NCBI RefSeq assembly: GCF_016623585.1
Contig: NZ_JAEHFY010000003.1
Location: 124,001-188,000, forward strand
Direction: 5' to 3'
Source of the DNA: Pedobacter segetis
Lineage (GTDB): Bacteria > Bacteroidota > Bacteroidia > Sphingobacteriales > Sphingobacteriaceae
Length of the DNA: 64,000 nt
Positions 1 to 64,000 of the stretch are shown here, piece after piece. Each line of letters starts with the position of its first letter. Within the stretch, counting starts at the first letter, position 1. The position numbers and the translations under genes were made by a program. The notes under the pieces were generated by a model that was given only the letters and a program-made list of their open reading frames with translations, was not told where the DNA came from and ran no database searches.

Positions 1-2098
1 TGGAAACGCCATGGTTTTGGGTGTAAAAAGTCCACGGCTTTTTAAAAAGGATTTTTTTAATAATTGGCAATTCTTAAACAATGAACTGCAAAAATTAAAA
101 GGCATAAAGAAAGTGCTTTCAATTACCAATTTACCGCTTTTAGCCAAAGATACCATTCACAGAAAGTTTAAATTTAATCCCATTAGTGATCATCCGATCC
201 AAAACCAAAGTGATCTGGATAGCATTAAAAATATACTTTCTCAACAACCATTTTATGAAGGTTTGTTATTTAATCTCGATAAAGATGCCACCATTATAGC
301 CATTACTTTTGATGATGGCGTAATGCAAACCCCCGCTAGAAATAAACTGATAAACAAAATTCAAAATCTGGTAAAAAACTTTGAGAATGTGGAGAATGTG
401 AAAATCCATTTATCAGGCTTGCCTTATATTAAATCTGTGGTGAGTGCTTTGGTTGCCAAAGAATTTATTTTGTTTTTGGGTTTGTCTATCTTGATATCGG
501 CGATCATTTTGTTTTTATTTTATCGCTCTTGGGCTATGATTTTTTACCCCATTCTTTTGGTGCTTTTTGGTGTTATTTGGAGCGTTGGTTTTATGGCGAG
601 CTGCGGTTATGAGATTACCTTGTTAACAGGCGTTATTCCTCCATTGATGGTAATTATCGGCATCCCTAACAGTATTTTAATCATCAATAAATACAAAGGG
701 GAACTACAAAATGGTCAGGATAAAATTGAAGCATTAAGGATAACCATCCAAAAAATTTCACTGACTACATTTATCGCCAACTTAACCACGGCGATAGGTT
801 TTGGCGTACTTTATTTTACCAATAGCGATGTTTTAAAAGAATTTGGGATAACGGCGGCGATAGGGGTAATGTTGACATGGATGATCTTTTTGGTAATGTT
901 GCCTATCATCCTCGGCTATCTAAAAATCGAAAAAGAATCTAAAGAAGTTAAAACAAATATTTTTGATGGGTTTTTAAACAAAATAATTGAAATAGTTATA
1001 CGCAAGAGAAAATGGGTTTACATAGGAGTTCTATTTTTATTGATTTTTGGGGCAATAGGCGTTTCTAAAATTAGTACAAACGGTTTTGTTGTAGATGATT
1101 TACCTAAAAACGACCCAGTTTATCAAGATTTGAAGTTTTTTGAAGCTACTTTTAAGGGGGTTTTGCCTTTAGAATTCAGTATTGATGCAAAGCGAAAAAA
1201 CGGGATCATCAAACTATATAACCTAAAAAAAATAGAGAAATTAGACCAGTTGATTCATCAATATCCAGAGTTCGGCAAATCTTTTTCGATAAATAATGTT
1301 CTTAAATATACTTCACAAACATTTTATAACGGTAAACCGGCTTTTTACAGGTTACCAAACGAGATGGAAAAAGATTTCATTTTACTTTACGTTGCAAATA
1401 CAGGCAAACAAAACAATTTAATGAATAACTTTTTGGATGAGGATAAACAAACTACAAGGATAACTTTCCAAATGAAAGATGTAGGTTCTGAAAAAGTGAA
1501 CCAATTATTGGTGGATCTAAAACCAAAAGTAAATGCAATTTTTAATCCGGCCAAATACAATGTTAATATTACTGGGCCAGTGGTAATGTATGTTAAGGGC
1601 ACAAATTACCTTTTAAAAAATTTAAGGCAAAGCTTGCTTTTGGCGGTGTTTTTAATCGCTATGATTATGCTTGTTTTATTCAGAAGCTTTAAAATGATCA
1701 TCATTTCCTTGGTTCCCAATTTAATCCCTTTGTTTATTACGGCAGGTTTAATGGGGTACTTTGGTTTAGCTTTAAAACCATCAACCGTATTGATCTTTAG
1801 CATTGCTTTGGGTATTGCATCCGATCAAACCATTTATTTTTTAACACGGTACCAGCAAGAATTGTTAAGTGGTTTTTCTGTACAACAAATAGTTTCAAAA
1901 ACAATTAAAGAAACAGGTTTGAGCATGATTTATACCGCAATTATTTTATTTTTTGGGTTTGGGGTGTTTGCCTTTTCAACATTTGGTGGTACAGTAGCAT
2001 TAGGGACTTTATTAGCGATAACATTAGTGCTCTCTATGCTTTTTAATCTTATATTTTTACCTGCTATTTTATTAACTTTCAGTAAAAAGCAATCATGA
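1..2098 (+). CDS. MMPL/RND-family exporter, 5' truncated by window edge
   Basis: The reading frame is open to the left edge (at least three codons before the first ATG at 11), so the true start lies outside and about 700 residues are visible. The visible part has two MMPL/RND halves: a short periplasmic piece, a block of about five membrane helices around residues 150-310, a further helix near 335-355, a second periplasmic domain, and a C-terminal block of five helices around 545-690. RND/MMPL family members of this type run to about 750-800 residues, so only the N-terminal helix and some periplasmic sequence appear to be missing. Proteins of this family are proton-driven inner-membrane exporters of lipids or hydrophobic compounds; the substrate cannot be read from sequence. 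The stop codon abuts the stop of the convergent small gene at 2099 with no gap. Confidence 0.85.
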   Translation, partial: GNAMVLGVKSPRLFKKDFFNNWQFLNNELQKLKGIKKVLSITNLPLLAKDTIHRKFKFNPISDHPIQNQSDLDSIKNILSQQPFYEGLLFNLDKDATIIAITFDDGVMQTPARNKLINKIQNLVKNFENVENVKIHLSGLPYIKSVVSALVAKEFILFLGLSILISAIILFLFYRSWAMIFYPILLVLFGVIWSVGFMASCGYEITLLTGVIPPLMVIIGIPNSILIINKYKGELQNGQDKIEALRITIQKISLTTFIANLTTAIGFGVLYFTNSDVLKEFGITAAIGVMLTWMIFLVMLPIILGYLKIEKESKEVKTNIFDGFLNKIIEIVIRKRKWVYIGVLFLLIFGAIGVSKISTNGFVVDDLPKNDPVYQDLKFFEATFKGVLPLEFSIDAKRKNGIIKLYNLKKIEKLDQLIHQYPEFGKSFSINNVLKYTSQTFYNGKPAFYRLPNEMEKDFILLYVANTGKQNNLMNNFLDEDKQTTRITFQMKDVGSEKVNQLLVDLKPKVNAIFNPAKYNVNITGPVVMYVKGTNYLLKNLRQSLLLAVFLIAMIMLVLFRSFKMIIISLVPNLIPLFITAGLMGYFGLALKPSTVLIFSIALGIASDQTIYFLTRYQQELLSGFSVQQIVSKTIKETGLSMIYTAIILFFGFGVFAFSTFGGTVALGTLLAITLVLSMLFNLIFLPAILLTFSKKQS

Positions 2099-2299
2099 TT
2101 AGGGTTTTAACGCCGATTTTTTCTTCTCGCCGTATCTTCTAAACATATACAGTATATAAAGGATCATAGCAATTGAAATGGTAAACAATCCAATCCCCAT
2201 TATAAACTTCCCATAATCGGCTTTAAAAAAATAAAGACCTAAACCAATAGCTGTAACTAATATTCCAATTTTAAAGGTAGGTATAGATTTTCTTAGCAT
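2099..2299 (-). CDS. Small two-helix membrane protein, hypothetical
   Basis: This 66-residue protein has two hydrophobic segments (about residues 10-24 and 32-52) and a basic C-terminal tail. That is the pattern of a small inner-membrane protein with the tail in the cytoplasm. I do not recognise the family. It is convergent with the exporter and lies 50 bases downstream of the secreted protein at 2350-3606 on the same strand side, but is transcribed after it on the minus strand only if read through from outside. Coding status rests on the ATG, the clean two-helix composition and lack of any overlapping gene. Confidence 0.6.
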   Translation of the reverse strand: MLRKSIPTFKIGILVTAIGLGLYFFKADYGKFIMGIGLFTISIAMILYILYMFRRYGEKKKSALKP

Positions 2300-2349
2300 G
2301 TTTTTACTTGTTACAGTAAATTATTAGCAAAATCTCTACCAAAACCTAA

Positions 2350-3606
2350 CTATGTTTTTTGTTTTTTCTTCTTAGCTGCCGGGAACAATATATTGTTCAG
2401 TATTAAACGATAGCCCGGTGAGTTTGGATATAGATTTAGATCTGTTGGAGGATCGCCAACCATGTGTTGATAATCTTCTGGATCATGGCCGCCATAAAAA
2501 GTCCAAGAGCCTTTCCCAAGGTCGCCATGTATATATCTGGCTTCCCCGGCAGATTTTAATTCGCCTAAAACCAACACATTGGGCTTTAGCAAAGTCTCTC
2601 TAAAAGCGGTAGTTTGCCCCATAAACCCTTTGATCACTTTCTCGTGGTTTTGGGTTAACATCGTAGGCACTACATCCCATTTGGCAGAAAAATCGAATAA
2701 AGTGAAATAATCGTTTGCCCTATCAACTTTTCTGGTATTGGTAACATCAATATCAGAAAACTCGTAATTCATGGGGTTTAGATCTAGCTTAAAGTTTTGA
2801 AAAGCAAAGGTTTGGTTATAATCTAATTTCGATTGCGCATTTGGCGTAACGCCATCGCCATCAAACATTTGTTCGCAAATATCTATACCAGCTGCAGAAA
2901 GGGCTATATCAAAACTATCCGTACCAGAGCACATGGCAAAAAGGAAACCCCCTCCGCTACAAAAATCCCTTATTTTTTCTGCTACCGCCAATTTCATTTG
3001 TGAAACTTTGCTAAAGCCTAATTTTTTTGCGGTAGCTTCCTGTTGCCTAACATCGGCCTGGTACCAACTGGCACCTCTGTAATTTGCCCAAAATCGCCCA
3101 TATTGTCCCGTAAAATCCTCGTGGTGTAAATGCAGCCAATCATATTCTGGTAATTTGCCTCCGATCACTTCTTCATCATAGATCACATCGTAAGGAATTT
3201 CTGCATAAGTTAAAACCATGGTAACGGCATCATCCCAAGGAAGCTTGCTTTTTGGAGAATAAACGGCAATTTTGGGTGCTTTCTCTAATTTAACAATTTC
3301 CATGTTCACTTCCGGATTGTTAATTTCTGTCAAAATAGCGTTAACTTTAGCATCAGCGATCACATTGTAGCTAACGCCCCTAATTTTTAATTCGTTTTCT
3401 ATATTTTGATTATAATCGATTAAAAAACTACCACCCTTATAGTTCAAAAGCCAATCAACTGCAATTCCTTTTTGTAAGGTATAAAATGCAATGCCATAAG
3501 CTTTTAAATGATTTCTTTGGGCTTCATCCATATTGATTAAAATAGATGAGGCGAAACTTTTGGCAGAGAGTAGGATGATGATAGATAGCAGTGCAAGTTT
3601 TTTCAT
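2350..3606 (-). CDS. Secreted conserved Bacteroidota protein (often labelled asparagine synthetase B)
   Basis: The 418-residue product starts with a clear signal peptide (basic MKK, hydrophobic core, cleavage near residue 19). Homologues in this phylum are widely named 'asparagine synthetase B', but the protein has no N-terminal catalytic Cys of a class II amidotransferase and no SGGxDS pyrophosphate loop, and asparagine synthetase would not be exported. The central part (GGGFLFAMCSGTDSFD, about residues 217-232) resembles the nucleophile elbow of class I glutamine-amidotransferase-like or ThuA-like folds. The C-terminal part contains a GGHDPEDYQH segment followed by a conserved PGYRLILNNILFP end, again like ThuA/GATase1-like secreted proteins. 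Function is unknown; a periplasmic carbohydrate- or amide-related role is only a guess. The C-terminus is a short lysine-rich tail. Confidence 0.75.
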   Translation of the reverse strand: MKKLALLSIIILLSAKSFASSILINMDEAQRNHLKAYGIAFYTLQKGIAVDWLLNYKGGSFLIDYNQNIENELKIRGVSYNVIADAKVNAILTEINNPEVNMEIVKLEKAPKIAVYSPKSKLPWDDAVTMVLTYAEIPYDVIYDEEVIGGKLPEYDWLHLHHEDFTGQYGRFWANYRGASWYQADVRQQEATAKKLGFSKVSQMKLAVAEKIRDFCSGGGFLFAMCSGTDSFDIALSAAGIDICEQMFDGDGVTPNAQSKLDYNQTFAFQNFKLDLNPMNYEFSDIDVTNTRKVDRANDYFTLFDFSAKWDVVPTMLTQNHEKVIKGFMGQTTAFRETLLKPNVLVLGELKSAGEARYIHGDLGKGSWTFYGGHDPEDYQHMVGDPPTDLNLYPNSPGYRLILNNILFPAAKKKKQKT

Positions 3607-3661
3607 TTCCTCTAATTTAAGGATAAAGCATTAAAACGTTTAGCATCCCTAAAAATTTTGT

Positions 3662-3669
3662 TAATTTTG
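3662..3669 (+). promoter_or_regulatory. Probable Bacteroidota -7 promoter box for the cyclophilin gene
   Basis: TAATTTTG matches the Bacteroidota -7 consensus TAnnTTTG exactly. TTTA lies 19 bases upstream (3639-3642), close to the -33 TTTG consensus and at the usual spacing. The start codon follows 22 bases after the box. This is the better of the promoter matches in the window, because both boxes and the spacing agree. Confidence 0.5.
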
Positions 3670-3691
3670 CAGCTTCCAAAAAATATAAATA

Positions 3692-4153
3692 ATGAGCAAA
3701 GCGATAATAAAAACTGCCAAAGGCGATATGACCGTAGAATTTTACGAAAAAGACGCTCCAAAAACAGTAGAAAATTTCAAGAAATTAGCAAAAGAAGGTT
3801 TTTATAACGGATTAACTTTTCACAGGGTACTTCCAGATTTTGTGATCCAAGGTGGTTGCCCTTTTTCTAAAGACGATGCAACAGCCTATAAAGCTGGTTC
3901 TGGCGGCCCTGGTTACCATATAGATTGCGAATTGAACGGAGAAAACCAATACCACGATAGGGGCGTTTTATCTATGGCACATGCCGGTAGAAATACAGGA
4001 GGTTCCCAATTTTTTATTTGCCACAGCCGTAACAACACCGCACATTTAGATCGTAACCATACTTGTTTTGGTAAAGTGATAGATAATGTTGATGTTGTGG
4101 ACGATATCAAACAAGGAGATAGAATTTTATCTATTGATTTAATAGAAGATTAA
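3692..4153 (+). CDS. Cyclophilin-type peptidyl-prolyl cis-trans isomerase
   Basis: This 153-residue single-domain cyclophilin catalyses cis-trans isomerisation of X-Pro bonds during protein folding. Family signatures are present in order: [13 protein letters not shown] (substrate/active-site Arg and Phe), a GPGY segment, [17 protein letters not shown] and [12 protein letters not shown]. There is no signal peptide, so it is cytoplasmic, like E. coli PpiB. A promoter-like -7 box lies 22 bases upstream, and the DUF5606 gene follows after 10 bases, so the two are probably co-transcribed. Length is normal for the family. Confidence 0.95.
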
Positions 4154-4163
4154 TAAAAATAAG

Positions 4164-4718
4164 ATGAATTTAGCAGGTTTAGTTGCCGTATCTGGCAAGC
4201 CAGGGTTATACAAATTGATAGGTCAGAATAAATCTGGCTATATTTTAGAAAGTTTGGATGATGCAAAATCTAAAACTATCGTAAACATATCTACGGCTAA
4301 ATTAGCCTCGCTAGATGATATTACCATTTACGGTAACGATGAAGATTTAAGGTTAAAAGATGTTTTTGAGAAAATGAAAGCAGCCAAAGAAGTGCCCGAT
4401 GCAAAAGCAGATGGCAAAGTTTTAAGGGCTTTCTTTTTTGAAGTTGCCGCAGATCATGATGAACAAAGGGTTTACTCTTCTGATATTAAGAAAATAGTTT
4501 CTTGGTTTCACTTGTTAAAGGATATGCCACTATTTTCTGAAAAAGAAGCAAAAGCAGAATTAACCGAAGATGCAGAAAAAACAAGTGACATTAAGGAAAC
4601 GAGGAAAGAAATAAAGGTTGCCAAGCCAAAAGCAGCAACGGCTAAACCAAAAAACCAAAAAGTAGCAAATACAAAAAGTGCTGCAGTTAAGAAAACCGGA
4701 GGAAGTAAAACCCCTTAA
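4164..4718 (+). CDS. DUF5606-domain protein
   Basis: The N-terminal ~130 residues match my recall of the DUF5606 family of Bacteroidota (starting LAGLVAVSGKPGLYKLI and containing the FEKMKAA...FFEVAADHDEQRVYSSDIKK and KIVSWFHLLK segments). The C-terminal ~55 residues are low-complexity Lys/Ala/Thr, a basic tail that might bind nucleic acid. The function of the family is not established. The gene follows the cyclophilin by 10 bases in a likely two-gene operon. A weak hairpin at 4712-4729 overlaps the stop codon and runs straight into interspersed element copy A. Confidence 0.85.
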   Translation: MNLAGLVAVSGKPGLYKLIGQNKSGYILESLDDAKSKTIVNISTAKLASLDDITIYGNDEDLRLKDVFEKMKAAKEVPDAKADGKVLRAFFFEVAADHDEQRVYSSDIKKIVSWFHLLKDMPLFSEKEAKAELTEDAEKTSDIKETRKEIKVAKPKAATAKPKNQKVANTKSAAVKKTGGSKTP

Positions 4719-4726
4719 TTTTATTA

Positions 4727-4940
4727 GGGCGTTTTAACACTCGGCCAATTGGCGGATATATCTTTTTTCTGTCCTTCGCAACTCCCTCTTCGACTCCGCT
4801 CAGAGTGACAATGCTCAGAGTGACAATGCTCAGAGTGATAATGCTCAGAGTGACAATGCTCAGGATGACAGCAAAAAAGGCAGCTCCGCTCAGGATGACA
4901 AGAAAAAAGCCTGCCCGAAAAAAGGCGGGAATCTAGCTTC
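4727..4940 (+). repeat. Interspersed element copy A (left end plus 15-bp array)
   Basis: The sequence starts with GGGCGTTTTAACACTC and continues through a GGCGGATATATCTTTTTT core that is shared with copies at 8926-9043 (reverse), 26281-26356 (reverse) and 45802-46093 (forward). Its interior holds a CTTCGACTCCGCTC module, five units of a 15-bp repeat (4798-4872), a further related unit at 4888-4902, and a GCCTGCCCG...GGCGGGA hairpin also found in copy B. The expected right end (ATCGTTAACG) is not recognisable, so the right boundary is approximate and this copy may be partial. The rest of the gap up to 5145 contains no gene that I can support. Confidence 0.65.
4798..4872 (+). repeat. 15-bp tandem array, five units
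   Basis: Five consecutive 15-bp units of GCTCAGAGTGACAAT occur with one or a few changes per unit (the last reads GCTCAGGATGACAGC). The same unit, with CATT in place of CAAT, forms a longer array at 45895-46044. The array translates without stops in some frames, which generates spurious His/Ser/Glu-rich reading frames; I do not consider those genes. Confidence 0.9.
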
Positions 4941-5145
4941 AATCTTTAAAGCCTTGTAGAATGGTTTCAAAGAATATTTAAAAGATTGTCTTAAAAATTT
5001 AGTGTCATTCCGTTGGCCGGCTGGCTAATCGGAATCTTATCAGAATGATTCTCATGTAGTTTAACAATCTGAAAATTAGACGCTTAATCCGTCAGCTGGC
5101 GAACAGCATGACGGATTTCTCTTTTTAGGACAATTTTTTTTGAAA

Positions 5146-6246
5146 TCAAATCTTCAACTGGTAACTGATAGATCTTCCTGCTCCTTCTTGTTTAAGAACA
5201 TCAATTTCTTGTAGCATCTGCAAATCTCTTGTGGCCGTTGCTTTAGATGTTTTAGTGATTGAAATATATTTCTTGGCAGTCATACCGCCTTCAAAACCTT
5301 CGCTTCCTTTTTCCATCATTTTATTAATAACCTTTAACTGACGGGCATTTAATTGTTGTTTAAACTTTTCAAAAAACATCGATTTTTTTAAAGTAAACTC
5401 AATTACATTTTTTGCGTTTTTGAGCGCATCTAATAAAACCCGGGTAAAATAATTGACCCACTCCGTTACATCTAAGCTCTTTTGTGCGTTTTTTAGTTGT
5501 GCATAATACAGCTTCTTATTTTTATCTATGGTTTTAGATAGTGAAATAAGGACGGGTTGTTTTAATGTTTGAGATAGCGCAGCATCTGCCAATGCCCGCC
5601 CAATACGCCCGTTACCATCTTCAAAAGGATGGATTGTTTCAAAATAAAGGTGTACAATGGCAGCTTTTATTAAAGCTTTAGAAATAATATCTTCCACTTT
5701 AATAACTCCGTTATTAAAGAAGTTGAAAAAATCTTTCATCTCGGCAGCTACATTTGTAGAAGGTGGTGCTTCAAAATGTACTTTCTCTTCACCATAAGAA
5801 CCAGAAATTATCCGCATCGGCTCAGCACCTTTTCGCCATGCTCCTGTATTGATTGATTTATCATGGCTTAGCAAAACTTTATGCCAATCACAGATTAATT
5901 TTTTTGTTAATGTTTTATTTTCAATCTGGCTAACTTCTACCATTAAATTGGCCACTCCGTTTGCCCTTTTATCTTTAACAATTTTAGAGGGTTTTATCCC
6001 AAGGTTGTTTTTTATGGATGACATTACATCATCTTTGCTCATAAACTCACCTTCAATCTCAGAGGTTTTAATGGCTTCTTCCTTTAATAATTCTAATAAA
6101 GATTCTTTTTTAAAGCCTTCATTTAAACCCAATAGCAACCCGTTTAACAGCCCAAGTTCTTGTGCAAAAGCAATAGAGATTGCTTTTATATCAACGGTTG
6201 AATACGTAAAATTAGGCCAATTTTCTCTTTGCCAGTTATAATCCAT
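5146..6246 (-). CDS. Fic-family AMP-transferase with N-terminal inhibitory helix and C-terminal wHTH
   Basis: The 366-residue protein contains the Fic catalytic loop HPFEDGNGRIGR (residues 206-217), with His206 as catalytic base; such enzymes transfer AMP from ATP to a target hydroxyl. The N-terminal region resembles DUF4172, and residues 61-66 (TSEIEG) fit the inhibitory motif (S/T)xxxE(G/N), making it a self-inhibited enzyme with the inhibitory helix on the N-terminal side. The last ~65 residues (about 300-366) look like a winged helix-turn-helix. Three palindromes lie immediately upstream (6246-6362), which suggests autoregulation by the wHTH. No separate antitoxin gene is adjacent, consistent with built-in inhibition. 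The target is unknown. Confidence 0.9.
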   Translation of the reverse strand: MDYNWQRENWPNFTYSTVDIKAISIAFAQELGLLNGLLLGLNEGFKKESLLELLKEEAIKTSEIEGEFMSKDDVMSSIKNNLGIKPSKIVKDKRANGVANLMVEVSQIENKTLTKKLICDWHKVLLSHDKSINTGAWRKGAEPMRIISGSYGEEKVHFEAPPSTNVAAEMKDFFNFFNNGVIKVEDIISKALIKAAIVHLYFETIHPFEDGNGRIGRALADAALSQTLKQPVLISLSKTIDKNKKLYYAQLKNAQKSLDVTEWVNYFTRVLLDALKNAKNVIEFTLKKSMFFEKFKQQLNARQLKVINKMMEKGSEGFEGGMTAKKYISITKTSKATATRDLQMLQEIDVLKQEGAGRSISYQLKI

Positions 6247-6362
6247 GAGCCGAATGTATTAATTAATCGGCTCAAATATAATAAAATTATGAGCCGATTA
6301 AAATTTTAATCGGCTCAAAAAAAGGTAAATCATGAGCCGATTAAGATTGATAATCGGCTCAT
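6246..6362 (-). promoter_or_regulatory. Three palindromes upstream of fic, probable operators
   Basis: Three inverted repeats share the half-site TGAGCCGATTA. One spans 6246-6274 (arms TGAGCCGA/TCGGCTCA, touching the fic start codon). A second at 6290-6317 is a perfect 28-base palindrome with no loop. A third at 6332-6362 has 12-base arms and a 7-base centre. They fill almost the whole gap between pbpC and fic. Position, spacing of about 43 bases and identity of half-sites point to operators for a dimeric regulator, most simply the C-terminal wHTH of Fic itself. Some may also act as hairpins terminating pbpC transcripts. Confidence 0.6.
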
Positions 6363-6369
6363 CGCTAAA

Positions 6370-8757
6370 TTATTTATCTTTCTTTGATTTATCCAAAACG
6401 GTAAAAATCTGCACTAATCTATTCCCTTCATCATCAACTAAAGTTAAGGTATGTTTCCCTGAATCAGGAGAAACGGCTATTTGATGGAAATCTGTGGTGG
6501 TAGCTATATATTCATTATCAATGGACCAGTAAATCTTACTTTTTGGATTGCGATGAGCGGCATTAAAAATCACTTTTCCTCTTTTGCCATCAATTTCTAG
6601 TGGGATATAAACCAAAGCATTGTTTTTTGGATAAATGAGTTCCATGGTTCTTAAATTTTCACTTTCATCCATGCAATTTGGGCTCATTGGTGGTAAAGTA
6701 CGATAATCTCTGTTACGCACTTTGTAATAATACTCCATAGATGGCGGTAAAACGAACCAACTTTTATGCACCATTAGTTCTGGTGATTCACAGGCAGAAG
6801 TGACTTGGTACTTTTCTGTAGGGTCTAAATGAACCAATTGATGATAAGGACAAATTCTGGTTTTGGCTGCCGATATTGGCATATAAGCTGTTTTTTTATC
6901 ACAATATTCGCCTGCTCTAAAACCACTTATTTCGCAAACATCTGTTTTAACCAAATTTTTATAGGGGATGGTAAATTCTCTTTTTTCTGGTAACAAATCA
7001 AAAATATCAAATAGGATAGGAGCAGCGGTTTGGATCCCCGTAAGGTTCGGTCTCCCTTCTCCATCGGCATTGCCAACCCAAACACAAACCACAAAATCTG
7101 GTGTTAAACCAACTGCCCAACCATCCCTAAACCCAAAACTTGTCCCGGTTTTCCAAGCTATTTTTTTAGATGATGAAAATTGTTGCCAAAGCATTTCTTC
7201 TCCTGGCCGCATCACTTCTTGCATGGCCATAAAAGTATAATACAAAGAACCATAATCTGCTACCGAAGATTTTTCTAAAGTTTGTTTTGATGGTGTTTTT
7301 TTAGTGATATAAGTTGGCTCATGAAAATCTGCGGGATCATATTGATCTGGATGCTGCGGATAATGATTTAACGATCTTGCCAAACTAGCGTAAGTGCCTG
7401 CCAATTCCCACATAGAAACCTCGCAACCTCCTAAAATCATTGATAAGCCATAGAAATCTGGTGGATTGGTTAAACTGTTTATACCCATTTTTTTGAGTTG
7501 GGAATAAAAACGTTCATATCTGTATTGTTGCAGCATCTTTACCGCTGGTATATTTAAAGAACGGCTTAACGCTTTAGAGGCCGGGACGGCACCATCATAA
7601 CCTAGGTCATAATTTTTTGGGGTGTAGCCTCCAATTTGGGTAGGCACATCGGGGATCAAGGTGTTTGGTAAAATAAAACCATCCGTCATCATGCTGGCAT
7701 ACAGCAAAGGTTTTAAAGTACTTCCCGGACTTCTTAAAGCACCGATCATATCTACATAACTTTCCATTTCTGGGTTAGAAGGATCATAAACATTGCCCAC
7801 ATAAGCTAAAGTATTCCCTGTTTTAACATCCAGAACCAAAGCTGCCGCATTGTTTATACCGTTAGCTTTAAACTGTTGATGATACCTTCTTAGAATTGAG
7901 GATACATTTATTTGCAGATTAGCTTTTAGGGTGGTCTTTATCTTTGTGGTCTTAAATTCTTTGGGATTAAAATCTGCTCTAAACCTGTTAAGCAAATGAG
8001 GAGCGTTAGTTGGCAGAGACACTGGTTCTGATGGAATAGGCTCTAATTGCGCTAATTTTTCTGTTTCCTCATCGATTATTTTCTCATCAAATAGCTTCTT
8101 TAATAAAGAGTTACGCTTGTTGAGTAGGGTTTTTCTGTTTTTACCGGGATGCACTAAGGAAGGAGAATTTGGTAAAACGGCCAAAGTTGCCATTTCTGCC
8201 CAAGATAATTGACTAGCTTTTCTACCGAAATAGCGCCAAGCCGCAGCATCTAAACCAACTACATTGCTGCCAAAAGGTGCGTTGGCAGCATATAATGCTA
8301 AAATCTCTTTTTTAGAATAGGTGAGTTCTAAGCGAAATGCCAATAATATTTCTATAAGTTTTTGATAAAATGTGCGGTTTTTGTTTCGGCTAAGCCTAAT
8401 TACTTGCATGGTTAAAGTGCTGCCGCCGCTCACAATTTTTCTATTTCTGATATTTTGAATAATGGCTCTTCCGAAAGCGAAAGGATCTACGCCCGGATGG
8501 TAAAAGAACCTTTTATCCTCAAAAGTGGTGATACATTTAATAAATTTTTTTGGAACGGTATCGTTCAAAGGGAATCGCCATTGTCCGTCTTTTGCAATTG
8601 AAGCACTAAGTAATTCACCATTATCAGCTTCGATAACATATGAGGTTGGTGATTTAAAGAGTGGTTTGGGTAAGGAAAACCAAAACCATAGAAATAGGAT
8701 TGAAAAAGCAGTAATGGATATGATTTTCTTTTTTTTACTGATTTTTTTGAATTGCAT
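6370..8757 (-). CDS. pbpC: Penicillin-binding protein 1C (bifunctional peptidoglycan synthase)
   Basis: I place the start at the ATG at 8757 (795 residues); an in-frame TTG at 8793 would add 12 residues but gives a poor N-terminus. A single membrane anchor lies at about residues 10-28. The GT51 glycosyltransferase follows, with EDKRFFYHPGVD (catalytic Glu near 80) and SGGSTLTMQ. The transpeptidase has SPGSTLKP (SxxK Ser near 346) and a KTGTS box near 535. The C-terminal ~100 residues match the PBP1C-specific BiPBP_C domain (ending in a HTLTLVDDEGN segment). It polymerises and cross-links peptidoglycan in the periplasm. The alpha-2-macroglobulin partner gene often found beside pbpC is not adjacent here. 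Length is normal for PBP1C. Confidence 0.93.
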   Translation of the reverse strand: MQFKKISKKKKIISITAFSILFLWFWFSLPKPLFKSPTSYVIEADNGELLSASIAKDGQWRFPLNDTVPKKFIKCITTFEDKRFFYHPGVDPFAFGRAIIQNIRNRKIVSGGSTLTMQVIRLSRNKNRTFYQKLIEILLAFRLELTYSKKEILALYAANAPFGSNVVGLDAAAWRYFGRKASQLSWAEMATLAVLPNSPSLVHPGKNRKTLLNKRNSLLKKLFDEKIIDEETEKLAQLEPIPSEPVSLPTNAPHLLNRFRADFNPKEFKTTKIKTTLKANLQINVSSILRRYHQQFKANGINNAAALVLDVKTGNTLAYVGNVYDPSNPEMESYVDMIGALRSPGSTLKPLLYASMMTDGFILPNTLIPDVPTQIGGYTPKNYDLGYDGAVPASKALSRSLNIPAVKMLQQYRYERFYSQLKKMGINSLTNPPDFYGLSMILGGCEVSMWELAGTYASLARSLNHYPQHPDQYDPADFHEPTYITKKTPSKQTLEKSSVADYGSLYYTFMAMQEVMRPGEEMLWQQFSSSKKIAWKTGTSFGFRDGWAVGLTPDFVVCVWVGNADGEGRPNLTGIQTAAPILFDIFDLLPEKREFTIPYKNLVKTDVCEISGFRAGEYCDKKTAYMPISAAKTRICPYHQLVHLDPTEKYQVTSACESPELMVHKSWFVLPPSMEYYYKVRNRDYRTLPPMSPNCMDESENLRTMELIYPKNNALVYIPLEIDGKRGKVIFNAAHRNPKSKIYWSIDNEYIATTTDFHQIAVSPDSGKHTLTLVDDEGNRLVQIFTVLDKSKKDK

Positions 8758-8925
8758 TTTGAGTTTGTGCCGCAAATGTTTTTGGATCCTCAACTGTAAA
8801 ATTAAGAAAACTTATTTTTAGGTTCAGAGGTTTAATTTTCAACTACCATAGTAATCAATTTTTAGACTTGTATTGATTTTATTGTAAAAGCTAGTTAAGA
8901 CCAATTTCAATATCACGCTAAACAT

Positions 8926-9043
8926 TGCGTTAACGATAGGATTGGCATGCCCGCCTGTAATTCGGGCAGGCTTTTTTGCCTTTCGCCATTACGCAAGTGG
9001 CAAAAAAGATATATCCGCCAGTTGGCGGAGTGTTAAAACGCCC
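8926..9043 (-). repeat. Interspersed element copy B (complete, reverse orientation)
   Basis: Read on the minus strand, this 118-bp copy begins GGGCGTTTTAACACTCCGCC, continues GGCGGATATATCTTTTTTG, contains a strong GCCTGCCCG/CGGGCGGGC-type hairpin (8949-8973), and ends ATCGTTAACGCA. Both ends match those of copies C and D, so it looks complete. It fills most of the 300-base gap between pbpC and the hsp70 gene; I see no gene in the rest of that gap. Confidence 0.7.
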
Positions 9044-9054
9044 AAAAACTTGAT

Positions 9055-10893
9055 CTAAATATTCTTGCCCTTCATGGCCTGTGAAACAGCAACATCCATC
9101 AATCTTTCTGCAAAAGGGCGGGTATAATCATTTAAGGCATCAACCGCACTTAGGATAGCGTCTTTATCAGACTTGCTGATCTGATTCTTTAAATTGGCAA
9201 CCAATTCTAACGTTTTAACTTTTTCTTCCTCGTTCAAATAACTGCCGTTTTTATTGATGAAACGTTCTACCGTATAAACCATTTGCTCACCTTCGGTTTT
9301 GGCCTCAACAATCATGCGTTGCGCAACATCGTCTTTGGCGTGGGTTACGGCATCTAACAACATTTGCTCCACTTCATCATCTTTTAAGCCATAAGTTGGC
9401 TTCACTTCTATGTGTTGTTTTACGCCAGATCGTAACTCAATTGCTTGGATGGTAAGTATTCCATCGGCGTTAAGCAAAAAATTGATATCTACTTTTGGCA
9501 AACCAGCGGGCATTGAAGGAATTCCTTTCAATTCAAACTCGGCTAGTTTTCTGTTTTCTTTAACCAAATCTCTCTCGCCCTGGTAAACGGCAATTTTCAT
9601 ATTAACCTGACCGTCTATAGATGTAGAATACTGTCGCCCTGCTTTTGTAGGCACTTTAGAATTTCTTGGGATAATGGTATCCATCAAACCGCCCATGGTT
9701 TCGATGCCTAAAGAAAGTGGCGTAACATCTAGCAATAAAATATCTTTTCTGTTGCCAGATAGCACATCTGCCTGTAAAGCAGCACCCAAAGCAACTACTT
9801 CGTCGGGGTTTATGGTATCGTTTACTGGTTTCCCAAAAAAACTAGCAACGCGTTTCTTTACCAAATCTGTTCTGGTAGAACCTCCAACCATGATCACTTC
9901 ATCTATTTCAGAAGTTTTTATACCCGCATCTTTTAATGCGCTCTCACAAGCTTGTATGGTTTCATCAACTTTTTCTGAGATCAGGTTTTCAAAAGTTTGT
10001 TTATCGATGCTGCAAAATATAGCTCCGATTTTCTCATTGAATAAATTCTGATGGCTTAATGATTTTTTTGCTTCTTCGGCTTTTAAGCGCAATTCTTGCA
10101 TCGGAATATCTTTTTCCAATTTGTTTTGTGCAATCCAATAATCAACAATTGCTCGGTCAAAATCATCGCCACCTAAAAACGTATTTCCATTTGTTGCCAA
10201 GACCTCAAAAATACCGTTTTGGATTTTTAAGATTGAAACATCAAAAGTTCCTCCGCCCAGATCGTAAACGGCAATGGTTTTTTCATCATCGGGGTTTAAC
10301 CCGATACCATAAGCTAAAGAGGCAGCAGTTGGTTCGTTCACAATTCTTAGAACATCTAAGCCTGCTAATTTCCCAGCATCACGAGTGGCTTGGCGTTGAG
10401 AGTCGTTAAAATAAGCAGGGACAGTAATTACAGCCTTTGAAACTGTGGTTTTTAAAGCATGTTCTACTCTTAATTTTAGTTCTTTTAAAATAAGTGCCGA
10501 TAAATCTATCGGTGTATAAAAATTGTCTCCAACTTTTATCTTAACCAAGCTTTCATCATTTTCATCATCGATGATTTTATAGGAAAAATAATCTTGATGT
10601 TTTTGAACATCTTTGTAAGAACGGCCTAACAATCTTTTAACCGAAAATATGGTGTTTTGAGGATCGGATATTAAAAAATCTTTGGCATCATTGCCAATTA
10701 ATACATCGCCAGTTTTATCAAAATGGATAACTGAAGGCACTAAAACGCCTTTACCGGTATCGTTGATTACTTTTGCATCTCCATCCGGGTTGATGAAAGC
10801 GACCAAAGAATTGGTAGTGCCTAAATCTATCCCTACAATAATATCTTCTTTTTGTATTGAGCCCGTAGCTATATTGATTGAAACTTTTGCCAT
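9055..10893 (-). CDS. hscA: HscA-like Hsp70 chaperone
   Basis: The 612-residue Hsp70 has the phosphate-binding signatures [12 protein letters not shown] (about residues 22-33) and [12 protein letters not shown] (about 210-221), and the [13 protein letters not shown] segment of the ATPase domain, followed by a substrate-binding domain ([16 protein letters not shown]) and helical lid. The N-terminal extension before the first signature, the length close to E. coli HscA (616) and the lack of the acidic/Gly-rich DnaK tail favour HscA over DnaK. HscA assists iron-sulfur cluster transfer from IscU with HscB. No isc, hscB or fdx gene is adjacent, so the assignment to Fe-S assembly is from sequence type only. 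Confidence 0.8.
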
Positions 10894-10909
10894 ATTTTTT
10901 TAACTATGC

Positions 10910-10917
10910 CAAAGGTA
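10910..10917 (-). promoter_or_regulatory. Possible -7 box for the hscA-like gene
   Basis: On the minus strand TACCTTTG matches TAnnTTTG, with its last base 16 bases before the start codon. No convincing -33 TTTG lies at the usual distance, so the call is tentative. Confidence 0.35.
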
Positions 10918-10937
10918 ATATGTTTTATAGGAATGGA

Positions 10938-11153
10938 TGTTGATAAAATGTAATAGGTTGAAATTTGAGTTTTTTTGTTTTTTTTGTAGGGATAACCCTC
11001 GGGTTATCCTTGTTGATAAAATGTAATAGGTTGAAATTTGAGTTTTTTTGTTTTTTTAGGGATAACACTCGGGTTATCCTTGTTGATGAAATTTAATAGG
11101 TTGAAATTTGAGGTTTTTTGGTTTTTTTGTAGGGATAACCCTCGGGTTATCCT
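10938..11153 (+). repeat. Three tandem ~73-bp repeats, each with a REP-like hairpin
   Basis: Units at 10938-11010 (73 bp), 11011-11080 (70 bp) and 11081-11153 (73 bp) are nearly identical. Each starts TGTTGATRAAATKTAATAGG, has a T-rich middle and ends with the hairpin GGATAACCC-TC-GGGTTATCC (9-bp arms; in unit 2 one base differs). The array fills the space between the hsp70 promoter region and the RAYT gene. The hairpin differs in sequence from the GCAACCC-type hairpins that flank the RAYT, so it may be a second REP class. Confidence 0.9.
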
Positions 11154-11213
11154 TGTTGGATATTTATTTTATCCTTATGTTTTCTTATCTGGTAAAAAAT
11201 TATCTGAATTATT

Positions 11214-11762
11214 TTAGGGCAGCCCTAGGGTTGCGTCCACATGAAATTTGTCACCCTTCCATAAAATGGGATTGTTTTCAATATATTGATCAATTTTTTG
11301 ATATTCTATCTCGTTTCTGATAATATGTTCATAATAATTTAACTGCCAATACCTGTTTCCCTGTTCATTATTTTTCAGGTTTATTTCTCTAGATGAATTT
11401 GATTTTAAATAATTAATGGCTTTAGGTATCAACATATTTTTTCTGGCCAATCGCCATTTTTCAAATTCTTCTTTTTTATCATACGTTGCATATATTGGAT
11501 TTTCAATAGAAGAATTTATTTCAATGATTATATGAATATGATTTGGCATAATAACATAGCTATCAATCAATATTTCAGGAAACTTTGATGAAACATTTTT
11601 TATCCATTTTTCTACGATCAACCCATCTTCTGAGAGTTTTATTTTTTGATTAGAAACCTGCCCTAAGCTGCACCTCCTATGGTTGACACAAAACGTAATA
11701 AAATAATTTCCGCTTTGTGAATAATCATAATCTGGTAAACGGATTATTTTCCTGTACTTCAT
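11214..11762 (-). CDS. REP-associated tyrosine transposase (RAYT, IS200-like Y1 family)
   Basis: The 182-residue protein has the Y1-transposase layout: an N-terminal YDYSQSGNYFITFCV strand, the HUH metal-binding motif in MPNHIHIIIE, and the WQLNYYEHIIR segment that carries the catalytic Tyr, ending IENNP. These are the hallmarks of RAYT/TnpA-REP enzymes, single-strand-specific domesticated relatives of IS200/IS605 transposases that act on REP hairpins. Its last codons (encoding DATLGLP) and stop are made from a REP-like sequence at 11217-11241. Another REP is at 11951-11985 and a related piece at 11770-11786. The gene appears intact. Confidence 0.9.
   Translation of the reverse strand: MKYRKIIRLPDYDYSQSGNYFITFCVNHRRCSLGQVSNQKIKLSEDGLIVEKWIKNVSSKFPEILIDSYVIMPNHIHIIIEINSSIENPIYATYDKKEEFEKWRLARKNMLIPKAINYLKSNSSREINLKNNEQGNRYWQLNYYEHIIRNEIEYQKIDQYIENNPILWKGDKFHVDATLGLP
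11217..11241. repeat. REP hairpin at the 3' end of the RAYT gene
   Basis: GCAGCCC-TA-GGGTTGC forms a 7-bp stem with one G-T pair, followed by GTCCACATGAAATTTGTCA. The same stem and a very similar tail occur at 11951-11985 on the other side of the RAYT gene. This matches the expected REP format: a hairpin plus a conserved single-strand foot beside the transposase. Confidence 0.7.
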
Positions 11763-11829
11763 GATGTTGGGTTGATCCTAGGGCTGTTGTGGTTTGTTAT
11801 TCAATTTTGGTTTCCTTAATTTGGTAACA

Positions 11830-11956
11830 CTTATTTTGCAATACGTATTTTGCCATACGTATTTGGCACTACGCATTTTGCACTACTTATTTGGCAACAC
11901 GGATTTTGCACTACTTTATTTTGCAACACTTATTTTGCAACACGTATTAAGCAACC
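11830..11956 (+). repeat. 14-bp tandem array, nine degenerate units
   Basis: Nine units of about 14 bp with consensus CKTATTTTGCAACA run head to tail from 11830 (one unit is 15 bp) and merge into the REP hairpin at 11951. Units differ at several positions, so the array is old or edited. Reading frames across the array are artefacts of its periodicity. Confidence 0.85.
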
Positions 11957-11985
11957 CGAGGGTTGCATCTACGTAAAATTTTTCA
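11951..11985. repeat. REP hairpin downstream of pyrC and upstream of the RAYT
   Basis: GCAACCC-GA-GGGTTGC (11951-11966) is a stem with 7-bp arms, followed by ATCTACGTAAAATTTTTCA, which matches the tail of the REP at 11217. It lies six bases past the stop of the dihydroorotase gene, so it may also stop or stabilise that transcript. Confidence 0.7.
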
Positions 11986-11990
11986 TCATT

Positions 11991-13325
11991 TTATCTATCA
12001 AATCTCAATCTTTCTCCCAAAACGCTCTCGTCAAACTTATCATCGGCGAAAGCCAAATGGCCGCTTACAAATGTATGTGTGATTTTTGAATTAAATGTTT
12101 GTCCTTCAAAGGGCGACCAGCCGCATTTTGCCAAAATATTATTTTTGTCAACTTTGTATGACGCGTTTAAATCTACTAAAACTAGGTCTGCAAAATAACC
12201 TTCACGGATAAAACCACGTTCTTTTATTTGAAAACAAATAGCCAAACTATGGGCGGTTTTTTCTGCGATTTTTTCTAAGGAGATTTTACCTTGGTGATAC
12301 ATCTCAAACAGCGCATTGAAAGCGTGTTGAACCAACGGGCCGCCGGCCGGTGCTTTTGAATAACTTTGCGATTTTTCTTCTATAGTATGAGGCGCATGGT
12401 CTGTGGCGATCACATCAATATGGTTATCTAAAACCGCTTTTAAAATTTGTGTTCTATCAGCCGCAGTTTTTATAGCCGGGTTCCATTTTATCCAGTTGCC
12501 TTTGGTTTTATAATCTTCATCGCAAAACCAAAGATGATGGATACAGGCTTCTGAAGTTATTCTTTTATCTTTTAAAGGTTTGGTATGATCGAACAGAAAA
12601 GTTTCTTTGCCCGTAGAAATATGTAAGATATGTAGTCGGGTATTATGTTTTTTTGCAAGGGAAACCGCAAAAGAAGATGAAAGATAACAGGCTTCTTCAC
12701 TTCTGATCATTGGGTGCATTTCTGTCGTTAAATTATCGCCATATTTTTCTTTGAAAAGTTCGATATTTTTTCTGATGGTGGCCTCATCTTCGCAATGGGT
12801 AGCAACTAAAGTTGGGGCATTCTTAAAAATCCCTTCTAAAGTTTTTTCGTTATCTACCAACATATTACCCGTAGAAGAGCCCATAAAAACTTTTATTCCA
12901 CAAACGTTTTTTACATCGGTTTTTAAAATTTCTTCTAAATTATCGTTAGAAGCCCCCATAAAAAAAGAGTAGTTAGCTAAAGATTTTTTTGCACCAATGG
13001 CATATTTATCTGCTAATAATTCTTGTGTTAAAGTATTGGGAACAGTATTGGGCATTTCCATAAAAGAGGTAATGCCTCCGGCAACTGCCGCCCTAGCCTC
13101 GGTATAAATCTCTGCTTTATGGGTTAGCCCTGGTTCTCTAAAATGTACCTGATCATCAATAAAGCCGGGAAGAAGATATTTGCCTTCGGCATTTATCTCT
13201 TTTGCGCCGTTTGCGTATAAATTCTTTCCGATTTTTTCTATCCTTTGGTTTTTGATATAAACATCGGCAATTTCTTGTTTGCCTTCGTTAACGATTGTTG
13301 CGTTTTTGATGAGATATTGAGTCAT
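11991..13325 (-). CDS. pyrC: Dihydroorotase
   Basis: The start is set at the ATG at 13325 (444 residues, MTQYLIKNATIV), because 40 further in-frame upstream residues are partly encoded by the 37-bp repeats and do not resemble the family. The protein is a class I dihydroorotase of the amidohydrolase fold that closes N-carbamoyl-aspartate to dihydroorotate in pyrimidine synthesis. Recognisable segments are GFIDDQVHFREPGLTH, GGITSFMEMPNT, KVFMGSSTGNM, ATHCEDE, LHILHISTGKE and the catalytic ATDHAPHT. The first zinc-ligand His of the usual HxH is Gln here (DQVHF). I recall this form in Bacteroidota dihydroorotases, so it need not mean loss of function. The gene stands alone. Confidence 0.88.
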   Translation of the reverse strand: MTQYLIKNATIVNEGKQEIADVYIKNQRIEKIGKNLYANGAKEINAEGKYLLPGFIDDQVHFREPGLTHKAEIYTEARAAVAGGITSFMEMPNTVPNTLTQELLADKYAIGAKKSLANYSFFMGASNDNLEEILKTDVKNVCGIKVFMGSSTGNMLVDNEKTLEGIFKNAPTLVATHCEDEATIRKNIELFKEKYGDNLTTEMHPMIRSEEACYLSSSFAVSLAKKHNTRLHILHISTGKETFLFDHTKPLKDKRITSEACIHHLWFCDEDYKTKGNWIKWNPAIKTAADRTQILKAVLDNHIDVIATDHAPHTIEEKSQSYSKAPAGGPLVQHAFNALFEMYHQGKISLEKIAEKTAHSLAICFQIKERGFIREGYFADLVLVDLNASYKVDKNNILAKCGWSPFEGQTFNSKITHTFVSGHLAFADDKFDESVLGERLRFDR

Positions 13326-13408
13326 AAAACAAAGTAAGGATATTGAAATTATAATTTTAAATAATGAGTGTGTTTTTTTAAACTTTGGGGTTTTATATTG
13401 AAAGTTAT

Positions 13409-13556
13409 AAACCATCCACCACAAAAAGCACCGAATACCGATCACAGACGAGCCACCACAAAAAGCACCGAATACCGATCACAAACCATCCGCAACAAAA
13501 AGCACCGAATACCGATCACAGACGAGCCACCACAAAAAGCACCGATTACCAAACAC
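13409..13556 (+). repeat. 37-bp tandem repeats in the pyrC/DEAD-box divergent region
   Basis: Units begin at 13416, 13453, 13490 and 13527, exactly 37 bp apart, with core CACAAAAAGCACCGAATACC. Alternate units differ in a short block (CAGACGAGCCACC versus CAAACCATCCGC/CCACC), giving a 74-bp higher-order period. The last unit is truncated and diverged. There are no spacers, so this is not a CRISPR array. It lies upstream of both divergently transcribed genes. Confidence 0.9.
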
Positions 13557-13584
13557 CCGCCCCAAAAAATCCTAAATCAAATCG

Positions 13585-13592
13585 TATCTTTG
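13585..13592 (+). promoter_or_regulatory. -7-like box abutting the DEAD-box gene start
   Basis: TATCTTTG matches TAnnTTTG exactly, but its last base is only four bases before the ATG at 13597. If used, transcription would begin at or next to the start codon. No clear -33 box is visible upstream. Confidence 0.4.
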
Positions 13593-13596
13593 CGGC

Positions 13597-14928
13597 ATGT
13601 CCAAAAAATTCGAGGATTTCGGTTTTAACAAGCAGGTTTTAAATGCCATAGCCGATGCAGGGTATGAAAACCCAACTCCTATTCAGCAAAAAGCAATTCC
13701 TCCTATTTTAAACGGACAAGATGTTTTAGGCATTGCACAAACCGGAACAGGTAAAACAGCGGCTTTTGTTTTACCCATGATCATGAAGCTGAAATATGCC
13801 CAAGGAAATGACATTAGAGGATTAATTGTTGCGCCAACTCGCGAATTGGCCATGCAAATTGAGGAAAACGTAAAAACCTATGCTAAATATACAGATTTAC
13901 GCTCTTCGGTAATTTATGGAGGCCTGGGGCCTAAAACTCAAATAGAAGCCCTTAAAAAGGGAGTGGATATTCTGATTACTACTCCGGGAAGATTTATGGA
14001 TTTGTATTTAGAAGGTCATATCATCACTAAAAAGCTAGAAATTTTGGTTTTGGATGAAGCCGATAAGATGATGGATATGGGATTTATGCCCCAGATCAAT
14101 AAAATCTTAGAAGTTGTGCCTCGCAAAAGGCAGAATATGCTTTTTTCTGCTACCATGAACCAAAGGGTAGAAACTTTAGCAGAAAATTTTTTGCTTTGGC
14201 CAACAAAAATCGAGGTTACGCCCCAAGCAACACCCGCAACTACGGTAGAGCAGATTTTATATCACGTCCCTAATTTTAAGACTAAAATCAATTTGCTCAA
14301 GGTTTTTGTAGAAGACGACCCAGAAGTTAAAAAACTGATCGTTTTTTGTAGAAGCAGGGCAAATGCAGAAAACGTATATAAATTTTTATTAAGGCGTTTT
14401 AATGCCAGCCACGTAAAAGTTTTACACGCCAATAAAGGGCAAAATACCCGTATAAATTCTATCAATTCTTTTAAAAACGAGGAGGTAAGAATTTTGGTTG
14501 CCACCGATGTTGCCGCCCGTGGTATTGATGTTTCTAACGTAAGCCATGTAATAAATTTTGATGTGCCTATTATCTATGAAGATTATGTGCACAGGATAGG
14601 TAGAACTGGCAGGGCATTCAATTTGGGAAAAGCCATTACTTTTTGTAACCCTGCAGAACAACATTACATCAACAAAATAGAAAACCTAATCAGACAGCAA
14701 ATACCGGTTTTAGATATCCCCGAAAAAGTATTTATAGAAGAAACAGGTTACGATGAACGCCAGTTGATTGCCAAACAGGTTGATGATCAGAAGCGAAGAG
14801 AAGACCCAGATTTTAAAGGCGCTTTCCATGAAAAAAAGACTTTAAGCCAAAAGAAAAAGTTTAAAGAAGGAAGAGCTAAAGCCGGAGGTATGAAAATGAG
14901 TGCCGCAAAAAAGAAAAAGTATAAATAG
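13597..14928 (+). CDS. DEAD-box ATP-dependent RNA helicase (RhlE-like)
   Basis: The 443-residue helicase has all core motifs: the F-x-x-F-G-F start and Q motif (PTPIQQKAIP), Walker A AQTGTGKT, PTRELA, DEAD, SAT and HRIGRTGR. The C-terminal ~60 residues are a lysine-rich tail typical of RhlE-type proteins that bind structured RNA. It unwinds RNA duplexes in ribosome assembly or mRNA turnover. The start cannot be moved downstream because the FEDFGF motif is at residues 5-10, and the -7 box ends four bases before it. An 88-residue membrane protein follows after two bases. Confidence 0.92.
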   Translation: MSKKFEDFGFNKQVLNAIADAGYENPTPIQQKAIPPILNGQDVLGIAQTGTGKTAAFVLPMIMKLKYAQGNDIRGLIVAPTRELAMQIEENVKTYAKYTDLRSSVIYGGLGPKTQIEALKKGVDILITTPGRFMDLYLEGHIITKKLEILVLDEADKMMDMGFMPQINKILEVVPRKRQNMLFSATMNQRVETLAENFLLWPTKIEVTPQATPATTVEQILYHVPNFKTKINLLKVFVEDDPEVKKLIVFCRSRANAENVYKFLLRRFNASHVKVLHANKGQNTRINSINSFKNEEVRILVATDVAARGIDVSNVSHVINFDVPIIYEDYVHRIGRTGRAFNLGKAITFCNPAEQHYINKIENLIRQQIPVLDIPEKVFIEETGYDERQLIAKQVDDQKRREDPDFKGAFHEKKTLSQKKKFKEGRAKAGGMKMSAAKKKKYK

Positions 14929-14930
14929 GC

Positions 14931-15197
14931 ATGTTAAAAATTAAACTAACTCCTTTAAATATTGTTGTTGCCTTATGTTTGGCCTATTCGTTTTATTGTC
15001 TTTTAGGTTTAGATAAAGGCAATACTGCAATAAGCATAACAGCAAAAGTGGGTTATTCTTTAGCGCTTACGCTGATACTTTTTTTAACCGATATATTATT
15101 TAGGAGATTTATTACCAGCACCAAATGGCTTTGGCTAATCGAAGGTTCATTTGTACTGTTGATAGTAACGATGATGATCATTTCGCAAAAATTATGA
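14931..15197 (+). CDS. Small three-helix membrane protein, hypothetical
   Basis: The 88-residue protein has three predicted membrane helices (about residues 9-27, 36-58 and 66-86) and no recognisable motif. It begins two bases after the stop of the helicase gene and is therefore probably translated from the same mRNA. I do not recognise the family. Confidence 0.7.
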   Translation: MLKIKLTPLNIVVALCLAYSFYCLLGLDKGNTAISITAKVGYSLALTLILFLTDILFRRFITSTKWLWLIEGSFVLLIVTMMIISQKL

Positions 15198-15279
15198 AGC
15201 CCAACATGACCATGTATTGTCTTAATGTTTATCGTTAAAATTATGATTGCTTTAATGCCATAAAAAATAAAAACAAAGA

Positions 15280-15612
15280 ATGAAAAAAGCAGAAATTAAA
15301 CTTACCATTGAATTAGATGATAACAACGTTCCCGAAAATATAACTTGGGAATCTACCGATGCAGAAAATAAAGAAGCCTTAGCGGTAAAATCTATGATGT
15401 TGGCCTTATGGGACCATAATTTTAAAAATAGCTTACGTATAGATCTTTGGACAAAAGATATGCCCGTAGATGAGATGAAACGTTTCTTTTATGAAACCTT
15501 ACAAACCATGGCAGATAGTTTTTTAAGGGCAACCGGTGAAAAAAACATTGTAGAAGATCTAAGGGATTATTGCGCCCATTTTGCAGAAAAGATGGAAATT
15601 GAGCAGAAATAA
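15280..15612 (+). CDS. gldC: Gliding motility protein GldC
   Basis: This 110-residue soluble protein matches the GldC family (MKKAEIKLTIELDDNNVPENITWES start, LALWDHNFKNSLRIDLWTKDMPVDEMKRF middle). In Flavobacterium johnsoniae GldC is a small cytoplasmic protein that improves gliding and is linked to T9SS function. It is also common in Bacteroidota without known gliding. It precedes ccmB by 22 bases, so it is probably the first gene of the gldC-ccmBCD run. Confidence 0.88.
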   Translation: MKKAEIKLTIELDDNNVPENITWESTDAENKEALAVKSMMLALWDHNFKNSLRIDLWTKDMPVDEMKRFFYETLQTMADSFLRATGEKNIVEDLRDYCAHFAEKMEIEQK

Positions 15613-15634
15613 ATTAAATAATGGTTTAAAATAA

Positions 15635-16294
15635 ATGAACCTAGTTACCCAAATAAAATATCTTTTAAAAAAGGAAATCCTTTTAGAATGGCGTTCTAAA
15701 TATGCCCTAAACGGAATTTTGCTCTATGTAGTTTCTACTGTTTTTGTTTGCTACCTATCTTTTAAAGTTACCCCACCCACAGTTTGGAACGCTTTATTCT
15801 GGATAATCCTACTTTTTGCGGCTATTAACGCCATCGCAAAAAGTTTTATGCAAGAAAGCAAAGGGCGGCTTTTATATTATTATCAAATTGCCAGCCCGCA
15901 GGCTATTATCATTGCAAAAATAATCTATAACATTTTATTGATGATTTTGATGGCAACGGTTGCTTTGGTTTTTTATAGCATTGTTTTCACAAACGATGTT
16001 GGCGATATTCCTCTATATTTTTTAGCCGTAATTTTAGGTGCGATAAGTTTTTCAACGGTATTCACCATGATTTCCGCAATAGCTTCAAAAGCTAACAATA
16101 ATGGAACTTTAATGGCCATTTTAAGTTTCCCGGTTATCATACCTTTATTGATTTTGATAATCAAACTATCCAAAAATGCAATGGATGGTTTAGACCGGTC
16201 TGTTTCTTATAAAGAAATAGGAGTTTTATGTGCAATAAACGCCATTGTAATCGTTATTTCTTTATTACTATTTCCTTACCTTTGGCGAGATTAA
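15635..16294 (+). CDS. ccmB: Haem exporter membrane protein CcmB
   Basis: The 219-residue integral membrane protein has six hydrophobic segments and the CcmB-like start (LLKKEILLEWRSKYALNGILLYV) and GRLLYYYQIASPQAII segment. CcmB is the membrane part of the CcmAB complex that releases haem-loaded CcmE in system I cytochrome c maturation. ccmC follows after 10 bases. No ccmA ATPase gene is in the window. Confidence 0.9.
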   Translation: MNLVTQIKYLLKKEILLEWRSKYALNGILLYVVSTVFVCYLSFKVTPPTVWNALFWIILLFAAINAIAKSFMQESKGRLLYYYQIASPQAIIIAKIIYNILLMILMATVALVFYSIVFTNDVGDIPLYFLAVILGAISFSTVFTMISAIASKANNNGTLMAILSFPVIIPLLILIIKLSKNAMDGLDRSVSYKEIGVLCAINAIVIVISLLLFPYLWRD

Positions 16295-16304
16295 ATTTTA
16301 AACC

Positions 16305-16973
16305 ATGATGTATAAAAGCTGGTGGAAAATACTAGCATCTGTATTAGTTCTTTACACAGTAGTTGGAGGGCTTTTAATTAATGTGCCAACATTACCCATC
16401 CTTCACGAATCTATCAGAAACCTCTATTTCCACGTACCCATGTGGTTTTCCATGATCGTAATTTATACGGTTTCTGTTGTTTACAGTATAAAATATCTTA
16501 ACTCAAGTAATGAAAACCACGATTTAGTTGCGGTAGAATCGGTAAACGTAGGCCTTATATTCGGTTTTGTTGGCTTAACTTCCGGTATGATCTGGGCAAA
16601 ATTTACTTGGGGAGATTATTGGCCCAACGACCCAAAACTGAATAGCGCAGCTATAGCTACATTAATGTATTTGGCTTATGTTGTTTTGAGAAGCTCTATT
16701 GATGAAGAACAAAAGCGGGCAAAAATATCTGCCATCTATAATATTTTTGCTTACCCCGTAATGGTTGTTCTGTTATTTGTTTTACCTCGTTTAACAGATT
16801 CCTTACATCCCGGAAACGGTGGAAACCCTGGTTTTGGTACTTATGATTTGGATAGCAACATGAGGTTGGTGTTTTACCCCGCTGTTATAGGTTGGATATT
16901 GATTTCTGTTTGGTTAATGACCATCAGATACAGAATAAGAATTTTAGAGAATAAAAATAATCAGATCAATTGA
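16305..16973 (+). CDS. ccmC: Cytochrome c biogenesis haem-handling protein CcmC
   Basis: The 222-residue six-helix membrane protein belongs to the CcmC/CcmF/CcsA haem-handling family. The tryptophan-rich periplasmic loop is present as WGDYWPNDPKL, and conserved His residues lie in the FHVPMWFSM and SLHPGNGG segments. It presents haem to CcmE. Two ATGs are adjacent at 16305 and 16308, and either could serve. The stop overlaps the ccmD start by one base (TGATG). Confidence 0.92.
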   Translation: MMYKSWWKILASVLVLYTVVGGLLINVPTLPILHESIRNLYFHVPMWFSMIVIYTVSVVYSIKYLNSSNENHDLVAVESVNVGLIFGFVGLTSGMIWAKFTWGDYWPNDPKLNSAAIATLMYLAYVVLRSSIDEEQKRAKISAIYNIFAYPVMVVLLFVLPRLTDSLHPGNGGNPGFGTYDLDSNMRLVFYPAVIGWILISVWLMTIRYRIRILENKNNQIN

Positions 16974-17179
16974 TGAAAAAGTTAGGTTCGTTTTTAATAA
17001 TGATGTTGATGTCTGTTTTAACTTTTGCCCAAGATGGCAAAGTTGAGATGGCAGATGAGTTAAGAAGTTCTGGAAAAATCTATGTGGTAGTAACGGTAAT
17101 GTTATTGCTTTTTTCGGCTTTTATTGTTTACCTTTTCACTATCGATAAAAAATTAAAAAAAATCGAAAAAGGGAAATAG
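16973..17179 (+). CDS. ccmD: CcmD-like small membrane protein
   Basis: The 68-residue protein starts at the ATG at 16973, which overlaps the last base of the ccmC stop; an in-frame TTG one codon upstream is less likely. It has an N-terminal hydrophobic segment or signal (ending AQDG), a second helix (about residues 36-57) and a charged KKIEKGK tail, the layout of Bacteroidota CcmD-family proteins. CcmD helps release holo-CcmE. The run ends here; ccmE and ccmF are not next. Confidence 0.75.
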   Translation: MKKLGSFLIMMLMSVLTFAQDGKVEMADELRSSGKIYVVVTVMLLLFSAFIVYLFTIDKKLKKIEKGK

Positions 17180-17332
17180 TCTAAATATGGTGTTTAAATA
17201 ATATAAAGCTACCTTTTATTACAAAAACCATGGTGTAGATGGCACACTAACGTTTTTTTGATTTGTTTAATTGATTTTTTTTACGTCAAATTGCAACAAA
17301 ATTAAATCCACATTTATTAAAAACTAAGCGTT

Positions 17333-18769
17333 ATGGCCAATAATAATCAGATTGCTTTTAGTGAAGAACCCCATTTTTATGATGATGTTTGCCAATATGT
17401 AGATCAAGCAGCAAAATACACCGACCACGATAAAGGTTTACTCAGCCAAATAAAAGCCTGTAATAGTGTTTATCGTTTTCAATTCCCGATAAGAAAAGGC
17501 AACAGTTTCGAGATCATCCATGCTTGGCGAGTAGAACATTCTCACCATATGTCGCCAACAAAAGGTGGTATCCGCTACAGCGAGATGGTTAATGAGGACG
17601 AAGTAATGGCGTTGGCCGCTTTAATGACCTATAAATGTGCCATAGTAAATGTTCCCTTTGGTGGTGCAAAAGGAGGCGTTAAAATCAACCCAAAAAACTA
17701 TACCGTTGCCGAGTTAGAAACCATCACCCGTAGATACACGGTAGAGCTTATCAAGAAAAATTTTATTGGCCCAGGCATAGATGTTCCCGCTCCAGATTAT
17801 GGTTCTGGCGAACGTGAAATGTCTTGGATAGCAGATACTTACCTTACCATGAACCCAGGTTCTTTAGATGCTTTGGGCTGTGTAACCGGTAAACCGATCG
17901 CATTACACGGAATTGCAGGTAGGAGAGAAGCAACAGGGCGTGGGGTAGCTTACGCAATAAGAGAATGTACTTCCGTTGCCGAAGATATGAAGGCAATTGG
18001 GCTTTCAACAGGTTTAGAAGGAAAAAGGGTAATTGTACAAGGTTTAGGAAACGTAGGTTATCATTCGGCAAAATATTTAATAGAATTTGGAGCTACCATT
18101 GTTGGTTTCTGTGAGTTTGAAGGTGCCATTTATAATAAAAATGGATTTGATTTAGATGAGGTTTTTGAACATAGAAAAAAAACGGGCTCTATCTTAGGCT
18201 TTAGTAAATCTCAACAAGATTTCAACAATTCTGCAGAGGGTTTAGAACAAGAATGTGATATTTTGGTTCCCGCCGCATTAGAAAACCAAATTACCGAGAA
18301 AAATGTTGGTAGGATAAAAGCCAAGATTATTGGCGAAGGGGCTAACGGACCAACCACTCCGGCTGCTGCTGCCTTGTTTATAGAAAACGGTGGGATCATT
18401 ATCCCTGATATGTATGCCAATGCTGGCGGTGTAACTGTTTCTTATTTCGAGTGGTTAAAAAACCTTTCTCACGTTGCCTTTGGGCGCATGGGGCGTAGAT
18501 ATGATGAGAATTCGAACATCAATATCATGAACCTGATAGAAAAAACTACCGGTACAACTTTAACACAGCAACAGAGATTATTGGTGGCAAAAGGCGCAAC
18601 CGAATTAGAATTGGTAAATTCTGGTTTAGAAGATACCATGATTAGATCTTACCATGAGATTAGAGAAATCAAATTAAAGAAGAACATAGATAGTTTAAGA
18701 ACCGCGGCTTTTGTAGCAGCGGTAGATAAAATCGCTATTTCTTACATGAACATGGGTATTTGGCCATAA
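17333..18769 (+). CDS. Glu/Leu/Phe/Val-type dehydrogenase (glutamate dehydrogenase)
   Basis: The 478-residue enzyme has the dimerisation/catalytic domain with GGIRY, catalytic-Lys region PFGGAKGG and [13 protein letters not shown], then a Rossmann domain with VQGLGNVG and a C-terminal [11 protein letters not shown] segment. It is nearest to NAD(P)-glutamate dehydrogenases, which interconvert glutamate with 2-oxoglutarate and ammonia. Length is slightly above the usual 420-450 because of a longer C-terminus. It is monocistronic by layout: 153 bases of upstream non-coding DNA and a strong terminator at 18796. Confidence 0.92.
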
Positions 18770-18795
18770 ACAATTTATGATTGTAAAATTTTGGA

Positions 18796-18830
18796 AGCTA
18801 TCTCTAAGAAATTAGAGATGGCTTTATTGT
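18796..18830 (+). terminator. Rho-independent terminator after glutamate dehydrogenase
   Basis: Arms AGCTATCTCTAA (18796-18807) and TTAGAGATGGCT (18812-18823) pair over 12 bases with one wobble, around a GAAA loop, followed by a T-rich stretch. It begins 27 bases past the stop codon. Confidence 0.8.
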
Positions 18831-18903
18831 TTATAATCATATTTAATGTCAATTTAAAAATATCTGTAAAGAATATTATATAAATCAGTACCTTCATAAC
18901 AGT

Positions 18904-19206
18904 ATGCAAAATCGAATTGAACAAAACCTTTCTACAATAAAAGAATTGATGCTTTCTCATCATGTAGAAAAAGCATATCTTTTTGGTAGTGCAGCTAAAA
19001 ATGAGATGAAAGAAAAGAGTGATATTGATTTTTTAATTAGCTTTTCTCCTAATGCCGACTTTGATAATTATGCTGATAATTATTTTAATCTAATGTATGC
19101 CTTACAAGATTTGTTAAATTGTGAAGTTGATTTAGTTGAAGAAAAAACAATTCAGAATCCTTATTTATTAGAAAGTATTAATAATCATAAAATGCTTCTT
19201 TTATGA
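18904..19206 (+). CDS. MntA-like nucleotidyltransferase antitoxin
   Basis: The 100-residue minimal nucleotidyltransferase has the pol-beta signature GSX10DXD: Gly28-Ser29 and Asp40-x-Asp42. In the HEPN/MNT (type VII) toxin-antitoxin family, MntA AMPylates and silences the HepT RNase. The downstream gene starts within the stop codon (ATGA, 19203-19206), the usual arrangement for this pair. The partner is frameshifted here, so this antitoxin may be an orphan. The catalytic residues look intact. Confidence 0.88.
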   Translation: MQNRIEQNLSTIKELMLSHHVEKAYLFGSAAKNEMKEKSDIDFLISFSPNADFDNYADNYFNLMYALQDLLNCEVDLVEEKTIQNPYLLESINNHKMLLL

Positions 19207-19534
19207 AGTTAGAAGAGAAAAAACTTTTAACCGACATCCTAAATTCAATTATTTCTATCGATGAACATCTAGAAAATAGAAAGATTTTTGAAGAATATAT
19301 TTCTAATAAAACTAAAAGGCGAGCCGTGGAAAGAGAATTAGAGATTATTGGAGAAGCCGTAATATCTTACTGAAAATTAAGCCCGATATAACTATTTCAT
19401 TTGCTAGGCAAATTGTAGATTTAAGGAATAAAGTTATTCATGCTTATGATAATGTTAACGATATGGTAATTTGGAATGTTGTTGTTAATCACATCCCCAA
19501 GTTAAAAGAAGAAGTTATTCAATTATTGAATTAA
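19203..19534 (+). pseudogene. HepT-like HEPN toxin (DUF86), frameshifted
   Basis: Translation from 19203 gives 56 residues ending at a TGA at 19371 (…VERELEIIGEAV then ISY stop). The rest of the family sequence continues in another frame from about 19361 to a TAA at 19532-19534, including LLKIKPDI, the HEPN RNase motif RNKVIHAY (RX4HXY) and a C-terminal VVNHIPKLKEEVIQLLN. The total of 332 bases is one short of a multiple of three. Restoring one A near 19361 would read EAVNILLK and give a ~110-residue protein, normal for HepT. It is either a disabled toxin or a sequencing error in a short A run. Confidence 0.85.
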
Positions 19535-19711
19535 TCTAAATATTATTATTTTAATAACTTTTTCCTCATTTAAACTTCTAATCTATTCTTCTAGATTATA
19601 TTTTCTGATATCAACAATAAAAATCCAAATTCAATTCTACTAATCTAAAGCTTTTAGCTATTTTTAGCCAATTTTTAAAAACAGTATAAAAAGGCTTAAC
19701 ATTAATCAAAA

Positions 19712-21025
19712 ATGAAGGTTTTAAAATTTGGCGGTACTTCGGTTGGTAGTCCAGAGCGGATGAAAAAACTGTTGGACATCATTAACGCCAACGAAAAGCA
19801 AATTGTGGTTTTATCGGCGGTATCTGGTACAACCAATAATTTAGTAGAGATAGGGCAAGCATATTTGGCTTCTGATAAACCCAAGGCTACTATTTTGATC
19901 AAGGCTTTAAAAGATAAATATGAAATCTTTATTACCGAGCTTTTTGAAAAACCAGAATTTTTAACAGAGGCTAAAGAAGTGATAGATTATCATTTCGATT
20001 TGCTTTATGGTTTTGCCAACGATCTGTTTACCCAAGTAGAAGATAAAATTATCGTGGCCCAAGGCGAGTTACTATCAACTACTTTATATCATGTTTATCT
20101 GAAAGAAATCGGTGTGCCATCGGTATTATTACCAGCTTTAGATTTCATGAAGATCGATGCTGATAACGAGCCGATCGTAGAATATATTACCGAACACCTC
20201 ACACCATTATTAGCGGCTGCACCAAAAAATAATTTGTTTATTACCCAAGGTTATATTTGCAGAAACTCTTTTGGCGAGATTGATAATTTGCGCCGTGGCG
20301 GAAGTGATTATACCGCTTCGTTGATTGGTGCGGGCATTAAAGCAGAAGAAGTTCAGATCTGGACGGATATTGATGGAATGCACAATAACGATCCCCGTGT
20401 TGTAAAAGGAACAAAACCAATTTCTCATCTATCTTTTGATGAAGCTGCCGAGTTGGCTTATTTTGGTGCTAAAATCTTGCATCCGCAATCTGTTTTCCCG
20501 GCGCAAAAATATAAGATCCCGGTAAGGTTGTTAAACACCATGGAGCCATCGGCTTTTGGCACTTTAATATCGAGCGAAAGCGAAACAGGAAAAATTAAAT
20601 CTATTGCCGCAAAAGATGGCATTACCGCTATTAAAATTCAAAGTAGCCGTATGCTATTGGCCTATGGCTTTTTACGTAGGGTTTTTGAGGTTTTTGAGCG
20701 CTACAAAACTCCTATCGATATGATTACGACTTCAGAGGTTGCAGTTTCTGTAACTATTGATGATACCGGGTATTTAGGAGAAATTACCAAAGATCTGAGC
20801 GATTTTGGAATTGTAGAGGTTGATGTTAACCAAACAATTGTTTGTGTTGTTGGCGATTTATCCGCTAGTTCTCATGGTTTTGGTTCTCGTATTTTAGAAT
20901 CTATCAAACATATTCCTTTAAGGATGATTTCTTACGGAGGTAGCGAACATAACTTATCGTTTTTGATAAAAGGTGAGGATAAAGTGGAGACATTGAGGAG
21001 CTTACATAACCGTTTATTTGATTAA
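19712..21025 (+). CDS. lysC: Aspartate kinase, monofunctional
   Basis: The 437-residue enzyme begins MKVLKFGGTSVG, the ATP-binding signature of aspartokinases, and has the RRGGSDYTASLIG and IWTDIDGMHNNDPR active-site segments. About 150 C-terminal residues form paired ACT domains that usually bind lysine for feedback control. There is no fused homoserine dehydrogenase. It phosphorylates aspartate at the head of the lysine/threonine/methionine pathway. lysA follows 13 bases downstream, so this copy is probably dedicated to lysine and diaminopimelate. I found no recognisable lysine riboswitch in the 177 bases upstream. Confidence 0.94.
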   Translation: MKVLKFGGTSVGSPERMKKLLDIINANEKQIVVLSAVSGTTNNLVEIGQAYLASDKPKATILIKALKDKYEIFITELFEKPEFLTEAKEVIDYHFDLLYGFANDLFTQVEDKIIVAQGELLSTTLYHVYLKEIGVPSVLLPALDFMKIDADNEPIVEYITEHLTPLLAAAPKNNLFITQGYICRNSFGEIDNLRRGGSDYTASLIGAGIKAEEVQIWTDIDGMHNNDPRVVKGTKPISHLSFDEAAELAYFGAKILHPQSVFPAQKYKIPVRLLNTMEPSAFGTLISSESETGKIKSIAAKDGITAIKIQSSRMLLAYGFLRRVFEVFERYKTPIDMITTSEVAVSVTIDDTGYLGEITKDLSDFGIVEVDVNQTIVCVVGDLSASSHGFGSRILESIKHIPLRMISYGGSEHNLSFLIKGEDKVETLRSLHNRLFD

Positions 21026-21038
21026 AATAAGAAAGAAA

Positions 21039-22241
21039 ATGTTTGATGAACGTATTGTTGCTTCTTTTGATGATAAAGAAACCCCATTTTATTATTATGA
21101 TCTAAAGCTCTTAAACCAAACTTTAAAAGAGTGCAGATCTGCTGCCGAAGGGCATAAATTCCATATACATTTTGCGCTAAAGGCTAACTTTAACCAAAAG
21201 GTTTTAGCTGCCGTTAAGGCAAATGGTTTTGGTGCCGATTGTGTGAGCGGGGGAGAAGTAAAAAAAGCGGTAGAGGTTGGGTTTGATAAGAAACAGATCG
21301 TTTTTGCCGGTGTTGGGAAGTCTGATGCAGAAATAAATTTTGCTTTGGATAATGATATTTTCGCATTCAATGTAGAATCTGTTCAAGAGTTAGAAGTTAT
21401 AGATCAATTGGCAACTGCAAAAAATAAAAAAGCTTCGGTTGCGATCAGGATCAATCCAAATGTTGATGCGCATACACACCATTACATTACCACGGGTTTA
21501 GATGAAAACAAATTCGGGATCAATTCTTGGGATTTGCCCTTGGTTTACGATACCTTAAAAAGTTGTAGAAATTTAGAGTTTTTAGGTATCCATTTTCATG
21601 TGGGTTCCCAAATTTTAGATCTGAACGTTTTTAAAAGCCTTTGCATAAAAGTTAACGAAATGCAGCAATGGTTTGAAGAACGTGGAATGCCAGTTAAGGT
21701 ATTAAACGTTGGTGGTGGTTTAGGTGTAGATTATCAAAACCCTGATGAGAATGCGATACCAGATTTTAAAAGCTACTTTCAAATTTTTGCAGATTTTTTG
21801 AATATCAAACCTCATCAAGAAGTTCATTTTGAACTGGGAAGAGCTTTGGTTGCCCAATGCAGTAGTTTGATTTCTAAAGTTTTATATATCAAAAACGGCA
21901 TTAAAAAGAATTTTGTGATTATAGATGCCGGTATGACCGAGTTGATGCGCCCTGCATTGTACCAAGCTTACCATAAGATCGAGAATGTTTCTAGAATGGT
22001 TGAAGGTAAAGGTTTTAAGGCAGAAGGAGAGCTAAACCTCATACCTCATACCTCATACCTTTCTTACGATGTTGTAGGCCCTATTTGCGAATCATCTGAT
22101 TGTTTTGGAAAAGGGGTAGAAATGCCAGAAACAAAACGTGGAGATTTAATAGCTTTGCGTACGGCAGGTGCTTACGGGGAAGTAATGGCATCGGCTTATA
22201 ATTTAAGGCCAGCGATAAAGCATGTTTATTCAGAAGAATAA
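21039..22241 (+). CDS. lysA: Diaminopimelate decarboxylase
   Basis: I choose the ATG at 21039 (400 residues), 13 bases after lysC; a TTG at 21018 inside the lysC end is the alternative. The PLP-dependent fold III enzyme has the HFALKANFN Lys site, HFHVGSQI, GGGLGVDY and the CESSDCFGK Cys/Glu pair with AGAYGEVMAS. It converts meso-diaminopimelate to lysine. Just before the YDVVGPICESSD segment lies an unusual stretch of about 18 residues (about 326-343) whose DNA holds a 7-bp tandem repeat; it looks like an insertion relative to the family as I remember it. The stop overlaps the glycosyltransferase start by 20 bases. Confidence 0.93.
   Translation: MFDERIVASFDDKETPFYYYDLKLLNQTLKECRSAAEGHKFHIHFALKANFNQKVLAAVKANGFGADCVSGGEVKKAVEVGFDKKQIVFAGVGKSDAEINFALDNDIFAFNVESVQELEVIDQLATAKNKKASVAIRINPNVDAHTHHYITTGLDENKFGINSWDLPLVYDTLKSCRNLEFLGIHFHVGSQILDLNVFKSLCIKVNEMQQWFEERGMPVKVLNVGGGLGVDYQNPDENAIPDFKSYFQIFADFLNIKPHQEVHFELGRALVAQCSSLISKVLYIKNGIKKNFVIIDAGMTELMRPALYQAYHKIENVSRMVEGKGFKAEGELNLIPHTSYLSYDVVGPICESSDCFGKGVEMPETKRGDLIALRTAGAYGEVMASAYNLRPAIKHVYSEE
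22036..22060 (+). repeat. 7-bp tandem repeat inside lysA
   Basis: ACCTCAT occurs three times in tandem and is followed by a partial ACCT. It encodes part of the NLIPHTSYLS segment of LysA. A change of one unit would shift the reading frame before the active-site Cys. Confidence 0.85.
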
Positions 22242-23226
22242 GAAACTTCATATTTTAATTGTACTGCCCGCAAAAATCCCTGCATTGCTTTATGGCGGTA
22301 CAGAAAGGGTTGTTTGGGATTTAGGGAAACGATTAAGTGATTTGGGGCATCAAATTAGTTTTTTAGTAAATAAGGGTTCTGTGTGTTCTTTCGCAAATGT
22401 TCTTTTTTATGATGCTTATAAAAATTTGAACCAACAAATACCAGAAGATGTAGATTTAGTGCATTTTCAGTTTAACCCAAATGAAGATATAAAAAAGCCT
22501 TATTTAATTACCGTTCATGGTAATGTGCCTTTTGGCGAAAAATTAAACAAGCAAAGTGTTTTTGTAAGTAAAAACCATGCCGATAGGTATGGTTCTCAAC
22601 AATTTGTTTATAATGGATTAGATTGGGATAATTATCCAAAGCCCGATTTTAATATAAAAAGAGCAGGGTTTCATTTTTTGGCCAATGCAGCTTGGAAAGT
22701 TAAAAACGTAAGAGGGGCAATTAGTTTAACAAAAAATGCGGGAGTAAAACTAGAGGTTTTGGGAGGCTATCGTTTAAATTTGAAAATGGGCCCAAGGTTT
22801 ACTTTTGATGCCCACGTTAAGTTTAGGGGAATGGTTGATAATCAAAAAAAATCTGTTTATTTAAACCGTTCTAAAGGATTGGTTTTCCCTGTTTTATGGC
22901 ATGAACCTTTTGGTTTAGCCCTAATCGAAAGCTTGTATTTTGGCTGCCCGGTTTTTGCAACGCCTTATGGTTCTTTAACAGAATTGGTTAAAAAAGACAT
23001 CGGAATTGTTTCTAATAAAAAACAAGATTTAATCTATGGCTTAGAAAGCGCAGATTCTTTTAATAAATTGATTTGCCACCAATATGCAAGAGATGAATTT
23101 TCTGCCATAAAAATGGCCAAAGATTATTTAGCTTTTTATGAGCGGGTTTTAAATGGTGAGATTTTGAATGAAGAAAACCCTACTTTAAAGGAAGAGCCAA
23201 AAGATAAATATTTGCTATTTACATAG
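22222..23226 (+). CDS. Glycosyltransferase family 4
   Basis: The 334-residue protein is a GT-B retaining glycosyltransferase. The N-terminal donor-side loop ALLYGGTERVVWDLGKRLSDLGH and the C-terminal EX7E motif (HEPFGLALIESL) are typical of family GT4. It is somewhat shorter than most GT4 enzymes (about 360-400). It has no membrane segment and is probably cytoplasmic or peripheral. It overlaps lysA by 20 bases and is likely co-transcribed with lysC-lysA, although a functional link to lysine is not evident. Donor and acceptor cannot be inferred. Confidence 0.88.
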   Translation: MFIQKNKKLHILIVLPAKIPALLYGGTERVVWDLGKRLSDLGHQISFLVNKGSVCSFANVLFYDAYKNLNQQIPEDVDLVHFQFNPNEDIKKPYLITVHGNVPFGEKLNKQSVFVSKNHADRYGSQQFVYNGLDWDNYPKPDFNIKRAGFHFLANAAWKVKNVRGAISLTKNAGVKLEVLGGYRLNLKMGPRFTFDAHVKFRGMVDNQKKSVYLNRSKGLVFPVLWHEPFGLALIESLYFGCPVFATPYGSLTELVKKDIGIVSNKKQDLIYGLESADSFNKLICHQYARDEFSAIKMAKDYLAFYERVLNGEILNEENPTLKEEPKDKYLLFT

Positions 23227-23250
23227 TCCACGATTAAAGCCGTGGGCTAT
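23223..23250. terminator. Hairpin shared by two convergent genes, carrying both stop codons
   Basis: Arms ATAGTCCACG (23223-23232) and CGTGGGCTAT (23241-23250) pair over 10 bases with one wobble around an 8-base loop. The TAG of the glycosyltransferase is in the left arm and the TAG of the minus-strand START-like gene is in the right arm. It probably acts in both directions. Its sequence also resembles a REP-type hairpin. Confidence 0.6.
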
Positions 23251-23636
23251 TCTCCATCAAAAAATTCATACAACTCACCAAAATAGCTGGTATTCCATCC
23301 ATCAACAAACTCGTCATAAACATCATCTGGGATATTGGTATGGATCAATTCTACAGATGAAGAGGATTTATTTTTACCTTCATGGATTTTAATGGTTACG
23401 ATAGATGGCTCGTCTTGTCCTTCAAAATACCATTGTTGCACAATTTTTTTCCCTTCAACAAATTCCAGGTTTTTCCCAACTATATCCCCATCAAACAAAG
23501 AAAATTCTGAATTAGGTTCTGTACTCATTTCAGCTTCTGCACCGCTCCACAATTTGATACTTAATGGGATGGTTAAGGCTAAATAAACTTCTTCGGTTGG
23601 TGCTGGTATGGTATAATATTTTTTAAAATCTTTCAT
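23247..23636 (-). CDS. START/SRPBCC-like (AHSA1-type) protein
   Basis: The 129-residue protein begins MKDFKKYYTIPAPTEEVYLALT, followed by a W-x-G-A-E-A-E-M segment and IVQQWYFEGQ, a pattern of AHSA1/Hsp90-activator-like domains in the SRPBCC superfamily. It is a small cytoplasmic hydrophobic-pocket protein. The C-terminus (DEFVDGWNTSYFGELYEFF) fits the closing helix of the fold. Ligand and role are unknown. Confidence 0.82.
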   Translation of the reverse strand: MKDFKKYYTIPAPTEEVYLALTIPLSIKLWSGAEAEMSTEPNSEFSLFDGDIVGKNLEFVEGKKIVQQWYFEGQDEPSIVTIKIHEGKNKSSSSVELIHTNIPDDVYDEFVDGWNTSYFGELYEFFDGE

Positions 23637-23691
23637 TTTTTAAAGTCGGCTGTCAAAAAACCGTAGTCAGAAGACGATATTTATAATCAAT

Positions 23692-23723
23692 AAAAAAGCA
23701 TTCAGAGAAATATCCGAATGCTT
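23692..23723 (-). terminator. Terminator for the 70-residue membrane protein gene
   Basis: Arms AAGCATTC (23696-23703) and GAATGCTT (23716-23723) pair perfectly. Read on the minus strand the stem is followed by TTTTTTATT, so it serves the gene at 23809-24021. Confidence 0.7.
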
Positions 23724-23808
23724 CAAAAATACCTATTTTAGAGATAATACCTTAAATTTTATACTCAAACTTAAGGTTTAACCTTAAATATTTTGTTTTA
23801 ATAGCTAA

Positions 23809-24021
23809 TTAGCTTTTTTTAGCGGTTACCAGCACAACTACGCCGGCAATCAATATTGCTCCACCAACGTAAGGAGGCCAATTAACGGTATGTTTTTTAT
23901 CTGCCGAGATTTGTATAGGGCCGGCATCTACAACTTTTTCTTTTTTGGTGTAAGAGAATCCGCCCCATATTAACATGGCGATCCCAACTACCAATAAAAT
24001 GATTCCTACTGTCTTGTTCAT
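23809..24021 (-). CDS. Small two-helix membrane protein
   Basis: The 70-residue protein has two helices (about residues 4-24 and 49-66) separated by a polar loop with a KKHTVNWPPYVGG segment. It looks like the small DUF3185-type membrane proteins of Bacteroidota, but I am not sure of that family. A terminator follows at 23692-23723. Confidence 0.7.
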   Translation of the reverse strand: MNKTVGIILLVVGIAMLIWGGFSYTKKEKVVDAGPIQISADKKHTVNWPPYVGGAILIAGVVVLVTAKKS

Positions 24022-24103
24022 GATATTTATTTTTGGTTAACATCACTGTTAAGACAAACATTATACCATTAAAATAGACTAATAATCAAATTTTCACAAA
24101 CCA

Positions 24104-24910
24104 TCAAAATGCGTAACCTAAACCTATTTTTATACTTGTATTTATTTCAGAACCAATTTGTAGATTAAGAAATGCCTGATGAAATTTAATGAAGGAGCTT
24201 AAGATTATCGCTATATTATTTTGGTCATTTTTTATAGTTTGATTATTTACTTCTTTAAAGTGATTTCTTAAACCAGGGGTAATTCCAGCAAAAAATCGTA
24301 AACCTATTTGTGAATTTTTATCATTAAATGCGTTGCTCCATATTGCTTCTGTTGAAAGCCCTGTTGTATAAAATGACGTTCTTTTATTTACATAAACCGT
24401 TTCACTTCCATTAGATTGAGGGCCATCATAAAGAAGTTTTCGATATTGGGCATATTCGCCAAATTCGGAAGAAAATGCATTTTCCCAATTAACATATCTA
24501 AAGTTAAAATCATTCTTAACCAATTGCAAGCCAATGGCGCTCCTTAATCCAAAACCATAAAAAGATCTTTTAAAATTCTCAATTGTTTGAGAAGAATACC
24601 TATCAATAGAGCTATCTTGATAAGAAGCATTTCCAAAAAAGCCAAATAATCCATAAGCAAAATTCAATTTTTTAAAGGTGTGTCCTCTACTCAAGTTTAT
24701 TAATCCCGAATTCATTAGTAAATTGCCTTTAGGCGAGCTAGAGGCATATTCTCCTGAGAGATAGATTTTTGATTTTACACTATCAGCTTTCAATGGTCTG
24801 GGTAAGTAGGCAATGTTACTATCCCCACTCATATTAGGAGTGATATAGCTTACGCAAGAGGATGATAAAATTATTAAAGCAAAAAAAGCTAAAACTGAGA
24901 TTTTTTTCAT
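24104..24910 (-). CDS. Lipoprotein with beta-barrel-like composition, hypothetical
   Basis: The 268-residue protein has a lipoprotein signal peptide with lipobox LSSSC (Cys19). The mature part is rich in alternating aromatic/polar strands and ends in GLGYAF, with a C-terminal Phe as in many outer-membrane barrels. I do not recognise a named family. A surface- or periplasm-facing outer-membrane lipoprotein is likely. No neighbour suggests a role. Confidence 0.75.
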   Translation of the reverse strand: MKKISVLAFFALIILSSSCVSYITPNMSGDSNIAYLPRPLKADSVKSKIYLSGEYASSSPKGNLLMNSGLINLSRGHTFKKLNFAYGLFGFFGNASYQDSSIDRYSSQTIENFKRSFYGFGLRSAIGLQLVKNDFNFRYVNWENAFSSEFGEYAQYRKLLYDGPQSNGSETVYVNKRTSFYTTGLSTEAIWSNAFNDKNSQIGLRFFAGITPGLRNHFKEVNNQTIKNDQNNIAIILSSFIKFHQAFLNLQIGSEINTSIKIGLGYAF

Positions 24911-24957
24911 ATTCTAAATTACGTTTGAATTTGTTTAATGGCTGCATTAAGTTTTTG

Positions 24958-26163
24958 TTAACTAAAAGCATTTTCGCCAGTAATGTCCATACCGGTTATC
25001 AATAAATGAATATCATGTGTGCCTTCATAAGTTACAACAGATTCTAAATTCATCATGTGGCGCATAATCGGAAACTCGCCAGTAATTCCCATCCCGCCAA
25101 GCATTTGCCTAGCTTCCCTAGCAATTTTTAAGGCTGTTTCTACCGAATTTCTTTTGGCCATAGATATTTGCGCCGGTGTTGCTCGGTCTTCGTTTTTTAA
25201 AATACCTAATCGCCAAACTAACAATTGTGCTTTTGTAATTTCTGTGATCATTTCTGCCAATTTCTTTTGTTGGAGCTGGAAGGCTGCAATGGGCTTACCA
25301 AACTGTTCACGCTCTTTGGTATATCTTAAAGCGGTATCATAACAGTCCATTGCGGCACCTAAAGCTCCCCAAGCAATCCCAAACCTAGCTTGGTTTAAAC
25401 AACTCAATGGGCCTTTTAAACCCTTAGCATTCGGCAAAATATTTTCTTTCGGGATTTTTACATTATCAAAAACCAATTCGCCAGTTGCCGAAGCTCTTAA
25501 CGACCATTTATTATGCGTTTCAGGCGTTGTAAAACCTTCCATCCCCCTTTCTACGATCACTCCTCTTATAATTCCTTCTTCATCTTTTGCCCAAACCAAA
25601 GCTATATCCGCAAATGGCGAATTGGAAATCCACATTTTTGCACCATTTAAAATATAATGTGAACCTGCATCTTTTATAATACTGGCCATACCTGCCGGGT
25701 CCGAGCCATGATCAGGTTCTGTTAAACCAAAGCAACCCATCAATTCTCCGGTTGCTAGTTTGGGTAAATATTTTCTCTTCTGCTCTTCAGAACCAAAAGC
25801 AAATATCGGGTACATTACCAAACTTCCTTGTACAGAGGCGGTAGAACGTATGCCAGAATCTCCTCTTTCAATTTCTTGCATAATAATACCGTAAGAGATA
25901 TGATCTAAACCTGCGCCTCTAAATTCTGTGGGTATGGTTGGGCCAAAAGCACCAATTTCTCCCAAACCCTTGATTAAATGCTTTGGAAATTCTGCATTTT
26001 GGGCATAACTTTCTATCACAGGAGAAATTTCCTTTTTAACCCATTCCCTAACAGATTTCCTGATCAGTTTATGTTCTTCGGTTAATAGATCATCCAATAA
26101 ATAATAATCGGGATGCTCATATAAATCTTTTTTCGCTGATTTTTGAATTGGTTTTTGGCTCAT
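24958..26163 (-). CDS. Acyl-CoA dehydrogenase, glutaryl-CoA dehydrogenase-like
   Basis: The 401-residue flavoenzyme has the acyl-CoA dehydrogenase signatures CFGLTEPDHGSDP and, near the C-terminus, QMLGGMGITGEFP and the catalytic-Glu segment VTYEGTHDIH. The sequence RHMMNLESVVTYEGTHDIHLLITG is closest to glutaryl-CoA dehydrogenases, which oxidise and decarboxylate glutaryl-CoA to crotonyl-CoA in lysine/tryptophan breakdown. Substrate specificity is inferred only. It is a single gene followed by a hypothetical lipoprotein gene 48 bases downstream. Confidence 0.88.
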   Translation of the reverse strand: MSQKPIQKSAKKDLYEHPDYYLLDDLLTEEHKLIRKSVREWVKKEISPVIESYAQNAEFPKHLIKGLGEIGAFGPTIPTEFRGAGLDHISYGIIMQEIERGDSGIRSTASVQGSLVMYPIFAFGSEEQKRKYLPKLATGELMGCFGLTEPDHGSDPAGMASIIKDAGSHYILNGAKMWISNSPFADIALVWAKDEEGIIRGVIVERGMEGFTTPETHNKWSLRASATGELVFDNVKIPKENILPNAKGLKGPLSCLNQARFGIAWGALGAAMDCYDTALRYTKEREQFGKPIAAFQLQQKKLAEMITEITKAQLLVWRLGILKNEDRATPAQISMAKRNSVETALKIAREARQMLGGMGITGEFPIMRHMMNLESVVTYEGTHDIHLLITGMDITGENAFS

Positions 26164-26280
26164 TGGTTTATTTATTGGATTTGAACTTAAGATTCTATTT
26201 AAAAAAACATTTCCTGCAGATTTAGGTAATTTTAGCAGAACTTATTTTGTATGTTGATTTATTGAGATAGAAATTTAATT

Positions 26281-26356
26281 TGCGTTAACGATTGAAATGG
26301 CATCCTTTTTTGTTTTTCTACAAAAAAGATATAATGTAAAGCGTGTTAAAACGCCC
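26281..26356 (-). repeat. Interspersed element copy C (short form)
   Basis: Read on the minus strand, this 76-bp copy begins GGGCGTTTTAACACGC, continues ATTATATCTTTTTTG, and ends GGATGCCATTTCAATCG followed by TTAACGCA. It lacks any insert and shows the minimal element. It lies in the 316-base gap between the divergent acyl-CoA dehydrogenase and folB genes; I see nothing else certain there apart from a TAATTTTG box at 26441. Confidence 0.7.
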
Positions 26357-26440
26357 AAAAAATATCTCCAACTTCTTCCGTAATTTCTAAAAATAAGCTT
26401 TAAAGAAGTCAATTCAAATAATAGCTAACAAACAAAACAA

Positions 26441-26448
26441 TAATTTTG
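26441..26448 (+). promoter_or_regulatory. Possible -7 box for folB-glcD
   Basis: TAATTTTG matches TAnnTTTG and lies 31 bases before the folB ATG. No good -33 box is seen at the expected distance. Confidence 0.35.
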
Positions 26449-26479
26449 ATTTCAGTTCTATTACCTTGATATTTGGATA

Positions 26480-26845
26480 ATGGGCAAAACGATTAGAAAA
26501 GTTGGTTTAGAAGGCGTAAAATTTAATGCTGCAATTGGCTTTTATGAAGAAGAGCGCATTTTTAAGAATAATTTTTTGGTTGATGTTTCTGTGGCTTTTG
26601 AAGATGATGATCTTGTAAAAGACGATTTGAAGAATACCGTAAATTATGTTTCACTTTTTGATATTTGCAATCAATCCTTCTCTAAAGAAGCCCAATTAAT
26701 TGAAACCGTTGCCCAAGAAATTTTACAAAATATCAAACAAGAATTTACTTTTGTTGATCATATCAACATCAAGATAAAAAAACTAGATCCACCTGTAAAA
26801 GCTCAAATACAAAACTCTTTTGTAGCGTTAGATTATACAAAATAA
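26480..26845 (+). CDS. folB: Dihydroneopterin aldolase
   Basis: The 121-residue protein fits FolB: the GLEGVKFNAAIGFYEEER start (catalytic region, with the conserved Glu), NTVNYVSLFDIC and LIETVAQEI segments, and a C-terminal Lys-Pro region (KLDPPVKAQIQNSFVAL). It cleaves dihydroneopterin to hydroxymethyl-dihydropterin and glycolaldehyde in folate synthesis. Its stop overlaps the next gene by one base (TAATG). That next gene is a glycolate-oxidase-type protein, and glycolaldehyde-derived glycolate could link the two, which is speculation. Confidence 0.9.
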   Translation: MGKTIRKVGLEGVKFNAAIGFYEEERIFKNNFLVDVSVAFEDDDLVKDDLKNTVNYVSLFDICNQSFSKEAQLIETVAQEILQNIKQEFTFVDHINIKIKKLDPPVKAQIQNSFVALDYTK

Positions 26846-28242
26846 TGTCTTACACCCCTATTAACCATAAAATTATCAAGGCCCTCACTAAAATTGTGGG
26901 CGATAGCAATATTTTTACCGATCAAGAAGCTATTTATAAATATAGCAAAGACGAAACCGAGGATCTGCATTATTTCCCCGATATAGTGTTGAAGCCCAAA
27001 AACGTGAAAGATATTGCCGCCATCATGAAATTTTGTAATGAGCATTTGATCCCGGTTACCCCCAGAGGAGGAGGAACGGGCTTATCTGGTGGCGCTTTGC
27101 CTGTTTTTGGGGGCGTGGTTTTAGCTTTAGAGCGGTTAGACAAAATTATTGAAATTGATGAGCGAAATTTACAAGCAACCGTAGAACCGGGAGTAATTAC
27201 AGAAGAATTTATGGATGCCGTGGCTGATAAAGGCTTACTTTATCCGGTAGATCCTTCTAGCAAAGGTTCTTGTTTTATTGGTGGCAATATTGCCCATGGC
27301 AGCGGCGGCCCAAGGGTGGTAAAATATGGCACCATTAGAGAGTATGTGCTTAATTTAGAGGTGGTTTTGCCTAATGGCGATATTATCTGGACTGGGGCCA
27401 ACACCTTAAAATATGCTTCGGGATATAATTTAACGCAATTGATGATCGGTTCTGAAGGTACTTTGGGCATTGTTACAAAAATTGTTTTAAAGCTGGTTCC
27501 GCAACCACTGCACAATATTTTACTGATGGCTTCTTTCCCTACAAACGAAGATGCCTGTGCCGCTGTTTCTGCAATTTTTAGGGCAGGGATCACACCATCT
27601 GCTTTAGAGTTTATGGAGCGAAAAGGCATAGAATGGGTAATTGAGCATGATGGGATAAATTTTGAGATGAACCCCAAAGCCAAGGCATTTTTGATGATCG
27701 AAGTTGATGGTGCAAATATGGAGATGCTTTTTGCCGATTGCGAAACTATAAATCAAGAGCTAGAGCATTTTAATTGTATTGAGGTGCTTTTTGCCGATTC
27801 ATCTGCTCAAAAGGAAGAATTATGGAAAATCAGGAGGACAATGGCAGTTTCTGTAAAATCTAATTCGGTTTATAAAGAAGAAGATACCGTGGTGCCAAGG
27901 GCAGAGTTGCCAAAGCTGATCGAAGGGATCAAAGAAATCGGGATGCTTTACGGTTTCGATTCTGTTTGTTATGGCCATGCTGGCGATGGAAATTTGCATA
28001 TCAACATCATCAAAGGGAATATGAGCGATGAGGATTGGAAAAATAAATTGAAAGATGGGATCACAGAGATTTTTAAGCTTACCGTAAAATTGGGAGGTAC
28101 AATTTCTGGCGAACATGGCATTGGTTTGGTGCAAAAAGAATACATGAAAATTAAATATTCTGAAATAAATTTAAACTTGATGCGTGGAATTAAGAACGTT
28201 TTTGATGAGAACAACATCTTAAACCCGGGTAAGATTTTTTAA
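26845..28242 (+). CDS. FAD-linked oxidase, glycolate/D-lactate dehydrogenase GlcD-like
   Basis: The 465-residue flavoprotein has a PCMH FAD-binding domain (VTPRGGGTGLSGGALP near residue 70, HGSGGPRVVKYGTIREYV) and a C-terminal FAD-linked oxidase domain with CYGHAGDGNLHINI and SGEHGIGLVQKEYM. This is the GlcD family, which oxidises glycolate, D-lactate or related 2-hydroxy acids with electrons passed to the respiratory chain. GlcE/GlcF subunits are not adjacent, so it may act as a single-subunit enzyme. The start overlaps the folB stop by one base. Confidence 0.9.
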   Translation: MSYTPINHKIIKALTKIVGDSNIFTDQEAIYKYSKDETEDLHYFPDIVLKPKNVKDIAAIMKFCNEHLIPVTPRGGGTGLSGGALPVFGGVVLALERLDKIIEIDERNLQATVEPGVITEEFMDAVADKGLLYPVDPSSKGSCFIGGNIAHGSGGPRVVKYGTIREYVLNLEVVLPNGDIIWTGANTLKYASGYNLTQLMIGSEGTLGIVTKIVLKLVPQPLHNILLMASFPTNEDACAAVSAIFRAGITPSALEFMERKGIEWVIEHDGINFEMNPKAKAFLMIEVDGANMEMLFADCETINQELEHFNCIEVLFADSSAQKEELWKIRRTMAVSVKSNSVYKEEDTVVPRAELPKLIEGIKEIGMLYGFDSVCYGHAGDGNLHINIIKGNMSDEDWKNKLKDGITEIFKLTVKLGGTISGEHGIGLVQKEYMKIKYSEINLNLMRGIKNVFDENNILNPGKIF

Positions 28243-28285
28243 TTTCAATTAATTTTTTGAACTTTCAAAACCAAAATTTTGAATT

Positions 28286-28636
28286 ATGAAATTGATAATC
28301 AGTTGTTTGTTTTTTATCAGTACCCTGTTTGCATCAGAAATAGTTACCAAAACCGGTAGGGCAACTTATTACGCCAATAGATTTAACGGGAGAAGAACAA
28401 CAAGTGGCCAGATCTACAAACACGATAAATTTACGGCTGCACATAAAACGCTACCTTTTGGCACACAGGTAAAAGTTACCAATTTAGATAATGGGAAATC
28501 GGTTACGGTAATCATCAATGATCGTGGGCCTTATGGCAAAAATATGCTGATCGATCTTTCGCAATCTGCTGCAAAAGAAATTGGGCTTTATGGCAAAGGA
28601 GTTGTTAACTGTGAGATCGAATACGAGTTGCAATAA
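28286..28636 (+). CDS. RlpA-like secreted double-psi beta-barrel protein
   Basis: The 116-residue protein has a signal peptide (cleavage about residue 17) and a single DPBB domain with the RlpA pattern: GRATYYANRFNGRRTTSG, FTAAHKTLPFGT, VTVIINDRGPY and a D-L-S-Q-S-A-A segment. RlpA enzymes are septal lytic transglycosylases acting on denuded glycan strands. This short form lacks the SPOR domain of longer RlpA proteins, so septal targeting is not evident. Asp of NDRGPY would be the catalytic residue by analogy. Confidence 0.88.
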   Translation: MKLIISCLFFISTLFASEIVTKTGRATYYANRFNGRRTTSGQIYKHDKFTAAHKTLPFGTQVKVTNLDNGKSVTVIINDRGPYGKNMLIDLSQSAAKEIGLYGKGVVNCEIEYELQ

Positions 28637-28680
28637 AAATTAACACTAAAACTTTCTACCAAAAAATTCGTTTTTAGTAT

Positions 28681-29046
28681 ATGAAATTGAACCAGTTAAC
28701 CCCAGAAGAAGAATATATCATTAAGAACAAAGGTACCGAAAGACCTTTTGTTGGCGAATATACCTCTACTAAAGAAGCGGGAACTTATATCTGCCGCCAA
28801 TGCGATGCCCCACTTTATAAATCTGAAGATAAATTTGAATCGCATTGTGGGTGGCCAAGCTTTGATGACGAAATTGCGGGAGCAGTAAAAAGAGTACCTG
28901 ATGCAGATGGTAGAAGGGTAGAGATTGTTTGCGCCAATTGTGGCGGACATTTAGGCCATGTTTTTGAAGGCGAAAGATTGACGGAGAAAAATACCAGACA
29001 TTGTGTTAATTCTTTGAGTATGAAATTTATCCCTAAAGAAGGGTAG
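28681..29046 (+). CDS. msrB: Peptide methionine-R-sulfoxide reductase MsrB
   Basis: The 121-residue enzyme reduces methionine-R-sulfoxide in proteins. It has the two zinc-binding pairs, CRQC and [12 protein letters not shown], the SHCGWPSF segment and the catalytic Cys in RHCVNSLSM. There is no signal peptide, so it acts in the cytoplasm. Length is normal for a stand-alone MsrB. The 244 bases that follow up to 29290 show no gene I can support. Confidence 0.94.
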
Positions 29047-29290
29047 CATCAATAGCCAACACCTATAAAGTTTAAATAAATTTGTTTTAAGATATTTGAT
29101 GTGCCTATTGATAGCTTTTCTTTGGGTAAAAAACCGTTTTAAAAGGCTTTTTTTCTCAATAAATCATAAGGGTAATACAGCATCAAAACAACCTTCAATT
29201 GCTTGGCCAAAAGATTAAACAGATTATTTTATCGAGTGATTATCAAATTCATATCAAAACCGTACCAATAATTTGAGGATATTTGCCGCT

Positions 29291-30616
29291 ATGGAGAATA
29301 CAATCGATAAATCATCTTTGTTAAAGCAATTGAAAATCAAAGCACTAAACCCAATGCAATTGGCAACCGATAATGCCATACAAACGGGTAAGGATGTGAT
29401 GGTTTTATCATCAACGGGATCGGGCAAAACTTTAGCGTTTTTGATCCCTCTTTTGTTTAAATTAAAGAAAAATATAAAAAAGGCACAGGTTATGGTCATT
29501 GTGCCATCAAGGGAATTAGCTCTACAGATCGAACAGGTTTTTAGATCTATGCAATCTGGCTTTAAGGTAAGTTGTATTTACGGAGGCCATTCTACCAAAA
29601 CAGAATCGCAAAGTCTTTCAGAAACACCTTCGGTCATTATCGGCACACCAGGTAAAATCAGCTATCATATCAGAAACGAAAATATTAACCCTGCCGAAGT
29701 AGAGTTTTTGGTTTTGGATGAGTTTGATAAATCTCTGGAGATGGGTTTTCAGGTAGAGATGGAATTTATCATACAATCCCTATCCCACTTGAAACAAAAA
29801 ATACTGACATCTGCTACAAAGATGGAAGAGTTGCCAAACTTTGCCAAGCTTGATGATTTAATGTATGTTAACTTTTTAAAGGATGAGGGAAATAGCCCAC
29901 AGTTGGCCTTAAAGGTTTTGCATACCAAGTCTAAAGAGAAATTGAAGCTTTTGATGCAGGTTGTTTCTGAATTTCCGGAAGGGCCAACATTAATTTTTTG
30001 TAACCACCGCGAAGCTGCGAGTAGGGTTAGTGATATTTTATGGAACAAAGGGATGAGCAATGGGATATACCATGGCGGCATGGATCAACCCGATAGAGAA
30101 AAAGCCTTGGTAAAATTCAGGAACGGTACTTTTTCTGTATTGGTAACCACAGATTTGGCTTCGAGAGGGTTAGATATCCCAGATGTGCAACAGGTTATCC
30201 ATTATCAAATCCCTTTTACGGAAGAATCTTTTACGCACAGAAATGGGCGTACAGCCAGAATGAAGGCAAGCGGGAAAGCTTATCTGCTTTTAGCCGATGA
30301 AGAATTTAAGCCAGATTATGTGAAAGAGAAAGTGACGGAAGTTGATGTTGTGGAAGATTTTAAAATGTTTGCGCCTAGTGATTGGAAAACCATTTACATC
30401 GCCGCAGGCAAAAAAGATAAGATCAATAAAATTGATGTAGTTGGTTTGTTGCACAAAAAAGCAGATCTGCAAAGAGAAGATATTGGCTTAATAGAAGTTT
30501 TTGACCACATGAGTTATGTTGCCGTTAAAAGAACTAAGATAAATGCAACGCTTTCGCTGATAAAACAAGAAAAAATAAAAGGCAAAAAATATAAGATCGG
30601 GGTTGATGAGTTTTAG
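29291..30616 (+). CDS. DEAD-box-type RNA helicase with DbpA-like RNA-binding C-terminus
   Basis: The start is the ATG at 29291 (441 residues); a TTG six codons upstream is the alternative. Helicase motifs are present but some are unusual: Walker A SSTGSGKT, motif II DEFD in place of DEAD, TSAT, and motif VI HRNGRTAR in place of HRxGRTGR. The last ~70 residues resemble the RRM-like DbpA C-terminal domain (IDVVGLLHKKADLQREDIGLIEV...YVAVKR) that recognises 23S rRNA hairpin 92. The role is probably large-subunit ribosome assembly. It is distinct from the RhlE-like helicase at 13597. Confidence 0.88.
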   Translation: MENTIDKSSLLKQLKIKALNPMQLATDNAIQTGKDVMVLSSTGSGKTLAFLIPLLFKLKKNIKKAQVMVIVPSRELALQIEQVFRSMQSGFKVSCIYGGHSTKTESQSLSETPSVIIGTPGKISYHIRNENINPAEVEFLVLDEFDKSLEMGFQVEMEFIIQSLSHLKQKILTSATKMEELPNFAKLDDLMYVNFLKDEGNSPQLALKVLHTKSKEKLKLLMQVVSEFPEGPTLIFCNHREAASRVSDILWNKGMSNGIYHGGMDQPDREKALVKFRNGTFSVLVTTDLASRGLDIPDVQQVIHYQIPFTEESFTHRNGRTARMKASGKAYLLLADEEFKPDYVKEKVTEVDVVEDFKMFAPSDWKTIYIAAGKKDKINKIDVVGLLHKKADLQREDIGLIEVFDHMSYVAVKRTKINATLSLIKQEKIKGKKYKIGVDEF

Positions 30617-30652
30617 GTAATAGGTTTTAAGTGATAAGTTTTAGGTTTTAAG
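30617..30652 (+). repeat. Short direct repeats between helicase and EVE genes
   Basis: The gap is made of variants of TAGGTTTTAAG and TGATAAGTTT repeated about three times. It looks like a slipped simple repeat and shows no promoter or terminator. Confidence 0.5.
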
Positions 30653-31063
30653 ATGAAGTATTATGTTATTGTGGTTTCTAAAGACCATGTAGAAAAAGGG
30701 GTTGAAGGTGGTTTTGCACAAGCAGGGCATGGTAAAAAAAATCTTTTAGAGAAATTGAAAAAACACGATTGGATCATTTATTATTCGTCTAAAGTAAAAT
30801 ATGATGTAGATAAACCTTATCAGAAATTTACTGCGGCTGGCCAAGTATATGATGATAAACCTTATCAGACACAGGTAAATGAAAATTTTAAACCTTGGCG
30901 CAGAAAAGTTAAGTATTCTGATATTGAAGAGTTGGAGATAAAGCCTTTGATACAGCAGTTATCTTTCATAAAGAATAAAAAGAATTGGGGCTTGCATTTA
31001 AGGGCTGGCTTTATAGAAATCAATAAATCTGACTTTGAGCTGATCGTAAAAAAGATGTTATAA
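30653..31063 (+). CDS. EVE-domain (PUA-like) protein
   Basis: The 136-residue protein is a single EVE domain: it starts KYYVIVVSKDHVEKGVEGGFAQAGHG and has WIIYYSSK, FTAAGQVYDD and a C-terminal LHLRAGFIEINKSDF. EVE domains have a PUA-like fold with an aromatic cage that binds modified bases in DNA or RNA. Stand-alone versions are of uncertain role; in fusions they occur in modification-dependent restriction. It lies 36 bases after the DbpA-like helicase, which would suit an RNA-related role, but that is inference. Confidence 0.85.
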   Translation: MKYYVIVVSKDHVEKGVEGGFAQAGHGKKNLLEKLKKHDWIIYYSSKVKYDVDKPYQKFTAAGQVYDDKPYQTQVNENFKPWRRKVKYSDIEELEIKPLIQQLSFIKNKKNWGLHLRAGFIEINKSDFELIVKKML

Positions 31064-31124
31064 CACGCATCGATGAAAAAAATTACATAATTTTATTTCT
31101 ATAAATCAATTAAAATTCACGATC

Positions 31125-31580
31125 ATGAAAAAACCGATATTATTATTGGTCATATTTTTTATAGGGTTAGCAAGTTTAGTTAAAGCCCAAGAAAAAGCAA
31201 TCTTCCAAACAGAAGATGGTGCAATTAAAGGTTATGATGCTGTTGCATATTTTAAAGACAACAAGGCGGTTAAAGGGAACAAAAACTTTACCTACGATTG
31301 GAACGGGGCAAAATGGTATTTTAGTTCTAAAGAGAATATGAAAGCTTTTAAGGCATCACCAGAAAGATATGCACCTCAATACGGTGGCTATTGCGCTTTT
31401 GGATATGCCCAAGGGCATGCAGCACCAACAGAGCCAGATGTTTTTACTGTGGTAGATGGCAAATTATATTTGAATTATAACCAAAAAGTGCAACAAATGT
31501 GGAACAAGGATATCCCAGGTTTCATCACAAAGGCAGATAAAAACTATAAAGCAGAAATAGAAAAGAACAAGGGCAATTGA
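31125..31580 (+). CDS. Secreted YHS-domain protein
   Basis: The 151-residue protein has a signal peptide (cleavage after KAQ, about residue 21) and a YHS domain with GAIKGYDAVAYFKDNKAVKG, WYFSSKENMKAFKASPERYAPQYGGYCAFG. YHS domains often bind metal, and secreted forms like this are common in Bacteroidota and Proteobacteria without known function. A terminator follows directly. Confidence 0.87.
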   Translation: MKKPILLLVIFFIGLASLVKAQEKAIFQTEDGAIKGYDAVAYFKDNKAVKGNKNFTYDWNGAKWYFSSKENMKAFKASPERYAPQYGGYCAFGYAQGHAAPTEPDVFTVVDGKLYLNYNQKVQQMWNKDIPGFITKADKNYKAEIEKNKGN

Positions 31581-31605
31581 TCATTTAAGAACCATAAATT
31601 ATTTA

Positions 31606-31640
31606 AGCCGATTTTTTGAAAAAGGATCGGCTGTTTTTTT
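31606..31640 (+). terminator. Terminator after the YHS-domain gene
   Basis: Arms AGCCGAT (31606-31612) and ATCGGCT (31626-31632) pair perfectly and are followed by G and seven T. Confidence 0.8.
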
Positions 31641-31725
31641 GAAAAAAAAATAGATAAATTACACTCCCCAATTTAAACTAAAACCGAAATTTTTCGTCTA
31701 TTTTTAAATTGGCCTAATACGCACC

Positions 31726-34700
31726 TTGATACCTCGTTTTAAAAAATTATCGCCCTTATTATTGCTGGGCATTTTATTTGTATGCAATTGCTATGGGCAA
31801 GGTGCGTCCAATAAAGGAACAGATTTTTGGCTAGGATACGGAAAGCACACATCCGTAGGGCAAATGGTGGTTTATTTAACTTCTGATGTTAGCACAACCG
31901 CAACGGTCTCTATTGATAATCTTGGATTTAGCCAAACGGTTGATGTGCCTGCCAACGGCGTGGTCTCTGTAGATATTCCTACTAACGCACACTTAGCCAA
32001 TGATGGATTATCTTTAAACGGGATCCATGTCACTTCTATAAAACCTATTATCGTTTATGCGCATATATATGCTAATTCTGTCTCTGGGGCTACGTTGGTT
32101 TTGCCCGTAAATGCCTTAGGTAAAGATTATTACTCTATAAACTATAAACAGATTTCTAATTCTAATGGTGCCGTTGGATGGTTCTTTGTGGTTGCGGTAG
32201 AAGACAGTACTAAAATAGAAATTACCCCATCTGCCGATACTGAGCAATGGAACGCTAATACCACCCATACTGTACTTTTAAATAAAGGGCAGATATACAA
32301 TGTTTTAGGGAAATTTACCGATTCAGGGAAAAATTCTTCAGGGGTAGATTTAACCGGTTCTAGGATCAAATCGGTATCAACCGCAAACGGTACTTGTAAA
32401 AAGATCGCGGTTTTTTCTGGTAGTAGCAAAATCTCTATAAACTGTCTTAATTACGTTTTAAACTCTAACCCTGGCTCTGCCGATAACCTTTTTCAACAAA
32501 CTTACCCTACTTCTAGTTGGGGCAAAACTTTCATTACCGTTCCAGAAAAAGAGAGAAACTTTGTGATATACAGGGTTTTAAAAAGTGATGTAAGCGCAAT
32601 TGTGAAAGTTAACGGAAACGTAGTGCCTGCCGCAAATTTTACAAATGGTTTTTATTATGATTACGCATCACAACAAGTAGATGAAATTACCGCAGATAAG
32701 CCTATACAGGTTGTTCAATACGCCGTAACACAGCGTATAACCATTAATTGCGGCAATGATGCTAGTGACGTTGGCGATCCAGAGATGATCTACTTAAACC
32801 CGTTAGAACAAACACTCACCAAAATAACCATGTACTCTACCAATAATTTTAAGATCTTAAAACATTTTATAAATGTGGTAATAAGAAATGACGGAGTGGC
32901 AAGTTTTACTTTAGATGGCGTAAATGTTTCTTCACAGTTTGCCCCCGTCCCAAACAATTCATCGTATTCTTATGCTCAGCTTTCTGTGGCCGAGGGTACG
33001 CATAACTTGAATTCTTTGGTTGGTTTTAACGCTATTGCTTATGGTTTTGGAGCAGCAGAATCTTATGGATATGCTGCCGGCGCAAATTTAACTGCTTTCG
33101 GGATCGATCCGGTAAAGGATGGTTCAGATTCTATCTCGGTTTCTTCTGGCTGTGTTGGGATACACTATGATTTGAATTTGAAACTACCTTATGAGCCTTT
33201 GGATATTCAATTGGATAAAGATGATGGCACTGGTTTAAAATACATTACTGTTAATAAGATAGCTCAAAGCACAAAAGATGGCGCTACAACTTATTATTAC
33301 TCGCTAATCCCTGATATTACTTATACCAAAGACAGCACATATACTTATAAAGTTAGAACTACAAAACCATCGGCCGATGATTGTGGTACCGGCGACGAAT
33401 TTACTTTCGATTTTATCATCAATCCAAAACCGGTAGCAAACTTTACTGCTCCTCCGCAATCTTGCTTTGCAGATTCTGTTAGTTTTAAAAATGTTGTGGT
33501 AGATAATAATATCCCCTTAAATGAATATATGTGGGATTTTAACGGCGAAGCAACTTCTACTTTAGAGAACCCAAAATTCAAGTTCTCCACTCCTGGGAAA
33601 AAAACGATAAAATTCTCTGTAAAATCTCAAGATGGGTGCTGGTCTGACGTGATTTCTAAAGATATTGAAATTATGCAATTGCCCGTTGCCAACTTTACCA
33701 TATCATCTAATCAATGTTTAAATAATGAAACCCAGTTTGCAGATGCTTCTACGGTGGCAAATCAAACAATCACAAACTGGACATGGGATTTTGGGGATAC
33801 GGCTAGTGCTTCAAACTCATCTATTTTACAAAATCCGTCCCACACCTATAATAAAGTAGGCAGTTTTACGGTAAAATTGATTGTGGGTACAAATATAGGC
33901 TGTAAAGATACTTTGCTTAAACAAGTGATCATAAACCCTTTGCCAGAAGTTGATTTTGATACGCCTGATATTTGCTTAAACGATGCTTCTGCTCAGTTTA
34001 TCAATAAATCAACCGTTTCTGATAACTCATCTCTAACATATTTATGGGATTTTGGCGATAGCAACTCTACGGTGGCCAATAATACATCAACATTAAAAGA
34101 CCCAACTCATCATTATACCCAAGCTAAAAATTACATCGTAAAATTAACGGTTACCAGTGCAAATTCTTGTGTAACTACATTATCCAAAACTTTTACGGTA
34201 AACGGAAGTACGCCAAAGGCCGATTTTTCGGTATCGAACCCAAATCAACTTTGCAGTGATCAAATTGTTAGTTTTAAAGATGCTGCCTCTGTAGATTTTG
34301 GAGAAATAACCAAAATAGAATGGATCTATGACGATGCCTTGCCAAACATCGAAACAGATAATGATCCTAATTTAAGGAGCGATACAGCAAAAATATATAC
34401 ACACCACTATCCTACTTTTTATTCTCCTGCTCAAAGATTGGTTTTGGTAAAGATGAAAGCATATTCTGGCATCAGTTGTGCAAACACGATGCAAAAGTCT
34501 ATCACTTTAAAAGCAATCCCGAAAGCAGACTTTATCCTTCCGGATGGGTGTTTGCCAAATGGCCAAGCAACGTTTACCAATAACTCAACTTTTGATAGTT
34601 CTACCAATGGCTTAACCTACCAATGGGATTTTGGCGATGATCAAGATAATACCTCAACAGATAAAGATCCGATACATCAATATAAAAAAGCAAAAGATTA

Positions 34701-35838
34701 TACCATAACTCTTACGGTTACAGCTTTAAATGGGTGTAGCGCAACTGTTTCTAAGGTTTTTAAGGTAAGTGCCGCTTTGCCAAATACAAATTTCGAGGTA
34801 ATTAATGATGGTTTTTGTAGCAATAGCAAATTCTTATTTAAAGATGATGCCGCGATCGCTTTCGGGCAGATTACCAAAATTGAATGGCAATTTGATGCGA
34901 TCAACCATCCTAACGATCCAGCGTTTATGTTGATAGATAATGCACCAGCCGCTAGAGGATCAAACCAAAAAACCTATGAGTTTACGTACCCTAAATTTAG
35001 TAGCCCTGCAACCAAAGACTTTAAGGTAACTATGTTTGCCACAAGTGCTACTGGCTGTGTAAATCAATTTTCAAAAATAATTACTTTAAAAGCAGTTCCT
35101 GATGTAGAGTTTAGCGCTATTCCCTCTGTTTGTGAAGAATTTGAACCCTTTATGTTAACCGAGGCAAAAGAAGTTAGTGGTTTTGCCGGTAAAGGAACCT
35201 ATTCTGGCGACGGTGTTGACGCAAGTGGGCTTTTCTCGCCAAAAATTGCAGGGGCCGGTAAACACACCATCATGTATAATTTTATCGGCGATAACGGTTG
35301 TAGTGATTTTAAAACGCAGGATATTACCGTAAACCCAACGCCTAGCGTAAACGCCGGAGATGATAAAAACATTTTAATAGGTGGCCAGATAAGATTAGAC
35401 GCAACGGCTAACGGCGATAATTTGACTTATAAATGGACACCATCAACAGGGTTAGATAAAGATGATGTTTTAAACCCCATTGCATCACCAACCAAAGATA
35501 CCAAATACAACCTGTTGGTTACCAGTAAAGATGGGTGTATCAATATGGACGATGTTTTTGTGAAGGTTTTGCTATTGCCAGAAATACCAAATACATTTAC
35601 GCCCAACGGAGATGGTGTTAATGATACTTGGGATATTAAATATTTAAGCAGCTACCCGTCTATGACTGTGCAGGTATTTAACAGGTACGGAAACTTAGTT
35701 TATAATTCAAAATCTTATACTACCCCCTGGGACGGAAAGTTTAACAACAAAGATTTGCCAGAGGGATTGTATTATTATATCATTACGGCAAAGCAAGGGG
35801 AATTAAAGTATTCTGGATCGGTTTTGATCGTAAGATAA
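31726..35838 (+). CDS. Giant secreted PKD-repeat adhesin with T9SS (CHU_C, type B) sorting domain
   Basis: The 1370-residue protein starts at TTG (31726), the only start placed before the signal peptide (KKLSPLLLLGILFVCNCYG). Residues ~25-480 resemble the IgGFc-binding-protein N-terminal domain (starting GTDFWLGYG). At least four PKD domains follow, with WDF(G/N) motifs near residues 602, 685, 772 and 965, and PKD-like domains without the motif between and after them. The C-terminal ~85 residues from about 1286 (PNTFTPNGDGVNDTW…NRYGNLVY…TPWDG…LPEGLYYYII) are the gliding-motility-associated CHU_C domain used for T9SS export. It is a probable cell-surface or secreted adhesin. A paralogue and PorP/SprF follow. 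Confidence 0.9.
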   Translation: MIPRFKKLSPLLLLGILFVCNCYGQGASNKGTDFWLGYGKHTSVGQMVVYLTSDVSTTATVSIDNLGFSQTVDVPANGVVSVDIPTNAHLANDGLSLNGIHVTSIKPIIVYAHIYANSVSGATLVLPVNALGKDYYSINYKQISNSNGAVGWFFVVAVEDSTKIEITPSADTEQWNANTTHTVLLNKGQIYNVLGKFTDSGKNSSGVDLTGSRIKSVSTANGTCKKIAVFSGSSKISINCLNYVLNSNPGSADNLFQQTYPTSSWGKTFITVPEKERNFVIYRVLKSDVSAIVKVNGNVVPAANFTNGFYYDYASQQVDEITADKPIQVVQYAVTQRITINCGNDASDVGDPEMIYLNPLEQTLTKITMYSTNNFKILKHFINVVIRNDGVASFTLDGVNVSSQFAPVPNNSSYSYAQLSVAEGTHNLNSLVGFNAIAYGFGAAESYGYAAGANLTAFGIDPVKDGSDSISVSSGCVGIHYDLNLKLPYEPLDIQLDKDDGTGLKYITVNKIAQSTKDGATTYYYSLIPDITYTKDSTYTYKVRTTKPSADDCGTGDEFTFDFIINPKPVANFTAPPQSCFADSVSFKNVVVDNNIPLNEYMWDFNGEATSTLENPKFKFSTPGKKTIKFSVKSQDGCWSDVISKDIEIMQLPVANFTISSNQCLNNETQFADASTVANQTITNWTWDFGDTASASNSSILQNPSHTYNKVGSFTVKLIVGTNIGCKDTLLKQVIINPLPEVDFDTPDICLNDASAQFINKSTVSDNSSLTYLWDFGDSNSTVANNTSTLKDPTHHYTQAKNYIVKLTVTSANSCVTTLSKTFTVNGSTPKADFSVSNPNQLCSDQIVSFKDAASVDFGEITKIEWIYDDALPNIETDNDPNLRSDTAKIYTHHYPTFYSPAQRLVLVKMKAYSGISCANTMQKSITLKAIPKADFILPDGCLPNGQATFTNNSTFDSSTNGLTYQWDFGDDQDNTSTDKDPIHQYKKAKDYTITLTVTALNGCSATVSKVFKVSAALPNTNFEVINDGFCSNSKFLFKDDAAIAFGQITKIEWQFDAINHPNDPAFMLIDNAPAARGSNQKTYEFTYPKFSSPATKDFKVTMFATSATGCVNQFSKIITLKAVPDVEFSAIPSVCEEFEPFMLTEAKEVSGFAGKGTYSGDGVDASGLFSPKIAGAGKHTIMYNFIGDNGCSDFKTQDITVNPTPSVNAGDDKNILIGGQIRLDATANGDNLTYKWTPSTGLDKDDVLNPIASPTKDTKYNLLVTSKDGCINMDDVFVKVLLLPEIPNTFTPNGDGVNDTWDIKYLSSYPSMTVQVFNRYGNLVYNSKSYTTPWDGKFNNKDLPEGLYYYIITAKQGELKYSGSVLIVR

Positions 35839-35940
35839 AACCATAATTGTAATTATTTAGTTAATATCAACGTAAGGGAATAATAAACAGGGAATTAATC
35901 GTTATTTTGATAACCGCACCAAATCATCGCTTATTTATAA

Positions 35941-38900
35941 ATGAAGTATATTTTTACTTTTTTATTTGTGCTAATAAGTATCGTTAATGTAAATGCACAA
36001 AACATTTCTAACGAAGGTACCGAGTTTTGGCTGTGTTTTCCTTCACACTCGCCTGCGGGATCAAGAAACAACCCAGACCTTGCAAACCTATCGGTATTCA
36101 TCACCTCTAAAAACAATACTAGCGGGGAGGTAACTTGTGGAACAAATTTCAGACAAACCTTTACCGTAGCGGCTAATACGGTAACGGAAGTAATTGTTGA
36201 TAGAAATGCTTCTTATATTTCTGATGCTTCAAATTATAATCCTAACAAGGGAATAAGGGTTTTAATAGATAGTGGTATGCCTAAAGCAGTAGTTTATGGC
36301 CATGTTTTTGCCGGGGCAAGATCTGCCGCAACATTGGTACTCCCTAAGTTGGCGTTGGGACAAAAATATTTTGCGATCTCTTACGATCAAACCTTAAGCG
36401 TAAACAATTCTAGGTCTCAGTTTGATATTGTTTGCGTAGAACCTGATACTAAGATAAACATTACTCCTCGCGAAAACGGGGTTCTTAAACCAACATTTAG
36501 TGTTAGACTTTTTAATGTTGGCGATGTTTACCAATACCAAAGCGATGCAGATATTACGGGTTCTTACATAGAAGTTGATGCTTCATCATCTAGTTGCAAA
36601 AGATTTGCGGCTTTTTCTGGAAGTTCGGCCCTAGGAATTTTATCTCCGGGCTGTAATCCTCCTGGTAGTAATTTCGATACCAGTCTAAATATTTCTTATG
36701 ATCCTTTGTTCCAGCAATTATACCCATTAGAAAGTTGGGGTAAAGAATTCCCTCTGATTCCTTTTTTTGATAGAAATACAGGCTCTATTTATAGGGTTTT
36801 AGCATCTGAAGATAACACCAACATACAAATAAACGGGGTTAATAAAGTGCTTAATAGAGGCCAATATTATACCACAACGCCAACAAACGCCATTTCAACG
36901 GTAACGGCAGATAAACCCGTTACAGTTGCAGAATATGCACTAACCCAGTTCTGTGCAGATTCACGCAATAGAGGGAACAATGCCAGGCCTAGTGACCCGG
37001 ATATGGTAATCCTGAACCCTCTAGAGTATAGGATAAAAGATGTAACCATGTATTCGGCTTTAAAGGAAGCCATTAGGGATCAATACCTTAATATTATGAT
37101 ACCCAATGCAGGTGTGGCAAGTTTCACAATTAATGGTACAAGTTACAGTAATAGGTTTAGCCCTGTGCCCGGTAACGCTGCCTATTCTTATGCTCAAATA
37201 AACCTGAAACAGATAAACAGCCCAACTTCAAGTTTTAACCTTAAATCTGAGGTGGCATTTAATGCCATGGCCTATGGATTTGGCGATTACGAATCGTACG
37301 CATATTCTGCTGGTACCAATCTGGCCTCTTCAATTTTTATAAATGCTGCAAAACCCGGCACAGACGATTTTATTACCAACGCCTGTACCGATCAACCTTT
37401 CGATTTTAGATTGGTTTTACCTTACATGGCCACAAAATTAATTTGGACATTAGAAACGGGAGATTCTAGCATTACACAAGAAGGCGCAAATCTAAGGCCT
37501 AAAGCGATAACTGTAAACGGTAAATTACTATTCGAGTATCGTTTACCGGCAAATAAAATATACGATCAGGTAGGTACCAAGCAGATAAAGATCGTAGCTA
37601 CAATTCCGCCTTCTGGCGGATGCCCTTCTGGAGACGAAACGCTTAATTTTGATTTTGAGGTTTACAATCCACCGGCAACTTCTAAAGTATTGGCACCTTC
37701 TAATGTTTGCATAAATGATCCGGTTAATTTTAAATTAGAAGAGATAAATAGAGATAGGCCGATAATAAGTTATCTTTGGGATTTTGGTGATGGGGCTACC
37801 TCAACAGAACAAAACCCTGTTCATGCGTTTAATACAGGAGGACTTAAAACCATTAAATTGGCCATCAAAAACGATGTTGCCTGCGTTTCTGAAGTGAACG
37901 AGTTACCTATTATGGTTTATAAAAAACCCGTATCAGACTTTAGTATTTCAAATATCTCTTGTGCCAACCAAGAAATAGCATTTACCAATCAATCTCAACT
38001 GTTTACTTACCCACCAGATAGTGTAAATTATATCTGGGATTTTGGCGATGGTACAACATCTACCGATGTAAGCCCAAAGCACACATATTTGGCTGGAAAT
38101 ACCTATCAGATAAACCTTACACTTTCTACCAAAGCAGGTTGCTCATCAACAAAAAGTACTTCTATAATCATCAATGATTCGCCCTTGGCAGATTTTGCAG
38201 ATCCAAATGCTTGTGCAAGGGATAACATCGTTTTTAAAGCCATCAATACTTCATCAGATATTGTTTCTTATCAGTGGAGTTTTGGCGATGGTTCGCCAAG
38301 TGTTACCCAAACAACAAAGAACTCCCCTTCGCATCAATTTTCTATACCGGGCACTTATACGGTTTCTTTGAAAGTCTTATCGTCTAACGGGTGCGATTAT
38401 ACCAAAAGTAAAACCATATTGATAAGTTCTTCTAATCCAAAGGCAGGGTTTTCTGTTATTAACGCCGCTAATCTTTGTAGCAACCAACCTGTACAATTTA
38501 AAGATCTATCTAATGTACAAACAGGTAAAATAGTAAAGCTAGAATGGGTTTTTGAATATCAAAACGGAGGCGTAAATACAAAAGAGGCTTATTTGTTACC
38601 CGCAAGCGACTCTACCTATACGCATAAATATCCTAGCACTAAAGAAACGGTTAATTACCAAGTTACCTTAAGGGCCTACTCTGGTAATGATTGTTTTGAA
38701 GATTTTGGACCGGTTAGTATTACCGTAAAAGGAAGCCCAGAGGTTAATTTCTCTCCCTTGGCAGGGATTTGTATCGATAAACCAAAAATTACCATAACGC
38801 AAGCCAAAGAAATTACGGGCATTGCAGGTAAAGGTATATTTACCGGCGATGGGATTACTAAAGATGGTGTATTTGACCCCGTAATTGCTGGCATTGGCAG

Positions 38901-39477
38901 CCATACTATCTCCTACACATTTACCGCAGATAATGGTTGTAATGACATTAAGCAACAAGAAATAGAGGTATTCCCACAACCAACGGCAGATGCCGGAGAC
39001 GATGCCACAATTTTAATAGGCGGGCAATATACTATACCTGCTAAAGCCACAGGAGAGGGGTTAACTTATCAATGGCTTCCTTCAACAGGATTGAGCGATG
39101 CCTCAGTTTTAAACCCAATTGCATCGCCTAGGCAAACCACACTTTATACTTTAATTGTAACTTCTAAAGATGGTTGTACAATAAGCGACCAAGTTAACGT
39201 TGAAGTAGCAACCAAACCAACAATACCCAATACATTTACACCTAACGGAGATGGCAATAACGATACCTGGAACATTAAATACTTAGATTCTTACGTAAAC
39301 GCTAGAATGACGATTTTTAACCGCTTTGGTAACCCGGTATTTACTTCTATAGGCTATGCAACCCCTTGGGATGGTAGATCAAATGGTAAGGAAGTTCCGG
39401 TTGGGGTATATTATTATGTGATTGATACAAAAGTGGAAGGACGAAAATTTACAGGTTCGGTTACGGTGATCAGATGA
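35941..39477 (+). CDS. Second giant PKD adhesin with T9SS (CHU_C) sorting domain
   Basis: The 1178-residue paralogue of the preceding protein has a signal peptide (ending VNAQ, about residue 20), the same GTEFWLCFPSH-type IgGFc-binding-like N-terminal domain, PKD domains with motifs near residues 610, 696 and 779, a GKGIFTGDGI-type domain also found in its neighbour, and a C-terminal CHU_C domain from about 1094 (PNTFTPNGDGNNDTW…NRFGNPVF…TPWDG). The two genes are 102 bases apart and clearly arose by duplication with loss or gain of PKD units. The stop overlaps the PorP/SprF start (ATGA), indicating translational coupling. Confidence 0.9.
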   Translation: MKYIFTFLFVLISIVNVNAQNISNEGTEFWLCFPSHSPAGSRNNPDLANLSVFITSKNNTSGEVTCGTNFRQTFTVAANTVTEVIVDRNASYISDASNYNPNKGIRVLIDSGMPKAVVYGHVFAGARSAATLVLPKLALGQKYFAISYDQTLSVNNSRSQFDIVCVEPDTKINITPRENGVLKPTFSVRLFNVGDVYQYQSDADITGSYIEVDASSSSCKRFAAFSGSSALGILSPGCNPPGSNFDTSLNISYDPLFQQLYPLESWGKEFPLIPFFDRNTGSIYRVLASEDNTNIQINGVNKVLNRGQYYTTTPTNAISTVTADKPVTVAEYALTQFCADSRNRGNNARPSDPDMVILNPLEYRIKDVTMYSALKEAIRDQYLNIMIPNAGVASFTINGTSYSNRFSPVPGNAAYSYAQINLKQINSPTSSFNLKSEVAFNAMAYGFGDYESYAYSAGTNLASSIFINAAKPGTDDFITNACTDQPFDFRLVLPYMATKLIWTLETGDSSITQEGANLRPKAITVNGKLLFEYRLPANKIYDQVGTKQIKIVATIPPSGGCPSGDETLNFDFEVYNPPATSKVLAPSNVCINDPVNFKLEEINRDRPIISYLWDFGDGATSTEQNPVHAFNTGGLKTIKLAIKNDVACVSEVNELPIMVYKKPVSDFSISNISCANQEIAFTNQSQLFTYPPDSVNYIWDFGDGTTSTDVSPKHTYLAGNTYQINLTLSTKAGCSSTKSTSIIINDSPLADFADPNACARDNIVFKAINTSSDIVSYQWSFGDGSPSVTQTTKNSPSHQFSIPGTYTVSLKVLSSNGCDYTKSKTILISSSNPKAGFSVINAANLCSNQPVQFKDLSNVQTGKIVKLEWVFEYQNGGVNTKEAYLLPASDSTYTHKYPSTKETVNYQVTLRAYSGNDCFEDFGPVSITVKGSPEVNFSPLAGICIDKPKITITQAKEITGIAGKGIFTGDGITKDGVFDPVIAGIGSHTISYTFTADNGCNDIKQQEIEVFPQPTADAGDDATILIGGQYTIPAKATGEGLTYQWLPSTGLSDASVLNPIASPRQTTLYTLIVTSKDGCTISDQVNVEVATKPTIPNTFTPNGDGNNDTWNIKYLDSYVNARMTIFNRFGNPVFTSIGYATPWDGRSNGKEVPVGVYYYVIDTKVEGRKFTGSVTVIR

Positions 39478-40490
39478 GGCGATTAATTTTTATATTATTT
39501 GTGTTGTTTGGTGTGCTAAAAAGTTCTTTGGCGCAGCAAAAGCCCCAATACACCCAATATATACTCAACAATTTTATCATCAACCCTGCAATTTCGGGTA
39601 TAGAAAATTATATCGATGTTAAAGCAGCTACCCGGCAACAATGGGCGGGTTTAGAAAACGCACCTCAAACATCTTATTTAACGGCTCATATGCCTTTAGG
39701 CAACACAAATGATTGGGGAAGTGCAACTTCTTATGGCATGGTTGGCGATAATCCACTTGGCAGGAGTTATAAATCTGATTATGAAGCTTCTAAATCTCAT
39801 TCTGGTATAGGTTTAATAGCCGTTGTAGATAAAACCGGCCCATTGAGCAATAATTCCTTTAATTTAACTTATGCCTATCACATTGGTTTGGCCCCAAGGT
39901 TAAATTTGGCGGTTGGTGTTGGGGCAGGAATATCTAAGGTAACTTTAAATACAAATGATATCACTTTAGAAAACCCAAACGATGCAGCTATTGCCAATAG
40001 TGGTAATATAAACCGGATAAAACCCGATCTTAACGTTGGCATTTGGCTTTACTCGGCAGAGTTTTTCTTTGGGGCTTCGGTTCAGCAAATTTTGCCACAA
40101 ACCCTTTCATTTTCCGATCAATCTTCTTACAATCAAGGGAAAACCGTTCCGCATTCTTTTTTTACGGCAGGTTATCGTTTTTGGTTGAGCGATGATGTTA
40201 CCGTTATACCTTCTATAATGGTAAAGTATGTAAACCCTGTGCCTTTAGGGATTGATTTTAATACCAAAGTTGCCTTTAGGGATAAATTTTGGGTAGGCGG
40301 GGCTTACAGAAAAGACGATTCTTATTCTGGAATGGTGGGTTTTAACCTAGGTTCATTAATTAACGTAGGTTATGCCTATGATTTTACGCAGTCTGCATTA
40401 AACACCGTTTCAAGGGGTTCGCATGAGATTGTGATTGGCCTTACGCTGAACAATCATTACAAAGTTACCTGTCCGCAAAAATTATGGTAA
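39474..40490 (+). CDS. PorP/SprF-family T9SS outer-membrane protein
   Basis: The 338-residue protein has a signal peptide (cleavage after LAQ, about residue 20) and begins QKPQYTQYILNNFIINPAISGIENYIDVKAATRQQWAGLENAPQT, the signature of the PorP/SprF family. The rest is amphipathic beta-barrel. SprF-type proteins attach or anchor a specific T9SS substrate and are normally encoded next to it. This one overlaps the stop of the second adhesin by four bases, so that adhesin and probably its neighbour are its partners. Confidence 0.93.
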   Translation: MRRLIFILFVLFGVLKSSLAQQKPQYTQYILNNFIINPAISGIENYIDVKAATRQQWAGLENAPQTSYLTAHMPLGNTNDWGSATSYGMVGDNPLGRSYKSDYEASKSHSGIGLIAVVDKTGPLSNNSFNLTYAYHIGLAPRLNLAVGVGAGISKVTLNTNDITLENPNDAAIANSGNINRIKPDLNVGIWLYSAEFFFGASVQQILPQTLSFSDQSSYNQGKTVPHSFFTAGYRFWLSDDVTVIPSIMVKYVNPVPLGIDFNTKVAFRDKFWVGGAYRKDDSYSGMVGFNLGSLINVGYAYDFTQSALNTVSRGSHEIVIGLTLNNHYKVTCPQKLW

Positions 40491-40618
40491 TCAATTAGAG
40501 CCTGTTTAAATTTGTATCGTAAAAATATTTATAGCTTTAACGCATTTGCAGCCAAAAAAGCCTAACCGACCTCTGGCGGTAAGCACAAACAAATTATCAG
40601 ATAAATTTTAAAAGGCCT

Positions 40619-41200
40619 TTAAATACTCTTCATCTTTTTTAACAAACCTTCTATCACTTTTGGGAAGTGGGTATGTTCTAATTGTTGCACCTTAAACTTC
40701 ATCATTTCAAGATCATCTCCTTTATCAACCCTAAATTTAGATTGATGGATAATTTCGCCATCATCAAAATTCTCGTTCACAAAATGGATGGTAATGCCAG
40801 ATTCTGTTTCTTTATTTGCTAAAACAGCTTCATGAACGCGTTCGCCATACATTCCTTTCCCTCCGTATTTTGGTAATAACGAAGGATGTATATTAATGAT
40901 CTTATTTGGATAGGCCTTTAATAAATTCAATGGTACCAACCATAAAAAACCCGCCAAAACCACTAGATCTATATTCAAATTGTTTAAAAGTGCCAGTATT
41001 TTGTTGGTTTCATAAAATTCTTTTTTATCGAAGATATGAGACGGGACCTCAAAATTATCTGCCCTTTGCAAAACATAGGCATAAGGGTTGTTGGTTAAAA
41101 TAAGTGCAACTTCTGCTTCATTACTTTTTTTAAAATGCTCCATAATTTTTTGAGCGTTTGATCCTGATCCTGATGCAAAAATGGCAATACGTTTCTTCAC
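40619..41200 (-). CDS. purN: Phosphoribosylglycinamide formyltransferase
   Basis: I place the start at GTG 41200 (193 residues, (V)KKRIAIFASGSGSNAQKI). A TTG at 41230 is also in frame, but a TATCTTTG -7 box lies across it (41228-41235), so it would be outside the transcript. The enzyme adds a formyl group from 10-formyl-THF to GAR in purine synthesis. Motifs are IFASGSGSNAQ, the LAGFLWLVP segment, NIHPSLLPKYGGKGMYG (catalytic Asn and His) and ESGITIHFVNENFDDGEII (catalytic Asp). It is transcribed alone. Confidence 0.92.
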   Translation of the reverse strand: MKKRIAIFASGSGSNAQKIMEHFKKSNEAEVALILTNNPYAYVLQRADNFEVPSHIFDKKEFYETNKILALLNNLNIDLVVLAGFLWLVPLNLLKAYPNKIINIHPSLLPKYGGKGMYGERVHEAVLANKETESGITIHFVNENFDDGEIIHQSKFRVDKGDDLEMMKFKVQQLEHTHFPKVIEGLLKKMKSI

Positions 41201-41227
41201 TATTAAAATGGGATTTTTCTGTTTTCC

Positions 41228-41235
41228 CAAAGATA
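41228..41235 (-). promoter_or_regulatory. -7 promoter box for purN
   Basis: On the minus strand TATCTTTG matches TAnnTTTG exactly. It sits 27 bases before the GTG at 41200 and overlaps the upstream TTG, which supports the GTG as the true start. Confidence 0.5.
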
Positions 41236-41614
41236 TAGTTTTGAATGTTTTTTGAAAATGAAATGTAAGAATTATGGATAATTAAAATTAACATCCCTTT
41301 CTTTTACTTAATGGATTAGTATTTGCTTTAATGATACCAAAGTTTGTCTCAAGATATTCGTTATGCGGTAATAAGTAGTTTAAACAGATTGGTTTGTAAT
41401 GCTGAGCAGATTCAAATGCCTAGCGAGGTCGAATGTGGTACCGAGCGAGGTCGAATGTGGTGCCGAACGAGGTCGAAGCAGCCCAACGCTCCCCTTTCAC
41501 TTCGCTAAGGTTGACAGCCTTCATGTTGTATGTTTATACATCAAAATTTACAGCTAACCGTATGAAGGGTATTTTAGAGACATTATTAATCATTTACCTT
41601 AAAAAAATAAAATA
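41231..41614. other. Gene-free gap with 22-bp repeats
   Basis: The 384 bases between purN and the PfpI-like gene hold the purN promoter, three 22-bp repeats at 41417-41482, and a related CACTTCGCTAAGGTTGACA piece. A reading frame across the repeats is not gene-like. I see no RNA gene. Confidence 0.6.
41417..41482 (+). repeat. 22-bp tandem repeat, three units
   Basis: Units start at 41417, 41439 and 41461 with consensus TRCCGARCGAGGTCGAATGT plus GG. The third unit diverges at its end. The CGAGGTCGAA core is related in style to the CTTCGACTCCGCTC module in elements A and D. Confidence 0.8.
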
Positions 41615-42178
41615 ATGGAAAATTTAAAAGGAAAAAATATCGCTATTTTAAGTGATAACGGTTTTGAACAATCAGAACTATTAGAACCAAAGAAAGCATT
41701 GGAAGATGCCGGAGCAACCGTTCATGTAATTTCAAATCAAAAAAACAGAATTAAAGCCTGGGACCAAAAAGATTGGGGCCTCGATGTAGATGTGGACGTA
41801 GATCTGTATCATGCCAAGGCCGATGATTATGATGGCTTGATGATTCCTGGCGGCGTGATGAACCCTGATAAAATGAGAGCAAGCCAAAGCTATATAGATT
41901 TTGTAAAAGAATTTTTTGCCGCCGGTAAACCAATAGCTTCTATATGCCACGGCCCACAATTATTAATCGAAACCGGGGCCTTAAAAGGAAGAAGGATGAC
42001 TTCTTACCCTTCCATTAAAACAGATTTAATTAACGCTGGTGCAAACTGGGAAGATAGCGAAGTTGTGGTTGACCAAGGTTTGGTTACTAGCAGATCGCCT
42101 AAAGATTTACCTGCATTTAATAAAAAGATGATCGAGGAGTTTAGAGAAGGCGTTCACGAAGAGCAAAACACGCTTTAA
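41615..42178 (+). CDS. PfpI/DJ-1-family protein (type 1 glutamine-amidotransferase-like)
   Basis: The 187-residue protein starts GKNIAILSDNGFEQSELLEPKKALEDAGA, has the DYDGLMIPGGVMNPD loop and the nucleophile elbow SICHGPQLLIETG, with Cys followed by His as in PfpI. Family members include deglycase/protease-like stress proteins (YhbO, PfpI). The active-site Cys-His and a Glu near residue 16 are present. The gene ends in a terminator that overlaps the convergent cytochrome gene. Confidence 0.9.
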   Translation: MENLKGKNIAILSDNGFEQSELLEPKKALEDAGATVHVISNQKNRIKAWDQKDWGLDVDVDVDLYHAKADDYDGLMIPGGVMNPDKMRASQSYIDFVKEFFAAGKPIASICHGPQLLIETGALKGRRMTSYPSIKTDLINAGANWEDSEVVVDQGLVTSRSPKDLPAFNKKMIEEFREGVHEEQNTL

Positions 42179-42191
42179 TAAAGAAATCAAT

Positions 42192-42223
42192 AAAAAAAGG
42201 GAGAAATTATTCTCCCTTTTTTT
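42192..42223. terminator. Bidirectional terminator between PfpI-like and cytochrome genes
   Basis: Arms AAAAAAAGGGAGA (42192-42204) and TCTCCCTTTTTTT (42211-42223) pair perfectly around a 6-base loop. The right arm encodes the last residues of the cytochrome gene, so the element is compact and mainly serves the plus-strand gene. Confidence 0.8.
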
Positions 42224-42665
42224 GTGGCATCATTCCCATGTTTTTTTCTGTTGTTGGCATGGTAACGGCTGGTTCTTCTTGGCCTCTGTGGCAAGTTGCA
42301 CAGGTAACGGCAAAACTACCATGGCGTTCTAAATGTCTTTTAAAATATTTGTTGTTGATAGAATCTGTCATCACCATCATATATCTTGCGAAATTTTTCT
42401 TCCTGTTCTCATCGCTAGCAAAATCTAATTTTGTACTATCTGTTTTTGATTTTGCATGGCAAAAATTACATTTTACTCCTAAAGCATCCTTAAAATTATG
42501 CATAATGCTATCCAAGGCTTTTTTAGAAATATCTTTTGGCAGTACCTTTAGGTTTTTGGCTTTCCAGTCTTGTTGCTGCGTATTTTGCTGTGGAACCGTG
42601 GCCGCCAAACTTATGCCCCCAATTATCGTAAGGATAAAAAGAAAAGGTTTTATTTTATTTTTCAT
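42207..42665 (-). CDS. Secreted dihaem c-type cytochrome
   Basis: The 152-residue protein has a signal peptide (about residues 1-22) and two CxxCH haem-binding motifs, CNFCH and CATCH. It resembles small proteins annotated as 'photosynthetic reaction centre cytochrome c subunit' in non-phototrophic Bacteroidota; the name reflects a domain match only. It is likely a periplasmic electron carrier. The two haem motifs would require the Ccm apparatus, some of which is encoded at 15.6-17.2 kb. Confidence 0.85.
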   Translation of the reverse strand: MKNKIKPFLFILTIIGGISLAATVPQQNTQQQDWKAKNLKVLPKDISKKALDSIMHNFKDALGVKCNFCHAKSKTDSTKLDFASDENRKKNFARYMMVMTDSINNKYFKRHLERHGSFAVTCATCHRGQEEPAVTMPTTEKNMGMMPQKKGE

Positions 42666-42701
42666 GATGTGCTAATTTTAATTAAAATAGGGCATAATTT
42701 T

Positions 42702-43214
42702 TTACAATTCCAAACGCATCATCCAATCGGTTTGAAGGTCTTTACCGATAGGGTAGATATGGCTATCGAACTTTTTAAAACCTTGGTTTTGATAAAACCT
42801 GATGGCATTTATATTATGTTCCCAAACACCTAGCCAGATATATTTCTTATCATCCAAAACCGCTTTAATCTTAACTTCATTGATGATGAAATTACCTATC
42901 TTTTTATTTTGGAACGTTGGGTAAACATAAAGTCGTTCTAATTCTATCCCATCTTGTGCCCCAATCTCTGTTTGGCTTTCGCCGATGTTTATCTTAAAAT
43001 AGGCGGCCAACAAATCATCGTGATAAACAAAATAAAATTTTGAATTGCTTTGGTGTATTTGATGTGTTAAAGCTGCGATTGAAAAGGTTTTTTCAAAATA
43101 AATAGCCAAATTTTCTTGCGTATTGTCATCGGCGAAAGCCAAAAGAAAAGTTTCTTTACTGATCTTTTGAAGCAAATTTACTTGATGGATATTTACTGGT
43201 TTAATGGTTAGCAA
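42702..43214 (-). CDS. GNAT-family N-acetyltransferase
   Basis: The 170-residue protein has the GNAT core: ERLYVYPTFQNKKIGNFIINEV (acetyl-CoA-binding V/I-x-x-x-Q-x-x-x-G region) and WLGVWEHNINAIRFYQNQGF. No ATG fits the N-terminus. The start appears to be TTG at 43214, giving MLTIKPVNIHQVNLL, a normal GNAT beginning. It lies six bases after the outer-membrane protein gene on the same strand, so the two may be co-transcribed. Substrate unknown. Confidence 0.85.
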   Translation of the reverse strand: MLTIKPVNIHQVNLLQKISKETFLLAFADDNTQENLAIYFEKTFSIAALTHQIHQSNSKFYFVYHDDLLAAYFKINIGESQTEIGAQDGIELERLYVYPTFQNKKIGNFIINEVKIKAVLDDKKYIWLGVWEHNINAIRFYQNQGFKKFDSHIYPIGKDLQTDWMMRLEL

Positions 43215-43220
43215 AATGAT

Positions 43221-43889
43221 TTATTTAGCGAATGAAAACTTACGGGCGAAGGTTAGACCAACACCAACTATTAAATCACTATTGGTGTCATTTTGGTAAA
43301 AACCTTTAAGGCCATATTCCATTTTATTTGTTATTAAATATTTGTAATCTAGTGCAAATTGATAACCGATACTTAATGTTGTAGGATGAGTTTTATAAAT
43401 CTTGTAAGAAGGTTGTCTATCTTGAGAATTATCATAGCCATAACCATATTTTTCTGGCAAACTAGTGTTCTGAAACCTTATTATAGTACCGGCACCAATA
43501 TTAAGTTGTTGTTTTTTGCTTTTTAACAGGGTGTAAAATAGAGTTGGTGAGGTTTGTAAACCTGCTGTTACAAAATGTAAAGCAACCGTTTTATCTATGG
43601 TATTTGGGGGTTGGCTAATAGATCTGTAAGAGAAATCATCTGCACTATTAACGGTAAAAGCCAGATTGGTATAAAATGATAACCTCGATCTAAATTGATG
43701 CTTATAACCAATCGCAATCATTAAACCACTCAAATCTCCGGTCCCGTGGTTAGCGTAAAAGGTCTCTAATGATATGCTTTCCCTCTTTTGAAAACTATAT
43801 TTGATGCTGTCTTTACTGGTTTGGGCAAATGCGGCAGCGTAAATGGTACACAATAATGGCGTTAAAATTTTTCTGTAAGTTTTTCTCAT
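43221..43889 (-). CDS. Outer-membrane beta-barrel-like protein, hypothetical
   Basis: The 222-residue protein has a signal peptide (ending AAAFAQ, about residue 23) and alternating hydrophobic strands with many aromatic residues, ending VGVGLTFARKFSFAK. It looks like a small outer-membrane barrel of about eight strands. No named family is recognised. It is 112 bases downstream of the permease terminator and six bases ahead of the GNAT gene. Confidence 0.75.
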   Translation of the reverse strand: MRKTYRKILTPLLCTIYAAAFAQTSKDSIKYSFQKRESISLETFYANHGTGDLSGLMIAIGYKHQFRSRLSFYTNLAFTVNSADDFSYRSISQPPNTIDKTVALHFVTAGLQTSPTLFYTLLKSKKQQLNIGAGTIIRFQNTSLPEKYGYGYDNSQDRQPSYKIYKTHPTTLSIGYQFALDYKYLITNKMEYGLKGFYQNDTNSDLIVGVGLTFARKFSFAK

Positions 43890-43902
43890 AAATAAAATTA
43901 AA

Positions 43903-43933
43903 AAGGCCTTAACGTGAGGAATGTTAAGGCCTT
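43903..43933 (-). terminator. Terminator after the amino-acid permease gene
   Basis: Arms AAGGCCTTAAC (43903-43913) and GTTAAGGCCTT (43923-43933) pair perfectly over 11 bases around a 9-base loop. On the minus strand a TTTTTAATTTTATTT run follows. It starts 67 bases past the permease stop. Confidence 0.8.
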
Positions 43934-43999
43934 AAATATATAGAAAAACTAAAAGAATTCTTAACCAATACGGTACTGCTTTTAATTATGATACAAAGA

Positions 44000-45721
44000 T
44001 TAGATCATTTCTTTTTCCAAATTGAGTTTGCTGTTTTTGTAACTGTAAGTAAAATAGATTACCAGGCCAACCACTAACCATATCAAAAACCTTAGCCAAT
44101 TGGTATAGCCCAATTCTGTCATCAAATAAGAACAACTTAACAAGCCTAAGACCGGTATTAGCGATAAATTTTTGGTAAAAGAGAAGTAGGTGATCAATAC
44201 CAATAAAATTAAAAACAGGTATAAAGGCAATCTTTCCCTCACTGTTTCCCAACCGTGGCTAAAATCAAAAACCTGTATAAGGGGTTTATAAAAGAAAATT
44301 AAACCAACAGCTACCAATACGGGAACTATGAATTTGCCATTGATGTATGGCATTTTAAAGCGTTTTTTCCCGATATTTTCTTCGGTATCTTTTGGCAATA
44401 ATAAAACCCCACTGCAAACCAAAACAAAGGCAAATAATGTCCCTATGCTGGTTAGATCCGTAACCTCGGTAAGGTTCATGAACAGTGCAGGTATTGCCAC
44501 TACAAAACCTGTTACGATAGTAGAAAATGAAGGCGTTTTATATTTGGGATGGATTTTTGAAAATACTCTTGGTAATAGTCCGTCGCGGCTCATGCTCATC
44601 CAGATACGTGGTTGGCCCATCTGAAAGATCAATAAAACACTTGCTGTTGCAATTACCGCACTGATAGAAATTACATAACTGATTTTATTTAACCCAACCC
44701 TTTCAAACACAAAAGCCAATGGATCGGAAACCGCCAATTCGCTGTAATTAACCATCCCGGTTAAAACCAAGGCAACTAAAATATATAATACCGTACAAAT
44801 GATCAATGAATAGATCATCCCTCGTGGTAAATCTTTTTGCGGGTTTTCACATTCTTCTGCGGTTGTAGAAATTGCATCGAAACCTATATAAGCAAAGAAA
44901 ACTCCCGAAACACCTTTCATCATCCCAGAAAAACCGTTTGGTAAAAACGGGTGCCAATTTGCTGGGGTAACGTAAAAGAAGCCAATCACAATTACCGCTA
45001 AAACCACGCAAATTTTTAGTACAACCATGGCATTAGTTGCTCTTTTAGTTTCCCTGATGCCAATATAAACTAAATAAGTGATGATAAATACGATTAATAA
45101 GGCAGGGAAATCGGCAATTAATCTAACACCCCCAATTGATGGTGCGGTTGCCCAAGCTTCTGCGGCATATTTTGTATTAGAGCTTAAACTTTCTACCGCC
45201 CCACCTGATGCCACCAATTGCGCCACTTGCTCATTAGCTTTGTAAGCAGAAAAATAATCCATGGTAACATAGGCGGGCAAATGGATGTTGAAACCTTTTA
45301 ACAGGTTTACAAAATAACCGCTCCAAGATATGGCAACGGCAATGTTTCCGATGGCATATTCCATCAATAGATCCCAACCGATGATCCATGCCACCAATTC
45401 GCCAAAAGAGGCATAAGCATAGGTATAAGCACTACCAGAAACTGGGATCCTAGAGGCAAACTCGGCATAGCAAAGTGCAGAAAAGCCACAGGTAATGGCT
45501 GTTATCACAAATAAAATACTTACTCCTGGGCCTCCGTTAAAAGATGCTTGGCCAATAGTAGAGAAAATGCCCGCACCAATTACGGCGGCAATTCCCATCA
45601 TGGTTAAATCTTTAACGTTCAATACTTTATTTAGGCTAGCGTGTTCACCATCGCCATAACCTTCTTTGGTATCATTTAATATTTTGGCAATGGTTTTTTT
45701 TCTGAATATTCCTTTTTGCAT
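44000..45721 (-). CDS. APC-superfamily amino-acid permease
   Basis: The 573-residue protein has 12-13 membrane helices. It has the APC signatures VIGAGIFSTIGQ (helix 1 unwound GxG region) and GFDAISTTAEECENPQKDLPRG (helix 6 and following loop), and resembles the cationic-amino-acid (CAT/YfnA) branch. It imports amino acids by proton symport or exchange. A periplasmic loop after helix 3 of about 65 residues is longer than usual. A terminator follows at 43903. The upstream region has no clear promoter box. Confidence 0.9.
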   Translation of the reverse strand: MQKGIFRKKTIAKILNDTKEGYGDGEHASLNKVLNVKDLTMMGIAAVIGAGIFSTIGQASFNGGPGVSILFVITAITCGFSALCYAEFASRIPVSGSAYTYAYASFGELVAWIIGWDLLMEYAIGNIAVAISWSGYFVNLLKGFNIHLPAYVTMDYFSAYKANEQVAQLVASGGAVESLSSNTKYAAEAWATAPSIGGVRLIADFPALLIVFIITYLVYIGIRETKRATNAMVVLKICVVLAVIVIGFFYVTPANWHPFLPNGFSGMMKGVSGVFFAYIGFDAISTTAEECENPQKDLPRGMIYSLIICTVLYILVALVLTGMVNYSELAVSDPLAFVFERVGLNKISYVISISAVIATASVLLIFQMGQPRIWMSMSRDGLLPRVFSKIHPKYKTPSFSTIVTGFVVAIPALFMNLTEVTDLTSIGTLFAFVLVCSGVLLLPKDTEENIGKKRFKMPYINGKFIVPVLVAVGLIFFYKPLIQVFDFSHGWETVRERLPLYLFLILLVLITYFSFTKNLSLIPVLGLLSCSYLMTELGYTNWLRFLIWLVVGLVIYFTYSYKNSKLNLEKEMI

Positions 45722-45801
45722 CTATTTTATTTATCGCTTTTAACAGCTTGATCAATTGATAATCTGAATTTGATAATTCTTTATCGTAAACCTTAGTTTT
45801 G

Positions 45802-46093
45802 GGGCGTTTTAACACTCCACCAACTGGCGGCTATTTTTTTGTTTTATTCTTCGGCATCCTCTTCGACTTCCTCTTCGACTTCCTCTTCGACTTCGCTCAG
45901 AGTGACATTGCTCAGAGTGACATTGCTCAGAGTGGCATTGCTCAGAGTGGCATTGCTCAGAGTGACATTGCTCAGAGTGGCATTGCTCAGAGTTGCAATT
46001 ACCAGAGTTGCAATTCCCAGAGTGAAAATGCTCAGAAAGACAAAAAAGCAAGCCCAACTACTGGCGGGGGATGCCGCTCTAATCGTTAACGAT
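45802..46093 (+). repeat. Interspersed element copy D (long form with arrays)
   Basis: This 292-bp copy starts GGGCGTTTTAACACTCCACC, continues GGCGGCTATTTTTTTG and ends GGATGCC…ATCGTTAACGAT (46082-46093), so both ends match copies B and C. Its interior has three 12-bp units of CTCTTCGACTTC (45859-45894) and ten 15-bp units (45895-46044). Three frames stay open across it because of the 15-bp period. It fills most of the 517-base gap between the permease and LTA-synthase-like genes, in which I see no gene. Confidence 0.75.
45895..46044 (+). repeat. 15-bp tandem array, ten units
   Basis: Ten consecutive units start every 15 bases from 45895 with consensus GCTCAGAGTGRCATT. The first seven are nearly identical and the last three are increasingly diverged. 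The same unit makes the five-unit array at 4798-4872. Confidence 0.9.
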
Positions 46094-46238
46094 CTACAAT
46101 GTAGATATAGCCCTGATTAATCTTTTTTATAGCCACGTTAATTATCGAACTCAAGTTTATAGATAAATCTTAAACAAGCTCAAAATCAAACTTAAAAAAT
46201 TATCAGCCAAAAAATGGCTTAAATTAAAAAAACCTAAT

Positions 46239-48155
46239 TTATTTACCGTAAAGATGATTTTTATAGAGGTAACTTGCGGTTTGGTAAAAAGCTATCGCTT
46301 CTTCTTTCAGTTTTTTATCTACTTTTTCTGGTATTTGATCGGTATTGGGCATAATTTTAAATTGCTGCACCTTTTTTTGTGGTGATAATACCAATAAATG
46401 CCCATTCCTTATAAAGCCCAACTTTTCGTAAGTGCTTATAAAAGCCCATTCCTCATCGGGTTTAACCCTAAAAATATCCCTACCAAAAAATTTAGAGTTG
46501 TAGTTTACCTTTAACATCCCTAAAATTGTGGGTACCAGATCCATTTGCCCGGTTAGTTTAGTATAAACTTGAGGTTTAACTATTTTGGGGGCATAAATAA
46601 TTGCAGGAATATGGTACCTATAAGCAGGAAGCTCGGTTTTACCGGCACTAGAGGCACAATGATCGGCCACAATAACAAAAATGGTGTTATTAAACCAAGG
46701 TTTGGAAGCCGCTTCTCTTAAAAATTTCCCAATGGCATAATCGGTGTATTTTACCGCTCCCTCTTGGCTGGTATGCGATGGAATATCAATCCTACCGTTA
46801 GGATAAGTAAACGGGCGATGGTTAGAAACCGTCATGATGTGCGTAAAAAACGGGTTTCCAGATTGATAATCCTTATCTAGTTGCTTTATTGAAAGCGTAA
46901 ATAAATCTTCATCGGCAACGCCCCAAATGTTTTCATAATGGATGTCTTTTTTATCGGTAATGGCAGTTCTATCAATAACTTGGTAACCATTATTGCCAAA
47001 GAAATAGTTCATGTTATCAAAATAACCATAGCCGCCATAAATAAATTGAGGGATATAATTCCGTTTCTTTAATAGATTACCGATGGTAAAAAGGTTTTCG
47101 TTATTGGGTCTTTTAACGATGGATTGGCCGGGAGTTGGTAGAATTGATAAAGAAAGTGCTTCTAAACCACGTACCGTTCTGGTGCCAGAAGCGTAAAGAT
47201 TACTGAATAATAAACCGTTTTTCCCCAAACTATCCAGATTTGGGGTAAGCCCTTGCGTATTGCCATAAACGCCCAAATAATCTGCACTTAAACTTTCTAC
47301 GCTTATCAAAACTACGTTATATCTTTTTTCGGTGCCGTTATAAGAAATCTTTCTTTCGATGCTATTTGCTTTATCAACAAAAGCTACGCTATCTCTCCCT
47401 AATAAATCCCTTACTATTTTAAAAGCCTTATCTTGATCAATGGTGGCGTAAAATTTATTATAATCAAGTTCGTTGTTCCAAAAAGCAGCACCAAACTCGT
47501 ACAAACCATCACCGGCCAGCTCAACCGCAAACTGGTTATCGCTAAACTCTTTCCCTTTGTTGCCCACAAAAAACCAAGAAAGGATAGGGATACAAAGCAA
47601 GGGAACCGCTATTAAAGTTCTTTTGCCAAAGCGAAGATTGCTTTTTAGGGATGCTTTAATGCTGTTTTTTATCAGAAAGAATGCTGCAATGGCTATTAAA
47701 AATACAACAATGATGATTTTTACAACAGGATAAGATTCCCAAATATTACCGATAACTTCTGTGGTATAAACCAGGTAATCTACCGCTATAAAGTTGAAAC
47801 GGGTAGAAAACTCTTCCCAAAACACCCACTCGGCAACAATATTGAAAAGCAATAAAAAGGTAACTATTAAAAAATAGCTATATAATAAAAAGCGATGCCA
47901 TTGTTTTTTATACAATTTATTGGGAACAAGCCATATATAAAGAACCAAAGGGATGCAAAAATATCCCGCTAATACGGTATCGTAAAATAAACCAATAAAA
48001 TAAACCCCAATGATGTTTATAAATGTCCAATCAAAACCTGCTGCCGATTTGATCAACAAAGCGGTTCTGGTAATGAATGCTAAAGAAATGATGATCAGAT
48101 AAAGGAGGAAAACTGGGCCAAATCTTTTGGCAAAAATTTTTTGAAAAAAAGACAT
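46239..48155 (-). CDS. LTA synthase-like membrane phosphotransferase/sulfatase-fold protein
   Basis: The 638-residue protein has five N-terminal membrane helices (to about residue 200) and a C-terminal extracytoplasmic alkaline-phosphatase-superfamily domain. It has VVLISVESLSADY (metal-binding Glu), the nucleophile Thr in YASGTRTVRG, and VIVADHC near the C-terminus. This is the layout of lipoteichoic acid synthases. In Gram-negative bacteria such proteins transfer phosphoglycerol or phosphoethanolamine to glycans or lipids. There is no formylglycine Cys motif, so it is not a true sulfatase. The natural substrate is unknown. Confidence 0.88.
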   Translation of the reverse strand: MSFFQKIFAKRFGPVFLLYLIIISLAFITRTALLIKSAAGFDWTFINIIGVYFIGLFYDTVLAGYFCIPLVLYIWLVPNKLYKKQWHRFLLYSYFLIVTFLLLFNIVAEWVFWEEFSTRFNFIAVDYLVYTTEVIGNIWESYPVVKIIIVVFLIAIAAFFLIKNSIKASLKSNLRFGKRTLIAVPLLCIPILSWFFVGNKGKEFSDNQFAVELAGDGLYEFGAAFWNNELDYNKFYATIDQDKAFKIVRDLLGRDSVAFVDKANSIERKISYNGTEKRYNVVLISVESLSADYLGVYGNTQGLTPNLDSLGKNGLLFSNLYASGTRTVRGLEALSLSILPTPGQSIVKRPNNENLFTIGNLLKKRNYIPQFIYGGYGYFDNMNYFFGNNGYQVIDRTAITDKKDIHYENIWGVADEDLFTLSIKQLDKDYQSGNPFFTHIMTVSNHRPFTYPNGRIDIPSHTSQEGAVKYTDYAIGKFLREAASKPWFNNTIFVIVADHCASSAGKTELPAYRYHIPAIIYAPKIVKPQVYTKLTGQMDLVPTILGMLKVNYNSKFFGRDIFRVKPDEEWAFISTYEKLGFIRNGHLLVLSPQKKVQQFKIMPNTDQIPEKVDKKLKEEAIAFYQTASYLYKNHLYGK

Positions 48156-48237
48156 CTAAAATTTTAGTTTGTGATAATAAACGAAGTTAATGTAAATCCG
48201 TTTGTGATTTTAATGATATTTAGAATATTAACGTAAT

Positions 48238-48633
48238 TTAATATATCTCTGTAAAAAGTTGTGATTTATTATCCATCATAAATAAAAAAGGTAAAATCAG
48301 AACAATAGAAATAAAGTTAAGATCATATTTAAAATCAATATAGATCGATGAAATACAGACTAATAGAATAGCTGCGATAATAAGTAGTAATTCTTTATCT
48401 GTTTTCTTAAACCCAATTTGGATTTCCTTGTTTAAAAACCAATTCTCTTTTAAAGTTAGTTGTTCTGATCCAAAGCAGCTTTCAATAGCTATTTGATGTG
48501 AGTTTTCTGGTAAATCTATTTTAAATCCCTCGCCGTTTCCCAGATTAAAAACAAAGCGATCATCAATAGTTACGTTTACAATTTTGAAACTACCAAAAAA
48601 CTGTTTTTTTCGTTTGACAATCAGCTGTGCCAT
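48238..48633 (-). CDS. Hypothetical protein with two C-terminal membrane helices
   Basis: The 131-residue protein has a beta-rich N-terminal ~75 residues (LIVKRKKQFFGSFKIVNVTIDD, GEGFKIDLPENSHQIAIES) and two helices at about 80-97 and 103-122. The N-terminal pattern resembles a PEGA-like or other small surface-stabilising fold, but I do not assign it. It sits 35 bases before the SulP gene stop on the same strand, and may share its transcript. Confidence 0.65.
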   Translation of the reverse strand: MAQLIVKRKKQFFGSFKIVNVTIDDRFVFNLGNGEGFKIDLPENSHQIAIESCFGSEQLTLKENWFLNKEIQIGFKKTDKELLLIIAAILLVCISSIYIDFKYDLNFISIVLILPFLFMMDNKSQLFTEIY

Positions 48634-48668
48634 AATTTAAAGGTAAAAATTTTTCATCAATCAAAAAA

Positions 48669-50207
48669 TCAAACCCTATCCACCGCCACTTTATAAGTTG
48701 GGTCTTCTAAGATATTTACATCAATAACATCACTGGCGTTGTGCAAAAGTTGTTTGCAATCATCGCTTAGATGTCTCAAATGAAGTTTTTTTCCTGCCAA
48801 TTTATACCTATCTGTTAGTTTATTCAAGGCATCAATCCCCGACATATCGGCCACTCTACTATCGCTGAAATCTATAATTACTTCATTTGGGTCATTTACT
48901 ATATCAAATTTTTCGTTAAATGCCGTTACAGACCCAAAAAATAGTGGCCCATAAATTTCATAATGTTTGATGCCATTCTCATCTATATATTTTCTAGCCC
49001 TGATGCGTTTGGCACTTTCCCAAGCGAATACCAATGCAGATATAATGATACCTATTAAAACGGCCAAAGCTAGATTGTGGAGCCAAATGGTAATTGCTGC
49101 AACTAATATCCCAATAAAAATATCTTGTTTCGGCATTTTATTGATGATCCTAAAGCTGATCCATTCAAATGTGCCAATTGCGACCATGATCATTACGCCA
49201 GTTAAAGCGGCCATGGGTAACAAACCAATTATAGGGGCACCAAAAAGTATGATCATCAGGATGGTGATAGAAGCAACTATTCCAGACAATCTGGCTCTTG
49301 CCCCGGCAGATAAATTAACCAAGGTTTGGGCAATCATAGGGCAACCACCCATTCCAGAAAAGAAACCGTTCAAAATATTGGCGCTTCCTTGGGCAATGCA
49401 TTCCCTGTTTCCGTTTCCACGTGTTGCCGTCATTTCATCAACTAAATTTAACGTCAATAAGCCTTCGGTAAGGCCAACACCTGCCATTATGAAAGAATAA
49501 GGCAATATAATTTCTAAAGTTTTAAAACCTAAGGGAATGTTTGGGATGTGAAACGGAGGAAAACCACCGCTAACAGAAGCAATATCGCTAACTGTTTTTG
49601 TATCGATGTTAAACCCTAAAACAATTAAAAACACGGTAATAATAGCAACCAAAGAAGGGGGAACCGCCTTACTTATTTTTGGGAATATAAAAACAATGGC
49701 AATTGTTAAGGCTACCAAACCTGCCATAATCAATAATGGTTGCCCAGTTAACCAGGTTACCTCTCCATTTACAACCGTTTTAAATTGCTCTATTTGAGCC
49801 ATAAATATAATGATAGCCAAGCCGTTAACAAAACCGTACATAACCGGTTGAGGCACTAATCTTATAAATTTACCAAATTTAAAAATCCCTACCAAAAGCT
49901 GCACAACACCTGCTAAAGCAACTGCTGCAAAAACATATTCAATCCCATTAGATTTCATCAAAGCAATTAAAACCACTACGGTTGCACCTGCGCCTCCAGA
50001 AACCAATCCTGGTCTGCCACCTAAAACAGAAGTTACCAAACCCATAATAAAAGCGGCGTAAAGCCCAACCAGTGGTGGGAAACCAGCCAATATTGCAAAA
50101 GAAAGGGATTCTGGCATCATCGTCATGGCTACGGTAATACCTGCCAAAATCTCTACTTTGTAATCTATCTTCTGCTCGAAATTGAATAAGTTAAGTATGG
50201 CTTTCAT
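48669..50207 (-). CDS. SulP-family anion transporter with STAS domain
   Basis: The start is the ATG at 50207 (512 residues, MKAILNLFNFEQKIDYK). Twenty upstream in-frame residues after an earlier ATG do not look like the family. There are about 12-14 membrane helices with the SulP signatures VAMTMMPESLSFAILAGFPP and GLVSGGAGATVV, and a C-terminal STAS domain (about residues 395-505, IDFSDSRVADMSGIDALNKL). SulP proteins carry sulfate, bicarbonate or other anions; specificity is not readable. It is not adjacent to sulfate-assimilation or carbonic-anhydrase genes. The PUL sulfatase lies 10 kb away and any link is speculative. Confidence 0.9.
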   Translation of the reverse strand: MKAILNLFNFEQKIDYKVEILAGITVAMTMMPESLSFAILAGFPPLVGLYAAFIMGLVTSVLGGRPGLVSGGAGATVVVLIALMKSNGIEYVFAAVALAGVVQLLVGIFKFGKFIRLVPQPVMYGFVNGLAIIIFMAQIEQFKTVVNGEVTWLTGQPLLIMAGLVALTIAIVFIFPKISKAVPPSLVAIITVFLIVLGFNIDTKTVSDIASVSGGFPPFHIPNIPLGFKTLEIILPYSFIMAGVGLTEGLLTLNLVDEMTATRGNGNRECIAQGSANILNGFFSGMGGCPMIAQTLVNLSAGARARLSGIVASITILMIILFGAPIIGLLPMAALTGVMIMVAIGTFEWISFRIINKMPKQDIFIGILVAAITIWLHNLALAVLIGIIISALVFAWESAKRIRARKYIDENGIKHYEIYGPLFFGSVTAFNEKFDIVNDPNEVIIDFSDSRVADMSGIDALNKLTDRYKLAGKKLHLRHLSDDCKQLLHNASDVIDVNILEDPTYKVAVDRV

Positions 50208-50721
50208 TAAAATGTTTTTGCGGTTTTCAAAAGTTGCGAAGCTAAGGTTATTAGATCTGGGATGCAAGTTGGCTTTTTAGTTCATTAGGGATTAATTTAT
50301 TTGATGATTTTCTGATCTGGTAAAAACAGAAACTGCTCTGTTAAGTTGATGGCACATTACACAAAGCTAAAGGCAATAAAGAACCTTTAACCGAAAAACC
50401 ATGTAGAAAAAGTTGGAGCCTCGATAGAAAATGCTTACCATAAATATAAAGTTTTCAAGAAAAAAATCATCTACATAGTTTCTATCGTTCAATTTAAAAG
50501 GGCGTGATGATGTTTTTATCCTTTTTTGCGAGAAAGTAAAAAATTGGGTTTGTGCCTATTTTTTTGCATTAAATTTATAATAAAATAATCTATCTATTTA
50601 ATAAGAATGTCTATTAATGCAATGCTTTTTTTGGTTTAGATTTGACAAAAGCAATGGTTTTAATTTACTTAAAATCATTGTTTTAATTAACCAATTACCA
50701 AACCAAATTATTTCCAAAAAA
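50208..50721. other. 514-base gap with interleaved inverted repeats
   Basis: No gene is supported in this divergent promoter region between the SulP gene and the first PUL gene. It contains two interleaved complementary pairs, 50401-50407 with 50470-50476 and 50422-50430 with 50479-50487, and the motif TCATTGTTTTAATT at 50675-50688 that recurs before the hybrid regulator gene. Confidence 0.5.
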
Positions 50722-51804
50722 ATGAAAAGAAAAAAAATCTTTGGGCTGTCTTCATTGCTGCTAATTGCCATGAGTTTTACCCAATGCACCAAATCACAGG
50801 AAGAAGTTGCTGTAACAAAAAGTGGAAGTGGGGATGTGGCTGTTGTAAAAACGGATGCCAATGCCACTAAAATTTTTCCGGGGCAGGTATGGAATGACAT
50901 CTACGGGAAAGCAATTGTGGCAACCGGGGGTGGTATTTATTATGAAAACGGATTTTACCACTGGTACGGAGAGGCAAAAAAGGCCGGTAGCTCTCCTGGT
51001 AAAGGTGGTATAGATGCAGGCATGCACTGTTATCGTTCTAGGGATCTGATCAACTGGAACGATTTTGGCGTAGTGCTTCCACTGTCTTCCGATCCTAATA
51101 GCGATATTGCCGACGGGTGTATTTTTCAACGCCCTAAAGTGGTAAAAAACAACAGCACAGGCAAATACGTTGCGTTTTTTAAACTTTATTTAAAAGGAGA
51201 AGGTTATACCAGAACTTTTTTGGGTATAGCAACGGCAACTTCGCCAACAGGCCCCTTTACCTATGTTAAAAAGGTACTTGCTACATCTAATAAGGGCTCT
51301 GGTGATTTTACCATGTTTAAAGATACCAACGGAGATTTGTACCATATCGCCGTACGCAGATCTGATCGTAAACTGGTAAAAGCAAAAATGAGTAGCGATT
51401 ACATGACCCCTGGAACTTATTCAGAAATGACGGGCGTACAAACTAACACCGAAGGGCCAGCTATTTTTTATAAATCTGGCGTTTACCATTTATTGGGTTC
51501 TGGATCTAACGGTTGGGATTCAACGGCACCAAGATATTTTACAAGTTCAAGTCTTGGCGGCCCATGGACTTCGCAATCTAACCCTTGCACTGGTACAAAC
51601 CCTATCAATGGCGTAGGAAGCGATTTAACTTGGGGAGGCCAGTCAACCTTTATATTCCCGATAGAAGGGCATGAAAACCAATATGTTGCCATGTTTGATA
51701 TTTGGGTGCCAGAACGCAGGTATATTTGGCTTCCATTTAGGGTAGATAATCAAAAGATGCACATCGCCTGGCAAAATAGCTGGGACCTTACCTGGTATCC
51801 TTAA
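50722..51804 (+). CDS. GH43-type lipoprotein, exo-beta-1,3-galactanase-like (copy 1)
   Basis: The start is the ATG at 50722 (360 residues), which gives a proper lipoprotein signal with lipobox SFTQC (Cys22). The rest is a five-bladed propeller of family GH43, closest to the exo-beta-1,3-galactanase group (GH43_24). It has GIYYENGFYHWYGE (Glu84), IFQRPKVV, TEGPAIFY (Glu244, probable acid) and GGQSTFIF (Gln307). Galactanases of this group are known to use a Gln where other GH43 have a catalytic-base Asp, and Gln307 fits. Where copy 2 has NAHSAG this protein has VATGGG, losing a His near the sugar site. It is probably surface- or periplasm-anchored. A terminator follows. Confidence 0.82.
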   Translation: MKRKKIFGLSSLLLIAMSFTQCTKSQEEVAVTKSGSGDVAVVKTDANATKIFPGQVWNDIYGKAIVATGGGIYYENGFYHWYGEAKKAGSSPGKGGIDAGMHCYRSRDLINWNDFGVVLPLSSDPNSDIADGCIFQRPKVVKNNSTGKYVAFFKLYLKGEGYTRTFLGIATATSPTGPFTYVKKVLATSNKGSGDFTMFKDTNGDLYHIAVRRSDRKLVKAKMSSDYMTPGTYSEMTGVQTNTEGPAIFYKSGVYHLLGSGSNGWDSTAPRYFTSSSLGGPWTSQSNPCTGTNPINGVGSDLTWGGQSTFIFPIEGHENQYVAMFDIWVPERRYIWLPFRVDNQKMHIAWQNSWDLTWYP

Positions 51805-51844
51805 TAGTTACTTGTTTCATCTGGTAAAGAAACTGTTTAATTTA

Positions 51845-51878
51845 AAACTGCCTCTATAAATTAGTAGGCAGTTTTTTT
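51845..51878 (+). terminator. Terminator after the first GH43 gene
   Basis: Arms AAACTGCCT (51845-51853) and AGGCAGTTT (51866-51874) pair perfectly and are followed by TTTTATTTTAT. Confidence 0.8.
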
Positions 51879-51894
51879 ATTTTATAGATATTAA

Positions 51895-51970
51895 TAGCGG
51901 CGATTTAGCAAAGCTGATAAGCAACAGTTCTTAAGCGTTTTAATACAGATTGGGAGCTTTGCTACCGCTA
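51895..51970 (+). promoter_or_regulatory. Long bulged hairpin upstream of the hybrid regulator gene
   Basis: Outer arms TAGCGG (51895-51900) and CCGCTA (51965-51970) and inner arms TAGCAAAGCT (51906-51915) and AGCTTTGCTA (51955-51964) form a bulged stem of 16 paired bases around a 39-base loop. It lies 135 bases before the regulator start, past the terminator of the previous gene. It could be a leader-RNA structure or an operator. The rest of the 301-base gap shows only the TCATTGTTTTAATT motif at 52080. Confidence 0.4.
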
Positions 51971-52105
51971 AGTTTCTTGTTTTTCTTTCCAGATTATTTT
52001 AAAATGTTTTAACTAATCAATTTTGTGTTTTAAAGATGTTTATTGCCGTTAAAGGATATTCTTTTTTGATTTAATGAACTCATTGTTTTAATTTGGAGAA
52101 GAAAA

Positions 52106-55100
52106 ATGGGTACATCATACAAAGAAAAAATTAAGCATCGAAACCTATGGCTAAAAAGCTTTGCCCTATTTTCTAATTTGTTTTTTTTTATCTATCAACC
52201 TTCTATCGCTCAAATAAAAATAGAAGCACCAATAACTATTGATAACGGATTGATTAACAATGAAGTTACGGCAATTCATCAAGATAAATTTGGCTTTTTA
52301 TGGTTTGGCACCAGGGGTGGCTTAAACCGTTACGATGGTTATGATTTTAAGATCATTAGATCAAGGCCGCAATCTAAAAACAACCTTTCTAATCAATCTG
52401 TTGAAGTTATAGCAGAAGACAAAGACCATAATTTATGGATCGGTACTAAAAGCGGCGGGCTAAACAGCTATAATCTGTTAAAAGATTCTATCGTTCATTA
52501 CCGCCCAACAGCCAATATTAAAATTCAAGAAATAAAATCATTAACTATTGATAGTTCTGGAACCTTGTTTATTGGTGCCACCCAAGGCCTCTTTACTTTA
52601 AAAAACGGTAAATTTAACAGTGTTAATAACAACAAATGGGGCGTTAAAGCACTAAAAGTAGATAGAAAGGGCCGTGTTTGGGTTGGTGCATTAAATGGGC
52701 TTTTCTTGTACGATCAACCCTCAAATTCTTTAGTCCCCGTAATCTTAGATAAGATACGTCCCAATATAACTTCCATAGCAATTGACGATGAAAAGGACGT
52801 TTTATACCTCGGTACATGGGATTCTGGTTTAGTAGAGTATAAAATAAATACTCAAACAACCACTCAGTTTCTTTTTAACAAAAACATTTCTAGCACTAAA
52901 CTAAGCAACAATACCTATAGGGTTTTTTTGGATAAAGATAAAAATCTTTGGGTTGGCTCTTGGGGCAATGGGCTAAAGAAGTTTAATATACATAACAAAA
53001 AATTTGAGAGCATTAAAATCAAACCAGATGATGTTCATAACACCAATTATGATATTGTTTTATCCATAGAGCAAGATAAGGCCGGTATTATTTGGGTAGG
53101 GGTTGATGGGGGAGGGGTATGCAAAATTAATCCGCTTAGGAAAAAATTTAAAACCATAACTTATTCTGAAGGGCAAGGCAAAGGCTTAACCAACACCCAT
53201 GTTACGGCTATTCATCAAGACGCAAGAAATGCGTTATGGATTGGTGCTAAAGACGGGGGCCTACTTTACAGTAAAGATGGTGTTGATTTTTCACAGAAAA
53301 CGGAACTATCTCCAGAGGCGGTTATAGGAACTTTTTTAGAAGATGAAGAAAAAGATTTATGGATCGGTTCATCAAGCGGATTATATATTTACCGCGACTT
53401 TTATAACAAAAGTAATAACGTTCTACATTTTAAAAACTTAAGCACTAATAAAGCTTTAAACGGATTAAAAGTAACGGCCCTCATTAAAGATCATCATCAA
53501 ACAATTTGGATAGGTACGCAAGATTTTGGTTTATTTAGGTTTAATGATGCTGATGGAGAAAAGCCAAATTTTATAAGATATGCCGATGAAGAAGGGCAAA
53601 AGGGAGCCTTGCAAAACCGAAGGATAAGCTGTTTATTGGTTGATCATCTTAATAGGCTTTGGGTAGGTACATATGATGGTTTGCACCTATATAACCCATT
53701 AAAAAATAATTTCGATGTTTTTAATACCGAAACAAACCAAAACAATACCATCTCAAACAATACGATTCTTACTTTGGCAGAAGACCATGCCGGCAATATT
53801 TGGATAGGTACGCAACAGGGCCTTAATAAGCTTAATTATCAAGATAGCGAACATTACAGCTTTAAAAGCTATTTTGAACAGGCCGGTTTCCCTAATGATT
53901 ATGTACATGCCATACTTGTTGATGAGTTGGATAACATTTGGATGAGTACCAATAGCGGGATTACCAAGCTAGTGGCCGAAACGCATAAATTTAGAAATTT
54001 CGATAAAAGAGACGGTGTTTCCTCAAATACGTTTTCAGAAAACTCATGTTTTTTGGCAAACGATGGTAAAATGTTTTTTGGGGGTATTTCTGGTCTAACT
54101 TATTTTTATCCGGATAGCATCCGTTTAAACCGTTATGCCCCGCCGGTATTTATTACAAATTTAACAATAAACAATACCGATATTGACGTAGGAGACAAAG
54201 TGTTGGGAGATAAGATCTTATCAAGGGCCTTGTTCTTAACAGATAAGATTACGCTTTCTTACAAAGAAGATATCGTTTCTCTGTCTTTTTCGGCATTAGA
54301 TTTCCACGCTTCGGATAAAAATCAGTACAGGTATAAACTAGATGGATTTGATAAAGAATGGGTGCAGGCAGGTAAAAGAAGGAGTGTAACTTATACAAAC
54401 TTGCCACCGGGATCTTATGTTTTTAAGGTTGAGGGGTCAAATAGCGATCAAATTTGGAACACCAAAGGCGCCGAACTTAAAATAGTGATTTTTCCACCGC
54501 CTTGGAGAACTTGGTGGGCCTATACGCTTTATTGCCTGGCAATTATTTTTCTGCTATGGCTATCAAGATCTAGCACATTATCTAGGATAAAACTTAAAAA
54601 CGATTTGCACATAGCTGATCTAAACTATAAAAAAGAGCATGAAATAACCGAAATAAAAAGTAGGTTTTTCGCCAATATTTCGCATGAGTTTAGAACACCC
54701 CTATCATTAATAATTGGGCCAATAGAAGGGTTAATGCAAGCAAAGAAATTTGATCCAGCTACTAAAACGGTGCTTCAAAAGGTACAAAACCAATCTAAAA
54801 GACTTTTAAGTTTAATTAATCAATTGCTAGATTATAACAAGGCCGAGGTTAACGCATTAAAGTTAAACGCTATCAACCAAGATATTTTACCAATTTTAAC
54901 GGAGGTTTATGAATCTTTTGCCGATGAGGCAAGCAGGAAAAAAATAGTGTATTTGTTTGAAACAAACCAGAAACAGATATTCCTCAACATCGATAAAAAC
55001 AAACTTGAGAATATAGTTTATAACCTTTTATCAAACGCATTTAAATTTACGCCAAACGGCGGTAGTATTGTTTTTAAAATAGCACTTAATGAGATAAGGG

Positions 55101-56176
55101 AAAAATGTGAAATCTCTGTTTCAGATTCTGGAAAAGGTATCAACAGCAATGATAAATCAAAAGTTTTTGATCGTTTTTATCAGGTTGCACAAGCAGAACC
55201 CGGCAAATATGCCGGCACAGGTATAGGTTTGGCTTTTGTAAAAGATTTGGTTGAGCTGCACCACGGAGAGATTGTGATAGAAGATAATGAACCATCGGGA
55301 ACCATCATTAAAGCCTCGTTTCCCTTTTCGGCATTTTTTAAGGATCTGCACCCACCAGCATTAACAAATGTTGCCCAAAAATATACTCTAAACCAAGGGA
55401 TAAGCGAACAGCCAATTCTTTTAGTGGTTGAAGATAACGAAGAGCTTAACCATTATATATCAGAAACCTTAAAAGCAATAGGTAGAGTTGTTTCTGCTAA
55501 AGACGGAAACGAAGGTTTTACAAAGGCTGCACAGATTATTCCGGATATTATAATAAGCGATGTAATGATGCCGATCAAAAATGGTTACCAACTATGTGCA
55601 CAGCTTAAGGCCGATAATAGGACATCGCACATCCCAATTATTCTTCTTACCGCAAAAAGCGATGACGAATCTCATTTAAAGGGTGTAAACCTAGGTGCAG
55701 ATAGTTATTTGGCCAAACCTTTTAACCCGGTAATATTAATATCGTACGTCAATAACCTAATTGAAAACCGTAAAAAACTAAAAGACCTTTTTGCGCACCG
55801 CTTAAACCTAGAGCCCAGTTTGGTAGAAGTAAATTCTGCAGAAGAAGAGTTTGTGAAAAAAACGATCGATTATATTGAAAAGCATATGGGCAAGGGTGAG
55901 TTTTCTATGGATGATATGGCGGCTTTTCTTAATATGAGCCGTTCTACATTTTACAGAAAACTAAAAGCATTAACCGGTATGTCTGGCACCTATTTTATAC
56001 GATTGATAAGGCTTAAAAGAAGTGCTCAGCTTTTGGCAACCGGAGAATACACCGTAAGTACAGCTGCTTATGAAGTTGGTTTTAGCGATCTTAAATACTT
56101 TAGAAAAAGCTTTCAAAACCATTTTGGGGTAAACCCCTCTAAATATGCAGAAACAGAGAATAACAAAATCAAATAA
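52106..56176 (+). CDS. Hybrid two-component sensor/regulator (HTCS) of the PUL
   Basis: The 1356-residue single-chain regulator has, in order: signal/anchor (about 15-36), a periplasmic two-bladed propeller sensor built of Reg_prop repeats (repeated IW(I/V)GT segments from about 60 to 690), a Y_Y_Y domain (about 730-795), a membrane helix (about 800-820), a HisKA domain (FFANISHEFRTP, phospho-His860), HATPase_c (NLLSNAFKF, DSGKGI, GTGIGLAFV), a receiver domain (ISDVMMP, phospho-Asp1152; Lys in LAKPF) and a C-terminal AraC-type HTH (about 1250-1345). HTCS proteins bind a defined oligosaccharide directly and activate the neighbouring PUL. All phosphorelay residues are present. It lies between the two GH43 genes. 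Confidence 0.95.
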   Translation: MGTSYKEKIKHRNLWLKSFALFSNLFFFIYQPSIAQIKIEAPITIDNGLINNEVTAIHQDKFGFLWFGTRGGLNRYDGYDFKIIRSRPQSKNNLSNQSVEVIAEDKDHNLWIGTKSGGLNSYNLLKDSIVHYRPTANIKIQEIKSLTIDSSGTLFIGATQGLFTLKNGKFNSVNNNKWGVKALKVDRKGRVWVGALNGLFLYDQPSNSLVPVILDKIRPNITSIAIDDEKDVLYLGTWDSGLVEYKINTQTTTQFLFNKNISSTKLSNNTYRVFLDKDKNLWVGSWGNGLKKFNIHNKKFESIKIKPDDVHNTNYDIVLSIEQDKAGIIWVGVDGGGVCKINPLRKKFKTITYSEGQGKGLTNTHVTAIHQDARNALWIGAKDGGLLYSKDGVDFSQKTELSPEAVIGTFLEDEEKDLWIGSSSGLYIYRDFYNKSNNVLHFKNLSTNKALNGLKVTALIKDHHQTIWIGTQDFGLFRFNDADGEKPNFIRYADEEGQKGALQNRRISCLLVDHLNRLWVGTYDGLHLYNPLKNNFDVFNTETNQNNTISNNTILTLAEDHAGNIWIGTQQGLNKLNYQDSEHYSFKSYFEQAGFPNDYVHAILVDELDNIWMSTNSGITKLVAETHKFRNFDKRDGVSSNTFSENSCFLANDGKMFFGGISGLTYFYPDSIRLNRYAPPVFITNLTINNTDIDVGDKVLGDKILSRALFLTDKITLSYKEDIVSLSFSALDFHASDKNQYRYKLDGFDKEWVQAGKRRSVTYTNLPPGSYVFKVEGSNSDQIWNTKGAELKIVIFPPPWRTWWAYTLYCLAIIFLLWLSRSSTLSRIKLKNDLHIADLNYKKEHEITEIKSRFFANISHEFRTPLSLIIGPIEGLMQAKKFDPATKTVLQKVQNQSKRLLSLINQLLDYNKAEVNALKLNAINQDILPILTEVYESFADEASRKKIVYLFETNQKQIFLNIDKNKLENIVYNLLSNAFKFTPNGGSIVFKIALNEIREKCEISVSDSGKGINSNDKSKVFDRFYQVAQAEPGKYAGTGIGLAFVKDLVELHHGEIVIEDNEPSGTIIKASFPFSAFFKDLHPPALTNVAQKYTLNQGISEQPILLVVEDNEELNHYISETLKAIGRVVSAKDGNEGFTKAAQIIPDIIISDVMMPIKNGYQLCAQLKADNRTSHIPIILLTAKSDDESHLKGVNLGADSYLAKPFNPVILISYVNNLIENRKKLKDLFAHRLNLEPSLVEVNSAEEEFVKKTIDYIEKHMGKGEFSMDDMAAFLNMSRSTFYRKLKALTGMSGTYFIRLIRLKRSAQLLATGEYTVSTAAYEVGFSDLKYFRKSFQNHFGVNPSKYAETENNKIK

Positions 56177-56465
56177 GTCTTTTAAAACATGATTTATATC
56201 TATAAACCATGCTCAAAACACATTTGAACCCCTAAACCCTCAGCTTTGATTTCCTAGACCCCCTATTAAATCTGCTTTAAAATCTATACTTGTAACAGGA
56301 AAATCAAACGTTTCCTAACAACCAATTTTATCCTTTAAATAGCAGTTCTTAAGTCAGGTGTTTTTTTGTTTATAAACCATTTACTTTTAGTAAAACCATT
56401 TTTAAGCATAAACCCAAAATGTAAGATATGCTTTTTAAGGTTAACCGAGTTTAATCATTGTTTAT
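56177..56465. other. Regulator-regulator gap with repeated TATAAACCAT
   Basis: The 289-base gap between the HTCS and AraC genes has no gene. TATAAACCAT occurs at 56201-56210 and again at 56371-56380, and its first nine bases recur 19 bases before the susC start (62992-63000). This could be a regulator site, but the motif is AT-rich. Confidence 0.35.
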
Positions 56466-57371
56466 ATGAATTCAGATTCTACAAATTTCAAGAAAGACGG
56501 TTTTGATGGCCAAAAAAAACTTGTGTTACCAAAGTCTGTGATCAGCAAATTTTGCTTAAATAATTCTTTAATCAATAAGGCCTTTGTTACGGATATAGGC
56601 TACTATCCAAAAGCAAAATATCATTATATGGAGAGGCCCAAAGGTGCGCAACAGAATGTACTAATTTATTGTGTTGAAGGAAGGGGAGAAATAATTATTG
56701 AGCAAAAGGCATCTGTTATTACGGCGGGTAATTTTTTTTTAATACCTAACGGTAAACCGCATACTTACAGGGCAGACCCAGAAAACCCTTGGACAATTTA
56801 CTGGTGCCATTTTTCGGGAGAGCAAACCGATCGGATAATACAACAGATCAATGATAAGTATGGGGCCTTTAAGGCCGGTGTTAGCTATAACGATGCAAGG
56901 ATTGATCTTTTTGAAAAAATTTTTAACACCTTAGAGATAGACTATAGTTTTGAAAGCGTAAGTTATGCCAATTTGATTTTTATTCAGTTTTTGTCCCTTT
57001 TTCTATTTGCAGAAAAACTTAACCCAAGTTTTATCGATAACGATGTAGATCTTATCCAAAAATCAATCAAGTTTATGGAGAAAAACATGGATAAATCTTT
57101 AACAATAAATGATTTAACAAACCATATCAATGTTTCGCCAAGTCATTATTCTAGCGTTTTTAAAAAGAAAACAGGTTTTTCTCCAATTGAGTATTTGAAC
57201 AGGTTAAAAATTCATAAAGCTTGTTATTACCTGCAGTTCACAAACCTTAGAATAAAAGAGATTGCCTATAAGGTAGGTATTGATGATCAGTATTATTTTT
57301 CAAGGTTGTTCAATAAAACAATGGAATTTTCTCCTTCGGTTTATAGAGAGCAAAATTTGTCGTTAAAATAA
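56466..57371 (+). CDS. AraC-family transcriptional regulator with cupin sensor
   Basis: The 301-residue protein has an N-terminal AraC-type cupin (about residues 40-160: QNVLIYCVEGRGEIIIEQK, FFLIPNGKPHTYRA, WTIYWCHFSGEQ) and a C-terminal double HTH (about 200-295: LTINDLTNHINVSPSHYSSVFKKKTGFSPIEYLNRLKIHKACYYL, then IKEIAYKVGIDDQYYFSRLFNK). Such regulators bind a mono- or disaccharide. It lies next to the HTCS, so the locus has two sugar-responsive regulators. A terminator follows at 57393. Confidence 0.92.
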   Translation: MNSDSTNFKKDGFDGQKKLVLPKSVISKFCLNNSLINKAFVTDIGYYPKAKYHYMERPKGAQQNVLIYCVEGRGEIIIEQKASVITAGNFFLIPNGKPHTYRADPENPWTIYWCHFSGEQTDRIIQQINDKYGAFKAGVSYNDARIDLFEKIFNTLEIDYSFESVSYANLIFIQFLSLFLFAEKLNPSFIDNDVDLIQKSIKFMEKNMDKSLTINDLTNHINVSPSHYSSVFKKKTGFSPIEYLNRLKIHKACYYLQFTNLRIKEIAYKVGIDDQYYFSRLFNKTMEFSPSVYREQNLSLK

Positions 57372-57392
57372 ATTTGGTTTGGGTTAGTAGTA

Positions 57393-57426
57393 AGGGATGG
57401 TTTTTATAAACTGTCCCTTTTTTATT
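57393..57426 (+). terminator. Terminator after the AraC regulator gene
   Basis: Arms AGGGATGGTTT (57393-57403) and AAACTGTCCCT (57408-57418) pair over 11 bases with two wobbles around TTAT, followed by TTTTTTATTTTT. Confidence 0.8.
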
Positions 57427-57567
57427 TTTATATAGTAAGATAATCTATTTTTTTTGTTTAATTGTCTATTCCTCATCTGGTTTTTTGCCTTTAGATTTGG
57501 GCATAACCTTTAGATTAAAATAATATATTCATAAAGCTTTGTATCAGTTTATCAATCAAATAATTAA

Positions 57568-58668
57568 ATGAGAAAAATTAGGGTTTGGGGTTTGTTGTTG
57601 GGTTTATTTACGTCAATTGTTTCTTTGCAACTTTCTTGTAAAACAAAAAGTTCATCTGCTGTCTTAAACAGAAACTTAAACCAAGATTCTGTTGCTCCGT
57701 TACAAACAAAAATTTATCCCGATAGGTTGTGGAGAGACACCAATGGAAACCCTATTAATGCCCATAGTGCGGGCATTTACTATGAAAAAGGTTACTATTA
57801 TTGGTACGGCGAGCATAAATTAGAGCGTACTTCAGAAACTAAAGGGCATACAGATGGTGGGATGCATGCCTACAGATCAAAAGATTTAATAAACTGGGAA
57901 GATTTAGGCTTAGTGCTTTCTGTTGATTATAAAAACAAAAACGCAGATATGGCCTATGGTTGTATCTTTCAAAGACCAAAAGTGGTTTATAATGCTAAGA
58001 CCAAAAAATATGTCGCTTTTTTTAAACTGTATTTAAAAGGCGTTGGGTATGGGGTTTGCCACACGGGTGTTGCAACCGCAGATCATCCCCAAGGGCCGTT
58101 TACCTATAGCCATAAATTTTTAGCAAGTTCCCAAAACGGTTCTGGCGATTTTGCACTTTACCAAGATGAAAAAGGTAATTTATATCACTTTACTGTGCGC
58201 AAATCAGACAGGGTTTTTGTAAAAGCAAGAATGACAGATGATTACATGAACCCCGCTACAGAATATTTGCCATGTAAAGGGGTTACCGTAAGCACAGAGG
58301 GCCCAGCCATATTCTATAGCTCAGGGACTTACCATTTGTTAGGCTCTGGCTCTACCGGCTGGAACCCAAATCCGGCAAGATATTTTACCAGCAAAAGTTT
58401 AGAAGGGCCTTGGGTAAACGAGGGAAACCCTTGTTCTGGCATAAACCCTATCAGTAATTTAGGCCCAGAGAAAACATACGATGGTCAATCAACCTTTATC
58501 GTGAAAATTGAAGGAAAAAGCAACCAGTACATTGCACTGTTTGATGTTTGGAAACCAAAGGATATTTATAACTCTAAATATATTTGGCTACCATTCAAAT
58601 TGAAAAACGATAAGATGCAGATCAGCTGGATCGATAGCTGGAATATGGATTGGTACCATAAAAATTAA
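57568..58668 (+). CDS. GH43-type lipoprotein, exo-beta-1,3-galactanase-like (copy 2)
   Basis: The 366-residue lipoprotein (lipobox LQLSC, Cys24) is a paralogue of the protein at 50722-51804. It keeps the full galactanase-like N-terminal motif NPINAHSAGIYYEKGYYYWYGE (His66, Glu82), IFQRPKVVYN, TEGPAIFY (Glu244) and DGQSTFIV (Gln307). In the fungal and clostridial enzymes I remember the residue before RPK as Glu, whereas both proteins here have Gln136. That may mark a separate specificity. The predicted action is release of galactose from beta-1,3-galactan ends. galM follows after 46 bases, so the two are probably co-transcribed. Confidence 0.85.
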   Translation: MRKIRVWGLLLGLFTSIVSLQLSCKTKSSSAVLNRNLNQDSVAPLQTKIYPDRLWRDTNGNPINAHSAGIYYEKGYYYWYGEHKLERTSETKGHTDGGMHAYRSKDLINWEDLGLVLSVDYKNKNADMAYGCIFQRPKVVYNAKTKKYVAFFKLYLKGVGYGVCHTGVATADHPQGPFTYSHKFLASSQNGSGDFALYQDEKGNLYHFTVRKSDRVFVKARMTDDYMNPATEYLPCKGVTVSTEGPAIFYSSGTYHLLGSGSTGWNPNPARYFTSKSLEGPWVNEGNPCSGINPISNLGPEKTYDGQSTFIVKIEGKSNQYIALFDVWKPKDIYNSKYIWLPFKLKNDKMQISWIDSWNMDWYHKN

Positions 58669-58714
58669 CCAAATCTTTTATTTAAAATACTTTACCATAA
58701 ATTGAAATGGTTTT

Positions 58715-59734
58715 ATGAATGTTATGAAAGCAGGAGGTTGTTTAACCTTTAAAACAAGTTTAGAACAGGTTTCCTTAAAAACCAATTATGGCGAAGTGGT
58801 AGTAACAAACGCAGGTGCTTCTGTAATCGCAATAAGAATTCCGGATAAAAATGGGGTATTAGAAAACATAGTATTGAGCTATGATAAAATTTCTAGCTAT
58901 TTATGCAACCCTATGTACTTGGGCAGCACAGTTGGCAGAGTTGCCGGGCGGATCGCTTCTGGCCAATTTAAAATGGCGGATCGCACAGTATCATTAACAA
59001 AAAACGAAAAATCTGTAAACCATTTGCATGGAGGTTTTAGTGGCTTTAGCAATAAAATCTTTAAAACAGAAAATGTATCGGCAGGTACTGATAGTGCTGG
59101 CGTTGAGTTTTATTATTGTAGCGAAGATGGGGAAGAGGGATACCCTGGGAAGGTAGAGTTAAGGGTTAAGTATGTTTTTGTAAACAATAAGCTTACCATA
59201 TTTTATAATGCGGTTACCAATGCACCAACACCTTTAAATTTAACCAATCATTGTTATTTTAACCTATCTGGCAACAAAAACAAAGCTTTGCAACAACAGC
59301 TTTTTATTGCAGCTAGTAATGTTTTAGAAACCGATGCAGATTATATACCTACGGGTTATTTAACTCCGGTAAAAAACTCGCCTCATGATTTCAATGATCC
59401 AAAAGCCATATCAAAAGATAAGTCAAAATTGTATTCTGGTGTTTATAACGAGTATTTTGTACTAGATAAATCTTTAGGCCCGGCTGCAACAATTTATGAT
59501 GAGGATAGCGGAAGAAAATTGAAAATAGATACTAATTACCCTGGGATACAGTTTTATTCTGGAGATTATTTAGAAAATGATTTCAGACCGTGTGAAGGTA
59601 TATGTTTAGAGGCTCAGCATTACCCAGATGCTGTAAACCGTCCAAATTTCCCCCCAATTATTGTTAAACCCGGAGATACTTACCAGCACTTTATCAGTTA
59701 CAGTTTTTCTGTGCAAGAAAACGGTATTCAATAA
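58715..59734 (+). CDS. galM: Aldose 1-epimerase
   Basis: The 339-residue galactose-mutarotase-fold enzyme has VNHLHGGFSGF, NLTNHCYFNLSG (catalytic His) and GICLEAQHYPDAVN (catalytic Glu), then a PGDTYQHFISYSF C-terminus. It interconverts alpha and beta anomers of galactose or glucose and fits the use of beta-galactose released by the GH43 enzymes. There is no clear signal peptide, so cytoplasmic action is likely. It starts 46 bases after the second GH43 gene. Confidence 0.93.
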   Translation: MNVMKAGGCLTFKTSLEQVSLKTNYGEVVVTNAGASVIAIRIPDKNGVLENIVLSYDKISSYLCNPMYLGSTVGRVAGRIASGQFKMADRTVSLTKNEKSVNHLHGGFSGFSNKIFKTENVSAGTDSAGVEFYYCSEDGEEGYPGKVELRVKYVFVNNKLTIFYNAVTNAPTPLNLTNHCYFNLSGNKNKALQQQLFIAASNVLETDADYIPTGYLTPVKNSPHDFNDPKAISKDKSKLYSGVYNEYFVLDKSLGPAATIYDEDSGRKLKIDTNYPGIQFYSGDYLENDFRPCEGICLEAQHYPDAVNRPNFPPIIVKPGDTYQHFISYSFSVQENGIQ

Positions 59735-59918
59735 ATAGTTGTGGGTAACAATATGGTTATAAATTAAAGTAAAGTTAAAATGCCCCCATTTTTTGATCAA
59801 TTTACGTATCTCTTAAAACAATAGAAAAGCTAATTTTAGGTTTATAAGCTTAGCAATTAAATCCCCATCAGGTTACCTTGTAATGCTAAAGGTTAAAACC
59901 ACATCCAAATTAAAAAAA

Positions 59919-62027
59919 ATGAAGTTTAGAAATTATAGATCCTGTTTTAAAGTTTGCTTTGTAGTGTATTTAATTGGTATTGCAACTGTTTATGCCCAAA
60001 CTAGCATAAAACCACTTAAAAAGCCAAATATCATTTACATTTTAACAGATGATTTAGGTTACGGGGATGTAGGTGCATTTTTTCAAAATTTACGACAAAA
60101 AACTAATGATAGATCAGAGCCTTGGACTGTAACCCCCCATCTAGATAATATGGCAATTGAAGGGGCAATGCTTACCAACCATTATGTTGGTGCACCGGTT
60201 TGCGCACCATCAAGGGCATCTTTACTCTCTGGGCTTAGCCAGGGGCATGCCAATGTGAGGGATAACCAGTTTGACAAAGCAATTGCAGATAATTATACCC
60301 TAGGCAATGTATTACAAGCGGCCGGTTATACAACTGCCGCAATCGGAAAGTGGGGGCTGCAGGGAAATAAAAAGTGGGACAAAGATGCAGAGAAATGGCC
60401 TGCATATCCTTTAAAAAGAGGTTTTGATTATTATATGGGTTACGTTGGGCATGGCGATGGGCATGAGCATTATCCAAAAGAAGGGCCAAGTAAAATGTAC
60501 AATGGTGGGCCAAAAAAGGTTTATGAGGGTTACAAGGAAATTAGCCAAACTTTAGATAAATGTTATACCGGAGATTTATTTACAGCCTATGCTAAAAAGT
60601 ACATAGTAGATCATACAAAAGGCAAAGAGAAAGAGAAACCTTTTTTTATGTATTTGGCCTTTGATACACCACATGCAGTTTTAGAGCTTCCAACACAGGC
60701 ATACCCTAAAGGCTTTGGTTTAAGGGGTGGTTTGCAATGGACGGGCAAGCCTGGAGCCATGATAAATACCGCTTCTGGAGAGGTTGATTCTTGGATGGAT
60801 CCATTTTATAGCAATGCAACTTATGATGATGATAAAAACCCCGCAACGCCCGAAGTGCCTTGGCCTAACGTTTATAAAAGATATGCAACCATTACCAAAA
60901 GAATTGATAACCAAGTGAATGACATTTTGGTGCTTTTAAAAGATTTAGGAATAGACCAAAATACATTGGTTGTTTTTTCATCAGACAATGGCCCATCAAT
61001 AGAATCTTATTTAAAAGAACCATACAGGGCCGATTTTTTTAACAGTTTTGGCCCCTTTGACGGGATTAAAAGAGACATTTTAGAGGGAGGAATGAGGGAA
61101 CCAACCATTGCTTGGTGGCCTGGCCATATAGCTGCAAGGCAGGTAATTAACAGCCCAAGTATCTCTTATGATTGGCTGCCAACATTTACAGACGTAGCAG
61201 GGCTCTCTGCACCTGTTAACACAGATGGTGTTTCTTTACTGCCTTCTTTAACAAATACGGGCAAACAAGATACAAGTTTGATCTATTCTGAATATTTTGA
61301 AAATGGCAAAACACCCAACTATTTAGATTTTGCCAGCAATAACAGAGGAAGGCTAAGAAAGCAAACTCAAATGTACAGATATGGTAATTACGTAGGTGTG
61401 CGTTATGATATTAAAAGCGCTGACGATGATTTTGAAATTTATAATGTAGTGAACGATCCAAAGCAATCAAAAAATTTGGCGGCTAGTATGCCCCAGTTAC
61501 AAAATTATTTAAAGAATAGGGTTTTAGAAGTTCGTATGCCAGATAGTACTGCCATGCGGCCTTATGATAGTACGGCAATTGCTGCAATTACTGATGAAAT
61601 GTTTACCAAAGGCTTATCATGCAAAAATTTTGACAACCCTGGCCCTTGGATAAGCAAGATAAGCAATCAAAAAGCCAATGGAGAAAGCGTTGTTAAAACT
61701 GTTGACCCATCAAAATTTATTGCTAAGAAACCACAGCTATTGCTTTACCAAGGTTATATAAATGCCCCTACCGATGGAAAATATACATTTTACCTTAAAG
61801 CCTCTAATAAAGCATTTGTAAAAATACACGATGCAAATGTGATAGATGCAGATTATGGATATAAAGGAGGAGAAAGCAGAGAATCTAGCATTAATTTAAA
61901 AGCAGGGCTGCACCCCATAAAAATTTATTTTCTTTACCGCCCTAATATTGTTAATAAACTAAACATATCGTGGGAAGGGCCATCTACCTCAAAAGAAAGC
62001 ATTAACCAAACGGTTTATCTACATTAA
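59919..62027 (+). CDS. Type I sulfatase with PA14-like C-terminal domain
   Basis: The start is taken at ATG 59919 (702 residues), giving a compact signal peptide ending TVYAQ. An ATG at 59883 would add 12 residues. Sulfatase signatures are IYILTDDLGYGDV (metal Asp pair), the formylglycine site VCAPSRASLLSG (Cys95) and SSDNGP, followed by a fold-typical EGGMREPTI. It therefore needs a formylglycine-generating enzyme, which is not in the window. The C-terminal ~120 residues (LLLYQGYINAPTDGKYTFYLKASNKAFVKIHD…GLHPIKIYFLYRP) are PA14-like and probably bind carbohydrate. The product is extracytoplasmic and is predicted to remove sulfate from the PUL substrate. Confidence 0.88.
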   Translation: MKFRNYRSCFKVCFVVYLIGIATVYAQTSIKPLKKPNIIYILTDDLGYGDVGAFFQNLRQKTNDRSEPWTVTPHLDNMAIEGAMLTNHYVGAPVCAPSRASLLSGLSQGHANVRDNQFDKAIADNYTLGNVLQAAGYTTAAIGKWGLQGNKKWDKDAEKWPAYPLKRGFDYYMGYVGHGDGHEHYPKEGPSKMYNGGPKKVYEGYKEISQTLDKCYTGDLFTAYAKKYIVDHTKGKEKEKPFFMYLAFDTPHAVLELPTQAYPKGFGLRGGLQWTGKPGAMINTASGEVDSWMDPFYSNATYDDDKNPATPEVPWPNVYKRYATITKRIDNQVNDILVLLKDLGIDQNTLVVFSSDNGPSIESYLKEPYRADFFNSFGPFDGIKRDILEGGMREPTIAWWPGHIAARQVINSPSISYDWLPTFTDVAGLSAPVNTDGVSLLPSLTNTGKQDTSLIYSEYFENGKTPNYLDFASNNRGRLRKQTQMYRYGNYVGVRYDIKSADDDFEIYNVVNDPKQSKNLAASMPQLQNYLKNRVLEVRMPDSTAMRPYDSTAIAAITDEMFTKGLSCKNFDNPGPWISKISNQKANGESVVKTVDPSKFIAKKPQLLLYQGYINAPTDGKYTFYLKASNKAFVKIHDANVIDADYGYKGGESRESSINLKAGLHPIKIYFLYRPNIVNKLNISWEGPSTSKESINQTVYLH

Positions 62028-63019
62028 CAACCCCATTAAGTTATGCAGCTTTAGATTTATCGCTAAAAATTAAGTTTAAACTAAACTTAAAGAGTTTTTA
62101 AAATAGAGATAGATGAAATCTATTAAGGATAAAATATCGCAAATTTTAATGATTTAGGGTTTGGCCACAGTGCCGTTTTTTAAACGGCATATCCATAAAA
62201 TAATCTAAAATCAATTATCATATACATTCACTTAAAAGAAACACATTTGTCTTTTAAATTTAACCATAAAAAAGTATTTAAGTAAATTTATGATGGTTAT
62301 GAACGGCACCACAAAACATTAGATATTTTATTTTTAAGGCAAAAGCTTGCATACCTGATTTTTAGGTTTAAATGCCCAACAACCTATTCTAATTTGCCTT
62401 TTCTCCTTAAATAAACCAAAGAATTTCAAACCTTTCAAATACTCCGCTCTTCTTCTCAAGAATTTAATTTTGCTGAGTATCTATAAACTCTTTACTTCAT
62501 ATTTTTATCAAAAATATCCGTGGTTAATTAGCAAACAAATGGTGTTTTCTTATTATTTCTGGTTAATGCAGCTTTTAGCAGAACAGGTATTTACTACCTT
62601 TTGCAAGGTATTTAAACTCTCTTACAATACGATATTACCATTTTTATGGATAATTTTCATCTATCGTTAAGATACTTTTGACCTACCAATTATACTTAAA
62701 ACCAAAAAAGAACAGATAATAAGCCAAAAATTATTTCAATGGTTTTTTCATTAAATCATCTGAAAAAAATAAGCTAACCTATATTAATACTCAATACTTT
62801 TTTTGGGATAAATAGACTTAAAATAAGCTGTATAACCCGCTTTACAACCCTAAAAGTTTAACCATATTTTAAAAAGGTTTGCTAAGGATTTAACAATAAA
62901 AAAAGCATTGAACAAAAGGGATAAGGTAATGGTTTGGGCCAATACAATCTTTAGGTGCTTTTAATGCTAAAAAAACCAATAAAAAAACCACTATAAACCA
63001 ATAAATTAAATAAACAATT
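62028..63019. other. Gene-free 992-base region upstream of susC
   Basis: I see no credible gene. The region contains a hairpin at 62070-62090 (arms TTAAGTTTA/TAAACTTAA, loop AAC), just after the sulfatase stop and possibly its terminator, and a second at 62171-62189 (arms TGCCGTTT/AAACGGCA, loop TTT). TATAAACCA lies at 62992-63000. A 66-codon TTG-started frame at 62470 lacks any family character. A long leader or regulatory RNA before susC is possible. Confidence 0.5.
62070..62090 (+). terminator. Possible weak terminator after the sulfatase gene
   Basis: TTAAGTTTA (62070-62078) and TAAACTTAA (62082-62090) pair perfectly around AAC. The following AGAGTTTTTA has only a short T run, and the stem is AT-rich, so the call is weak. 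Confidence 0.35.
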
Positions 63020-64000
63020 ATGAAGTACGCTTACAGTTTTAAAATCTTTAAAAGGTTCTTTTATTTGTGCTTTCTTTTTATGTCGTTAAAATCTTTTGCG
63101 GATGATAGAATAAAGGAAAGCCATTTACATTACGATTTACTAAAAAGTACCGATTGGGCAAATTTATCAGTTACAATTAAAATTACAGGTACCGTAACAG
63201 ACGATACCGGCGAACCACTTCCAGGCGTTAGTATTAAGGTAAAAGACACCAACATTGCCACAACCACAAGCGTTGATGGTAAATACACCATCAATGCGCC
63301 TGATGCCAATGCAAAATTACAGTTCAGTTTTATAGGTTTCATTGCCCAAGAAGTAACCATTGGGTCAAGAACCACCATCAACATTCAATTAAAAAACGAT
63401 ACGAAGTTATTAAACGAGGTTACCGTTGTTGATGTAGGTTTTGGCAATACAGAAAAGCGGGCAGATTTAACAGGTTCTATAGCCTCGGTAAATGTTAAAG
63501 ATTTACAAAAGGCACCAGTAACTTCTTTTGAACAGGCTTTGGCAGGCAGGGTGGCTGGGGTCCAGGTTATTTCTTCAGATGGGCAGCCGGGCGATCCTTT
63601 ACAAATTGTGGTAAGGGGCGCTAGCTCTATAAACAACTCTAATTCGCCGTTATATGTTATTGATGGTTTGCCGGTAGAAGATCCAGACAACAATAATTTG
63701 AACCCCGCAGAGATTGAATCTATCACCATTTTAAAAGATGCCTCATCTACGGCAATCTATGGCTCTAGAGCAGCAAACGGAGTTGTAATCATAACAACTA
63801 AGCAGGGTAAACTGGGTAAAAGTGTAGTAAATTATAATAATTATTTTGGGCAAAATATTACTACCGGAAGGGTAGATTTAATGAATGCTGCCGAGTTTGT
63901 GAACCTACAATATGAGTTAGATCCGGCATTTACAGATCGGGCATATTTCAATAAAAATCCTGATGGATCAAAATTTATCGACTCATTGCCTCAATATGAT
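63020..64000 (+). CDS. SusC/RagA-type TonB-dependent receptor, 3' truncated by window end
   Basis: Translation from the ATG at 63020 runs open to the window edge (327 codons). After a signal peptide (about residues 1-27) there is a CarboxypepD_reg-like domain (ITGTVTDDTGEPLPGVSIKVKDT…DGKYTINAP…FSFIGF), then the start of the plug domain with ALAGRVAGVQV, the SusC-type VVRGASSINNSNSPLYVIDG segment, and IESITILKDASSTAIYGSRAANGVVIITTK. SusC proteins import oligosaccharides across the outer membrane with a SusD lipoprotein, which should be encoded just beyond the window. It is the import part of this PUL. The leader upstream is almost 1 kb. Confidence 0.93.
   Translation, partial: MKYAYSFKIFKRFFYLCFLFMSLKSFADDRIKESHLHYDLLKSTDWANLSVTIKITGTVTDDTGEPLPGVSIKVKDTNIATTTSVDGKYTINAPDANAKLQFSFIGFIAQEVTIGSRTTINIQLKNDTKLLNEVTVVDVGFGNTEKRADLTGSIASVNVKDLQKAPVTSFEQALAGRVAGVQVISSDGQPGDPLQIVVRGASSINNSNSPLYVIDGLPVEDPDNNNLNPAEIESITILKDASSTAIYGSRAANGVVIITTKQGKLGKSVVNYNNYFGQNITTGRVDLMNAAEFVNLQYELDPAFTDRAYFNKNPDGSKFIDSLPQYD

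Follow-up and report, generated by a model that had tools for sequence, protein, structure and literature searches.

A candidate PUL of Pedobacter segetis that combines ulvan-lyase-like genes with variant GH43_24-related genes

Background

Among the PULs of Bacteroidota, which generally hold a SusC/SusD pair, CAZymes and an HTCS or other regulator, those directed at sulfated AGP are a published kind of system, represented by PUL5 and PUL13 of Bacteroides plebeius (mBio 2021, PMC8406133). These SusC-type loci carry a working GH43_24 enzyme, a beta-propeller Rha-GlcA lyase of family GH145, a GH105 and an S1 sulfatase. In the ulvan PUL of Portibacter marinus (L034/L035/L037), a PL24-like lyase adjoins a GH106; further genes of this locus code for a GH78, a GH88/105, a fusion of GH43 with GH3 and two sulfatase domains, of which one shares the GH78 ORF. 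In LOR_107 (PL24) the functional residues are His146, His167, Tyr243, Arg259 and Arg320. In a studied GH43_24 exo-beta-1,3-galactanase, Glu102 reads O4 of the galactose in subsite -1, and the E102Q and E102A variants had no detectable activity.

Here we describe a locus of Pedobacter segetis whose closest published analogue, judged by its gene families, is the B. plebeius system. By family it has GH43_24-related, S1 sulfatase and putative Rha-GlcA lyase genes, the GH43 proteins being variants and the lyase belonging to another family. Unlike PUL5 and PUL13, the locus has PL24 and PL38 lyases, a GH106, a PA14-tailed sulfatase and Gln-type GH43s, and it has no GH105 of its own. It shares with the Portibacter PUL the adjoining PL24-like and GH106 genes and a sulfatase, and differs from it in having PL38, GH27 and GH43_24-related enzymes. 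We propose, giving the proposal an even chance, that the locus would serve a sulfated glycan of green-algal type in which galactose is combined with an L-rhamnose-glucuronate motif. The target would be either a sulfated arabinogalactan-like polymer decorated with rhamnoglucuronate, or a cell-wall fraction mixing ulvan-type and galactan-type chains. If this is true, breakdown sets for ulvan and arabinogalactan, usually studied apart, are united in one locus; a literature search found no paper joining at least four of PL24, PL38, GH106, GH43_24, sulfatase and arabinogalactan.

Results and discussion

Gene layout

The window, i.e. the whole stretch of 64,000 nucleotides that was analysed (G000:C33:124001-188000), lies within a 209,879-bp contig, and the contig stretch past it is numbered as L010, in which position p equals window position 62899+p. 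Gene content, order and families were read directly from the sequence; all genes named here are on the plus strand, and the naming domains in a Pfam scan of the window were all above cut-offs (GH43 60.5 and 58.8 vs 32.2 bits; PA14 34.9 vs 24). The left part encodes a GH43_24-related lipoprotein (GH43A, 50617..51804), an HTCS sensor-regulator with Reg_prop propeller, Y_Y_Y, HisKA, HATPase, receiver and AraC-type HTH domains (52106..56176), an AraC-family regulator with a cupin sensor (56466..57371), a second GH43_24-related lipoprotein (GH43B, 57568..58668), a GalM aldose 1-epimerase (58715..59734) and an S1-type sulfatase with a CAPSR motif and a C-terminal PA14 (59883..62027), all assigned by Pfam, with structure-sequence match and alignment added for the GH43 pair and sequence comparison for the sulfatase. 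Signal peptides and lipoboxes were called by eye; position 50722, which is Met36 of the GH43A ORF and lies upstream of its lipobox-like signal, is probably the true start of GH43A.

An ORF-poor gap of about 1 kb (62028..63019, no ORF of at least 100 aa), presumably the control region of the SusC operon, is followed by SusC (ORF and Pfam), which begins at 63020, runs past the window end at 64000 and stops at L010:3405. SusC heads one same-strand run with SusD (713 aa, L010:3416-5557, with a weak CBM_5_12 match below cut-off), a DUF5017 lipoprotein (L010:5572-6471), a PL38-like lyase (L010:6582-7706), a PL24-like ulvan lyase (L010:7719-9056), a GH106 rhamnosidase (L010:9071-12667, true start probably near 9287) and a GH27 (L010:12700-13947). 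A second SusC/SusD pair (L010:14949-19624), whose membership in the locus is uncertain, is followed on the same strand by an MFS transporter and a GDSL/CE2 esterase, reaching near the contig end.

The preliminary description had grouped two GH43s, HTCS, AraC, GalM, PA14 sulfatase and SusC into a PUL and had advised looking past 64 kb for SusD and more hydrolases. All of these genes were recovered as ORFs with Pfam matches, the SusC/SusD pair, CAZymes and HTCS bear out the PUL, and the extension yielded both SusD and further hydrolases, together with lyases outside the first view. Nothing in the GC content, 0.32-0.41 over 2-kb windows, pointed to recent transfer.

An ulvan-like half

The PL38-like protein matches 3nfv (E 6.6e-67) and 8bdq (E 1.6e-47), which we take to be PL38 entries. 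By sequence match, the PL24-like protein is much closer to ulvan lyases than to PL42 (219 vs 38 bits), and the five LOR_107 residues are all kept in it as H112, H133, Y185, R201 and R258, as they are in all 23 aligned homologues (of 24 fetched; the partial L060 was excluded). A PL25 label for the BNR_4 protein was dropped: its best matches included 6byp and 7czh, and 5UAM (PL25) was not among the matches listed at E 1e-3. A review names 6byp and 7czh as PL24; 6jq9 is not named in it.

All three families, PL38, PL24 and GH106, are also present together in Flammeovirga sp. OC4, where the PL38 match is partial, and on a Persicobacter plasmid, a region chosen for its PL24 match among the four PL38 plasmids inspected of 16 records with a match. 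On a Catenovulum adriaticum plasmid PL38 adjoins GH106 and a PL24-like gene is about 90 kb away; Portibacter marinus and Bacteroidales UBA5342 each pair PL24 with GH106. Because the run of PL38-like, PL24-like and GH106 genes is present, the LOR_107 residues are kept and the trio is found elsewhere, half of the locus is ulvan-like as judged from its proteins. These three genes do not make up a constant module, since the 24 fetched PL24 loci held GH106 in three and PL38 in one (tblastn 1e-15, at most 10 kb on each side, several loci being shortened by contig ends), and the PL38 loci on the Asticcacaulis and Hymenobacter volaticus plasmids had neither GH106 nor PL24 at 1e-10.

This half of the locus bears on a possible but rather unlikely alternative, in which the locus is a variant ulvan PUL. 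PL24, PL38, GH106 and the sulfatase would work on both ulvan and the glucuronan that shares its wall (Ulva walls contain glucuronan), GH43 and GH27 would be side-chain enzymes of altered specificity (e.g. for xylose or glucuronate), and no galactan would be involved. Besides the ulvan lyase matches and the trio in Flammeovirga and Persicobacter, it is favoured by the relatives of the PL24-like protein, half of which (12/24) are Flavobacteriaceae by record title, such as Algibacter, Polaribacter and Hyunsoonleella, mostly marine genera; by 11/24 PL24 loci in which an ORF of some 1170 aa near the lyase includes a sulfatase-like segment; and by the GH43 pair itself, whose lost O4-reading Glu would suit a non-galactose sugar. 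GH43A, GH43B and GH27, however, have counterparts in 0/24 PL24 loci within the fetched flanks (tblastn 1e-15, used for the GH43 counts because the blastp took only ORFs of at least 350 aa), and are therefore not usual ulvan partners. The locus also lacks a GH78, a second sulfatase and the unsaturated glucuronyl hydrolase (GH88/105) that marks an ulvan PUL when found in the locus; the genome has eight GH88/105 matches, the four strong ones on contigs C2, C10, C6 and C9.

The GH43 pair

For both GH43A and GH43B the best sequence matches are the GH43_24 structures 6eug and 6euf, followed by 3vsf and 7bys, so that their nearest kin are exo-beta-1,3-galactanases, as the galactanase-like label first given to them implied. 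The alignment of 30 rows took six from this genome and 19 from other-genome loci, while G345 contributed two and G113, G577 and G447 one apiece; the 19 are the loci returned by a search with matches in 46/151 genomes of the same bacterial family (E 1e-30 or better) and cover part of those matches. Equivalents of the acid Glu208, the base Gln263 and Asp158 are present in 30/30 rows, and Arg103 and Trp229 are also kept in GH43A and GH43B, as in Pc1,3Gal43A, BT3683 and Ct1,3Gal43A. Unlike these three enzymes, both proteins have Gln at the Glu102 position and Gly at that of Arg157. Over the 30 rows the Glu102 position is Glu in 25, Gln in four and Asp in one, and the four Gln proteins (GH43A, GH43B and those of C2 and C13b) form one clade, all from this genome. 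We name GH43A and GH43B GH43_24-related instead of exo-beta-1,3-galactanases because of this Gln; given the change, they may not be galactanases at all. An AlphaFold model of GH43B was discarded (mean pLDDT 42.6).

A tentative and, on balance, unlikely idea is that the Gln-clade proteins, which retain the GH43_24 acid and its imidic-acid Gln base but have lost the negatively charged O4 reader, have a new activity: they would release a beta-linked sugar with an anionic O3/O4 region, such as the 4-O-sulfated or 3,4-pyruvylated galactose of Codium-type galactans, or a sugar other than galactose. The PUL would then act on a hybrid of rhamnoglucuronate and galactan that still bears some of its sulfate. 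Codium-type galactans are pyruvylated. If the main proposal for the locus is right, the locus also offers a natural GH43_24-related subclade with its galactose-O4 reader changed and its other tested subsite residues kept; substrate specificity in this unusual base-lacking GH43 group then becomes directly testable, and GH43_24-like annotation need not mean galactanase.

The same residue weighs on an improbable alternative, a PUL for AGP of land-plant type, in which the PL24-like protein and GH106 would clear rhamnose-glucuronate caps as GH145, PL42 and PL27 do, the GH43s would cut beta-1,3-galactan and the sulfatase would be a minor accessory. GH43_24-like genes are indeed common in the family, as counted above, and G345 has a related GH43 pair with GH2, GH29, GH95, GH106 and esterases. 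PL42 and GH145, enzymes of AGP caps, retain PL24/PL25-type catalytic residues (PMC8377490; PMC8406133). The bit scores, however, place the PL24-like protein with ulvan lyases, both GH43s carry the Glu-to-Gln change, and the nearest HTCS relatives neighbour sulfatases. To our knowledge, PL38 is also no part of AGP sets.

A simple beta-1,3-galactan as target is not supported, as both GH43s lack the galactose-O4-reading Glu and ulvan/glucuronan-type genes lie downstream. The suggestion of a sulfated galactan stands in part: the sulfatase, the GH43_24 kinship and the published sulfated-AGP kind of PUL (PMC8406133) speak for it, and PL24, PL38 and GH106 against. These three are in part the downstream enzymes for an unrelated glycan that the preliminary description had named as evidence against itself.

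Sulfatase and sulfation

The sulfatase has the C-x-P-S-R motif of S1 formylglycine sulfatases, and the genome has FGE-type maturase matches (PF03781), none to anSME (TIGR03942), and 27 Pfam sulfatase-domain matches, at least one of them LtaS-like. The combination of beta-1,3-galactan hydrolysis with desulfation had been taken to suggest algal or other sulfated galactans. The sulfatase, the only one in the locus, is no marker of an algal galactan, because 23/201 genomes of the bacterial family, its own included, encode close relatives (E 1e-120 or better), as do two Hymenobacter plasmid loci that carry sialidase genes, one relative lying beside a GH27. Its AlphaFold model was discarded (mean pLDDT 37.8), and a literature search by entry code found no papers on its nearest structures, 9s8a and 9s8x.

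The sialidase-bearing loci agree with a further alternative, in which the target of the PUL would be a host glycan, for example a sulfated one resembling glycosaminoglycans, as do PL38 members of Roseihalotalea and Akkermansia that act on glycosaminoglycans (PMC13027841, PMC11790493). We regard it as very improbable, as no hexosaminidase or GH88 was found among the scanned locus genes. We also know of no place for PL24 and GH106 in glycosaminoglycan breakdown.

Proposed mechanism

In the sulfated green-algal type reading, in which activities, substrates, cell locations and regulation are all predicted from sequence, the HTCS would sense an oligosaccharide and switch on the SusC operon, and SusC/SusD with the DUF5017 lipoprotein would capture fragments of the glycan and take them up. 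The PL24-like lyase would cleave L-Rha(3S)-alpha-1,4-GlcA linkages by beta-elimination and the PL38-like lyase a second uronate linkage; GH106 would remove rhamnose, GH27 alpha-galactose and the S1 sulfatase sulfate. The variant GH43 lipoproteins would attack the freed galactan-like chain at its non-reducing end, GalM would convert a released sugar, and unsaturated uronates would be completed by GH88/105 enzymes encoded outside the locus.

The main support for this reading is the match of the PL24 residues. The galactan side is supported by the structures nearest to both GH43s, by GH27 and by GalM, and the sulfation side by the PA14 sulfatase, the other sulfatase-domain and FGE-type matches of the genome and the sulfatase-adjacent HTCS relatives. 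Against it stand the rarity of the PL38/PL24/GH106 trio among PL24 loci, the missing in-locus GH88/105, which the lyase products need, the presence of just one sulfatase, which belongs to a widespread type, the Gln that both GH43s carry, and an HTCS relative on contig C2 of the same genome, a contig with no sulfatase match.

Regulators and control regions

With three candidates scored per genome, the closest HTCS relatives found are those of G113:C6 (59%) and of contig C10 of the same genome (58%), both in sulfatase-bearing loci, the former also holding a GH43_24 and a GH2 beta-galactosidase. The C2 protein ranks third (51%), its contig carrying a Gln-type GH43, and a 47% relative in G084 has a sulfatase match alongside. 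Neither promoter-like nor terminator-like sites exceeded the background of shuffled sequence; a terminator-like hairpin at 57392-57419, 3' of the AraC-family gene, is a site of this kind. A further point against the proposed reading is the gap of about 1 kb, across which the left-hand genes and those of the SusC operon may respond to different signals.

Organization of the locus past the window end

The locus is a real polysaccharide utilization locus (PUL), and its proposed "sulfated galactan" target is half of the picture; the remainder is a rhamnose-glucuronate gene set. Every ORF and domain named in the preliminary description was found, with correct coordinates. The window (G000:C33:124001-188000 of the P. 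segetis genome) is followed by 21.9 kb more of the contig; SusC extends past the window end, and the SusD and further hydrolases sought beyond 64 kb are encoded downstream of it on the + strand. The tightly packed genes run from window position 63020 in the order SusC, SusD, DUF5017, PL38-like, PL24-like, GH106 and GH27. ORF spacing in this run is 10-32 bp, except for 110 bp upstream of the PL38-like gene; the actual gap upstream of GH106 is probably ~230 bp, because the GH106 ORF start falls inside an intergenic repeat. This repeat region (L010:9148-9267, where L010 position p = window position 62899+p) contains short tandem repeats with 15-, 30- and 12-bp units, and the ORF reads through them, resulting in a false N-terminus. 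The SusD (L010:3416-5557, 713 aa) carries an extra stretch at approximately residues 440-600 with a weak, sub-cut-off CBM_5_12 match.

A second SusC/SusD pair, an MFS transporter and a GDSL/CE2 esterase begin 1 kb past GH27 and reach almost to the contig end. No GH88/105 was found among the downstream genes up to this point. The strong GH88/105 matches of the genome, four in all, lie on other contigs; four more matches are weaker, one of them below the cut-off. Elsewhere in the window, two large tandem PKD/IgGFc-binding/CHU_C (T9SS-exported) proteins followed by a PorP/SprF gene are encoded at 31726-40490 (+ strand).

The GH43 pair

Both GH43 proteins look like lipoproteins, with a Cys after a short hydrophobic stretch detected by eye (SFTQC and LQLSC). 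Among solved structures, 6eug and 6euf are their nearest relatives, and 3vsf and 7bys come next. A fungal GH43 enzyme uses Glu102 to recognize O3/O4 of the terminal galactose, with Glu208 as its acid and Gln263 as its base; six mutants at these three positions, including E102Q, had undetectable activity (PMC7939473). The equivalents of Glu208, Gln263, Asp158, Arg103 and Trp229 are kept in the window GH43s, and positions 102 and 157 are occupied by Gln and Gly, respectively. In a tree of 30 GH43 sequences the Gln-bearing proteins form a single clade (support 0.999) consisting of both window proteins and those from contig C2 and row C13b, all from the P. segetis genome; position 102 is Asp in G345a, the sister of this clade, and Glu in the other 25. 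Gly157 is common to a wider group of eight sequences, and the Glu57 equivalent is absent from C13b and G345a. Retention of the acid and base argues against simple decay, and the residue pattern suggests altered specificity at subsite -1, candidate targets being a sugar other than galactose or O3/O4 substituents with a negative charge. This change is the most testable surprise of the locus.

The PL24-like lyase and its neighbors

P0005, the PL24-like BNR_4 protein, matches 6byp, a "short ulvan lyase", with an E value of 1e-63, and the PL42 rhamnose-glucuronate lyase with only 1e-8. Residues His146, His167, Tyr243 and Arg259 have been described for the PL24 enzyme LOR_107, in which R320N abolishes activity (PMC11395424). 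With an offset of 14 between LOR_107 numbering and the structure chain (H132, H153, Y229, R245 and R306), alignment to the solved chain gave H112, H133, Y185, R201 and R258 in P0005, and all five are present in 24/24 aligned rows (23 homologues plus P0005). Chiefly from these residues, we read the right-hand part of the locus as ulvan-like.

P0005 is rare in the bacterial family (1/201 genomes at E 1e-10) and in the phylum (2/395 at E 1e-20), both counts including P. segetis itself. A scan through the genome collection, guided by a pattern, yielded 24 PL24 loci, 12 of them Flavobacteriaceae by record title; the others come from Pelagicoccus, other Opitutales-type and Verrucomicrobia, Saccharophagus, Flammeovirga, Portibacter, and Bacteroidales or Prolixibacteraceae assemblies. 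Flammeovirga sp. OC4 has PL24, GH106 and a PL38-like gene (truncated by the start of the locus) inside 9 kb, and a Persicobacter plasmid has two PL38/GH106 pairs and PL24 with sulfatase matches inside 26 kb. On a Catenovulum adriaticum plasmid GH106 adjoins PL38, with PL24-like matches ~90 kb off, and Portibacter marinus groups PL24, GH106, GH78, GH88/105, a GH43-GH3 fusion and two sulfatase domains. A fixed module of these genes is disfavored by the few matches in the PL24 loci (GH106 in just 3/24, PL38 in 1/24) and by the Asticcacaulis and Hymenobacter volaticus PL38 loci, where neither GH106 nor PL24 was found. Substrates of PL38 members include alginate, glucuronan or glycosaminoglycans (PMC13027841 and PMC11790493). 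In tblastn searches (1e-15) of the fetched flanks of the 24 PL24 loci, neither the window GH43s nor GH27 was found (0/24); their occurrence alongside PL24 is an unusual combination.

The closest published system is the sulfated arabinogalactan protein (AGP) apparatus of B. plebeius (PMC8406133). There, GH43_24 acts on wine AGP only after sulfatase addition, and the anterior lyase site of GH145 cleaves Rha-GlcA (PMC8406133); GH145/PL42 is structurally akin to PL24 and PL25 (PMC8377490).

HTCS relatives and sulfatases

The closest HTCS relatives found are on contig C6 of genome G113 (59%) and on P. segetis contigs C10 (58%) and C2 (51%). The G113 locus contains GH43_24 (Glu type), GH2, GH116, a relative of the PA14 sulfatase and three more sulfatases; this relative is split over two reading frames and adjoins GH43_24, with transposase genes farther away (L094). 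The C10 locus has GH2, two PF11790 proteins and sulfatases. Contig C2 gave no sulfatase match; it bears the Gln-type GH43, GH88/105 and glucuronate isomerase. A sulfatase match is adjacent to the HTCS relative of genome G084 (47%). On P. segetis contig C13, the region at ~21-70 kb (L069-L071) has seven sulfatase-domain matches, two GH43_24-like genes, GH2s, SusCD and HTCS, and is a putative second sulfated-galactan-like PUL of this genome.

The window sulfatase, which has a PA14 domain at its C-terminus together with a CAPSR motif, matches entry 9s8a (E 5e-144), for which a literature search by entry code found no paper. Close relatives occur in 23/201 family genomes, P. segetis included, and on two Hymenobacter plasmids adjoining FGE (sulfatase maturase) and sialidase genes; on one of these plasmids a GH27 (57% to that of the window's locus) also adjoins the sulfatase relative, with GH20 and fucosidase close by. 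Since the relatives are widespread, sialidase loci included, the gene by itself tells little about the glycan. The P. segetis genome has 27 Pfam sulfatase-domain matches, at least one of them LtaS-like instead of a glycan sulfatase: the PF00884 protein at 46239-48155 (- strand) is closest to LtaS/phosphoglycerol-transferase models and should not be tallied as a second PUL sulfatase. TIGR03942 had no match in this genome and PF03781 had five, two sharing one frame. Divergent from the PUL, a SulP-family sulfate permease with a STAS domain is encoded at 48669-50267 (- strand), which could handle sulfate from desulfation.
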